64,000 nucleotides of DNA from Oryzias latipes (lineage: Eukaryota; Chordata; Actinopteri; Beloniformes; Adrianichthyidae), in assembly GCF_002234675.1 (NCBI RefSeq), contig NC_019864.2, forward strand, positions 15,951,582 to 16,015,581, read 5' to 3'. The first letter of the stretch is position 1; every line of letters begins with the position of its first letter. This document shows, piece by piece, positions 1 through 64,000 of the stretch. The notes under the pieces were generated by a model. The model ran no database searches and was not told where the DNA came from. It saw only the letters and a list, made by a program, of their open reading frames with translations. The position numbers and the translations under genes are program-made.

Positions 1-2356
1 TGAATCATCAATTGAGCAGACATTCAATATGCTGAGAGAAAAGGGTTCAGGGATTAAAGCCCTGAAGCAAATAAGAGCTGAGGTGGTTACATAAGGGACC
101 TGGCAAAATACTGTCACATGAATTACTTAACACCTTCTGGTTTGCACATATCACATAATTAAAGGGCAGTGGAGAAATTGTGGCACATACGAGAAATAAC
201 AGCAGCTTTTGGCAACAGCAATTAATGTGCAAACTGTCATGCAGCATACACAGCGTCCGCTAGTACCTCATCCTTTCAGTGGAAAGGTAATGAACATCAA
301 GCTGTTATAAATGAACCCAATCAGATGTTCATCTGGCACAGAATTACACACAAATCACCAAAGATAAAGGAATAATTAGACCCACAGGGGGAGTTCATCG
401 TCACTAAAATAAATATCTTTAAGTAAAACCTCTGCCAGGTTTTCATCTATTGTATTTTAAAAATCATGGTGGGTTTCCAAATCTGGCCAAATTAGGCTTG
501 TGTGATAGAAATAGCTGGCAGCTAACCTCTAGTATGATGAGGAAATAAAACCAGTTTATTGGTAGATTCACCACTTTGAAATAATTTAAGTATACCTAAC
601 TTGACATGTGAAAGTACACAAGGCAAATGTTAATATTCAAGCTCACAGGTAGGGTTACTTATATCTTTAGCTTTTCCTTTCTGTCCCCTATTGTCTGTAA
701 CTTTGTAACCCGATTCTCATCATGGCTCTTCACTTGTTCCTCTGCATCAGCCATTTGTTGCGCAAATGGGTCTTTTTACCTTGACATGAAAAATCAAAAT
801 AAGTTGGATCACAAAAAACTTCCCCTGCAAGTCTTCTAATATTATTCATTCTATTTTGTTAGAGTAAAATAAACAAACTTATAGATTTAGGCAGATATTT
901 TAATTTTCAATGGTTTGAGGAGGTCAGCCATGATTTCTCCTGTTGCATTCTTAGTTGCCTATAATTTGGCATGACTGTATGTATTTAAAGTGATACACTT
1001 ATTTTAATCAAAAAATTCTCATTGGTAAATAAATATTGCTGAAAAATATTTATGCCTGAATGTCTGTTTGAAAATTTCACTCTAAAAATGCTTTTTGGTT
1101 TGCATACTGCATGTTAACCTTGAGCTGATATTACTATATTGTTATTTTAAGACCTTTTAAATGTGAATGATTGAAGGCAAATATTAGAAAGATTTATGTT
1201 TAAAAAGTAACTCAGTAATTGCATTTAGTTTGTTTTTGTACTCCTGTGTCATAATAGTTGATGTTTGATACAAGAAAGAGAGGAAAGTATCACAACGGCA
1301 CAACAAGCCTGTTTGTTTCATTCCGATTTTTCTCTTCATTTAAAATGAGCCACACAATATTGATTTGTTTTTCTGAGTGTCTGAAGTGTGTTTCTACCGC
1401 TAACAATAAGCGTGCCTGTCAGGAGTTGTGAAAGGGCCCGAATGCAGGAGTAGAAGAAACTACATTTAATAAATAAATCTTGGGCAAAACAAAAAGCAAA
1501 ATGTGAACTCATTTGGACAAAGCAAAAATTCGAAGTTTGAAATGGGAAGATGGGTGGAGACTCGAGTTTTGACCGGCCGGTAACTAAGAACACCTACAGC
1601 GGCTATCAATAAAAACTAAAACCTGATGCGACTGTCAAATCAGAGCATAAATGAAAACAACACAAAAAATAAAACTTCACAAAAAGCACCACATCAGGCT
1701 CCACAATCAGCCATGTGATGTTTACTCCTTATATTTGATTGGACAATTAAATATTTATTCCACACAGAGGTGAATTTAAGTAACCTTTGTTAAAACAAAT
1801 TCATCAAACTCCTCTTTCCTGTAAATGCAACGTTAAGAAAGGAAAATCCATTAAAAGACAGTCAGGAAGCAGAGCCACAGGGAGAAAAGAAGGAACTGTC
1901 AAAGCAGCTGCTACTGCAGAATACCAACCTTGAACTCTGCTTCTGTAGCTGTAACTATTGATGCTTCTCACACAACTCTGTCTCATCTCCTTTCACTTTG
2001 TCTCTTGTATGCTCTCTCACTCGTTATCTGTTGCTTTTATCAGATTGCGGCCATTTAGTACACGGTAATGATAAAGAAGTCACAGTGGACGGGAAAGCAA
2101 AATGTGGTCTTAAGCTCTGTATCTTCAATCTGAGCGCCTCCTTCCTTTTAAGAAAATTAGTAAGGTATTTAAAGAGTGACTCTGACTAATGTTTGCCTCA
2201 GAGTAGAAGCTGGAGCTCCAAAAATCCCACTACCTTACTTCTTTTCTCTGTCAAAGTCTGTCTGTGTGTGCTGCTGATGACCTTGCACCTAACTCTTCAT
2301 GCAAGTGGCTGCTCTGAGATTCGCTACTCATTTGTTTTGCATTTGTGGCCCTGCAG
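1..2356 (+). other. syt7: syt7 intron sequence (5' part of gene off the left edge)
   Basis: No coding exon that I can support occurs before the C2A exon at 2357. The stretch is AT-rich with stop codons in all frames. It is read as intron because the first exon seen opens with an acceptor and continues the linker of synaptotagmin-7 rather than starting with a methionine. Confidence 0.6.
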
Positions 2357-5300
2357 TTGTCACCAGGCTCAGAGGATGACGATGGTGAAGGGCCTATCAG
2401 TGAAAAGCTGGGCCGGATCCAGTTCAGCATAGGCTACAGCTTCCAGAACACGACACTCACCGTCAAAGTCCTAAAAGGCCAGGACCTGCCGGCCAAGGAC
2501 TTCTCCGGAACCTCAGACCCTTTTGTTAAAATCTACCTGCTGCCCGACAAGAAGCACAAGCTGGAGACCAAGGTTAAGAGGAAGAACCTAAACCCCCACT
2601 GGAACGAAACTTTCCTCTTTGAAGGTCTGTGTTCTAAACACTCATCAAAGCTGGCGTCACTACAGACACTGAGTGACATCATGTTCCAGTAAAAAAGAAA
2701 GAAAAATGTTGATGCTGTTTGATGCTTTTTGAGAGAGTGGGGCATTTGGGATCGTCACAATGAGTGTTTTCAGTCTCCCTGCAGCTTTCTGAGCACTTGC
2801 TAGAAAAACCAGGCTCATTTCCAGTTGATGCAGGAAACTGCCAGGTCTGCCTTTTGTACAAAATTCTGTCCATAACTTTAATAGATAAAACTTCTGACTG
2901 CTGCCCGGAAATGGAGGACATCCAGTAAATTGGCGTAGGATTTAATCTCTAGTTTGGTGGCAACATGGATTAATCCTCCAGGAGTGACAGGGTGGTGTGC
3001 AGTTAAAAATGAGGCAGGCAAAATGATAATTAAAGCTATTAGATGAGACCTCCAGAATATTTCAGTAGTTTAACTTAAAAAATACGTACAGAATCCAAAC
3101 CCATTTAAGACTCCGGATTTCTGATTTGTTCTTATTTGGTCCAATTTTTTAAAAATGTATTACTTTTCATTAAAAAAAGCTTTTAGGAACAGAGATTTGA
3201 GCCACTTTTGACTAGAGTTAACATAAACCTCTTTCATTTTTCCCAATGTTACTGATAAAACTTGCAGGTTTCATCAGTACCATCTGGACTGAGCTCTTGA
3301 CAAATTGCCATCAAACGCTGTTTGGATTTTAGTTTGAAACAAGGAACCCTCCAGACTAATGACATTCAATTTTCCTGGAAAAATAAATTTAAGTAACTTG
3401 TTAGGAAATTATTAATTCCTGACTACTTTGTTTTGAGATCTTTTGTCCATTGTTGTTCCTCGCACAAATAGATTATTTTACCTAATCTTTTTTTTTTAAA
3501 ACAATGTGACAATTTTCACCCTATCAGGAATTAAAAATGGAAACCAGATTGTATTAAAATATGAGTCTCGGAGCTTATTGAGAAGAATTTTACATTTTGA
3601 AAAATTGACGCTACGACGCTTGACGATATTTAAATAATTACTTATTTATTCTGTTGATTTACATTCACATTCATAGCCAGTCCCTTTTGAAATTCCAATG
3701 TTTTTGCCTGACAGCAATGGTTAGACAGAGAAAGAAAAATGTGGATGCAGTCCAAATCTTTTCCAGAGAATCACAAGTGCTGATGAAAAATGAATGAGTT
3801 TGGCTTCCCAGTGAGGAATTCTCCGTAATGATCGCTGTGGGTCATTTGGGAAAACACTGACAATCGCTTTTTACATGCACTTTGGCCTTTGTCAAATTCC
3901 CCTCTGTTAGCACTCTGCTGATAACACCCCCCTCTGCCACACTGTCAGATACAAGCTTCTCACTCTTTGGGACTTTCGCTGCTCCTGGCAGTGTTTTATC
4001 AGCTTCTGTGTCTGTTTCAGGTTTCCCATATGAGAAGGTGAGGGAGCGCACTCTCTACCTGCAGGTTCTGGACTATGACCGCTTCAGCAGAAACGACCCC
4101 ATTGGAGAGGTGTCAATTCCCCTGAACAAAGTGGAACTGGGCCAGATGAAGACCTTCTGGAAGGAGCTCAAGCCCTGCAGTGATGGCAGTGTAAGATGGT
4201 AGAGGCTGTCTGAGGCACATTATTTCCGTGTTGCTTATTAAAGCAAGTGGGACGAGTTTGGGGACGCTTTTCAGCATGTTGGCCTGGTGGATGCAAATTT
4301 AGGATGAGCTACTTTTTTGGCAAAGACTACGATGTCCCTGAAGTGCAAATGACACCAACAAATTACTCAATGCAAAACCATATTAAAGATCACAACGAAA
4401 ATTTAAAAAGCAAAAAAAAAACCCCAAAAAAAACCACACATTACAAGAAATTACATTTAAAAGAAAAATTAAACAAAATAAAAATGAAACGTTTTGGAAA
4501 AGAAACTAACTTCTGGAAATCAAAATGAAATGTTCAAAAACGAAACACAAGAAATTTACTGAAAAAGTAGGTATCTTATGGGATATCCAATCAGTGACGT
4601 CCCATAGTATCTATGTTTTCTAGTTTCTTACTGAGTTAAATTTTTTAACATTTTATTTTGATTTCTGGAAATTCCTTTTGTTTTCTGAATATGTTTTCAT
4701 TTTTTTGAAATTGATTGTGTTTTGGTTGTTTTTTTATTATTTGTTTTACTTTTTTACTTGTAATCTTTTATTTGTTTTTGTGTTTATTTGTTAGCTTGAT
4801 TTGCACTTCAGGGCCACTGCACAAGACCAGACTAACTGTGTTTTGAACTAGAGCTTTGGGGCAGAAAGGACAGCCATATAAGATGCCACAATTTTTTTAT
4901 GAAGTAGGTTTATCAAGGAGGATTCTTGTTCCATTGTGTTTACGCATGTTCTTCTCAGGGGAGACGAGGAGAACTGCTTGTGTCTCTCTGCTACAACCCC
5001 ACTGCCAACACCATCACTGTGAACATCATCAAAGCTCGCAATCTTAAAGCCATGGATATCGGTGGAACTTCAGGTAGACACTCCTCCATGTTTATTCACG
5101 TTCTTCTTTCTTCAACCTGTGCTTGCTGCTCATCCCTCATTCTCTGGATGATGAAGGGTCTGTGGCTTCACTCGCCGCTTTGCCTTCCTCTACAAATATT
5201 TAAAGTCTTGCCTGTGCAGAGGAGAGTCACTGTCTGTTTTAGATAACTGCGGCCGCAAGGTGACATTGCATCAAGCATCTCTCAGATGACCTCTATCTTT

Positions 5301-8300
5301 CTGTTTATCTATGAGGATCAGGAGCCCTCCAACCAAATGTGTATCAGCCAAGTCTGGTTGGTTTTTAAAATAGGCATTTTTTGTGAAAAGTTTTTTTCCC
5401 CCTTTTATTTTGTAAAATCCTTCCAGGTGTAAGAGTGGTAGCTGTTACCTTTATTAAGTTCCCTAGAATAGTTAGACTAAGGCTACGTTCACACTGCAGG
5501 GCCTAATGCTCAATTCCGATTTTTTGAAAAAATCCAATTTTTTTGCAAGGCTGTTCACATTTCCAATTAAATGCAAACTTTTCTGATCTCCTGTGTGACC
5601 ATGAAATGACCCAGAACTGACCTGCATGCGCAGAAGAGTACTCAACGGTGTACGACGTCACTCGTTGTTTGTGGAAGTAGCTAACGTTAATAATGGATGT
5701 CAACAACAGTGTTGTCAACAGCGGAGCTCTTTTTGCATTATTACATTTATTTTCACAAAGGAGCCAGCACAATTACAATCTTCTCATTTTAAGAAGGCAT
5801 TGGAGCCAGGATCGTCTGTGCCCACTGTTGTGGAATAGGGATGTGTATGTGCTGGGGCCGTGCACGTGTGTGTAAGAGAGAGGAGAGTGTGCGTGCAGCA
5901 AGGTAGAGAATGAGGGGGGCAGTGTGGGCGCACATTCATGTTGTGTGTTAGGGAGGAAGGAGAACGGTAATAAAAGAAGGCTTCCCCCATAATAAATCCT
6001 ATGCACTCTTTATTAACCCATTGTGGAGAATCCTGGAGAATCTAAGGGTCCAAACGAGGAAGTGAACCCCGGAGGGGGATACGCCTTCGGTCCACCGCGC
6101 TTCTGACCGCGGTCGGAAAGGGAGAAAAAAAAAAAGTAATCGTGGGAAAGGTTCAACACCAAGCTTGGCCATTTCGCTGGAAATTTAAAAAAAAAAAAAC
6201 GCCCGGTTGTGATAAGAACCCTGGAGTTTGGCCTGAATAGAGCTGTCACCCCAAATATTAATCAAATCGGTGACCTCGCTTCCCTTCCACTGACTGGTCT
6301 CAGCAGCATCGTCCGCCATGGTTGATTTTTATGTTATATCGTTCCTGCCTACTTCAACGCAGAATAATGACGTTTGTAGCGTATCAATGACGTACAGGTC
6401 GGATACATGTGTCCTGGCCGTTCAGACAGAGGTCACATTTGAAAAGATCGGATACGTATCGGATTCAAAGACTGTCATGAAAAGATCAGATACAGGTTGC
6501 ATAGGGGCAAAAAAATTGGAATTGGGTCGTTTCAGCCTGCGGTGTGAACGTAGCCTGAATCCCCTGGCCACTATTTCCATAAATACTTCCTCATTTGTAT
6601 GTTTTCCAGCTTTGGGAATAGGTTGACCTTGAGCTCAGACTCTGTAACTGCTTCCCTGCTGCCTTTTTGACTTAACAATAAGGAGGGTAATTGCAAATCT
6701 GACCCTAAAATCCACTATTCCTGAGCATCTTCGTGATTCTGCTAATATGAACGGCTGCTCACTGCATCTATGTTGCAGACCCCTATGTGAAAGTGTGGCT
6801 CATGCACAAGGACAAGCGTGTAGAGAAGAAGAAGACGGTGGTTATTAAGTGCTGTCTGAACCCAGTCTTCAATGAGTCCTTCCCCTTCGACGTGCCCGCT
6901 CATGTGCTGAGGGAGACCACCATCGTCATCACTGTCATGGACAAGGACCGGCTCAGCCGCAACGACGTGATTGGCAAGGTAACCTGATGTCATGAGGATT
7001 TTTTTTTGCTTTCTCTGATTGAATCCGAGCAAAATAAATCAGTTTAGAGCAACATACTTAAACTTCAACAAGTACGATCATACTTTACATTAAACTATAT
7101 CCCACATTGCCAACACAGTCAGTGTTGCAATGTGGGATATAGGGATCACAGCATTTTAACAGTGAGTTATGTAATGCCTTAGTCACAGGCACCCAAACAG
7201 GGATTGACCCATATGGGTGCTGCGGGTTTTTGGGTTGTCTAAACCCGTGGGGGGTCGTAGACAGGTGCGGCTGCATCTTAAAGGGAGTGCAGGTGTGTCT
7301 TGGACCCGAACAGCCACCTTAAGGGACGTCATGAAAGTGGAACGTATCATTGTTGTGTATTGTGAAGTATTTGTAGGGATAATGTAAGTTAATCACACTT
7401 ATGCCATGTTGTACGGCAATTTAGTCGTTAGTGAGGCTTAGGTTTTGTTTAGGTGTTCACTACGGCCTGTCGCCCGCAGTGAACCACCGAGTGGTCTACA
7501 ACCTTAAAATCGTGTGCAGTATACTTGCACTCCTCATGCAGATTTGCCCCTTTTTTTTTAAAACCTGCAGCCAGCCCGTATCCACCTGTAAGGGTAATAG
7601 GAACTAAGACATCCGGTAACCTGACTAAGGTATAAAAACGGACAAAAATTCAAAGCTACATGAGCAGAATTTTACACTCACAGATCATTTTCTGTTTTTT
7701 CTACCTTTGCAGTAAATTTAAGTGTTTTACCACAAATTATTTACTGTTGGTTGCGAAAAATATTTTGCCTTAACAAATGCAATATGCAATAAGTTCTCTG
7801 AAATTCTGACATATTAAACTAGGGTTGGTTTGCTATATTGGTTTGCTGTTTTGAATTATGTCTTTATCTTCATCAGAAATGTCTCATAAATGTTCTGAAA
7901 CGAATCATTTCAAACTTCTAATCAAAGAATTGTTGTATTCTGTTGGATTTTACTGCAAATAGCAGATGATGTTCCTTGTGAACATATCAGAGTCCATCTG
8001 TGCTTCAGTGTTTTTCCTGAAGAGTTTACAACATCTTTACTTGGAAACTGGGCACCAAACCAAACACCTTCTGCTCACTGTACTGCCACCTTTTTTCTTG
8101 AGCCACAGCTGCCTCTAAATCACTGATAACTCCTGCATTTGTCGCTTTACTTAAGCCTGGCAGATGGTTAGCTTAGCACAAACATAGAAATCTGTGCAAA
8201 TGACCAGTCAGTTTTACAGATGAGAAAATCTGTCTCCCATCACCTTTGCAATCTATTTTGGCACAGAGCAAAAACCAGATAATTTCTATGGAAGGAATAC

Positions 8301-9220
8301 AACTAAAACTGCAAACATTCTTATCCTTACAGCTGTGATGATTATCTGCAAAGATATGTGTGAGAATTTACAAGTTTCAAATGTTAAAATATACATTTTA
8401 AATTAATTCAGGCTTCTTTTCGCACTAATAACATCTGACAGTCTGCTTCACCCCATGTTGCTCTCTGACCATTATTCTTATGCAAACATTTCCAGCTCAT
8501 TAAGGTTTGGAGGCTTTTAGGATTTAATTGCATTAAAAAAAAAAGATGTGTTTTTTTAAGACTGTCTTTGAATTTCTAAAAAAAACAGCTGTGTTTGCTG
8601 GTTTTTTTCCACATGAAGTGAAACGTCCTCATTTCAACTTGACCTGAGGGCATTGCTCAAGTCATAAGCCTAATTTTTCTGTCATTTATTTGACTTGTGT
8701 AGCTGTATGTGCAAAAAGACAAATTTTGAATCAAAATGACACTGATCAGTTGTGTCTAGTTAAAGTTCAAACTAATACTATCGTTTTTCATGGTTGATTA
8801 TGGATTACTATTACTCACGGTTTAATTTTTTTTTCTTCTTCTTCAACATGTTCATGGGCCACCGTAGTTTTAGCTTGTTGATGAACCGAGACCTCTATCT
8901 TGATGTGTTAATTTCTTCCAACACAATGTCCCCCAAAGTAAATCTTGTAGAAAAAGTGTTATCTGAGCTGGAATGAACCAAAATTTACCTAAATGACTAT
9001 AAAAAAAAAAAAAAAACTCTTTTTTTTTCAAAAAGTTGAAGCGGTTCAACAATTGTTCTTGTCTGGGACATGTTATGGAGGTTACACAGTGATTGTGTTT
9101 CTGGTCTGCCCTCAGATTTACCTTTCATGGAAGAGTGGACCTGCAGAAGTGAAACACTGGAAAGACATGCTCGCTCGGCCGCGTACAAACGTCGCCCAGT
9201 GGCACGCTCTCAAAGCCTGA
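2357..9220 (+). CDS. syt7: synaptotagmin-7, C-terminal C2A-C2B part (5 exons, 5' partial)
   Basis: Coding exons are 2357-2624, 4021-4190, 4959-5073, 6779-6978 and 9116-9220 (stop TGA 9218-9220); all junctions are GT-AG and the phases join without a break to give 285 residues. The product is the high-affinity calcium sensor synaptotagmin-7, which acts in slow and asynchronous exocytosis, synaptic vesicle replenishment and lysosome exocytosis. C2A is recognised by [19 protein letters not shown] and [21 protein letters not shown]2B by [15 protein letters not shown] and [14 protein letters not shown], ending WHALKA. The five aspartates expected to bind calcium are present in each C2 domain, so both should bind calcium and acidic phospholipid. 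The N-terminal luminal tail, membrane span and alternatively spliced linker are upstream of the window. The 5' edge of the first exon (after CTGCAG at 2351-2356) is the least certain boundary. Whether this is the a or b teleost duplicate cannot be told here. Confidence 0.96.
4336..4813. repeat. foldback (palindromic) MITE in syt7 intron
   Basis: The ends are the exact inverted repeat ccctgaagtgcaaat (4336-4350 and its complement at 4799-4813). The A/T-rich interior continues the pairing as A-rich sequence on the left and T-rich on the right, around a centre near 4580-4600. No coding capacity. Class is not determined; it lies between the third and second C2A/C2B exons and should be spliced out. 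Confidence 0.65.
5481..6555. mobile_element. nonautonomous DNA transposon with 20-bp TIRs in syt7 intron
   Basis: The left end ggctacgttcacactgcagg (5481-5500) matches the complement of the right end (6536-6555) at 19 of 20 positions. Inner ends are also related (tcaattccgattttttg near the left end; aaaaaattggaattggg near the right). The 1.08-kb interior shows no transposase and includes a GC-rich patch at 6040-6120. Flanks give no clean target duplication (TAA left, TGA right), so a PIF/Harbinger-type 3-bp site is possible but unproven; hAT is the alternative. Confidence 0.7.
7095..7142. repeat. 48-nt near-perfect hairpin
   Basis: ctatatcccacattgc pairs with gcaatgtgggatatag; the stem extends through caacac/gtgttg with one unpaired C and a short loop. 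It lies in the syt7 intron just before 7160-7620, a GC-richer stretch that looks like a dispersed repeat. It could be a tiny palindromic element, a transposon terminus or a hairpin RNA. Confidence 0.6.
7160..7620. repeat. probable dispersed repeat in syt7 intron
   Basis: Base composition changes sharply from the AT-rich intron (blocks such as gggtgctgcgggtttttggg and the repeated gttcactacggcctgtc-type text). No open frame and no second copy in this window, so identification as a repeat rests on general look only. Confidence 0.35.
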
Positions 9221-12200
9221 TCGCACCACCCAGCTTCCTCCATGGCCCCATCTCCTATCCCCCCTCCCTCTCCCTACTCCCACTCCCTTCCTTATGCACA
9301 AGACTGACTTGCTGCCAGGCTGCAAAACACGGGTACAATTAGCCATCTGCTCTCTTAAACCTTTAAACTCTTCTCTTTTCTTTCGAATTCTCAATTTCCT
9401 CTCCTCTTTTTTTTTTTGCTTCTGTTCCCAATTCTTCCTTGTACTTGTGCAGTTGTGTCTCAGTTTTTGTCTCCACTTTGCCAAAAGCCCCCCCCCCCTC
9501 ATTTCTATCTGTCTGTACGTCTGTGTATTTATCCACATGATCTAATAAGCATTTTTCTTTTTTGGATCCCTAACTTTTGAACTGCACTGTCGCCTTATCC
9601 AAGGTGCCAGTCCCGTAGATCACAGAGAAACTTCTACAGTGATTGATCTCCTTTATTCCTGTTGTACGATTACTACAATATTATACAGTATGTACTATAT
9701 GTACATATATTATTATAGGATAGATTGACAGATTGTCCCTTATATTCACACATATTGAACCCCATGTTTTTTCACATCCCTTCTGTCTCATTATATTTAT
9801 CATCCTTGTTAAGTGTGCTACAAGCTCTGTTCTGCGTCCCCCCCCCCCTCTTAAAAAGTGGATTAAACTTCAGCTGAGGTTATTGAAAACAGTCAATGCT
9901 TGGTTTGCAGTGAAACAAGCTGAACTCCAGAGTGATGTTTCCTTCCCTCTATCTTTCTCTTTCTCTGCTCTTCTTTTTCGTTTTCTCTTCCTATCATAAA
10001 CCCACCTTTAACCTCGCGCACAATATTAGTAAATGACTTGCCTCGCCCCACCCATTTTTCTGGAGCCTTCCTTGTCGTCTGTGTGCCGTGGGTGCTGTGC
10101 TGTAGCTTTAAAAATCGAAAAAGAGATTAAAAACAATTACAAAAAAAAAGAACTTTTGCAAAGTGGAAAAGTGGGAACACAAACTTGTGAAAGGGTTCAC
10201 TCCTGATTTTTCCAGACTTAACAAGTCGTGACACGGAGAGAGAAAAAAGAAGATGTCGATGCAGCAACAACAAAGAAACAAGAAAACAAATCTTTCTATC
10301 TGGAGATTCTATGATGTCACTTTTCACAGCATCATCTACTGGAGAAACTATTTGAAACCCATTAAATCTTCTTCCAAAGTTGATACACAAGCAAAGATTT
10401 CAATTTGTACTCTTTGTGTACATGCATTTGGTTGTGTGCACACTATGACATATTTGTGCTGCCCTGTGCTCTTGTTTTAGGCTGGTGGGCGTTGATCTCC
10501 ACCAGGTTTGACTCTATGGTGTGTCATGTTAACGTGTGCCTGCTGGTGAGTGTGCATTCACAGGAGGAAAATGGGTTGAAAATGGGCAGAAATCTTCTCT
10601 TTTCTCTTTCTCCTTTTGTGCTCTTCTTGCTCTTCTTACTGCCATCCTTTCCCCATATTCTACTGCCCTGCCTTCCGAAAGAGGGCGCGGGGGAGTTCAT
10701 TTTGCACTTTTTAAAATGTAATAACAATAATAATAATGATAGTTTTGATGATGATTATAGCTGTGGTGAAAATCAAGGGAGGGGTATCTGAGGGGGCGGG
10801 CAGCAGTCGGGGAGAGGTGAGGTCTGTTTGATTTCAGGGTCTGGGGATGAGGTGAAGATCACAGAGAAGGTGGGGCTCTCATCTTCCTATTTTTGCCATT
10901 GTTGTCATCCCTTGTGCAGCAGTGTTTGAATGTGTGTACTTGTATGGCAGCTACAGCCTCCTGGTGGCAGAGCGCAAGTGTCTGAAATGTCAGGTCAGGA
11001 TGAAGTTGTAGCATCAGACTCGTCTGTGTGTCACACAGAGGCGGATCAGCCCAGCGGTGTGTCGATCACCAAGAAGCCTGTCTGAGACACAAGCAACAGT
11101 CCGCACTTCTGTCCAGGGAGTTGAGCAACATGCAGAAATGCAAGCAGAAGTCATCCTCTGCACTGACTAAAACCTCTGAGTTATAGCTGCAGTTCACAGG
11201 AACTGTATCACTGATGGGTGTGATATTAGATGATGGCTTGATCTGCCGCTGAGATCCTGCTGAAACAGATTAGATATCGTCTCTGCACTGAGTGCTTGAG
11301 AGCAGCAGAGAGTACTGTAGCGGTACAGTGGCGCGGTGGTCCGTGAGGCACATCCTGCAGCAAAAACTTGCTAAAAGCTGAATTTTGTCCTTTTCTGATT
11401 TTATTTAGCTCTGACTGTTTTGTGTCACTGCACGGTTGTCTTTTCAAGAGGGGTTTGACTATTAAATGAAATGAATCCCATCTTTGTGGCTTAGTGCAGT
11501 TCCCATTATTTCAGACGAGTTTCATGCTCGCTCGAATTTGTGCTAAAGATAAAGATGCAGTTACGCCTGTGATCCGTGTTGCTCCACACCGAGCGTTTCC
11601 ATGAGCTGCTCTGAGCAGCACACGGCATGCGGAGAATATTTCATGCCCCATACAGGAGCTGGCTGCTGCGATGCGCTGATCCAGTCCAGCACCCTTCAGA
11701 ACAATTGGGCAGCAGTGGAACAGGGCCCACTGTTTTGACAGCCACTGCCTGCAATGTCACAGTACATTACTCTTCCATTACAAAGACAGAAAGGAGCAAT
11801 TTTTGCTTTCTTGGACCTGGAGCACTTGCTACAGAAGTAACTCCTATCCTTAACAAAAAACACACAACGTGAAGCATCAGAAAACATGAGTGCTCCTTTA
11901 TGGACTCAGTCCTAATCTCATTTGCTACAGTCTCCTCCTTTATCCTAAAAGAGCTTGGACCAAAAGAAAATCAGTAATTTATCTAGAATGCATGTTTTAG
12001 GACTTGGAGAGAATGCAAAGCTCTGACAGAAAGCTTACAGGTGACGCTGCTTGACGGCAAAATACTGCACAAGTTTTATATTAAACACAGCAGTAATCTG
12101 TCCTTAAAATGTCGGAAAGCTAAAGAATAGAGTGATTTTTTAAGAGATGATTAGCTTTTCCTAAAGCAAATGAAGAATACTGTAAATACTGAAAGAGTAA

Positions 12201-13759
12201 ACAAATATATAGTCATAATCATAAAAAACCTCACCTTGTAATCTTCAGTTCAGTCTACGCAAACGTATTTGCATTTGAATATGGCTAACATACTCTAATT
12301 TGTTGTTAACCATGACTTTGGTATTGTGCTCCCCCCAAAAGCTCAGTTGAAACCATGAATAGCCTTACAAACTTTTTTTAAAATGTAAAATATTAAGAAA
12401 AAAAACGTTTAATTTCTTTTCTGTTAAAAATTTGGCAGAAACAAGAAGACTTAGAAGCATCAGAACAAAAATGTTAAAGTTACACACGTTTACAATTAAG
12501 AAAATCTTACCAGAAACATTTAATACAAAGGTGCTTAAACAGAAGTTACAGTTTATGATTAAATCAAACCACTCTGATGGAAACAGAGTCACTAACAGAA
12601 AAGCTTCATTTCAAACACCGTTAGGAAAACAAGTTTGCTGGACTGCAGAGACGCAGTCGTGGACTGTGGGAGTTGCTGGATGAAAGTGTGGCTCAGTGAT
12701 GAATCATAATTCTGCAGAAAGATTATGCTGAAAGTTTAGTTTGCTATTTCTATTCCTAATAAAAAAATATATTTTATTTGGACTGATCATTTCAGCAGAT
12801 GTGAGTGATATACATCAACAATGACAGTTACATTTACACAGTAAAAGAACAGGTGAGCACTGTTAAAAAATGTCATCTTTCTGTTAGAAGTCTGTGCTTT
12901 ATAGAATCACTGAATCTGTAAAAATATAACATGTTTTAATTTTGATATGCAGCATAGTAATGTCAATGATTCCGAAAAGCTTCAGGGCTCCAGGACTTCA
13001 GGTTTTAAAATTTTATGCCCCAGATTTGTTTGGATATACACAAACTCCTAAATTTTAATGGACTCCAAAGCATAAAATCCTCCCTGCTACACTGCTGTGA
13101 CTGGGAGCCTTCGTGGGTTTTCTGAGAATACGAAAAATAAAAAATAAATAGTAAGAAAACAAGAAGACAAATGCTCAGCTTCTTTTTTTAGAACCACAAC
13201 ATGTTTGCTTTATATTTGCTCATGTTGTCATTGCCAGCTGTCAAACAGCCTCATGGCACCGAAATAAATGATAAAGCGGTTTCCATATCCCAGATTACTG
13301 CAGTGCCACTTGTCCCACAGCTCCAAATATGTTTTGTTTTCTTGGCACCACCTAAGTCAAAAACGACCTTCAGCCATTCGGAGCTGACAAATATAGCCGG
13401 GCAGGGATGCAGATGCTCTCGGATAAATTCAGCTTGTGTTCAGGTCTTCTACTCTTTTACAGCACGGCAACAATTCTTCATCTGAACCAATTAGCAGGCA
13501 AATTACTGTTTGAGTTAACTGGTTATAGTCTATAGGGCTTACATGGCAGTCATACACTTTTTTTCAAAACTGCCTCACCAGCTGAGTGAAACAAGAATGA
13601 TGTTAGTTTTCCCTGCTAATTTCTGGAATAAAGTTTGATTATTAAGGCTGGCTACTGATCCCTACTGGAGCGCTCATTATTAGTTATCCTAAATGTACTA
13701 CAGACAATCATATCCGCCCTAAAGATGAGAAGAACTTAAAGAAATCCAGGAAGTACGAT

Positions 13760-14360
13760 CACACCACCCTTGGCAACACACGTTCAAGTGACCACTTTCA
13801 TTGTAAAGTCAATGTGTGTGTGTATATGCACGTTTCGGGCTTCCATGTTCAAGTGTCTTGTGTTCACATGTTGCTATGCACATTTTTCGGGCCATTTTTT
13901 ATGGACCGTTTTCGAGCTTTCCGTAAAAATAGGCAGCCAATTAACGCATGTTGGAAGTTAAACCAGGTTGAATTTTGACCAATCACTCAGATTTGATAGT
14001 GACGTTTGGATGGCATCCCTTTTAATTCACAGAAGTTTGTGCCCGGCTGAAGGTATATGACACCATTTCATAAATCGGAATAGAGCTGTGAAAGAAAATA
14101 CCTGCAGCAAGATTCATTTGCACCACTTTGAGATTTCGCACCAAGCCTCTTCCAACTGCAGGCGGTGGACATGGTGGACATTTGAATAGCGACCGTCCAG
14201 TGTAAACACCATATGCTAAATCATTTTTACGAACTCCTGTGCCGGTTACCAGCCTAGATAAAATACAGAGTTGTGTCAGGAAGGGCAACCGGTATAAAAA
14301 TCTCCAAATCTATGAAAGCTGATTTGCTGTGGTGACCTCTGAAAGGATTTTCCAAAAGAT
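13760..14360. repeat. dispersed repeat tract (SINE/MITE-like remnants)
   Basis: The segment 14140-14335 (gtcaggaagggcaaccggta, then gctgatttgctgtggtgacc) resembles the teleost dispersed family that ends in ...ctgtggcgacccct...aaaggaagaag; a related tail occurs at 43690-43740. The part before it (13760-14010) looks like a different short element. No coding potential. Exact classes are not assigned. Confidence 0.45.
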
Positions 14361-16476
14361 GAATTACAACAAAATTGCGTTTGGTTTTAGCACGCTCTTG
14401 AAGACATGTCACATGCCCCGTGTGAACACTGTATAATGGTTAGCTGCTTTCTTCATGTGTTTTTTGTCCTTTCGGCTCATGAGTGTGTCACAAAATGAAG
14501 TAATGCTATATTTTAATGGAGGATTTACCTGCTTCCTTTCATCTATGAATCTCCACAGCGGTGATTCATCACAGATGTGCTCAATTCCTCACTGTCGCTA
14601 ACAGCTTTTCCTTGTCTGTTTGCTTTCTAAGGAGCTTGCTGCTCTGCTGGCCATGGGGCGGGGGGGGTACCCATTTGCCAAAGGATTAGTAAAATATACT
14701 GTTGAATCAAATCAAAGGGTTGTCTTACTTTTTCCCCTGTTTCTAATATTTTACTAAAGGTTTTCCAGATGGGTTCAGCTTTTATATGCAACACATTGGT
14801 GATATATTCTATTGAAAAGGTGCCTGCTTTGGTCTGGTCATGCAATATTGAATTGGTAGTGTTTCATGTATCAGAGAGTGTTGTGTGTGCGCATTGTGTG
14901 TGTGTAGATTGAAATCGGGCTGCACTAATCTTGTCCTGGAGGAAGCACAGTACTTTATTCTGCAGAAACTGGAATGGCTGAGTAAGCCCAGAAGTCATCT
15001 GTGTCACCTTTGTCTTGTGTGTGCATTTCACCCTGAGCAGACGGCCCTCACCTCTCCCTTACCCTCACCCTCTAAATTGCTCTAGTCTTCTGGTTAAAAA
15101 CCGGGTTGACTTCTCCCAATCAGGGTTCAAGTAAGCATTGTTTGAATAGTAACACAATGACTATGAAGAACAATAAGTAATAATATATTTTTTGCTTATT
15201 TTCAACATTTGACTGTCAGTCAGTGTGTATGTGTGTGCTTGATGTTCTTGTGTTGTTTAGATTTCTTTACCAAATCTTGAGAAGGACATCCTTCTGTTCT
15301 AAAAAATAACTTTATGTAAATATTGTTGGTGAAGAATTTGCATTTGTCATATGTCGAGTTTTCGTTTGTCACCTGAAATGAAGAAAACAACGACATTCAT
15401 GACTAACAGTGGTGATGCTGATGATAATGAAGCCGATTTCCCTTCTTGAATAAGGGTTTTGATGTCGGCTGTGTTTTTTTTCTGTTTGTTTGTTTGTTTT
15501 TGTTGGAGATGTTGTGCGGTTCAGGCAAGACAAACGAAGTGAGGGAGTGATACCCTGTACATCCCATATTTACTGTAGAAACACTGCCAACCCCCCTTAA
15601 TTTGTGACTCTGAGCAAAATTGTGTTCATGCATTTGAAACCATAAGCATTGTTTTCTCACTGCATTCGCATCTGAAGCAGAGCGTTCCCTGTTGCCATGT
15701 GTGAGAGGGCTGCTCACCTCCCTGTGGAGTCCCTCTGCCCCAGTCGCTTGGCATCAACCCTCACCCTCCCTGCTTACTGGCTTGGGGATTTTCTGTAATA
15801 CCATTGTGTTAGACAGGATTGGCCATGTTCTGACACTGATGAGGTCTTCCTTGTTAAATCTTGACTCATGGCTGCTGTGAGCCGGGGTCACACATGGGGA
15901 TGAACACGTGTCAAGGAAGAAGTGCGCTCCAAATGAAAGAAAACAACCCATCTGTCGTGCCCTGGAAATATTATTTGAGTGCTTACAACTTGTCTCTTTA
16001 ATTGGCAGCACATGTCAAAACTTCAAATCTACCTCTACTCTGACCTCACCTGGCTCTGAAAGGTCAGGGAGCATCACCCCGGCTTTATTCTGAGATAGCG
16101 GCACTTACAGAAAAGGGAGAAGGATTTATGAAGCAGGAACATCACAATCTGATCCATCCATCACCTGCTGCTTTTCCATGGTGATGCAGGGTCAGAAGAC
16201 TCAACAAAGATGCTGAGACTTATTTCTCTCTGCCTGTTTCCTTAATCCAGTCGGAATGCAAAGATATTCACAGAGCAGCTGAGAGAAATAATCTCTTCAG
16301 CATATCTGGGGTCCACAATGGGTCTCCTCCCAGTTGGACACGCCCACAAAGCCTTAACAGAAGGGCCTCTGTGTGGCATTTTAGCCAGATGATTAAAATA
16401 TTTTGAAAGACTACTATTGAAGTGAAAAAAGTAGCTTTGTACCCTATCCTTAGGGGAGGGGCACCATCCACTAAGC

Positions 16477-17329
16477 TAGGGGTCTGCAACCTGCGGCCCT
16501 GAAGCCACATGTGGCTCTTTTAAACGTCCACTGTGGCTCTCTGGTTAAAGAAGAATAAAAGGGGTTTGATTTTTAAAAAGTAGCTGTAAAGCAAGGTTGT
16601 AGTAAAGTCAATTAAAAGTAAAATAGTTCAAACTTTATTCAATTAATTCACAAACAGTTGAAGGACAGTACGTATCACAAGTTGTATTAAAACATGTTGA
16701 CAGATTAGGGAGCAATGTGTAGCACAGAAAATCACTTGGTGGTGTCTAAACACAATCAGAATTTAAGGTGCACTGCAATTTAAGGCAGATTTTCTATTTT
16801 TGAACACATTCAAGGAGTTTAGGTGCATCTAATGATTCAAAAAATACAGTAAAAATAATTTAATTATTTCTAATTTAATTGTGGTTAGTTGGATTTACAA
16901 ATTTCTCACTGAGATATAACACAAAAGGTCAAATAAACTGTTTTACTTTTTTATTTTTTCACTGTTGACAGTAAGCAACCTACTTATGCATTTGTTGCAG
17001 TAAGATAATCCTATATGATACAGTGTCTTTTATTTTGAAAGGAAGCCATATGAACCTATGTTAAAAGTTATAAACTTTTTCATGTAATATGAATTGTATT
17101 TTATCTTTATGTTAGTTTTATTATGCAAAAAAACAACAGTTTATTTATATTATATTATTCATTTATATACTGAGATATACTTATATATAATAGTACCATT
17201 ACCTTAAATGCAAATCAGTGTCTTTATTTTTCTAAATGGAGATGTCAGACTTTGTGGACCCTTCTGGGTTGTGGTCAGTGAGAAATCTACTCAAATGGCT
17301 CTTTAAGTGTTGAAGGTTGCAGACCCCTG
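16477..17329. mobile_element. hAT-type MITE with 8-bp target duplication
   Basis: Terminal inverted repeats: taggggtctgcaacct at 16477-16492 and its near-complement ending gacccctg at 17329. They are flanked by cactaagc (16469-16476) and cactaagt (17330-17337), an 8-bp duplication with one mismatch, the size made by hAT transposases. The 853-bp interior is AT-rich and has no transposase, so it is nonautonomous. It lies inside the probable syt7 3'UTR. Confidence 0.85.
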
Positions 17330-20000
17330 CACTAAGTTCAAGATGCTCATTGTCACTGTGTGCATCTGTAATCCCAACCACCCATTTACGACCAACATCT
17401 CAAAGCCCTAGGTCAAGTAAGGTGGGATGAAAGACAGGAGCTTAGTCAGGTCTTTCAGGTCTTATTTTGTGTAGTACAGAATGACACAAATATATTACTT
17501 AGTGAAAAAATAATGAGATGTCAAACTTTAGGAAGAAAAAGCCTGGTATTTTTGTAAGAATTAGACTTTAAACGGCCACTTGACATAACCAATAACAGCT
17601 TCATCATTCACAAAAGGGAAAGAATAGAACATTTTCTAAATCTTTAAAATATGTCACATCTAATCCAAGTTTGCAGATGTTTCATTGGAAGGTCAGATAT
17701 TTTTCTGCAGGTACCTTCACCTCATCGTTTTCCGTCAATCACAACCTTATGTGTCTGACTGAGTCTGTGCTGGAGCTTATCTCTTTGCTATGAGAACCCG
17801 TAATGACCTCTGACATGCTGTTCCTGCCATCATCTCTCTTCAGGAAAGACAGTAGGTGCAGTTCAACCTTCATTTTCAACACCATCTGCCAGAACCAGGC
17901 AAAAAAAAAAAAAAAAAAAAAGGCCACAGACAGTCTAAAAATAGACCATTAATATCCAGATCCTTCACTGCTTTTAAATGTGATTCAGGCCAAGCAGCCT
18001 ATAACTGCCGTCAGAAACTGGACCTTTTTGATCAGGGAGGTAAAAAGCAATACACTTCACTGATATTGGGCTTCGCTCTGAATCTGAGGGTAATTCTCCG
18101 CTTTAAGGGATACAAAGGGTAACACTCCTGTTCCTTCGCCTCCTTTCTCAACTTGCCATGGCCGACCTCTTTAACAAAGAGTGCTCTATCTTGAAACACA
18201 CAGTTGTGATGTGTACAATCTGATTTATTGTATTTATTTATGTATTTTTGCCAACTTTGTATAGTGTATAAATATCTATAAATATATGAAAAATGACAGT
18301 ACTGTATAGATTTTAGCTGCCTGGTAAGGTTAGAAGTATATACTTGGTAGACTAAAAGAAAAAGCTCAAAGCTCTACAAAAGCCAGTCACTGAGAAAAAG
18401 CTTTCTGTAAAACCCGGTGCCACTGGCTCTTTTTATATCCTAAGTTTTGTTTCTGGTATATTTTGTTATTATCGCCAGTGGGATCCAAAGTGTATGTTTT
18501 TTTCCTGTCTGTTTTCTTTGTTTGTTGGCTGTTCTTTTTTTCTTGACGATAAGACGCAGCGAGGTTCTGGCAGCCAGGAGAGTGCCGTGGAACGCAGACT
18601 GGAACCCTGTACAGTGTGTTAGGTGTGCGTCTGTCCTTGGTAGTGCTAGTTCTCTCTGTGCAGTGCCTCCCTCCTCTTTCCTCTCTCTGATGTAGATTGT
18701 CATGTGAAGCAGTGCGTGTGCGCGTGTGTGTGTGTTAAGGTGTAAGATATGTTTTATGAAGCTGGCAGATGCCCTCCTTCTACGTGTGTGCTTCCTTGTG
18801 TCCACTCTGTTTCTTCATTACAACGCTTAGTTTTAATCCTCCACCAAATATAGATTTCCACTTCTTCTGCTCGATCATTCATTTGCTCCCCCCATTCAGA
18901 TGGTAATGCATACACCACCAGAGTCTAATTTCACCGTAATCCATTCACCCTGATCTATCTGGGATTCTTTGTCCATTAGCGTCTCCCATCCGTCACCTTC
19001 AACACTACCGAAGAGCACCTGTTTTTTTTTTTAACAGAACTGTGTGGAACAGAGCGTGATTTGGCACAAAAAAGGGAATACATGCAAGACGACGCCTTCT
19101 TTCGTTTCAAACACTGAGGAGGAGGAGGGTAACTGTCAGCTCAGTGTATAGAAACACAAAGCAGCCATATTCAGAAGTCAAGCACAGATGTGAGACTCAA
19201 ATCTATGTCGTGGTGGCTTCACTACTGCCTGTTTGTAGCAAGAGCAGGATTATAAAGAGCCTTAAAGACTGGACCAACTTCACTAAAAAGTACTGGGGTG
19301 TGTGCATTCATTTTGGACTGTAAAAACCCTTCCTATCCTGCATTGATTAGTCAGTATTTCAATGTGTTGCTTGGTTGCTCTGTACATATCTGTGTAGTAC
19401 TTCTGTTGATGTCCCTGTGCTAGTATAGAAAGGGGTTGTTACTGGGCGGCCTCTGCAGACATCCCACCTGTCCTCATCCCATTACCTCCAAAACTTCAAA
19501 CATTCCATCCCAGCATCTATCAAGCGACAGTTGATAGATAATCAGCAAAGCAGGCATACAATAACAGCCATGGCACTGACCCAAAAGTCTTGGTCAAGTC
19601 CCATTTGAGAGCTGTAAACCATCAACAAAAACCCCAAACATGACCCTGTGCTCCTCCAAACCCAACTGCACTCTGGTCTCACCTGCTTCTGAAAGATGAG
19701 TACCTGCTTTGAGGTGCTGTTGACAGGGGGGGGGTTGAAGCAGAGAAGGTGTGAGAGCCCTTCATGACGCCAAGGAGCATGTCCCCATGGTCGTAGCCCA
19801 GATCAGGAGGCGAGGATGTCTCAGAGTCGCGCTCAGTAGCACTTTGGTTTTGCGTTCCATGTTTATTTTCGCCTCTCCTGTTTTTTGGCCGAGCGGACTG
19901 TGATCTTACATGTTGATTTTCTTGTTCTCCTCCACTCATCTGTATTATGAAGTGTGTTGGGTGGACGGAGCCTTGGAGCTGAGCTCTAATTTTGTTCTGT

Positions 20001-20006
20001 ATTAAA
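20001..20006 (+). terminator. possible syt7 polyadenylation signal (ATTAAA)
   Basis: ATTAAA is followed about 25 bases later by tgtgtcctgatc and a T/G-rich stretch at 20040-20060. Other AATAAA-like words occur in the 10.8 kb, so this is only the best-looking distal site. Confidence 0.3.
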
Positions 20007-20589
20007 GAATAATTTTTACTACAACTGTGTCCTGATCTTCATCTGTCTGTCAGGTTTGGTTTTATTTCACAAGATTTTATGTGTTGGGCACAATCACAGT
20101 TCCATGTTTTAATCCAAAACAATGACTGCTTTTATGATTCAAGCTGTGGTACCAAAACAGCTGAAAGGAGAAGTTCTTTTAAAACCTTTGGGAGCAAAAA
20201 ACATTCCTCTCATTTTAATATTGTGTCCATGGTTCCAGTTCCAATTTCTGTGAACAAATTTGTTCAATTTTAACGATTCAAATTTGCTGCCATTTACTTC
20301 ATACATCTTCTTTCCTAAAAGCAAACTAATGTCTAAGATGGCAGCCCCTCAGAGGATTATTTGGTTCATTATGGAGTATTCCTAAAAAATGTTTTTTTTT
20401 TTTTGTCTTCATTTTTGTCCAATAGTTGCATCAAAGTTGTAGCATCGGCTATAGTTACGTCGTCTTTTATGTGTGCGATAGTTGGAGTCTACTGTGATAC
20501 AATATAGATTGTTACCGTTATTACATTTGCTATGTAAAGTATGGCTAAAAATAATTAGCAATGCCTCCTGCAATACAGCAAATAGCATT

Positions 20590-20800
20590 TCTTTTGACTT
20601 TAAATTCAAATTCAAATTAATTTTATTTATGTAGCACTTTTCATGACGAGAAGACAGCTGAAGGTGCTGTACATAAAAACAAAAACAAATGCAATAAAAT
20701 ACAATAAAATACATTCAATTACCCCCGCGCAATAAAATACACAAAGACAAACACCAGTGGAAAATAAATAAATAAATAAAATAAAGAGAAACCAGAATAA
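20590..20800. repeat. dispersed teleost repeat with A-rich tail
   Basis: attttatttatgtagcactt followed by A-rich and (AAATA)n-like sequence is a common teleost repeat layout, like the 3' tail of a retroposed element. No coding potential; the class is not assigned. Confidence 0.45.
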
Positions 20801-21078
20801 AGAGAAACCATTAACACCAACTTATATTTTAAAGTTTGAATTTCTTGCATGAATGTAAATTTAATGAATAATAATACTATTCATTTTAAGGGTATACTTT
20901 TTAATTTACTCTCTAGGGGCACATTTTATAAGTCAATATATTTTTCATTTTCCATCACAGATCTATTGTTAAGAAAACACATTTACTGGATGACCTCGGA
21001 TTTCGTTGAGTTTGGTTTGTTCATTACTTGTGCCTGATGAATACCACCAGAACAAAGCATCAAAGCGTTCATAAAGTC

Positions 21079-21650
21079 CTTTTAATTATGATTATGCCAT
21101 TTTTGGCCAAGATTTGGCTAAAAAGATGAGCCGCGAGACTGTTGGCACAGAGTTATCCTGCTTCCACTTCCCATCATCATTTAGTTTACACTCTCTCCTG
21201 CTAGCTTACAGTCCCTCACACACTCAATCTAACATTACCAGTACCAAAAACAAAATGGTGAGCAATATTGGAGCTATCCAGCCATACAGTTGTGGGCCAG
21301 ATACCAGCTCATATGAGGAAAAGGACGACTTACACGGATCTAGTCGTCTACAAGTGGATGCATGTATGTCACGCTTTCAAGTTTTTATCAACTGCTCCTG
21401 ATTCACAATTTGAATAAAGAAATACTCAGAAATGCAGTTTTAAGCTTAATTTCTTCATATGTGTCCTCCATCATTAGAAAAATGCTACAAGAACTTGGTA
21501 AAACACCAAAATAGCGATTTTCATTGGGTCTTTAACCTTTGTTCATCCATATCTTTAAAAATGCGATGGCCCCTTTGTTGGTTCAAAATACACTTGAACA
21601 ATGTTTACACTGATTCATTAATTAATTTTTTGCAATTTTTTTCAATTTAG
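21079..21650 (+). repeat. degenerate repeat copy A with coding-like fragment
   Basis: Shares long stretches with 36450-37075: both begin cttttaattatgattatgcc and both carry a short open segment, here reading IGAIQPYSCGPDTSSYEE. The shared reading suggests a relic of a protein-coding first exon of a transposable element. This copy is shorter and has lost the downstream coding part. Confidence 0.6.
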
Positions 21651-22581
21651 TTTGCACTTGTGCTAAGCAAAACTTTACTTAAATATTGAATGCATATGTT
21701 TTAGATATTGCGTTGTATGTGTGTGGCATTTCATCTAGCTGGATGACTACAAATTAATATTCATGGGAGATGCAGTAAATGACAAGCACTGGTAATTTGT
21801 GCCATACATTGGGGTATTGTGCAGCGCTAAACTCATTGTTAATCTATCACAAACTCATGCTTGGTCACTCCCTGAACACCAGTTGCTATACTTAGACTTT
21901 TACTCCTAAATGCCAAAAATGAATAGGTTTCAGATACTAGAAAATTGAACACTCCCCGATGATCTAGGACGGAAAACTAAATCACCACATTTGTGTCTTG
22001 GAAGCGCTGGTTGGACAAAAGACATATTTGAAAAGGTCATGTTGTGATTGACATTTTTCACATTATTGTAATTGGTAATTACTGAGTCTTCTGCACTGTC
22101 AGCTCACAGTCTTTGTGCTTGAAAATTGCTCACAAATTGCTATGCAGACATGCAAAGATGTGGAGCAGTAACAATTTTATTCTTTAAATCACAAAAATAG
22201 ACCAAAAATGTTTTAAGGCACTAAAATCTTTTTCACATCCAACTAAAAAATAAACATATTTTTTTACCAAGGGAAGCACAGCCGTATTACCCATAATCAT
22301 AAACATATCGGGGTGCTCTTTGTGTTTGCAGTGTAATTACACAGAAAAATTAGGTAATTAAAAGATTTAATACCACCGTTACTATTTAGCACATAGGCTT
22401 ACCATCATTTTTTTAAAAATAAGAGTCTATTTTCAAAGGCTGCTGTGGCTTCGCAGAGCAATTAAACATGTGCAGTGTTATGTGCTGTGATCAATACATT
22501 AGTCAGCATGGTAGGAATGATTCACTCTGCTACATGCTAAAGTCTCATGTAAATTTTCACCCTATGTCAAAAATGATGTCC

Positions 22582-22681
22582 GATTATGCAAATAATTATC
22601 TGTTGTTGCTGTTGTTTATGCAATTTTGTCTCTGTTCTGACAACCAAACAGACTGTGTGTTTCAGGTATATTTGCATAATC
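22582..22681. promoter_or_regulatory. candidate enhancer with paired inverted octamer sites
   Basis: A 13-bp sequence, gattatgcaaata, occurs at 22582-22594 and again in exact inverted form at 22669-22681. Each contains the POU-factor octamer ATGCAAAT. The pair lies in gene-free DNA between syt7 and lrrc10b. A role is inferred only from the motifs. Confidence 0.3.
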
Positions 22682-22699
22682 ATACAAAGACCCTTTCCT

Positions 22700-25600
22700 G
22701 AGCATCAACAGGACGGTAAAGAACATCTTCCCTTTAATTTAATCTGTTTCATCCCACTGCGATGAGCAGTGCGTCTTTTAAATGTCAGGACGGGTGCTTG
22801 TTTTGACTAAAAATGTCTTACTGGAGTCCTTTCTCTCCACTCGGGTCTGCCTGCTGGCGGCCCCCACAACTGAGTGAAACGCAGCATGACAAAATAGTAC
22901 CATTGCGATATACTGCAAAGCAGGCAGGCCAGATTTGCCTGTTAAGTCCAGAAATCCAACTGAGGTAATACAACAAAAAGTCCCTCTGAGAATGCACATG
23001 CTGAGACAGGTGGGCCTGTCTGGGGGGGCCTTTTTATGTCCCTAAGCATTAAATCCTTGCCTTTTTTATTGCAGACAAAAAAACAAGTTAAACTGACAGA
23101 AAAACCCTTCAGAGCACACTACCGGGCTGAAGACACAGGCCAGCACCTACAGACAAGGCCCAGGTTTTATCCTCCCTGAGCCACGACAGACGGCTGCAGG
23201 CAAACGCAAACGCTTCATCACAACGGGAGACCCATCGCTTGCATCACCTCTGTCTATTTTTAGAAGTCCATCTATTTTTTTGTCTTCCTTGTCTTGTTTA
23301 ACCCCCTTTACAATTAGAGTGCTAAAGTTCAACCTGTGGCAGATGGTGGAGGATTTGTCTCCTCCTTTGCTACAGCCACCAGCATCAAAGGCTTTCTTCA
23401 TAACCAAGCCTTGATATGAGAGCCCTCTTGTTATGTGTGAATTATGCAGATGGAGAAGAAACACAGACTGCTGCATTGCGATGGGATGAGCAATCGTCTG
23501 CACGCTGAGAATCCCCAGATTTTTTCATTTAAAGCGGAGGAGAGCAGGTGCCTCCATCATTTCCTCCACTCTGACTTGCCACACTCAAGTTGCTCTATAA
23601 AGTCAAATCCTCTGGAGTAATCTTTGACTGGAATGAAAATAGGCATGCGGTCGACTTCATCTTTGTGGGTCCACATGAATTTATAATTAGAGATGCCAAT
23701 AATGTGCACATTGTGTTTAACCGAAAAGAAGCATGAAATGAATCTGTCAGTTTCAATGATCCAGGCGTTTTCCTGTAGTTATTTTCCGGCGACGATAATG
23801 AACAGTTCCAAGCTTGGCATGACAGCATGTCAAGCAAGAAAGGCTGCGGAGTGGTAAGACAAGCAACAGCTTGGTTAAGGCAGGCTCTATCAATTGCCAG
23901 TGTTGAAGATGAAGGGAAGAAAAGGAGCAAGAAGTGGTGTTGTAGAGGTGAAGAAAAAGTGATAGTCCAGGGAAATTAGATGGCAAGAGAATAAATAGGA
24001 GGTGAGAATTGAAAAAAAAAAGAAGTAGGCTTAAAAATGGAGTTGCTGTGAGCAGCCTGTCAGTGCACAAAAAAGACTCCGTTTTATAATGTGATTCCAA
24101 ATCCCAGCTGGCTGCAAAACACTGAAGGAGAGAAAAATAATGTTTGGATTGCTTCAAGATCCTTCGAGATCAAAAGTGTATAGGTGTGTGAGATTCAGAA
24201 GCAAGAAAAAAGACCACCCTCTTCAGTAAAAAAAGTAGGTTCAAAAAATGTTTATTTTTCCACAAAAAAAAAGTCACTTTTATCATTTTTTCACATTTGT
24301 ACTACCTACTAAAAGGGCAAGCATCCTAGAGATTCAGACATTAATCTAAGTGTGCAAGTTGTATAGATTGTGTAGATGTTTTTGTGCTGCCAAAAAGGCT
24401 GGAACACAACTACCTCATTTAGTAGGACTTTTTTTTTTAAATCAAGATGTCATGCAAATTTCAAACCATCCATCATTTTTATATAACCTTGGAGTCAAAT
24501 CAGAGCCAGGGTGGCATCATAATGCCACCCAGTGGAGAAATGCAGGAACTGACCAGGTCAGCTTCCACACAACTGTTGGAAATGTCATTGAATGGAAGCT
24601 GGAGGTGGAGATTCACATGTCAGAGTAGGGCTTTTTCAACACCAAATGTTCTAATATAATAGAATAACAAAAAGTTGAACTAAATAGGATTAAATAAATT
24701 CCATAAGATATGTGCACATTTAAAAACACAATGTCAATATTCAGGAACATGAAAATGTAATATGAAATCATTACGTTCCCTAGTTGGGGCGCTAATTCTT
24801 CAAGTTGTCGGTGCTCCATCAGAAAAAAAGGAAACCTGAGGTATTTTATCTTGGTTCAGAGACGAGAAGCTGTCAGATATTCTGTTCCTGGAATCTGCTG
24901 AAATCACTGCCAGAGTTTGAGGGTCACAGCACTGACTGCTCCAATTACCACTGCTGCTTTCCCTGCTCGCATCTTTCTTTACTTCCTCTTTCAAGCCCTT
25001 CATCTATTATCATGCTTCTTGTGTTCTTGTGTGTTGACCATCAATACTGAATTTTTGAACAGAATCATCTTTTTTGGAGTTCAGTCCAGTTTGTGGTGGT
25101 CTTGTTTCGGCCCCCAATTCCAAGTAGCTGTGATTAATTGGCCTGTTTTTCTGAGACCCTTTTGGCTACTGACCTTTCTTGGAGCTCCTTCAGAGTGTTG
25201 CTCATAGATTTTCTGCTGGAACCTGTCCCATTATAGTTCCTTGTTTAATTTTTTAGGTTTTTTTTTGTGAATAGGAAGTAAATGTAGGTATGACGCTACT
25301 GCTTTGACAAAAAATCACCACTTTGGTAACATCGGTGAGAGATCTGTTACAATAAAATCTGATTATGATGCAGCTCATGAACTCTGGCATCTGTATGGTA
25401 TATAGTGTTTTCTTCCAAACTGGGATTATAACAAGGTTCTTCTACCTTTAGGGTTAACCAATTTACCACAATGCAAGCTCAATCCTGACATCTTTTATCC
25501 CTTAATCTCTGGTGTACTTTAGAAGATGAGTCAGTTGTAAGCCTGGAACATGAGTCTGAACTTTTAAAAGTCATGTGAATCAACAGTCTGCAGGACCAAA

Positions 25601-26870
25601 GGGCAGATTTGTGAGATCAACTGATCTGCCTGACTGTTAAATTTAGATTAGGTTTTATTTCGATTTTTTTTCCTTAATCACAACTCCAAGCTTTCACACC
25701 GAGCTTCTTTTCTGTAGTTGCGGAACTTATCTGTATAGACACCTTTGACACGGCGGCCCAACAAAGCAGCTGGGTGTTGATGGAAAAATTAAAAGGATAA
25801 TCATTACCTCACAGGCCAATATCAACTCACGTGTGGCAGCATTTTACTTTTCAGCTCTAATTATCTGTACTTGTGTGAAATCTCCTAGCAACGGATACTT
25901 ACAAAGCATGAACAACCCCTCGGGGTGAACCAACAACCTGGCATTTTGTGCGTCTTGGGAAAACAAAACCTTCTCCTTCGATTTTACTGAGTTGCTGTTT
26001 CAAACAAAAGCATCTACATTACTGTCCTATGCTCTGTCAGACAAACAAAATGTTAAAAATGATTTCCAAAATACAGTTATCAGTTGTTAGGATAAGTTTA
26101 TTTAACAGCTAAAGAATAAAATAATCAAGTTGCAACATTTACTTGTCTGGATTTCTAATTATGGCATTGTGCACATGTTCTCCAAATTTGTTCAATCCAT
26201 CACTGTTATCAGTGAAAGCTTCCATTACAGCAGTCACAGATGGCTGAGCTGGGGAAGATTGGCATGCTGTCTGATGGAGCAGCTGACAAGTGAGCAGCAA
26301 CATACTACAGTAAATCCAGCACAGCATCTCACAGTGGAGGTGAGGCGGCATGTTCAAGACTTTCAGAGTAAGCAGCTGCTGGAGTCAGATTATGGACATT
26401 TTTGTTCTAACTTGAGCATGAGATCCTGTCTCTTATGACAAATATTTATAGCATGTGTTTGATGTTCAGACCCTATAGCGGAGTCTTAATCATCATGCAC
26501 ACAGGTGGATGTTAAAGATTGATAGCAAAACTTTTCTTCTGCCACTTCTTTAGATACTAAGAGCTGGTGCAAACAGCAGCTAATGGTAAATCCTGTGTCA
26601 TGATGATGTGAAGGTACTTCTACATAATGGAAAACAGACACATTTATAAAACTAAATATCTTATGTTAGGTGATGTGGATTAGTGTTTAGCTATTCTGCA
26701 TTAATTAAATAGAGCCTTCGAAATGAGGAAACAGCAGCATGGAGATCACAGTTGTGGCAGAATTAACAAACCTGAAAGAGTGGGGGGAAGGTGAAGACAG
26801 CAGTTTCACCAACATGTTTGTGTCTTAAATGTCTTATTCAGATTGCATCACTGAAAGGATAAATGTCTAT
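22700..26870. other. gene-free stretch
   Basis: I see no supportable exon on either strand; open frames are short and lack family resemblance. The patch 25790-25890 (E-box CACGTG at 25828-25833, TAATTATC nearby) looks less random than its surroundings, but I cannot test conservation. Confidence 0.5.
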
Positions 26871-26879
26871 GGATGAGAT

Positions 26880-27640
26880 GTAAAGTTACCAGCAACTTCA
26901 TTAGGTACACCTTGCTGGTACTGGGTTGGACTCCTTTTTGCCTCCAGGACTGCCTCAATCCTTGGTGGCATTGACTCAACAAGATACTGGAAACATTTCT
27001 CAGAGAGTTTGGTCCATATTGACATGATGACATCACACAGCTGATGCAGATTTGTCAGCTCCTCTTCCATGATGTTAATCTCCCCTTCCACCACTTCCTA
27101 AATGTATTTCTATTGGGTTGAGATCTGGTAACTATGAAGGCCATTTGAGTCCAGTGAACTCATTATCATGTTCAAGAAACCAGTCTGAGATGATTCCAGC
27201 TTTATGACATGGCGTCTTATCCTGCTGGAAGTTGCCATCAGAAAATGGTACACTGTGGTCAGAAAGGGATGGACATGGTCAGCAACGACACTCAGGTAGG
27301 CTGTGGCGTTGGAACCATGCTCTACTGGTACTAAGGGGCCCAAAGTGTATCAATAAAATATCCCCCACACCACAACCACCAGTCTGAACCATTGATACTA
27401 GGCAGGATGGATCCATGCTTTTCATGTTGTTGCCAAATTGTGACCCTACCATCCGAATGTCACAGCAGAAATGGAGACTCATCAGACCAGACAACCTTTT
27501 TCCAATCTTCTATTGGAAAAACCAGCCTCCTGCTGGTCCTCTGCTGCTGTGGTCCATCTGCCTCAAGGATGGACATGTTGTGTGTTCAGAGACAACACGT
27601 CCAACCTAGCTTTTTGGGCCCCCTTTACTCATTTACTAAG
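26880..27640 (-). pseudogene. Tc1-like transposase relic
   Basis: On the minus strand, frame-broken segments read like a Tc1/mariner transposase: HVHPFLTTVYHFLM, then a stretch related to 'cqDNAPCHKA' and 'WPPQSPDLNPIE', then SIWTKLSEKCFQYLVESMPP near the C-terminus. The upstream part (27279-27600) has the DPSCLVSMVQTGGCGV block. Several frameshifts separate these, so it cannot make a working enzyme. The 3' end runs into tcattaggtacacct, usual for this family. Intact terminal repeats are not found. Confidence 0.85.
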
Positions 27641-27649
27641 TGAAAAGCA

Positions 27650-29760
27650 TTGCATTAAAAGAAGAAAATTGAATTTTCAGGTGCTAGTTTTTGTAGTTGT
27701 ATAATATATTCAATTTCTGTGGATGGAGCTGGTAGTTAGACTCCCCTACTGCTAAGCTGTGGCCTTAAAGACTAAACACCCACCTGGTCAGCTCAAAACA
27801 CTCCAAAAAACATTGCCTTACATAAATCTTTCTTTTTTTTTGGATTACTCACACAAGTATTTTGGGAGATTGATTCTCAGCCCTGATGGAACGAGTGAAA
27901 AATACATTCATTTAGTGGAATAGTTACAAAACAGCTATTGTCACATGGGAAAAGTATACATAAATATGCAATTTCTACAATTTGGACTACTCATGTTTAA
28001 GATCAAAAGAATGATTTTGATCAACCTATGATTTCACTTTTTGATGTTAGTTTTTAAAGTAATGACAAAACTAAGATAGTTTGCTAGGTTATTATTTTTC
28101 CTTTGTGTTTATTAATGTCCCTCTCAGCCAGTAAAGTTCAGTATGCAAAAAACAAAACAATAAAACAAAAACACTGTATTTGTAGATTGTTGCAGCTGCT
28201 AACATATGGAAAATGTTAGCACCCAGACTGTTAGCACTCCGGCACAGATCCATGTGGATGTCTGAAGAATGTGCAGCAGGTTTGCCACCTACAGCTGTGG
28301 GATGAGCAGACAAGACCAGTTTTACCCCCAGCTCCACAGCCAAGCATTACTGTGGACCAACTCAATTGCTCTTTAAAGGGAGCACCACATAATTTTTCCT
28401 CTTATTGATCACTATATTCTTTTTTTTCTTTTTTTCGGCCAAGTGTTTTTCAAAACTAGAACATTGTACTACAATTTACCCTTTTTTTTATATTTTCCCT
28501 AAGTTTTAGTGTAAAATATTCCACCTTTCTTTCCAAAATTTGTCTTCCGTTTTGTTCTTTTGTAAATTGGGGATTTTATTCCCTCATAAATTAAGAACTT
28601 TTTCTAGTATTTTCAAATTAAACAACTATAAAGTTGTGAAAATGATCAGTTTTTAAGCCTGGATTTAATTGACATGGATGCGCTCTAAAGATGCAACAGT
28701 GCAAAGCTACTGTGATAGCCAAAGTTTCATCAAAATACAATACATTTTTACATATAAATGAATTTGACTATTTTGCTTCATTTATTGAGATATACTTTGT
28801 CTGATATTGATTGCACTGGTTCAAAAATATGAAAGATATATGGAAGTTTGTTTTTTTCTGTTTTAGAACTTACAGAGGACTTTTTTCTCGTGTTAGCTCC
28901 AGCTGCAAACTGTCACAGAAGTACAAGCATGAATATTCTAGCACTGACATAAATATTTCACTCTTTCAATGAGATGTGGGGATAAGACAGGAGACAGAGA
29001 GTATTGGATTACACCGGAGGCTCACAGGAATTAAGAGAGACGAGATGAGAACAAGGAGCAGGCCTGTTTCATGTTGACAAGAAGAAGAGTGGTGGCGAAG
29101 GCTAAATTTCTGACCTGCGGCGGGCAGTGAATATATTCCTGCAGGGTTTTTTTTCTATGTCCATTTCCTGTTTGAATCTTCCCATGCGACTTACCTTTTA
29201 TGGTGAGGCACCCCTGCTATTTGTCCTCTGATGATCCCGCATGTCTCACGCTCCAACTTGGCACTGATACCCACAAACCCATCTGCACAAACACAGACGG
29301 GGGCTAAAGGGGTTTATGTTTAACTTTCCCTAAATATTTCATGATTTGAAGACAAATACTCTAATGTTCATCATCTACTGTTTTTCTGTAATAAAATATG
29401 TCAACGTGTTATCAGGTGCACACCCCAGAACCCCTATTATGTGGCAATACTTGTGTGACAGTTAAGTAAACAGCATTTGCTTGTTTACTAAATGTTTTCT
29501 GACAAAGTAATGAGACGGATTCATTCAGCCAGAAATTTAATAACGGAAAATAACCACTCTAAGGTAAAATAATCATTCCCACTGCGCACGCATGCTACCT
29601 GATCTGGATGTTGAGTGAGATGTCACAGGTTCGCACAAGCATAAAGCACATATCTTTTCACTATAAACTAAATTAGCAGCAAAAAGTTGGAGAGTGCCGC
29701 GCCAATTCCCCATCATCCATGTCTATCTGCCTGCAGATTGCACAGCTGTTTGATGGAGTT
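27650..29760. other. gene-free stretch before lrrc10b 3' end
   Basis: AT-rich DNA without a supportable exon. It may include the lrrc10b 3'UTR (minus strand) close to 29760, but no clear polyadenylation signal could be chosen. Confidence 0.45.
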
Positions 29761-29761
29761 C

Positions 29762-30979
29762 TCATGCCCCTTCATCCTGCCTTCCTCGATCCTGCTGCTC
29801 CTCCTCCTCCTCCTCCTCCTCCTCTTCCTCATACTCATAGTCTAAATCTGCCCTCTCGTACTCCAGCCCCTCTCCTTCATAATCTAATCCCTCTCCTTCA
29901 CATATCAGCTCCTCCGTCTCATATTCAACCATCTCTTCGTCATATTCCAGATTAGTTCCGTCAAAGTCTGTGGCTGGAGGCTTTGAGCTGATTCCCTGCT
30001 CTTCCTCCTTCACATCTGTATCTTCAATGGTCACCACAGCTCCGTTCAATGCTGCTTTTGAGTTGCTGTTTTTCAAGATGCCATGAATGACTGGCTCCTC
30101 CTCAGCCTCAGCTTCAGCCTGAGCTTCTGCCTCTGCCTCTTCCTCTGCAGCCTTTCGTCTCTCCTTCCTGGCCTCACGGATCTCCATGAACTCTGCTGCT
30201 CCTTCACCGACCACAATCACCTCCTCTCCTACTTTAGGAGGTGCAGTGATTGGGTTGTGGTCGTAGGAGAATAGGTGCAGGGACTTAAGGCGCTTCAGGC
30301 TGGGCAATTCTGTGAGTTTGTTACGGTCCATGTCCAGGATCTCCAAGCCCTCCATACGTAGCAGGACAGTTGGGAAGGTTTCAAAGCGATTTCCATACAG
30401 CCACAATCCTGTCAAAGCCTCCATGCGACACAGGTCAGAAGGCAGCGCTTTTAGCCGGTTGTCTCCCATTTGCAGAGACTTGAGATGGGGCAGATCATAG
30501 AGCTCCTTTGGAAACATCTGGAAGTAGTTACTCTCCATCCACAAGCATCTGAGATTCTGCAGGTTCTTCACCTCAGGGGGAAGGCTCATTAGTCGATTGC
30601 TGCCCAGGTAGAGACGGGTGAGGTTGGTGAGCTGACACACCGGCAAAGGGACGTCTTCAATCTTGTTAAAGTCGAGGGCAAGTATCCGCAGATCCTGCAG
30701 CTGGGTGATTCTCTCTGGCAAAGTACGTAGACTATTCCCACAAACGTAAAGTTTCTCTAAGTACAGCAGATCATAAACACGCAAAGGTAAGCGCTTAAAT
30801 TTACGGTAGCTCAAGTCAAGTACGGGATCCCCACTCTCCAACAACTCCTCCACCCCAAGTGGGAGCTCAACGTCATCCTTTTCCTCCTCCTCTTCTTTTT
30901 TCTTCCTGTCTGCTTCCTCACCATCAACAGCCCCGTCTTCCTCCTCTTCGCCCTCATCCTTCCTGGAGGAGTTGCCCAT
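29762..30979 (-). CDS. lrrc10b: leucine-rich repeat-containing protein 10B (single exon)
   Basis: A 405-residue open frame with no intron. After an acidic/basic N-terminal segment (residues 1-45) come about nine leucine-rich repeats of about 23 residues (50-260), with units such as LRILALDFNKIEDVPLPVC, LTRLYLGSNRLMSLPPEV and LTGLWLYGNRFETFPTVL, ending FSYDHNPITAPP and VVGEGAAEFM. These match vertebrate LRRC10B closely, including the LALDFNK, MGDNRL and LWLYGNRF blocks. Human LRRC10B is about 290 residues; the excess here is a strongly acidic tail (about 265-405) with short repeats of the EGEGLDYE type and a run of glutamates. Function is poorly known; the related LRRC10 acts in heart muscle. 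The protein begins MGNSS, but residue 6 is Arg, so N-myristoylation is doubtful. It lies opposite in strand to syt7 and fads2, as expected from the conserved neighbourhood. Confidence 0.95.
   Translation of the reverse strand: MGNSSRKDEGEEEEDGAVDGEEADRKKKEEEEEKDDVELPLGVEELLESGDPVLDLSYRKFKRLPLRVYDLLYLEKLYVCGNSLRTLPERITQLQDLRILALDFNKIEDVPLPVCQLTNLTRLYLGSNRLMSLPPEVKNLQNLRCLWMESNYFQMFPKELYDLPHLKSLQMGDNRLKALPSDLCRMEALTGLWLYGNRFETFPTVLLRMEGLEILDMDRNKLTELPSLKRLKSLHLFSYDHNPITAPPKVGEEVIVVGEGAAEFMEIREARKERRKAAEEEAEAEAQAEAEAEEEPVIHGILKNSNSKAALNGAVVTIEDTDVKEEEQGISSKPPATDFDGTNLEYDEEMVEYETEELICEGEGLDYEGEGLEYERADLDYEYEEEEEEEEEEEQQDRGRQDEGA
29797..29830. repeat. (CCT)n triplet run inside lrrc10b
   Basis: About ten CCT units on the + strand read as a glutamate run near the lrrc10b C-terminus on the minus strand. 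As a pure polypurine/polypyrimidine tract it is prone to length change; changes would stay in frame. Confidence 0.85.
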
Positions 30980-30994
30980 GCTGTGCCAAGCAGT

Positions 30995-31018
30995 CCCTGA
31001 CTCTGAGATGAGTCAGGG
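30995..31018. promoter_or_regulatory. inverted repeat in lrrc10b 5' leader
   Basis: ccctgactc (30995-31003) and gagtcaggg (31010-31018) are perfect complements around a 6-base loop, 16 bases before the lrrc10b start. In RNA this could be a 9-bp hairpin next to the start codon; in DNA the right arm carries an AP-1 word (tgagtca 31009-31015). Confidence 0.5.
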
Positions 31019-31479
31019 CAGAGTCATTTGATGAAGCTGCTTCTAAGTTAACCCTCAGCCTGACAGCCAATGCTGCTTTGCAGCTGAGCCCAGAAACTGC
31101 AAATGTTGAGCTCCACACCAATCAAGAGTCCTGCAATCATCTTCATCAGTTTCGTTACTGTTCAAAAAAACAAACATGGAAGTAAGAACAATTATGATAG
31201 CTTAAACTGTACTAAAAAAACAAAACAAAACAGAAAACACAAAAAGTGCTTTAAATTAGTTTAACAATGCTTACCTTTGACTTTCTTTAAGTTTAAAAAA
31301 ATGCTTTGAAGTTACAGTATCACATGATCCATCCAGACCAAAAAGTAGAAAAAGTGTCACCTTAGGAAACAAAACTGTCATGTCACAGCTCCCCGTCCTC
31401 GCCCTCTGTTGTCTGTGGGTAAACCCAGTGATGTGTGCGGGGCTGAGGGAAAGGACAGGGAACGAAAAGTTAATAGAAG

Positions 31480-31740
31480 TTAATACAGCATGAGGCATCA
31501 GAAGACGAGGTCTCGCGCAGTTCTAATCCAAAAGGAGTTGCTCGTCGGAAAATTGCACTGTTGACTGATGGACTCTGCCCCTCATATTTTGGCCGCTTTT
31601 CCGCCATCAGCCCGAAGGTTTTCATCCGCCTGATGCGTCCCATCCTCGTAACCGGAGCAAAGGGACACGCACGTCACATGGCCAGAGCGCACGAGCGCGC
31701 TCTGGCGCGTGGAAGAGACGCAACGTGAAAAGAAAGTAAA
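31480..31740 (-). promoter_or_regulatory. GC/CpG-rich probable lrrc10b promoter
   Basis: CpG density rises clearly against the AT-rich surroundings. It includes cacgtcacatgg (CRE/E-box-like) and a 9-bp inverted repeat ccagagcgc/gcgctctgg at 31682-31690 and 31697-31705. Position upstream of lrrc10b suggests its promoter; no TSS can be set. Confidence 0.4.
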
Positions 31741-32137
31741 CTTTGTCGTCACCCTGTTCATCTTAAGAATCCTAGGTTACCATTGAGTTTTTTTTAAATA
31801 AATCTGCTGCATCATTGCATTTATAGTTTATTATAATGAGGCAAAAAAAAGCTAATTGTCACCATTTTTGCAAGTTGTAGAAAAGAGATGTCTGTAATGT
31901 TCACCACATCATAGATTCACTTCAACTGTAAGAGACAGATGAAAAAAGAATCCAGGAAATTAAACATTTTAAAATAATTTGTTTGTATAATGTTGCAAAA
32001 AACCAGGTATTTATTACCAACAAATAAGCATAACTCTGTCCTTGTTACTTCTTCTTTGAGAAGCTCTTCTGCCAATGCTCACCAATGACTTGATTGTACA
32101 ACAGTGAACCAATCTGCAATAAACAAGCATAAATACC

Positions 32138-32169
<32 letters not shown>
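32138..32169. repeat. poly-C plus (CA)n microsatellite
   Basis: A run of about 17 C followed by about seven CA units. Simple sequence, likely variable in length. Confidence 0.9.
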
Positions 32170-32171
<2 letters not shown>

Positions 32172-33310
32172 AGTCTAAAGGTAGTGGTTGCGCACAGATG
32201 ATGCAGGGCCGAAATAGTAAACATGTTAGACTTGAACAGGTTCAATGTGTGATTCAACTAAATTTTTGGTAAAAAATAGAAAACTGCCCTTATGACTAAT
32301 ACATTTTGTTAGTGTGTTACATTTAGCAGCATTTGAAAATCCGCTTCTTTGCCTCTGGCCTCTCCCTTTAGGGCTGCTGCAGTGAATCCTCCAACTCCTT
32401 TAAGTTTAGTAGTTTGGAAATGTGGAGAGTTTTCTAAAAGACCTGAGATCCAGTTTTGCTTTGATACCATTCTGGGTATCAATTGTGATTATTTCATAAG
32501 TATTTGAAAAATAAAACAGCTAAGCTTGTTTAAGAGGTTATCCCTGGCTCCAACCACCAGATTTTTTGTGTGATTTGAAAAAATGCAAGTTCAAATCTTA
32601 TGACAGCTTTCAGTCTGTATATGTCCATTTTATAGATTTGTCTTGCACAAAATTGCTTAAGATATTCTCTTTGAGATTTATTCTTGAGGTATAAATAATT
32701 TTATAGTTGTCACAGCAGATTCTTTGCAGAGCAATCATCTCATACAGATGCTTTTTTTTTCTATGGTTGTGCTGACCCTGGAAATAGCAAGTAGGAATAG
32801 GTCACGGGAACCGTGGGCATAGACCTCTAAGCTCCCACTGGGTCATGAAATTAAACAAATAAAGTAAAAGTAGTTTAGAAATTGCCCTATAAATAAGAGC
32901 ATAACGTTAATAAATTATACAACCTTTTAGAACAAACACAGTCAGCAGTAATGATTTAGAATCAGTACAAAACCCCACAGCTCTGTGATAAGATAATTTT
33001 AAGTTTATGAGAATATTTTGTGGAAGTACGAGCGAATAAAGGAGATTTCTAAAGCTTAGGGATAACAAGACAAATATATAATGTGATTCTTAAATACATG
33101 ATTAGTGATGTACACTTATTTTACTGTGGGAAATGACTCTTTCAGTACAGAGTACAAAATGAAGAAGGAAAAACAAGATTCTGTTGAAAAAAGTATGACT
33201 TCCCATTTAAATGTCCATCTTAGCTACAATCAAATGAAAAAGTGTTTACTTTGCTTACCAAACATGGCAATTAGAAACAACAGTTGGAAAGTGATCAAGT
33301 GTGAATGTCA

Positions 33311-33558
33311 CAAAATCATAAAATCACAAGAGAAAAACCTCAGGTCACTGATGTCAGATGTCTCACCACAGAGTCAGCGACAAATGAGAACATCATCTCT
33401 GTCCTGAAATGACCACAGCTGATCATCTCCTCAAACACCTCCGAGGTCCCAGATTTAGAAAACCAATTCATCCCACATTTTTGTGACTTTCAGATGAAAT
33501 ATTAGAAGCAGTTAAAGTATCGATTACTATGCAGGGTTTTATCGAGGTGTCTGTCTGT
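33311..33558 (+). repeat. left arm of a near-identical inverted repeat
   Basis: Bases 33311-33530 match the reverse complement of 36071-36290 at 218 of 220 positions. Homology resumes at 33531-33558 after a 16-bp gap, with two further mismatches. No coding sense. See the right arm. Confidence 0.95.
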
Positions 33559-36026
33559 CAGTTTTTTTCAAACTGTCACAAAACACAGTTTGAAAAGAAC
33601 TGTGCACCTATAACTGTAAATAATGAGAATTCCTATTTTTGATACCTCTTCAGATCTGACAATGCTTTTTTTGGAGTTTCAGACGGATGATAAAAGTCTG
33701 AAAAATAATTTCATAAAATGTATGAGGTCACCTTTAGCAATTGCGTTATTGAACATTCCTGACATTTCTAACAACATTTGTTGTCTGCAGTACACAACTA
33801 AAACTATGGATAGTTTTTTTAATTCATGTTTATTAAATCCTGTTAAGATCTAACCAGCTACAAAAGGTGTACATAAAAAATAATAATCCATGAAATAAAT
33901 GCCCCTGTCTGAAAGTCCTTTGATTACTTAGCTAGCTACTTAGAAGTTTGTTGATAAGAAATTTGAACATATTGATATTCCTTTGGATGGTAAATTATTA
34001 ATAACAGCTGATGCTGTGGTGTGGACCACAGCAGTGATTTAATCATAAAATACATGTCTTTTGAGCATGCCAATCAGAATCAGAATCAGAATCTTTTATT
34101 ATCATTCTGCAGTGCACAATGAAATTTTTTCCAGCAACTCTTTTCCAACAATATAAAAAGGTAGAATAAAATAAAATAAAGGATAAGGAGCTATATAAGA
34201 CATAAATACTGTACAGTTAGAGTGGGGTGAATATTGCACATATGAGTGGGTATTCCACACATAGAATGAATATTGCACACACGGCATGAATATTGCGTAA
34301 AGTGCTTTGGATGAACAAGAGGAGTCCTTTTTTTTGTATTAATCAACTTTAATTCCAAAACACTTAATCATTTTCGTTGTCACCCACATTCATTTTTCAG
34401 TATGTATTCGTCCCTGTATCTTTATGCCTCCAACACTTTTACAGCTGCCTCTTTTACCACCCTTTCATAATTCTGAAATCCTCTTTTTATTACTAGCCTC
34501 TACTACAATTTCTTTTTTATTCTTCAGAATAGGAGGAATGCAGCTTCTCAGTGATCTGTTTGTTTCCCCTCTGTCCTCTTGCTTCTCTTTTTAAAGCTGT
34601 TCAGCACTGCAGTGTTTTCATGGCTGCATTTGTTTTTTTTGTTTTTGTCAGAAGTTCACGGCATTTTTAGTTTTGTGTGAAAAACAAAAATACCAACTCA
34701 AAAGTAGAAAGACATTTGCCCTCTTAGAAACCCTTTGTTGCAAAAAATGATCAGTATTCTTGTTGAAAAACAATAGTTATAATAACTACATTAGATTTCT
34801 ATTGATTTAAACACTGTGTTAATTATTTCACTTTCTCATTGCTCTTTACTCGTGGCTCATCTATTTATACCAATTAAAATGAACTCTGTAATTATTTTGG
34901 AAAAATCGACTTCAGTGTACGTGGTAAGAAACAGCAGTCAAAACGAGACAGTTCACACATTTCTCCAAGTCAAATTAATTCCCAATTTTCTTTCATTGTT
35001 GTGTGTATTTTTTCTGTCTACATTGACACACATACATGCTATTTTTAAACCTAAAAAAGGAAACGGAGGCAAAAGGTGTAAGAATCAACGTCAAACTAAG
35101 ATCAAATGTATCCTTTTTAGATTTATTACAGGTAAAACACAAAAATTGTGTTTAAAAGAAAATACATATTCCCTGGAACTACATGGTGTTCTGGTGGCCA
35201 CTATTGTCTCACTACAACCTAAAGATCCAGTTTCAAGTCCTGCATGACAAGTTCCATTCTGTGCAGACGTATCATGTTCTTTTGGCATAGCTGCTGATTC
35301 CAAATTGCACTTAAAGTGACTAACAGGTTGAGTTGCATCGGCAGCTGTGAGTAGTTAGTCTCTTTGTGACCTTGTCATAGATTTGTGATTTGTTCAGCCT
35401 GTAGCCTGCCCTTTCTGCTGACAGCACTGATAGACCTCCTGTATCTGAAAAAGAATGGAGGTTTCCTGGAAGACCATAAATGTCCACAATATAGACTCAG
35501 AATTTCAATTTCTCAGTTTCAAAAGCTTTACCTCTTGATGAGTTTAATTTTTTACTATCACAATACAGGTACTTATTTTACTTAAGTATGTTTAGAACTA
35601 TTTGTTTACTTGTTATTAAAGTTAGACATGGGTTAGGTTATTATATTCACTGAAGCTGTATTTTTCTAAATGAGAAAAATGAGAATTTTTACCCTGTAAA
35701 TATAATATTAAAAAAAACACCCATTTCTTAAATGTAGATGAGAAACAGGCCATTTTTTATTTACTTCTCATGAAAATCAGTTTTCATTCCTGACTTATAC
35801 CTAAAGACAGTTGCAGTTGGGCTCCCGAATGCTGTAAAGCATGGAAATGCTGCGAGGTCAGATGAGCTTCGCCTCTGTCAGCCTGATGAGCAATGGCAGC
35901 AGAAATGGACAAACAGGGGGACAGGCTCCGTTGAAGATAATCATCTTTGAAATGCAGAGGACCAAAACAGCTGATTTGCACATCGTGCATCTCACTCAAA
36001 TGACCCGAATGACCTGTAAAAAGGGA
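33559..36026. other. spacer between inverted arms
   Basis: About 2.5 kb of AT-rich DNA. A dispersed teleost repeat lies at 34075-34310 (three cagaat units, then ttttattatcattctgcagt). Open frames up to 143 codons (34816-35247, +) have low-complexity, non-protein-like content. A slightly more ordered frame begins at 35841 (+) but shows no recognisable domain. Confidence 0.5.
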
Positions 36027-36290
36027 ACGGACAGACACCTCAATAAAACCCTGCAAATCTATTAGCTTTAATAGTAATCGACACTTTAACTGTTTCTAAT
36101 ATTTCATCTGAAAGTCACAAAAATGTGGGATGAATTGGTTTTCTAAATCTGGGACCTCGGAGGTGTTTGAGGAGATGATCAGCTGTGGTCATTTCAGGAC
36201 AGAGATGATGTTCTCATTTGTCGCTGACTCTGTGGTGAGACATCTGACATCAGTGACCTGAGGTTTTTCTCTTGTGATTTTATGATTTTG
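36027..36290 (-). repeat. right arm of the inverted repeat
   Basis: Reverse-complement partner of 33311-33558. The 220-bp outer part has no gaps and two mismatches; a 16-bp insertion then separates an inner 28-bp part. The outer flanks do not give an obvious target-site duplication (gaatgtca left, ttttgcat right). Confidence 0.95.
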
Positions 36291-36449
36291 TTTTGCATTC
36301 TTTGCATTCAGGCTGCGGTAAACTCGCTGTGGCGTATTTGCATTCCTCAAATACCTGCATGTGTGTCTTGGCTGGTGCTGAGTCCAGACTATACAACATA
36401 ACAACATCACTTTATTAATTTTCTTAATTGCTGCAAAGAAAAAAAAATG

Positions 36450-37075
36450 AATTAAAGTCCCACTACGTCAACATCTGTTGATGCATTTAAAATCATCCCC
36501 AGTGGTCTTTTAATTATGATTATGCCATTTTTAGACAAAATCCAAAAACCTGTCATTTTCTAGATAGTAGTTTCTGCAGAGCAGCAAGACTTTAGTAGAA
36601 TTTTGCCTCTGAGTTGTGGGCAGGACTGTTGGCAGTAAGCCTCCCCCCAATTCCCATCACCCATCTTTTTGTCTCCTGCTAATTTTCAGCCCCTCACAAC
36701 TCCAACCTAACATTACAGGTGCAACAAAAATGGCAAGTAATACTGGAGTTATCCAGCCGTACAGTTTTGAGCCATATGTCAGCTCGAATGAGGAAAACGA
36801 AGATGTGCATGGATCTATTTGTCTACAATTTGAATGGAGCAGAGCAGGAAACCTGTGGTCCCCTGACTGTAAAGCCCATTGGTCACTGTTACAAGATTTT
36901 TCAAACACATTTTTCCGTCTGCTCCCGATCCACAACGATTTAATAGAAAAGAAAATACTCAGAAATACAATTGTAATCTTAATTTTCTTTATATATGTCC
37001 TCCATTCTGACCAAAATGCCACAAGAACTTGTTAAAAACACCAAAAAAACTATTTTCATCAGGTATTTGATGTTT
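36450..37075 (+). repeat. degenerate repeat copy B with coding-like fragment
   Basis: Homologous to 21079-21650. The open part starts near 36730 and reads MASNTGVIQPYSFEPYVSSN, like short N-terminal exons found in teleost transposon families that carry a P2X7-tail-like protein; that family link is my inference. No partner exon or transposase is seen, so it is a relic. Confidence 0.6.
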
Positions 37076-37341
37076 GAGAAAAGGAACTCATTTGCGCCAT
37101 CTGCTGGAGGATGCGCGACATGCACAGCAGGTCGCCGCTGCTGATCTGCCCACGCACAAATGCATCCATTTAGCATTTTCGTGGAAACGATCAGAACTCC
37201 AGGATCGGGTCCATAGGTGACACCACGTCCTCCAGATAAGTCATTTCCGCGTTGATTTCCGTAACGGCCCCACAAACATTCACATCCTCCCTCCACCTAT
37301 GTGGCACATGTGACCACCGGTCCAAACTGTAGGACCGCTAC

Positions 37342-37385
37342 GCTCCGATTGGCCAGGAAGTCTCGAATGATCTGCTCGAAGTTCG
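37342..37385 (+). promoter_or_regulatory. fads2 copy 1 proximal promoter block (CCAAT/NF-Y)
   Basis: Contains ccgattggcc (inverted CCAAT box) then tctcgaatgatctgctcgaa. The same block stands before all three fads2 copies (44616-44660, 51414-51455). NF-Y acting with SREBP-1 is the established mode of fads2 control in vertebrates, so NF-Y binding is expected; I cannot point to a certain SRE. Just upstream, tgtgaccaccggtccaaa is shared with copy 2 only. Confidence 0.7.
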
Positions 37386-37545
37386 CCCTGCCGGTGATGG
37401 TGAAGGAGAGAGAACCCCTCCTATCAGGGAGGACAATGAGAGGATGGTTTATATGATGCTTGCCAGGCTATTTGAACGAATCTGCATTGAACGGAGTCTG
37501 CTGATGCGACTGGAGCCTGGAGACAACAGCCAGGATCTGGGTTTT
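37386..37545 (+). other. fads2: fads2 copy 1, 5' noncoding exon (start unknown)
   Basis: The stretch after the promoter block ends at a strong donor (ttttGTAAGTTAG, GT at 37546). Copies 2 and 3 have equivalent donors at matching places. The exon starts somewhere in this interval. A fitting acceptor before the coding exon is catccag, ending at 37793. Confidence 0.55.
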
Positions 37546-37856
37546 GTAAGTTAGAAACCTAAACGGTTTTGACTGTAGAAAAAAATTGCACGTTTTTTGT
37601 TTTTGTTTTTCTTCTTTCTTTTATTTCAAAAGAACAATTTCTTGCTGTTCTTCCCAGGTCATAATATTTATTTCTAACATAATCTTGTGTGATTTCATCA
37701 TCACTTATTGATAAATATGTCTATTTGAATAACCTCTCCTGTTGCTTGTGCTGCTCTCTGCATTCTTTATGAAGACCGTCTCTTTGCATCCAGGTGTGAA
37801 GCTTTCTAGCAGACTGTTCCGTTAGCTGGTTTAAGTCAGAAGCAGCAGCAGAGAGG

Positions 37857-40800
37857 ATGGGAGGTGGAGGCCAACTGTCTGGGAGCGTGGAGCCTGGCAG
37901 CGGCAGAGATTCAGGTGTTTTCACCTGGGAGGAGGTGCAGAAGCACAGCAGCAGGACCGATCAATGGCTGGTAATCAATCGAAAGGTTTATAACATCACT
38001 CAATGGGTCAAAAGACACCCAGGAGGGTCTCGTGTCATCAGTCACTATGCTGGAGAAGATGCCACGGTAATTATGCACATTTTTTTTTAGGGTTTTGTTG
38101 TATAAAAACGTATTTTCTGTTCATGGAAAGAGGATTTTAGGCATCCTCTTATACCAATGAGAGTCCAGTGTCTACCTCAGCTGTCATCAATAACAGAGCT
38201 AATATTATTTCTTTTGCATTTTCAGACAGCTGATAGATATGTGTTTATTTATTAATGTGGCTCTATTATTCACAATGTTTGAGCAGTAGTATTTTTATTG
38301 TAATTGACCTATAGTAAACTCTGACCTTTGACCAACTTCTTCTCTGTGACACATCATCCTATGCAGTACTGGCAGATATCTCTAAAGAACACTGACCAGT
38401 CAAACTTAATTGCTTTGATTTTTTGCCATTCTCTTTAAAAGGTTTATAAAAAGGGTGTGGACAGAAATTTATTCGGAAACGTGAGCAAAGCAACATTTAA
38501 CATTATTATAATGTGTTACTACCTACGAGCACAAATCGATTTATAGTTAAATAGGGATTTTTTTTTGTTCTTGTTTTTTATTTGGGCACAATCACATGGA
38601 AATTGAGGTCAGCACCTCTTGTTAAGTCCGGTGGCAGTTCTCCTTTCTCAAAGAGACATTAGAGAATGCTTCCTGACTATGGAGGATCACATTTCTCTGC
38701 CTGATCTTTGCCAGAACATGACGACACGAGGTTCACATTCATGTTGCTCATTGTACATTCAGGCATGAGGCGTTCAAAATTTTGCCACGGAGCATTCGGT
38801 CTGAGACTCAAGCTGTCGATGCAGTTTATTGCTGGTGGGTGCTAGATTCCAGCGGGTTAACCCTGAGTCACTCACTCTTTTTACAATTTTTTGTTTTTGG
38901 AACAGCAGAGGCTCTTGATGTGAATCACAGCAGAACTGTCACTTTTTTCTCTGAGGCCATAATCACAACCAATCTAAAAATTAAAAATTGTTTTCCAACC
39001 AATATTTTGTGATATAGTATGCTATGGAAGGTAATCCAACAAATAACACAACAGAGAATATATAATATACTATAAATATTCAAATAGGATCTTATGAATA
39101 ATGTATCACATTATTTTACCAAAAAATTGTTTTATAACTATCTGAAGTATTTAAATTAAATACAAGTTGATCAAATGCTGTATAAATTACCATCTTAAAT
39201 ATTTACTTTTCTTACCCAGGAGGCATTCACGGCTTTTCACCCTGATCTAAAGTTTGTGCAAAAGTTTCTGAAGCCTCTGCTGATTGGAGAGTTGGCACCA
39301 ACAGAGCCCAGCCAAGACAGAAACAAAAATGTGAGTCTCTATAGATTCACTTCTCCACTAAAGATTGTGTTCATTTTTTTAAGTACAGACTTCATGACTT
39401 TTTTTTTTGTTGTTGCTCCCAGGCTTCCATCATACAGGATTTTGAGAATTTAAGAGTTCAGGCAGAGAAGGAAGGTTTGTTCAAGACCAAGCCTTTGTTC
39501 TTCTGCCTCCATTTGGGTCACATCTTACTGCTGGAGGCCCTTGCGTGGCTAATTGTCTGGATATGTGGGACTGGATGGACAATGACATTTTTATGCTCAA
39601 TCATTTTGGCCACTGCTCAGGTATTTAGAGCATAGTTATCTGTTAATGTAACTGCTGTTAAAGAATATTATTTATTATTAAAACAATATATACATCTGTT
39701 TCTTTCTAGTCACAGGCTGGGTGGTTGCAGCATGACTTTGGTCACCTTTCTGTCTTTAGAAAGTCCAAATGGAATCATCTGGTGCACAAGTTTGTCATTG
39801 GACATTTAAAGGTAACTTTTACAAACCATTTAAGACTTTTACAACATTCTTTAACTACTGTTTTCTGACAGGGAGCTTCTGCCAGCTGGTGGAATCACCG
39901 ACATTTTCAGCATCACGCAAAACCCAACATCTTCAGGAAGGACCCTGATGTCAATATGCTGGACATCTTTGTACTCGGAAACACTCAACCAGTGGAGGCA
40001 AGAGTAATCCACGAATCCCCTCAAAATATACATTGATCCTAACTGCTAACTTTACTCTGCGTATCTCTGTTACAGTACGGAGTTAAAAAGATTAAACGCA
40101 TGCCCTACAACCTCCAACACCAGTATTTTTTTCTTTGTAAGTTGAAGTGATGTCAACATAAATAAAGGAGCAAAAGGAGAGCATTTGTAATCAGTTTGTG
40201 TTTTGTTTTCAGTGGGTCCACCTCTGCTCATTCCAGTTTACTTCCACATGCAGATTATGAAGACCATGGTTCACCATCGTCACTGGGTGGTAAGAGACAA
40301 CCTTTTTTTGGAAGTGCAGGACAATCTTAGACAGGAAGTTGTTTTTTTGTTTATAAGGATTTGATGGATACACAATATTTTATGACAAACTAAGATGTTG
40401 AATGACTTTCTCTTTTCCAGGATCTGGTTTGGTCTTTATCCTACTACCTTCGCTTCTTCTGTAGTTATATACCCCTGTATGGTGTGTTTGGCTCTTTTGC
40501 CCTCCTCACCTTTGTCAGGTAATCGTAGAGGGAAAGTATTGCTGAAATCATTAAATGAGTCCTGATTTTTGGCCATTTTCAACCCAAAAAAATAAAAACA
40601 CTCAAAGATACGCTGTTACCCACAGGCTAATGTTACTGATCTATTTAAAACTGCTTTTTAATACTGAAATAATTGCTTTCCTTTTTACATTTTTTTTAAA
40701 TCATTTACTTTTACAGCATGTTTAGTAAATCCTGTGTCCCATCACAGGTTTTTGGAGAGCCACTGGTTTGTGTGGGTGACTCAGATGAACCATCTGCCAA

Positions 40801-41211
40801 TGGAGATTGAGAACGAGAAGCACCAGGATTGGGTGACGATGCAGGTAGCATGTTTGGCAGAAATTAGGGTGTCAGAGTTGATAATCTACAGGATTCTAAA
40901 TAATGGGCAAAAGTTAATTGGTTTTCGACCAACCAGAACAGACAAAACAAATGACTAAACTCAGATAACTTGTGTTTATCAAAACCTTCCCCTTTGAAAC
41001 ATGAAAAGTAAAAAGTGATATTTGTATATATATATAAATATATATATGCAGTACAGACCTTCTCATTCAAAGAGTTTTCTTTATTTTCATGACTATGAAC
41101 ATGGTAGATTCATTGTAGAGATGTGTCAGCTGCTAGTACTCTGTGTGCCATTGACCTGGTCTCTAATCTGAGGTGCTTTTAAAGCTTTTGGGTCCAAACA
41201 TTTGGTCTGTA

Positions 41212-41300
<89 letters not shown>

Positions 41301-42888
41301 TATTAAGCTTTTCCTAAAGCTGTTTTTTCTAAAAAACTTATTATTTAGGTTTAGATATTTTTGCTCTGATTCTTCTGTACACATGAGTGCATTTTGTAAA
41401 TTGAAGGAGTTCCCTCAGAACTGTTTTTTTTTTTTTGCTCGTTTAATGTATTTAAGATACACCTTCGTTCAAATGAGAAAACGCAGTGAGGTCATTGATC
41501 AACGTGAGAAAAACTGCATTAGAATTTTCCCTTTAATGGATGAAGTTGAACAGCTGTAAAGAAAACATAAATGATCGATTCATTTACCTGCCTTCTCTTC
41601 TGTTACAGTTGCAGTCCACTTGTAACATTGAACAGTCCTTCTTCAATGACTGGTTCAGTGGACACCTCAATTTTCAAATTGAACACCAGTAAGTAAAACA
41701 TTGCAGTCTCAGAAATTACCAAGACAACATCCACTATATGTTCAAACACAAAACAATGAAAGGGGGCTTTAAAAAAAAACTCATCTATTTTATAGATGCA
41801 AAAAAGTCAGAAACAAAACTTGCATAAAAGTTTTGCCAAACTATAAAAAACAAAAAGTTTGTCTTTTTGGTAAAACTTTTTAATTTCTTCCCAAAAAATG
41901 AAACTTTCATAAAAGTGTCGTAATTAGTTAAAGGAACATGCACTAAACAATCAACAATTTCATGGAACTTCAAATTAAGTTGATATAAATATGCTAATGT
42001 TGCTTCATTTATGATATTTACTCATTTTCATGTTTACTTTCTATAGTTTTATAACCTTAAATGGGTTACTATACGGCACTAAACTAAAGTTTTAGTCTGT
42101 ATCATGTCACCAAATATTTGTCAAAAAGGTAAATACATTATAGCAAAAATTCACTGATATGATTTTTTAAGTCAAAACTGTTGCATCTACTAATATCTCT
42201 TTCTGAGTAGTAGTTTATGCTCTGTACCTATACTCTACATTACTCACAAGAAAAGAATTAACAGCCACATAATTATAGGTTAGCCGATCAGTTTGTCCAA
42301 CAAAACAAAAAACTTTTTTTTTTGCATTGAACAAAGCCATGCAGGAGTTGAATTGCTTTCATAATAAGCATCATAGTCAGTGTAATGTCTTAGAAAAGCT
42401 TTATTTCTGAAGCTATGCTAAATAATGTGTCTGTACTGAAAACATGATTAGAGTAACTGTTTAAACCCTCCTCCAAAGACAAATGGGGTCATCAAGTTAC
42501 CTGAGGCTGACAACTGTAAACACTGCCGCTAGTTGATATCATTAAAAATGCATCAGGTTAACATGCTGCATGGAAACCTTGTGTCTGTTTTTACTTCTTC
42601 CAGTTTGTTTCCTACGATGCCCCGCCACAACTACCACCTGATTGCCCCACACGTCCGTGTTCTGTGTAAGAAATATGGTATTCCATACCAGATGAAGTCT
42701 TTATGGCAAGGCATGGTGGACGTTGTCAGGTAGGAAGAAAAGTGGTTCGACACTCAGCACATTAAATGTTTGGTCTGACCAGATTTTAAGCTGTCAACTA
42801 ATGTTTATTTCTGCATTTTGTCTCACTTCTGTTCAGGTCTCTGAAGACTTCGGGAGAGCTCTGGCTCGATGCATACCTACACAAATAA
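37857..42888 (+). CDS. fads2: Fads2 copy 1: front-end fatty acyl desaturase (12 coding exons)
   Basis: Exons: 37857-38066, 39220-39330, 39423-39620, 39710-39811, 39872-39997, 40076-40136, 40213-40289, 40421-40518, 40748-40844, 41609-41688, 42604-42729, 42837-42888 (stop TAA). The 1338 bp give 445 residues, the usual Fads2 length. The membrane enzyme of the endoplasmic reticulum inserts double bonds into polyunsaturated fatty acyl-CoA, using electrons from its own N-terminal cytochrome b5 domain. Seen here: HPGG heme motif (54-57), histidine boxes HDFGH (181-185), HFQHH (218-222) and QIEHH (383-387). The regioselectivity segment at 280-283 is FHMQ, closest to the FHYQ of teleost delta-6/delta-5 enzymes, so a delta-6-type activity is inferred. 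The start is set by MGGGGQ, shared with the other copies. Intron 5 begins with GC (39998), not GT. Intron 9 holds a long (AT)n run. Intact in every exon. Confidence 0.96.
41215..41303. repeat. (AT)n microsatellite in fads2 copy 1 intron 9
   Basis: An almost pure AT run of about 90 bases between exons 9 and 10. It is self-complementary and probably highly variable. Confidence 0.95.
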
Positions 42889-43070
42889 TCGAAAAGAAAA
42901 TCGAATGAAACATCTGTTTGCATTTTAAAAAAGATTGTATTTGTGTGGATCCAGTTCAACAGTTTGGATTCATACTTTGTTTTCAATGGAGTTTAAATTA
43001 TAAAGTCTTTAGTTTTGTTATGGACTGGATCTGGGTTTTTGATATGAATTTTCTGAGTAGGTATTGGTAA

Positions 43071-43076
43071 AATAAA
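43071..43076 (+). terminator. polyadenylation signal of fads2 copy 1
   Basis: AATAAA 183 bases after the stop codon, followed by tgtgaattggttg, a suitable G/T-rich downstream element. Confidence 0.7.
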
Positions 43077-43089
43077 GAAAACTTTTAAA

Positions 43090-44570
43090 ACTGTGAATTG
43101 GTTGAAATTGTTTGCATGAAACATGTGTTAAGTTTAATTTTTTTAAACAAACAAAAAATACTGCATTAAATTGAATTAGAAACATTTTGTAAATGTTTAC
43201 AATTGTAATAATATTGATTAAGTCGCAAACAACAGTTGGATTAGTAAAAAGGTGAAATGAACTTGTTCATTATTTTAGAATTTCTCAAGTTTAACCTTTA
43301 AAGTTTATTACTGTAAAGCTCCTTCTAGTGAACCCCTACAGAGTACAATTATTCTGTACTGTCAGATGTTTGCTGTAATAAAAAAAACTATTTTGAGACT
43401 TGAATTGAGTTTATGTCGAGTATTTGTTTATTTCCTTTAATGTAATTTTTAAAAGTTCCTGATAAATGTCTTTATAATCTTATAATCAGCTATGAAAGAC
43501 TGATTAAGTCAAAAATAATAAGTAAATAAAAAGTATTTTCAGAACATTCCTTATTGCAAACGGTTTCTTTTTTATATTTGACAATATTTGTAAAATACCA
43601 TCAAAGCTTATTAAAAATAAAGCCTAATTTTGTTTTCCAGTTTGCATATTTCGTTAGAGCTGGTTATATGTTAGAGAATATGGAAGAAGCTGATTCACTG
43701 TGGCGACCCCTTAAAGGGAAAAGCTGAAAGGAAAAGAAGAAATTTGGATACCAATTCTCCAAAGAATGTATGAACTTTGGCCTACTTCTCTGCAGCCAGG
43801 GACACCAAAACTGACTGTTTTTCTGTACTGTTAAATATAAAGAATCAATCCAGCGATGCACTCAACACACAAACAATATTTTCTCTTTCTTTATATTTAC
43901 AGTTTTTGTTAATAAACAAACTCTACATTCTTAGATGCATGTGAAAAAAAAATTGTATCAGAACGTTTCAGTGCAATTTGACACATTGCATGCAAAACTA
44001 ATGATGATGCATTGAAAAAAAAGGTGTAAAAATATGCATTAGCGTGTTTTCAAATAATTGCAGAAGTCATAAAAGCAGTTTAACTTTGTTGTGTCCCCCT
44101 TAAAGCCATTTATCTTTGTTAATACAGAAAATTGACAAATCTTTTTGCAAAAACTATCTATTTGGTTTCTGTTTGAAACCAAAACGTTTGTTGGCTGTCT
44201 GTTTAACCTAAGATGGACTAAGACAGAATTTCAATTAAGAGTTGCCTAGCAACAGTGACCTATTGCTACATTTAAAAAAAAAAAGGGAATTCTGGGTCTT
44301 ATTTCTTCTTTTGCTTGAGAAACAAGAAATGCACACACTTGATTAAAGACATTCAAAGGTGTGGAAATCATTTCAGGACTAAAGGTGTAGTTTGTAATCA
44401 TGTCGTTTTGGAATAGCAATCTGAGATAAGGGTTCACTCTAAACTTTATCTCGTTTTCTTGTTAAAGATCTTTCCTGATTTCGAGGTAATGGTTCATAAC
44501 TGACTCCTTATCCTGCATTTTCCCCCTTTAGTCTCTCAGGAGACCGCAACATTCAGGTGAGCAGATGTGG
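43090..44570. other. intergenic DNA between fads2 copies 1 and 2
   Basis: No exon seen. At 43690-43740 a fragment (gattcactgtggcgacccct-like) matches the tail of a common teleost dispersed repeat. The rest is AT-rich and featureless until the promoter block of copy 2. Confidence 0.6.
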
Positions 44571-44580
44571 CACTGTGACC

Positions 44581-44660
44581 AGCGGTCCAAAAAGTTGGAC
44601 CAGTTGGACCGCTGCGCTCCGATTGGCCAGAAAGTCTCGAATGATTCCGCTCAAAGTTCG
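44581..44660 (+). promoter_or_regulatory. fads2 copy 2 proximal promoter block
   Basis: The conserved CCAAT block is at 44616-44660 (ccgattggccagaaagtctc). Directly before it, agcggtccaa (44581-44590) and ttggaccgct (44604-44613) form a perfect 10-bp inverted repeat, with a third ggacc half-site between them. Copy 1 has an imperfect version of the same arrangement; copy 3 lacks it. Confidence 0.7.
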
Positions 44661-44753
44661 TCCTAATGATGATGCTAAAGCAAAGCGAATGCAGCCCATC
44701 AGGGATGATATGATGATATGATCTCGAGCTGGAGAAACCGAGGCAGTCTAAAT
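44661..44753 (+). other. fads2: fads2 copy 2, 5' noncoding exon (start unknown)
   Basis: Ends at donor aatGTAAGTT (GT at 44754), placed like the donors of copies 1 and 3. The exon cannot be longer than about 90 bases if the promoter block lies outside it. Confidence 0.5.
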
Positions 44754-45174
44754 GTAAGTTTTGTTTTCTTTTCTGTTTTGGTCAGTGTATTAGTGCGCCT
44801 TGCAAGGACCCTCTGTTGTGTTAAAAAAAAAAGTGAAGGCGAATTTGTTAGCTTATTTTCTTTTCAACATGTTAGCTAATTTTTTTTAACCAGCGCGTGA
44901 ACAGCTGCTCGTCACAACATCATATTAGCCTGACACATTAGCTTAACTTTCTTGTTTTGGGTGCCTTTTGTTTCAACGACTGTTTGTTGGGTTCCTGTGA
45001 GAGTTAACCGTGACTTTGTACCGATATATTTTAGACCCCTAGCGCACTACGGACAACTACTGACTGAAAGTGAAAACGAGCAACCGCAAGAAGAAATAAG
45101 TGAAAACGGCGACGAGAGAGAAAAAAGTGCAGCTTCTTCCTGTTAAAGAACACAGAGACAAACAGCAGCAGAGG

Positions 45175-45417
45175 ATGGGAGGTGGAGGACAGCTGGCAGA
45201 CACTCCGGAGGCTGGCAGCAGCAGAGATGCAGGTGTGTTTACCTGGGAGGAGGTGCAGAAGCACAGCAGCAGGAAGGATCAATGGCTGGTGATCAATCGA
45301 AAGGTTTATAACATCACTCAGTGGACCAAAAGACACCCAGGAGGGTCAAGTGTCATCAGCCTGTATGCTGGAGAAGATGCCACGGTAAACATGAATTCCT
45401 GTTAACTTTATGTGGAA

Positions 45418-45465
<48 letters not shown>

Positions 45466-48400
45466 TTACAATATAAGTTCTAAAATGACGATCAAAGTTT
45501 TTCAAAACCTTTCCTTATATCTTCACATTTGTTTTCCAGGTTTTAACTGATTTTTAGTTGAATATTTCTTACAAACTAGTTTAATGGAAAATGAATAGAC
45601 TGGTTAAGATCTGGATAATTTATTTTAGTAATATTATCATTTCGGCCTGAATAGTTTCCTGTGACACAACGATAAATATGAAATAATGCCTTTTAACACA
45701 TTATACACTTCCTTCATTTATTTAGTTTATATTAAAACAAATAGTTATATTGAATCAATTTCTAAAATAAAGAACTTCATTTGGATAAATGCAGTAATTA
45801 GAATTGCATCACATGAAGCCTTTTGTAAACATTTCAAACTGATACGATATCAATATGTGATGTTTAACTCTTGTTCTCAGACTGACATGAGTGAAACTAG
45901 TAATTAAGTCATTGTACCATGACAGTGAATTATTGGAAATGGGTACAAATTAAAGAAATTGTGACCACTGTCCACCCACCTACTGTTTCATTCCTTAGAT
46001 GTCCCCCAGTTCTTAAAGTAAGGCAAAATTTGGATTTTTGATACTTTCTGCATCTTATACATCATGTTTGCGTTTTATTTTATTTTTTTTTATTCCAGGA
46101 GGCCTTCACAGCTTTTCATCCTGATCTAAATTTTGTGCGAAAGTTTCTAAAGCCTCTTCTGATCGGGGAGCTGGCAGCAGCAGAGCCCAGCCAGGATCCA
46201 AACAAGAATGTGAGCTGTCAGATTATCTTTGATTGTCTTTCGCCTAAACAAAGAGGCCCCTCAATAATTAGGCTGCATTGCTTCATTAAGCTTTTTCTTC
46301 TTCCAGATTGCAATCATAGAGGATTTTGAAAGATTACGAGTTCAGGCAGAGAAAGATGGTTTGTTTAAGACAAAGCCTTTGTTCTTCTGCCTCCATTTGG
46401 GTCACATCCTCCTGCTGGAGATCCTCGCGTGGACCCTTGTCTGGCTCTGGGGGACAGGTTGGACAGTGACATTACTGTGTGCGGCATTGCTGGCAACTTC
46501 ACAGGTGAATAAAACAAAAGATCTTTTGGTTGAGTACCTTGCAATGAAATGTTCTAAGTACTTTGATTCTGCAGGCACAGGCTGGGTGGTTGCAGCATGA
46601 CTTTGGCCACCTTTCTGTCTTTAAGAAGTCTAAATGGAATCATCTTGTGCACAAGTTTGTAATTGGACATTTAAAGGTAACTTTTTAGATCAATTGAAGT
46701 TTTTCCTTTATATTTTAAAGTCTCCTTACATTTTTTTTATGTTTTGTTTTTATTTTTAGGGAGCCTCAGCCAGCTGGTGGAATCATCTACATTACCGACA
46801 TCATTCCAAACCCAATGTTCTGGATAAAGATCCTGATGTCAATATGTCAGGTCTCTTCGTTTTAGGAGCCGTTCAGCCAGTGGAAGCAAGTAGCTCAGAA
46901 TATAAATACCTCCAGTGCTTCATAAATGCATCGATCGAAGCTGCTCAACTAACTCTGTTGATCTTTTCTTCACAGTACGGCATCAAAAAGATCAAACACA
47001 TGCCCTACAATCACCAACACCAGTACTTTTTTCTCTGTATGGATGCTTAAAGCTGTTTAAAACCCCAAACTGTCATTGATTTCTCCAAGAATGAAGTCTG
47101 TTTTCTGTTCCAGTGGGACCTCCATTACTCATTCCAGTGGTGTTCAATCTTCAAATACTGACGACCATGATTTCCCGTCGTGATTGGGTGGTAGGATGTC
47201 AACCTATGAGACACAAAGCGATTTGATATGAAATCCATATTTGAGCTGAATTTAAATTAACCCATCTAAACTGACTAAAAAACTATGAATTATATTTTTT
47301 TTAAAAACCACTCAATCTGCTTTTTTCAAAGGATTTGGCTTGGTACGTGTCATTCTACCTGCGCTTTTTCTACTGTTATATCCCCTTTTATGGTTTCCTC
47401 GGCTCAGTGGCACTCATCACCTTTGTCAGGTAAAGAAGTTGAATTTTTCTTAAATTTGATCAAAGTAATAAAAAAATTTATTAACATATTTGTTGTCCCG
47501 TGCTTTACCTTAATATACATTTTTTCCAGGTTCCTGGAGAGTCACTGGTTTGTGTGGGTGACTCAGATGAACCATTTGCCAATGGAGATCGATCACGAGA
47601 GGCGTCAGGAATGGCTGACCACACAGGTATGTTTGTCATTCAAAGTCTATGTATCCTGACGCCTACATACTATAAGCTCCTACTCCATCTGTCTAGGGGC
47701 ACATTTTTAGGGTTTTTTGCCCTCACCGCTTGATTTTTTTAGAAAATCTCAGCAGGTATTTTGTGTAAGATTTTCTTGTTGGGTTGTGTTGGCCACCATT
47801 CATGAGCAAATATCCATAATGAATGACATACAACACTTAGATGACACTTTTATCAGTAGCAAAAGGCCGTAAAAGTAAAAACTCTTTTTTTACAAAGAGA
47901 CAACATTTTGAAGATTACCAAAACAAAAAAAAGTTCTGTCTTGCATGAAGTACACAATCTTCAGCTCAAATACCGTTAGAAGCGTTCAAGTGTTTGTTTT
48001 ACTATACAGGCTGAACTGTGCTTGTCATTGTGGTTATTTTTTTATTCTTCAAACATCTGTTTCATCTACCAAAGACAAGAGAAAAGACGGGAGCAGTTCA
48101 GCAGAGAGAAGACTAAACAAAACACATCAGAAGCCTTGACAGAGAGAGGCTCCCTGTCACAGCTTTGAAAAGACGTTAAGTCTGTTAAAAAGAAAACAAC
48201 AACTTTGAGAATGTCTGCAGTTACTGTTCCATTTCCCTAACATGCATTTTTAGTTGGTTTCTTTATTTCATTTGTTCATAAAAGATAGCGACAAACAGAA
48301 TTGTACATTTTCTAGGATATATTTTGCTCCTGTCACTTCCACTTAATTAAATAAATAACAATATTTATGTAAAATATGTACAAATGTAAGAGATTAATTT

Positions 48401-49412
48401 CAGCAAAAATGAGCAAGGCAGAATAGAAATGATTCAAAGAATCAAAACCTTTACATTCAAAAGTTTACTAGATGTTAAACTTTGAAACGTCCCATTAGAC
48501 TCTTGTGCAAAAGACAACCAAGTAAATAGACTATTAGTTTGTTTACAGTTGTGTTGTTTTTTTCATACATGTATTCTGCAGTATTGCTTCAAAAAGAAGG
48601 ACTTGAACAGATGCATTAACTCATTCATACCTGGGCCTTCATCTTTTTTTTCTTTTTTTAGCTCCAGGCTACTTGTAACATTGAACAGTCCTTCTTCAAC
48701 GACTGGTTCAGCGGACATCTCAACTTCCAAATTGAACACCAGTAAGTTTAGTTTTTGAGTCCTCCATACAAACCAGGAAATACAGTCAAACTATCATTTT
48801 CCATCTCCACACTTATGTCAATGAAACGTTTTCAATAAATGTATCTTGTTAAATAAAATTGATAATAAGAAAAACAGCTTTTTGATGGTGTATCTTGATC
48901 CATATGGGAGCCAAATATTTGTTATTAGCCCCAATACAACTGTGATACATAGACTAGTAAATTATGAGAACATTAAAGAGTCCAATAAAGTTCTACTTTT
49001 TGCTGGTTTTCTGACTCTTCACATTTTGTTTCAGTTTGTTTCCCAGAATGCCTCGTCACAGTTACCACCTGGTGGCTCCACAGGTGCGTGAACTCTGTAA
49101 GAAGCATGGAGTTCCTTACCAAATAAAATCCTTATGGAGGGCCATGGCTGATGTTGTCAGGTATGCCATCTCCACAAGAAACACATAATGTTAAAAATGA
49201 AATAAAACATTGACCATGTGACTTTGTGTCTTTAAGCACTTCAGCCAGAATGTCCGCTGTCTCCCGTTACAAACAGATCAAATGCTTAACTGACAAAGAG
49301 GCTGCTATTTTATTCATGACCTGACCTGTTTATTTATTTTTTTCTAACCTTCTTTTTCAGCTCGCTGAAGACCTCAGGGGATCTCTGGCTGGACGCATAC
49401 CTCCATAAATGA
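45175..49412 (+). CDS. fads2: Fads2 copy 2: divergent front-end fatty acyl desaturase
   Basis: Exons: 45175-45384, 46099-46209, 46307-46504, 46575-46676, 46760-46885, 46976-47036, 47114-47190, 47332-47429, 47530-47626, 48662-48741, 49035-49160, 49361-49412 (stop TGA). Lengths and phases equal those of copy 1 exon by exon; 445 residues. HPGG (54-57), HDFGH (181-185), HYRHH (218-222, still HXXHH) and QIEHH (383-387) are all kept, so an active enzyme is expected. It is the most divergent copy in exon 5: [18 protein letters not shown] against [18 protein letters not shown] in copies 1 and 3. In the b5 domain SRVISHYAG has become SSVISLYAG. The regioselectivity segment is FNLQ (280-283), neither FHYQ nor YXXN, so I cannot predict its position of attack. 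Intron 5 starts with GC (46886). An in-frame ATG at 45100 could add 25 residues; homology favours 45175. The gene is in line with copies 1 and 3. Confidence 0.95.
45418..45464. repeat. (ATT)n microsatellite in fads2 copy 2 intron 1
   Basis: About sixteen ATT units directly after the first coding exon's donor. Confidence 0.95.
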
Positions 49413-49511
49413 CAACCTTCATCTTAAAGAAGTCCTGCTCGTTTTCCATTGTAGCAAAATTCAGCCAATTAGGTTGTGTTTTTCTTATGAATAGTAGACT
49501 TACTCAAACGC

Positions 49512-49517
49512 AATAAA
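49512..49517 (+). terminator. polyadenylation signal of fads2 copy 2
   Basis: AATAAA 100 bases after the stop, followed by gtgtgttctcatgtgacatg, a G/T-rich downstream region. Confidence 0.75.
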
Positions 49518-50206
49518 GTGTGTTCTCATGTGACATGTTGATCAACTCTGATGTTTTGAAGAGCAAATTTACTACTACTGATTTGAGACATCCAAGTAAT
49601 TATACTGATAAGTACCATAGGATGACTTATTCAATTAACTTCCAGGATGTTTTTGTGTTAAACCTCTAACTTATGCTACAATTATTGTTTTATGTTCTAT
49701 CTATACTCAATAAAAATTGTGTTGACCACTCCTTGCTTTCTTAGCAGCATAAATCAACACCTATTCAGATAAGAAGTCATAATAAAGGATGTCCAGAAAA
49801 TTTAGAGTGGATATTGCAGATGATATAATGGTTTAACTCAAAAAAAGGAGGAAGAAGGAACTTTTGAATGCAACAATTCTTGTTAATTTGTGCATAGATG
49901 AATCTGACTCTGAAAGTTAACTTTTATTTAACTCTGAACATTTTTATCTAAAAGCTTGATAAATTAAAAGCAATAAAGTCTGACTCATGGCATGTGTGCT
50001 ACAAATGACTTCATCTCTTTGATCATAAGGTACAGTGTGGTGCAATGTAAATGAAGTCAGACAGTATGAAGTGGAATAAGCTCCAAAGTAGCATTACCTG
50101 CTGCAACTTGACAAACTACAAGGGTCAGTCATTTGAGAAGAAAACAGTCAATTCTTTTTTATTTTTGGTTTGGGTCGTCTCCACAAATAAGGTTTTACAC
50201 ATGTGG

Positions 50207-50419
50207 TTAACCATGGTGCTATTTTAGATGACCCCACCCTTACAATAACGTGTTCTCCCTACCATGACAAAGGTGGATAAAGGTGGAAATATTTCATGTA
50301 ATCCATGGACACCAGTGAAGATCACAAATCATTGAAGAAAAAAGGTTCAGCGCACTGTCTAGTGGGTCTAGATGACCCAACTCCCAACGTTAAAGTGCCT
50401 AGGATAGCACAAGGGTTAA
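50207..50419 (+). mobile_element. TTAA-flanked MITE (piggyBac-like), copy A
   Basis: The element begins ttaaccatggtgctat and ends atagcacaagggttaa, so TTAA stands at both ends and the termini are imperfect inverted repeats of the type aacccttgtgctatcctagg. TTAA targets are the mark of piggyBac transposases. A related copy lies inverted at 57305-57493. No coding capacity. Confidence 0.7.
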
Positions 50420-51400
50420 GGGTAGCACTGTAAGAAAAGTTTGAATTTGGGAGCTTACTGGAGAAAAGGTATGAGAACATAGAACAAGCTGATGCATCAA
50501 AAAGGAAACCGAAATAAGAAGTGCATTATATAGACTAATAACATTCAACCACAATCAAACAGGAAATAAAATGTAAAACTAATTAATTAAAACATTTAGG
50601 GTTTAATATATCTTTTTTTTCCCAAAAGGTAAATGTTATCTCCTATTTAATTCCATAAACCACATATTAAAGGCACACATTCAATTTTTGTCCTACACCT
50701 TTGCTTATTTATGTTATTTTGATGGAAACACTATATTTCAAATACAATTCCAAAATCCATTGCCTTTCAAATTTCCCAGAAGTCTCTGCCAAGAATGAGT
50801 GTGCATTGATGCTTACTAGACTGGCGAACATATACCACAATGCATTGCGTTTGAACATTTTTTTTTGTGGAAAAAAACGTGTTTACATTCATTTTTAGAT
50901 AAAAAAAACAACATTTTCATCACCAGTCGTTGTAAAATGCTTGTATTGATTAGATTTTCACTTTGTAAAACCGATTATGTCATATTACAAAAGCTATTAA
51001 AGAAAAATTGACAGCAAATGCAAATAGTTGGCTCCAAATTAGAAAAGTGCAAATGAAGACAATAACTTATCATAATAATGATATTAATTATGATAGGTGA
51101 TCATGATTGTTCTCTGAAATAGACTCCTTTTCATGGGATGCGGGATTGTAAATGCCATCTAAATTGCAGGGTGGATGCATGATCCAGGTCAGAATGAGTT
51201 GGAGCTGAAAAGGCAGTCGGTCTGAAAGGCTAACGAACTCCAGTAACCTGCAGGTCTCTTTACGTAAGAGCCGTTTGATCCCGCTGTGGTACTAGCACCA
51301 CCTCCCGGAGCCGGCCCGTAAGCCCACTCCGAATGTTCCGCCTTGCGTTCGCACAAGCATCCCGACCCACGTCGCCGTGGCTCTGTTCCAGGATGAAGGC
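50420..51400. other. upstream region of fads2 copy 3
   Basis: AT-rich and without exons up to about 51150, then increasingly CpG-rich. It carries the palindrome TTACGTAA at 51260-51267, a consensus site for PAR-bZIP and C/EBP factors. Confidence 0.5.
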
Positions 51401-51413
51401 CTGCTGCGGCTGC

Positions 51414-51455
51414 GCCGATTGGCCAGAAAACCTCGAAAGATCTGCTCGAAGTTCG
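51414..51455 (+). promoter_or_regulatory. fads2 copy 3 proximal promoter block (CCAAT/NF-Y)
   Basis: gccgattggccagaaaacct followed by cgaaagatctgctcgaagtt aligns with the blocks of copies 1 and 2. The upstream ggtcc inverted repeat of copies 1 and 2 is missing, so control of this copy may differ. Confidence 0.7.
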
Positions 51456-51620
51456 CAGGGATGGAGGGGGGCAGGGAGGGAGGGAGGGGCCAGAACATCC
51501 GTGACGACAGCTGATTTTTTAAATGATGTTTATAAAACGGATCCTCGAGAACAAGAATTCACTTTTGCCGGTCTGGTGATGTGACTGAAGCCCGACGAGA
51601 GTAGTCAAAAACTGGAAGCT
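51456..51620 (+). other. fads2: fads2 copy 3, 5' noncoding exon (start unknown)
   Basis: Ends at donor agctGTAAGTGTG (GT at 51621). A good acceptor before the coding exon is cttgcag, ending near 51987, or gtctgcag, ending near 51893. Confidence 0.5.
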
Positions 51621-52007
51621 GTAAGTGTGAAATATTTTTAGTATATATGCAAACTGTCGCTTGGCGCGTTTACAACAACAGCCAGCTTCCGTTTTCTTTG
51701 TTATTTCCGAGTAAATCCACAGATGACACACTTTACAACGCACTGATGCAGATCCTAATGTTTTCTTTCATTATTATTAGACGAATCGTTTGTGTTTGAT
51801 CATTTAATAACCTAAGATATGATGAGGTGGATTATTTCAACCCTCTAATATATTGTTTTCCATTACTTCAACCCAAATCTTGTGTCTGCAGACTAGTTCA
51901 GCAAGCACTCCTATAATGATGAGACATCATTGATTCATTCAGACATTAATTCCAGTGTGAATCTCGTCAGACTCCTCGAGCTTGCAGGTGGATTTCCAAC
52001 AGTGAAG

Positions 52008-55000
52008 ATGGGAGGTGGAGGTCAGCAGACAGAGCCGGTCAGCGGCAAAGGGACTGGTTTTTTCACCTGGGAAGAGGTGCAGAAGCACAGCAACAGGAAC
52101 GATCAGTGGCTGGTGGTCAAACGAAAAGTTTACAACGTCACAAATTGGGCCAAAAGACACCCAGGGGGGTTTCGAGTCATCAGCCACTATGCAGGAGAGG
52201 ATGCCACGGTGAGTATGTTTCATCTTAACATGCATGTCAGGACAACTGAATCTTTGCTGCACATTTCATTGGGACAGTCAGTGGGCATTTTGTGCAGGAC
52301 TTTTGGAAAACTAAGAGGATCAGCAGTTATACTAATCTGGCATATTTATACTAGTGAGCAATCGCTCCACGGAATAAAACAATGTGTCAATAATTAATAA
52401 AAAACAAATTAAAAACACTAGTAATACATAGAAACCTGAAATCTGTGTTAGCTCTTTTGGAAAATGCCCTTAAATGTATGGCAAGCTGTTTGAACCAAAA
52501 AAAAAAATAGTAGTCAAAAATGGGGAAAAACTACTAAGTAAAATCTTTGTAATGAGAATGAACATTTCATATACTGGATCACCAAGCAAACTGCAAAAAA
52601 TTACGTAAACTAAAAGATAAACTGAGTTTCCACAACTTTTTTATTTTCTGTAGTCATGAAACGCATCTGCACATAAATCCACTCTCCCAACATTTGTCAA
52701 ATAATGTTTATCCAATAATTATTAAACTAGATTTTGTTTTTGATAGAAATCCATTGCAACTACTGCAACATAGCATAAATCATATCCATATTAAAAACTA
52801 GATTACACAAAAAAAACAACGTTTTTTTGGCACTAAGCAAATATAATTAGTTTTAAGCAGTGCAAAGTCCAAAGTTTCCTGGTTTGTCACCATCATCAGT
52901 TTTCTGTGCCATGTTTTTCTTTTTGTGTAGTAGGCTAATAAATGCAAATATCCTTGAAATGCCAATGAGGCTGACCTTGACCTTTGTACAGGGTTTTTAC
53001 TTGTAATTGAACATGACCTGCTGGCTAACTAAGAACAGGGTTCTGTTAGCTTGTCACTGCAACTGTTTATGATATGGATGCTGAACTTCCTAAATTGTTT
53101 AGGTTTCAAACTTTACTTCTATTCTGAGTAATAAAATATTGCTAAGGACAAATGCTGTTGTTGTAAATGTACTCATACTGGATTGTTAATGCACCTGATC
53201 CAGTTCAATGGTAAGTTACGTATCAGCATTTGTAGATACTTTGCACAATCCCTTAATTTTTGTCATTTAGTCAGAGAAAATACAATTTTGTAAATGAAAA
53301 GTACACTTAACTAGGCTCAGCAAATTAAAATAGGGAACTAAAATGCTTTTGCCTTTCAGGAGGTGTTTGCTGCTTTTCATCCAGATCAGGACTTTGTTCA
53401 AAAGTTTCTAAAGCCTCTGCACATTGGAGAGTTGGCAGCAACAGAGCCCAGCCAGGACAGAGAAAAGAATGTGAGTTTTTTTTTTGGATTCAAGGAGTTG
53501 TTGAAGCTCTTGTGTGATTCACAGATCTTACATAAAAAGATTTGTGTTTCCAGCCTTTCAGGACTATCCTTTATGTCTTGTGCTTTCCAGGATTCCATAA
53601 TAAAAGATTTTGATTCCCTGCGAGTCCAGACAGAAAAAGAAGGTTTGTTTAAGGCTAAGCCTTTGTTTTTCCTCCTTCATCTGGGTCACATCATACTGCT
53701 GGAAGCACTCGCATGGCTCTCTGTTTGTTACTGGGGAACCAGCTGGACAATGACTTTCCTGTGTGCAACACTGCTGGCAACTGCTCAGGTAGTTTTAAAC
53801 ACAGTTATCTTTTTGATGATGAAAATATTTCCAGTTCTAACAGTTATTTATCTTTAAATTCTGCAGGCACAGGCAGGGTGGTTGCAGCATGACTTTGGTC
53901 ATCTATCTGTCTTTAGGAAGTCTAAATGGAATCACCTCGTACACAAATTTGTCATTGGACATTTAAAGGTAACTTTTCTTTAGATAATGTAGGAATTTAA
54001 CCAGAAAACAGACATAGATGTAAAGATTTTTTTCTTTGAAAGGGAGCTTCAGCCAATTGGTGGAATCATAGACATTTCCAGCATCATGCCAAACCCAATA
54101 TCTTTAGGAAGGACCCTGATATTAATGTGATGGACGTCTTTGTACTTGGAAACACTCAACCAGTAGAGGCAAGTTTCTCCAAGTAAAATATTTTTTTAGT
54201 TTACTGAGCTTTAAAGCTTACTCACCTCTATTTTCTTACTACAGTATGGAATAAAAAAGATCAAGAAAATGCCCTACAATCGCCAACACGAGTATTTCTT
54301 CCTTTGTATGTATTCATAGATGTTAAAAATGTTACAAATCATAGCAGTGTACTTAAAAAGAACTATTGTCTTTGCATTTCTTAGTGGGTCCACCTCTACT
54401 CATTCCAGTATTCTACAATTTTAACATATTTTACACCATGATTACCCGTCGTGACTGGGTGGTAAGCCTGTATTTTCTTTTTGGATCAATTTGGTTTATT
54501 ATAAGAAATGTATGCATTCATTTAACACAACTACTGAAACCTAACAGTTATGTTACTAAAATAAACATTTACATTTTTTTAAGGATCTGTCTTGGGCAAT
54601 GACGTATTACTTTCGCTACTATTTCTGCTTTGTACCTCTGTATGGCTTCTGGGGCTCATTTGCACTCCAGTTGTTTGCCAGGTGAGCTAAAATAATATAG
54701 TTTATTTCTTGTTTTTTCTTTTGCTTGTCATTAATGATCTGCTTCCTATCATCAAAATTGACTTTTGACAATTTTAATACCCAGCACAGAGAGAAATTTA
54801 AAGTGAAGCCCTTTGATTTCCCAGATTTTTGGAGAGTCACTGGTTTGTGTGGGTAACTCAAATGAACCATTTACCAATGGAGATGGAGCATGAGAAGCGG
54901 CAGGACTGGATGACCACACAGGTAATGCATTTCTCTAAAAACATAGTTTCACCATTTTATAATTCTGTACCAGAGTTCAAAAAAATTATGGTTGGAAAGT

Positions 55001-56351
55001 GATTAATCTTGGTTCTGCCATTGAAATCCTGACATTTGTTTGATGTAATTTTCATGCAGCTATCCGTTCTTGATGTCTTTATTTCTATCCCGTAATCGGA
55101 TGAATTCACAAGGTCTTTGCTTGTGCTCACAGTCAAAACATAAGACAAAATAGTCGGGAGTTTTTTATTTTTTTTAACCCAGATTGCACTGACACGTTTG
55201 GGGACTGTGTAAAAAGGTTGGCTGTACTTCACTGAGTCCCAACTGTTGTTTCACAGTTGTTCTATACAGTTTTATGTGTCTAATATTAAAATAATATTGT
55301 GTCCTTTGGAAATCTTATGACTAGAGACACCTTAGCATTGGCAATGTATTAATTTTTGGTTCGTAATTGGTTGGTTGGAGGTTCAAATCCTAGGCTGTTA
55401 GTATGTTCTTGGGTAATTCAAAAGTCTCCCTCAAATGTGAAAAATATGTTTCTATTCTTAAAACCAACATGACAATGTGTAGAAATATGAAAGTAAATAT
55501 TTTTAATATTGACAGATTAAAATGCCCAAAACAGAAGTTCACTTGAGTTTATTCTACACCTGATAGATAAAAGAGAGTAGAATATTACTAAATGAGCAAT
55601 ACTTATCTGTTATTTGTTTCAATGGCATACGACACGTTTAGTGCCATTTTGAAAGGAGATAAATGAAACTTAAGTGTAATTTGAGGTCTGTTTTTCTGAG
55701 CCAAATGCTAAAAAGTGACAGCTGTGTGATGGAGGATGAACACAGCTACATTTACATTTTGTCTCCTTTTTCAGCTGGTGTCCACTTGTAATGTTGAACA
55801 GTCCTTCTTCAATGACTGGTTCTCTGGACACCTCAACTTTCAAATTGAACACCAGTAAGTAAAGTTACAATTACAGGACCTTTGTCATGAAGTCTGATTT
55901 GATTTTCTTTAATAACTCTTTTTTTTCCCCCCGTCAAGAATACCAAAAAACAAAAGAAAATACTGATGTCAGGTTAAACACTTGTTCTGTTTCTTTCTTT
56001 CAAGCTTGTTTCCCAGGATGCCGCGTCATAACTACCACTTGGTGGCGCCACAAGTCCGTGCACTGTGTGAGAAACATGGAATTCCTTATGAGATGAAATC
56101 CTTATGGAGAGGCATGGTGGATGTTGTGAGGTAAGGACAAGGAAAAACAGTGTGTGAGGTTCATGATGCTGCAAAATCAAGTCATTGTGCTGATTTGGTT
56201 ACCAGAGCAACAAGGGGAAGATGTTTTTAGTGACAAAACAATAATTCTTGTTTGTTTAAATGTATATCAAATTAATTTTTATCTTATCCTTTTTTTTAGG
56301 TCTCTGAAAAAGTCAGGGGATCTGTGGCTTGATGCATATCTTCATAAATGA
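52008..56351 (+). CDS. fads2: Fads2 copy 3: probable delta-4-type fatty acyl desaturase
   Basis: Exons: 52008-52208, 53360-53470, 53591-53788, 53867-53968, 54043-54168, 54245-54305, 54385-54461, 54584-54681, 54825-54921, 55775-55854, 56005-56130, 56300-56351 (stop TGA). The first exon is 9 bp shorter than in the other copies; the rest are identical in length and phase. 442 residues. HPGG (51-54), HDFGH (178-182), HFQHH (215-219) and QIEHH (380-384) are intact. Residues 277-280 are YNFN. A Y-x-x-N at this place is the published signature of teleost delta-4 Fads2 enzymes, which turn 22:5n-3 into DHA directly; the other two copies have F-x-x-Q. Delta-4 activity is therefore inferred, not shown; some YXXN enzymes also keep delta-5 activity. 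Intron 5 starts with GC (54169). The gene ends tail to tail with the eps8-family gene. Confidence 0.96.
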
Positions 56352-56867
56352 CAAAATGGGCCTGGAAGGAGGTGTTGCATAAAATTAGATAGCACATTTT
56401 AGCCTTTGAGAATTCCTGTATTCATACTAGAATCCTCTTTCCTTTTTGCAGGTGCTGAAAAGGATTTTCTGTTGATACATAGGTGTTCATTTAATGTAAT
56501 TGTTAGAGGTCTTTTTTTGTTGTTGTTGCTAAATTTTTGAGGAGAGGGGATGATTTCAAACAAATTTTACCTTGAAACAATTACAGATACAAGAAGGGAG
56601 CATTATTATACTCCTGATTCAAAAAGTTTAGGATTTTTGACTTTCAGATGAAATTTGAGGATTTAACTAAATGTCATTTGATCATTTTGACCTCATTTCA
56701 GCTCAAGTTTCTTCAAAAATGATGGAAGATCATGTTAGCAGACAAATCTGTTAGTAAACAGCACAACGTGCCACTGTCACTCTCAGTGAATTTATAACTA
56801 GTTTCTGTTCAATGACGGTTGTTAGCTTTTTCTTTTTTAATCAAATACATTGCTATTGCTTTCTTTT

Positions 56868-56873
56868 AATAAA
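56868..56873 (+). terminator. probable polyadenylation signal of fads2 copy 3
   Basis: AATAAA 517 bases after the stop, followed by tgtcctacttcac. No earlier AATAAA is seen, but weaker variants could be used. Confidence 0.55.
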
Positions 56874-57304
56874 ATGTCCTACTTCACAACATAATACCTT
56901 GGTTGGATAGACTTACACTGGTGCAAAATTTCACCTGAAAGTCCTAACTCGGCTAACTTTCTTTGAGTAATGTATACTGGGGAATTATAAGCTCTGTGTA
57001 GATTTTCAATATTTTTTGGAATATTTTCTTTATGAAATTGTCTTTGTCAACAAAAGTCATTATTTCCTTTAATACACATAGTTGCCCACTCTGCAACCTT
57101 CATAATACCGTCATGACAAAACAAATAAACAAAATATAAACCAATATAAAGGTTTCATAGTATTTATTCTTGTATTTTTAACATTGGGTACCACAGTATT
57201 TACAGCCCTTTTTCTTCATTTTTTTCTTTTTTACATCAGAACACAACTCTACAGCAAACTTTCTTCCTAGGTTGCATCCTAACATTGCATAATTCCATGC
57301 TGCT

Positions 57305-57493
57305 ATAACATTGGGAGTTGGGTCATCTAGACCCCACATGACAGTGTGCTGAACCTTTTTTCTTCAATCATTTGTGATCCTCATTGGTGTCCATGGATTA
57401 CATGAAATTCTCTTCACCTTTATCCACCTTTGTCATGGTAGGAACAACACGTCAATGGTCATCTTGACCCCATAGGATAGCACAAGGGTTCAA
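57305..57493 (-). mobile_element. TTAA-type MITE, copy B (inverted, worn)
   Basis: Its reverse complement aligns with 50207-50419 along most of the length, including ttcatgtaatccatggacac and gggtcatctagac. One terminal TTAA has decayed (gggttcaa). Together the two copies flank fads2 copy 3 in opposite orientation. Confidence 0.7.
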
Positions 57494-57924
57494 ATGACAT
57501 CATGCACAATATTTTCCACGTTCTTCTCTTCAAAAATGTTCAAAATCTCTTACAAAACATCAGAATTATAATCCATAATACTTAGCTCCAATTGGCCTTT
57601 GCCAACCAGGATGAAACTACTTCAGAAAACTGCTTGTATTAAAACAAAACATGTTTTATTTATTTCAATTTTTTTGTTTGTTTTTTGTAAACAGTTATAT
57701 GAAAAGAATTGGCTATACATAAGAAAATGTTTCAAACATTCTGGCACTGATTTGGAAAAGCAACAGCAGAGATTTAACTTATTATACCGAGGAATTTGTA
57801 AACAGTTGAGATATCACCAGTTTGCTTTTACCATCAGTCACACTTCTAATGTACATCACAATTGTGCGACAAGCATGCGAACAAAACTGTACATGAGTTC
57901 CTGTGTTCATCCTTTCGGCAGTTC

Positions 57925-57930
57925 TTTATT
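57925..57930 (-). terminator. possible polyadenylation signal of the eps8-family gene
   Basis: TTTATT on the + strand is AATAAA on the minus strand, about 205 bases after the minus-strand stop. Confidence 0.4.
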
Positions 57931-58135
57931 TTAATATTTAGGGGAAACAAATGTGACATCATTTGAAATGAGTAGCGCACACATGATAAAAAATAAATAT
58001 GCAATTATAAATGTACAAGATATTTTGTCATTTTCTTTCTTAGATTACAAGAAGTAGATTGGTTTAGTAAGTTGCTGCACGCTGAAAGGTGTGAGGAAGG
58101 AAAATGTTTGCAGGGCATTGGGCTGCTCAACAGGT

Positions 58136-61100
58136 TCAGTCTGTGCCACCAGAGTCGATCCTCTCCTGCCTTCGCTTCATGATCTCCTGCAGCTCTGAAC
58201 TCCCACTGGATTTCTGTGAAAAAGTAGAATTTAGTTGGTCAAAAAGTTTCAACGTTAAACCCTCTCCCATCCCACTCTCTGTGTTTTAGCAGCTTTGCTG
58301 TGTAGCTCTGACAGTTTCACAGTGGAGCGCAATTTCAACAAACTATGATTTAAGAACCAGTACTAACTTGTCCATAAAAGGGCCCCAAAGGAAAGGGTTT
58401 AAGGAATTTCTTACACTTGAAAGTTTGAAAAAAAGAACAACAATGACCTCCTGACAAACACAGTAGTTTAAAACAGATGTGCAGGATGTGAGCATGCACA
58501 CATGTGCAGGTTGACACTGACCTCTACCTGCTCCTTTTGCACAGTGACCTGAAAGTAGACTCGTCCACCTTCATCTCCACACACGGCTTTCAGCTCGTCT
58601 TTATTCAGGGAAAAGAGTTGAGCTCCGGTCAGGATTCCCAAGCAATCCACAGTCCTACAGAAAGCACAATCAAATAAAAATATTGGTCGATTTTCATGCT
58701 TTTATTTGAATTTTGCAATGCATGTTTTGCTGTTGGATAGCTGAGCTTTGTATTTGGTTCAGATGCAAACTTTTCATATTTCAAAACACAACACATTAGC
58801 TGGAATGAGTTATTTTGTCTGTAACTTACTAATAAAAATTAAGTGGTTTCTGATGTAAATGTACATCAACTGTAAAAATAAAAGCAAAAACAATGACTTA
58901 TAACTAGGTTAAAAACTAAAGCATATACTTTAATGTTGCAATCGTTTGCACAGGAAGCCGAAATGCAAATATCATGTACTAATTGTTCAACTTTTACTAA
59001 GGACATCTTTGAAAACTTATTGTAATCGTTAAATCATATCACTTGAGCTTTGAGTCACTTTATAAATGTTAAAAAGTAGATATTAAAGCATTCAAGTGTC
59101 CCTGAGAAGCACCTGTGTGTGTAAGGGTAACCTAAACCAAACGGGGTTGATGAAACTGATGTTTTTGTGGCCTTTGAAAGGGGGGCTAACAAGTTTCACG
59201 AGAAACTTACGGTTTTGAGAAACCCTTTGCATTGAGCCACGCTGTCACCTGGCCTGGGTTTGAGTCAGAGGTCAGAGGGACTTGTGTGCTCGGTGTTCGC
59301 TTCACATGGATCAATTTGGGTGGTTGGGTTTTGCTGGCCGTGATTTTCTTGAGTAGTTCATTGTTGACCTCATCCATTGCTGCAGACATATGGGTGTTAT
59401 TAACATAAAACAAATGCTTTAAAGTGTTTCTATTTCCTTTGAAGTATATAACACTACCTTTGTCTTTGGTGATGCCCTTGTTAAAACTGTCTTCTCGGCT
59501 CGCAGAACCCGAGGGTGAAGTCATGAAGCTCTTCTGCACATGTAGAAACAAACAAACTTTGCTATTACGAGACTGTTAATTAACAAAACTGGTTTGTCTT
59601 TTACATCAACCACGTTTCACAATTTTGCCTGCAGGCAAAAACAAAATATGTGTGGGGCCTTACAAACACTGCAGCAGTAAACCCAGAGTTTGCAGGAGTC
59701 ACAAGATTTACTGATACAAGATTTAAAAAAGGATGATGTATTGGGGAGACATTCAGATTTTTATAAAATTACGGTATGTATAATTTTTAAAGTTGAGCCG
59801 ATTCACTGCTGGCTCTTTCAGAATGTTTTTTTTTCCCTTTAGATAAGTTAAATTTATTGGTTTTTGAGCTTTGTCTGTTTGGAGCTTTCTTAAATAAATC
59901 CCTTCCACTCCACCCTTCTAAATCCTGGATCCCCGGAGCCCTTTACTTCTATATATTACATTGAATGGTATAGTTTTTGTTACTCGTAATCATGACTGCG
60001 TGAAAGATTTCACACACTATTAACATCATTTTATCTGTTGTCTTTGTGCTTTGTACTTTTAACCCAGAAGCTAGATTGATAATCAACATTTGTTATCTAA
60101 CACTGTTTAATCTTACAGAATGCGTACATTAGTGTGGAAATCATCGGGTGGTTGAAACTAAAGTAAGTTCAAGTTTGGCACAAAGTACAAAGTATGCAGG
60201 GCTGTAAAAATAGGTATACCAACAAGGCGTAGTCAAATACACCATTTTGCTAAATGTTGTTCACCTATCAGCATATCCCCTCAGGAGTTGCCACAGCGAA
60301 TCAGCAGAGATTTTTATGAAGGATGCCCTTGCTGACACGACCCTGTATTTTATCCAGACTGGGGACCAGCACAGGGGATCCAAGACTGGGTCTCCTTGTG
60401 GCTACATAGTCAGGCAGTTGCGTCAAAGGTCTTGGCTAAGGACCCACACTGTGTTAGTCTCATCGCAGCCCCTGGGAAACAAACCCAGGTTTCCTGTGTG
60501 CCAGTCCTACATACAGCCAACTGAGCCGTCCAGCCGCTACCATATCGCTCTATGAACAAGTCAAAATGCAGTAATGATGTAATTCTTTCCTGCATAACCC
60601 ATAATGCACTTTGATTATGTAAGGCATATGGCTTCATGTGAATGATAATTGGACTTTAGAAATGAGTTCATGTTCTGCTGATATCAGATCTCAGTAAATG
60701 CTTTGTTGTGTAACTAATAAATCACCTGGTTGTAGGGAACGTCTGGGTCCTCGATTTTCACGACGTCCAGAACATTAAATGGGACATAGCCAGCCTGTCC
60801 ACTCCGATTACGCAGCTTCCACCACTGTTTATCATCCTCTAATACCTGCAGGACAGACACATTCTATGTCACACTCTACAACTTCAATTGATAGAAACAG
60901 CGGTTAATTTAGAAAATCTAACATCATAATGAAGTGACAATCAAGATAATGATAGGACTAAAATAATTTGTCATTACAACCTCAAGAATTTCATCCTGCA
61001 GAACCGACAGCTCGTTGGCATTCCGTGCTACAAAATTATAGCGGATCTTTGCAAATTTGCGGTTGTTGGGCTTCTCACTGTAAGAGCTGTTGAGAGACAG

Positions 61101-63427
61101 AGACGTTTTTAAAAAAATTATTTCATATTTTGGTCTTATTAGAATTGTACAAGCAAAAAAACAAGATCTTTTTTATTTACCCATTTGATGAGTTTGAGGA
61201 ATGAGTTCCGTAATACTAGAAATAAAAAAACACAGAAAATGAATATTTTCAGTGATATAATTCAGATTTTAGGCGTGCTACAAACAAAGACCCCTACATC
61301 TTCACTTGAATGTTGTCTATAATCTGGGCTGAAGGGAGGTCCATGTTGCCCAGCGAATTGCCCAGATGGGCCCTCAGTCTCCCATGACGCTGTCAGGAAG
61401 AGCTCTGCTGGTGGTTCCCAGCCATTCCGAAACTTTGGATAATAAGGAGGAGCACACTGATCCCTGGGCCATTCTGCTCTGCAGTAGAAAAAGTCACCAA
61501 AACATTCAAGAAGTGACCTTAGAACAACATATCAAGTCAAGCAGCACCTCACCTGGGTTTGGTCCATCCATCCCCCAGCAGCTCAAAGATAGTCGTCTCT
61601 TTAGGAGTAAGGTGTCCCCGCAGAAAGTCAACAGTATCCTTAGACAGGTGCGGAGAGATGATCGAACGGGCCAGATCCGGACTTCCACAGGTCTGCAGGA
61701 CCTGAAGACACGTTCAGATTCATCAAATTAAAAACACATTCTAGTTTGATTGTAGAGGATGAAGAAGAAAATCAAGAAGATGAAGAGTAGGTCTTTGAAT
61801 GCAGGGATTTTGAAAGCTTAAAAATTAACTGACATGATACAAAAAGGTTAATATTGATGTTGGATATTGTGTGTATTTAGGAGAAAAAAATGAAAAAGTA
61901 GCGGTGAACAGGGGTCAAGCGATTTCGTCATGAAACGGGTGGATTTTTTTTTGTTTTTTTTTAAACAATGGAGTTTGCACGGAAGGGTGTCATAATTATT
62001 CTGAAGCCGGAAAATGAATTTCCAATGGTATTAGTTTATGAGCCACACATATATGTGAGCAAGAAAGGAAAAATAGATTATTGATCCAGCTATAGGATGA
62101 TATAAAAAATGTGAAAGATGCAAAGTGTGTAAACTACTTAAAGAAAGTAGGTTCTAGGAAACAGTGTCACCACCACAAGGATGTTCAAATCACTTTCTGG
62201 AAATAAGGTTTGTTAGGACGAGGTAGGGTACTGAGAAGACAAAAGAAAGGAGGGAGAAGTGGGACACAGGGTGAAGCAGTTGAAGGTTCAGGTAAAGGTG
62301 GGAAAAGTCACATGACATCTTGTGTGATAGGTTGGAAAGGGCCGTGCATGAGGATGGGAAGGAAGTGCAGCAGCTCAAGACAAATTAGGTCAGAGATAAG
62401 ATTATATTGGCAGATAGTTTGAGTGTGATGACAGTGGTGAGGTCAGTGAAAGCAGTGGTCATGTAAATGGAAGATTTTGGGTACTTGCAGTCAATAGAGT
62501 AAAGTTACAAGACTTTAGTGTAGATTTATGAATAAAGTTAAAGATAACTTATTTAAGGGGAAATAAGGCCACAGTTAGTGCTGAACAACGCCATTTTTAA
62601 CCAGGGCAACTCCTATTGGGAGATGAAGGAAGTGAAGATAATAATTTGTCATCACCTCTGCTGACTGTTTTTTATTTTATTTTTTATTTTTTTTACAATT
62701 TTACGTGTATAAATGTCTTAGTTTTATTCAAGAGAAGCAATAAAAAAACAGTCAAAATCAAAATTTTAAGCTGAACAAACAGCCCGTGTTGGCTCCAAAG
62801 TTCTCATGCACCATTTTGTGTATCGCTCTTTAAACTTTATGTAACACAGTTGCAACTCAGCATGTGCGCAGCATATCAACTGTTGAGATGTCGGCTGGTA
62901 AAGTTTAATCATGAACCTATTCAGAGGATGAAAGCCACGTCCGTCCAGTCAGGCGAGGGTGGAACAAGCAAAAGTGGGTGTGGTGCCCAGAGAATGCAAA
63001 AACAATAAGCAGTACTGGAGGAAAACAGTGCGGTCATGCTGAACCGTTTCCGTGAATTTAGTTTGTTAAGCTTGATTTTTAAAGTTCAGTAAAATGTGGA
63101 TTAAGGACACCCAGAAGAAAACTAATCTTCACATCTTTCTAAATCTACTTAAGAATAAAAATCAGTTCTTACCAACTCCAAGGGGCCGAAGAGGAAATGA
63201 ACTAGTTCTGAGGCATTTGGGTTTTGTATGTGTTTCCTCAGTTTGGTCTGCAGGGGAGGGGGAGACAGACAGTGCTGACATGATGAAGAGTAAGCATTAG
63301 GTAAAAGGTAAGGTTAGGTTCAGAGTTGTAAAGCTCACCAAGAGGTTGAGGGCCAGCTTCAGTTTCTGCAGGCTGTCAATGAACTCTGCTTCAGAGGGGG
63401 GCTTGGCTCGCAGGGTCAGCATGCCCT
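58136..63427 (-). CDS. eps8l2: EPS8-family adaptor protein, C-terminal half (5' partial)
   Basis: Minus-strand exons in transcript order: 63427-63339, 63247-63173, 61701-61553, 61478-61298, 61215-61181, 61086-60981, 60845-60726, 59533-59458, 59379-59211, 58654-58522, 58213-58136 (stop TGA). All introns are GT-AG and phases agree. EPS8 proteins bundle and cap actin filaments and link receptor signalling to Rac through Abi1/Sos1. Landmarks: [19 protein letters not shown], then [25 protein letters not shown] and FRNGWEPP (central conserved part); an SH3 domain over two exons ([18 protein letters not shown] to [18 protein letters not shown]); and the C-terminal actin-binding effector region with [32 protein letters not shown] and [15 protein letters not shown]. 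The N-terminal PTB domain lies beyond the right edge. Family membership is certain; the choice of eps8l2 over eps8 or eps8l1 is a guess. A further small exon between SH3 and 59533 could have been missed. Confidence 0.9.
59534..60725 (-). other. eps8-family intron with dispersed repeat
   Basis: No further exon identified. The portion 60245-60600 looks like an inserted repeat: it starts from a caggagttgccacagcgaat motif, the complement-type relative of the repeat tail at 43690, and reads as a short pseudo-open frame. Confidence 0.45.
61702..63172 (-). other. eps8-family intron
   Basis: No exon seen. The purine-rich part 62170-62470 resembles a worn retroelement fragment but keeps no readable protein. 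Confidence 0.4.
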
Positions 63428-64000
63428 CTGTAACAAGCAGAGCAACAATGACCACACACAGACTCCAGAGTTACTCGACGGCCACTCAGGACACAGCTTC
63501 ATTTAATCCCCAGGGTTCAAAGTCAAGGTTTTAGAGCTGCCGTTACGGTCAGTTAATAAACAGCTTTGCAGACAAAAGGTTCTGACTTTCTCAACATCCA
63601 TCATGGGAAAACTTTTCATAACTTATGATATTAAAGGGGTAAACTAATATGGATCAACACATTTTCAGGAATTTCCACTAAAAATGTATGAATCTCAACT
63701 CCTCACATGAGACCCTTATTACACAAAATTCTGCCCTGTAGTGGTCTTCAAAACACAAAGACAAAAGGGTCTTTTCGTATCTCAGTAAACATGAAGAACA
63801 CGCATCACCCTGAAAGAGAAGAAAATCCATAAATCACACCACAGTCAGTGTTGGGCAGCTAACCATGAATCAGTAATATCAATACTACCTTCCTACTTCC
63901 GTTTTGGTTCAAATGTTTTGATTTCAAAAAGTAAAAATGCAAAATTATTTCAAATGCTGGAAACACAGAGTCATCAGGAGTATCAATATTACTGAATCCC
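63428..64000 (-). other. eps8-family intron running off the window
   Basis: The exon at 63427 begins with two bases of a split codon after a TTACAG acceptor, so coding sequence continues to the right of the window. Nothing exon-like is seen in these 570 bases. Confidence 0.6.

Follow-up and report, generated by a model that had tools for sequence, protein, structure and literature searches.

Three tandem fads2 genes in the medaka genome

The 64,000-base window analysed here (C6:15951582-16015581 of the medaka, Oryzias latipes) carries three tandem fads2 genes, referred to below as copies 1 to 3 (Table 1). Splice models of the three copies were built by hand, using splice signals and their mutual homology, and each yielded a full-length open frame with a stop codon. 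Heme and histidine motifs, together with Cyt-b5 and desaturase domains, are present in every copy. In copy 3, both domains score above the Pfam cut-off (cytochrome b5, PF00173, E 3.4e-24; desaturase, PF00487, E 3.5e-34), and motif reading of the protein places HPGG at residue 51 and the histidine boxes HDFGH, HFQHH and QIEHH at residues 178, 215 and 380. The proteins are 75-80% identical (355/445 positions between copies 1 and 2, 350/442 between 1 and 3, 333/442 between 2 and 3). Pairwise NG86 estimates gave dS values of 0.80-0.90 and dN values of 0.12-0.15, with a dN/dS for copy 3 of about 0.14 against copy 1 and about 0.17 against copy 2, and thus describe old, constrained duplicates.

Several structural details accompany these models. 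The donor of intron 5 is GC rather than GT in all three copies (39998, 46886 and 54169), the remaining 10 donors of each copy being GT. Intron 9 of copy 1 contains a TA repeat of 44 copies (41215-41303), and intron 1 of copy 2 contains an ATT repeat (45418-45465). Copy 3 has an inverted pair of a dispersed repeat on its two sides (50243-50366 and 57333-57457), which looks incidental given how widespread this repeat is: a genome search yielded 884 candidates, and of the 40 that were scored and listed, the 39 other than the query were 94-97% identical. An Rfam search over 36000-60000 returned no matches at the gathering score.

Upstream of the array are open frames with C2 domains and a leucine-rich repeat protein, and downstream are open frames with SAM_3 parts; by domain and position, we take these to be syt7, an lrrc10b-like gene and an eps8-like gene, respectively. 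These neighbours fit the layout of teleost Fads loci in Castro et al. 2012 (PMC3285190), where syt7, lrrc10b and eps8l1 are named, and the three fads2 genes found here agree with the three Fads-like genes which that study concluded for medaka. Across the genome searched (734,051,031 bases in 25 contigs), FA_desaturase matched at least two other places (C22 and C15); the fads2 array went unlisted in this search because its genes are matched exon by exon. Using copy 3 as a genome-wide query gave at least 30 matches; among the matches listed, 29 fall inside the array and the remaining one (C6:23283107) covers the cytochrome b5 part only. The corresponding search with ELO gave at least 34 matches.

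Table 1. Features of the window, with positions counted from its first base.
Feature	Position	Strand	Details	Basis
Two C2-domain open frames, synaptotagmin	2318..6987	+	2318-2692; 6751-6987	Pfam C2
Leucine-rich repeat protein	29762..31012	-		Pfam LRR
GATTGGCCAG core (inverted CCAAT) before copy 1	37347..37356	+	510 bases before ATG
fads2 copy 1	37857..42888	+	12 exons, 445 aa, FHMQ	splice model; Pfam Cyt-b5 + FA_desaturase
FHMQ, aligned place in copy 1	40242..40253	+	residues 280-283	alignment
GATTGGCCAG core before copy 2	44621..44630	+	554 bases before ATG
fads2 copy 2	45175..49412	+	12 exons, 445 aa, FNLQ	splice model; Pfam
FNLQ, aligned place in copy 2	47143..47154	+	residues 280-283	alignment
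GATTGGCCAG core before copy 3	51417..51426	+	591 bases before ATG
Forward cloning primer site, O. latipes delta-4 fads2	52005..52024	+	0 mismatches; start codon; 2 mismatches each in copies 1 and 2
fads2 copy 3	52008..56351	+	12 exons, 442 aa; probable delta-4/delta-5 desaturase gene	splice model; Pfam; published primers match both ends
YNFN, delta-4 signature YxxN	54414..54425	+	residues 277-280; codons TAC AAT TTT AAC; copy 3 exon 7 (54385-54461)
Reverse cloning primer site, O. latipes delta-4 fads2	56327..56351	-	0 mismatches; stop codon; sole window site at <=3 mismatches
Two open frames with SAM_3 parts	58468..59575	-	58468-58701; 59207-59575, weak	Pfam SAM_3

Copy 3 carries the YxxN motif

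Splicing and alignment confirmed the first-pass annotation in its reading of YNFN in copy 3, against FHMQ and FNLQ at the equal positions of copies 1 and 2. YxxN occurs once in the copy 3 protein and in neither of the other two. With the composition of copy 3, the chance of Y..N at one given place is about 0.0016, and the pattern is expected 0.68 times anywhere in the protein; its meaning therefore resides in its position and not in the pattern as such. The mutagenesis paper underlying the motif is reportedly that of Lim et al. 2014.

Published work on other fish bears on how far the motif can be trusted. In Hypoclinemus mentalis, changing Y277 of Fads2b is reported to have removed the delta-4 preference, and F277Y combined with Q280H conferred this preference on Fads2a, F277Y alone having given no delta-4 activity (Matsushita et al. 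2020, PMC7501227). These mutants show that the motif decides delta-4 preference in that fish, and so support its causal role. Two exceptions are described: the delta-4 Fads2 of Channa striata has YXXQ (Garrido et al. 2019, PMC6671994), and the trifunctional, delta-4 active Fads2 of Trinectes maculatus has F in the motif, as in delta-6 enzymes (PMC7501227). As a result of these exceptions, YxxN is a good but not a strict marker of delta-4 activity.

The H. mentalis pair resembles the medaka array in being tandem fads2 genes with common exon boundaries and one delta-4 copy (PMC7501227), and the residues of its switch, 277 and 280, are numbered on a protein of 442 amino acids, the length of copy 3. 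The two systems differ in that H. mentalis has two nearly identical copies, with eight differences, whereas medaka has three old ones, and in residue 280, where the H. mentalis switch is Q to H and medaka copy 3 has N.

Copy 3 is very probably the cloned medaka delta-4 Fads2

Oboh et al. 2017 (PMC5478668) cloned an O. latipes Fads2 of the YXXN type, XM_011476059, from a cDNA mix of liver, brain and intestine, and printed the primers. The gene-specific parts of these primers, with the restriction tails removed, match exactly at the two ends of copy 3, and a search of the 734-Mb genome found a single exact site for each of them. As a control, the tilapia primers of the same paper were searched in the window, where neither matched exactly: the best site of the forward primer has 2 mismatches, at copy 1 and also at an unrelated place at 21160, and that of the reverse primer has 1 mismatch, at copy 2. 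This near-match indicates that the gene ends are conserved between fish, so that a close Oryzias relative could match too, and the tie between copy 3 and the assayed clone consists of two primer sites, 45 bases in all. Exact matches at both ends, unique in the genome, nevertheless make copy 3 very probably, on sequence grounds, the cloned gene XM_011476059. Both have YXXN, and no difference was seen between them, the comparison covering the primer sites and the motif.

The cloned enzyme was assayed in yeast (PMC5478668), where it converted 24.1% of 22:5n-3 to DHA and 11.8% of 20:4n-3 to EPA, together with 13.7% of 22:4n-6 and 2.3% of 20:3n-6. No product was obtained from 18:3n-3 or 18:2n-6, i.e., there was no delta-6 activity on C18 substrates. 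The O. latipes enzyme is absent from the table of C24 substrates in that paper, in which the delta-4 enzymes of C. estor, S. canaliculatus and O. niloticus showed no activity. Through the primer match, delta-4 and delta-5 activity with no delta-6 activity on C18 is supported for copy 3. The reported assay of the primer-matched gene also bears out the first-pass reading of YxxN as a delta-4 mark here, and it shows, in yeast, that DHA can be made directly from 22:5n-3.

Divergence around the motif and in exon 5

Exons 7-8 were compared with the rest of the alignment, with gaps scored as differences and the segment chosen after the per-exon table was known. Variable columns make up 30 of the 58 in this segment and 103 of the 387 outside it (Fisher p 0.0002); the columns in which copy 1 differs from copy 3 number 27/58 and 68/387, respectively. 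Changes found in copy 3 only are present at 10/58 columns in exons 7-8 vs 33/387 elsewhere (p 0.053). Between copies 1 and 2, too, no 58-column window varies more than exons 7-8 (20/58, rank 1 of 388), so the divergence is shared beyond copy 3. The segment was rejected as a mark of delta-4 evolution on the basis of the p value for the copy-3-only excess and this rank.

Exon 5 is 87% identical between copies 1 and 3, and copy 2 is only 70-71% identical to either; Fisher tests on the protein for gene conversion in this exon were not significant (p 0.13-0.16). Exon 5 of copy 2 (46760-46885) carries an altered stretch around the second histidine box, and in alignment columns 211-240 around that box, 8 residues are unique to copy 2, 3 to copy 3 and none to copy 1. 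Assuming that rat desaturase numbering is shifted by one relative to the medaka copies, the place of rat Arg216 is occupied by R, L and R in copies 1, 2 and 3 in the alignment, and that of Leu323 by L, I and Q. In a review (PMC7072455), rat Arg216, Trp244, Gln245 and Leu323 are placed near the substrate. A PDB search by sequence gave 51 matches, every one confined to the cytochrome b5 part (residues 12-113).

Upstream regions

Upstream stretches were scanned from 37200, 44450 and 51250 to the ATG of copies 1, 2 and 3, respectively. The GATTGGCCAG core precedes each copy (Table 1), with similar flanks; a 71-base block at the core before copy 1 is 76% alike before copy 3. This inverted CCAAT core is one that we take to be of the NF-Y type, and as such would be an NF-Y site. 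In the stretches scanned, the only match to a simple SRE-like pattern lies before copy 3 (51967), and none of the three copies has an upstream match to a simple Sp1-type GC-box pattern. NF-Y and SRE elements are reported in fish fads2 promoters (PMC5220380, PMC6829471). From these upstream sequences, basic control is likely to be common to all three copies.

Discussion

Copy 3, the third gene in the tandem fads2 array, is almost certainly the medaka fads2 that encodes a delta-4/delta-5 front-end desaturase; the structural cause of the delta-4 preference is a matter on which we infer rather than observe. Both the genes and the activity are already known, the three medaka genes having been published in 2012 (PMC3285190) and the delta-4 activity in 2017 (PMC5478668). 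Castro et al. 2012 found a delta-6 label tempting for the medaka enzymes, whereas copy 3 as identified here is not delta-6.

Two other readings of copy 3 were considered. If it were a delta-6 or delta-6/delta-5 enzyme, YxxN would be incidental, and the delta-4 enzymes with YXXQ (PMC6671994) or with F in the motif (PMC7501227) do indicate that other residues matter. However, the gene matched by both primers has clear delta-4 activity and none of delta-6 type on C18 (PMC5478668), and the literature searched, as far as its text was available, contained no YxxN Fads2 lacking delta-4 activity; this reading is very unlikely. That copy 3 might instead be a decaying duplicate, functionless in the fish, is extremely unlikely, as all 12 of its 12 exons, its splice sites and its catalytic boxes are intact, its dN/dS is about 0.14 and about 0.17 against copies 1 and 2, and the primer-matched gene was amplified from liver, brain and intestine cDNA (PMC5478668).

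With the delta-4/delta-5 reading of copy 3, production of DHA from 18:3n-3 needs a delta-6 step from copy 1 or 2, because copy 3 has no delta-6 activity on C18. Copy 1 or 2 would supply it; taken together, the genes of the array would make DHA from 18:3n-3, and copy 3 would, with that step, serve DHA supply in the living fish. The FXXQ type is found in delta-6 and in delta-6/delta-5 enzymes alike (PMC6671994) and therefore does not predict function. A literature search, with most subscription papers outside its reach, found no activity assay of medaka copies 1 and 2, and the available text of PMC12466638, PMC10441761 and PMC10240347 gives no information about what activities these medaka genes have.

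Judging by its sequence, copy 2 may differ in substrate or position preference. A tentative and rather doubtful extension of this would assign three specificities to the array, with copy 3 as delta-4/delta-5, copy 1 as delta-6-like and copy 2 as something else, the last because the residues around its second histidine box are changed relative to copies 1 and 3. If true, the three specificities would amount to a division of labour over the whole DHA pathway at one fish locus.

Finally, DHA can be reached by a short route through direct delta-4 desaturation, which is relevant to aquaculture and to how fish settle DHA-poor fresh water, and this locus offers a clear delta-4 example in a laboratory fish.
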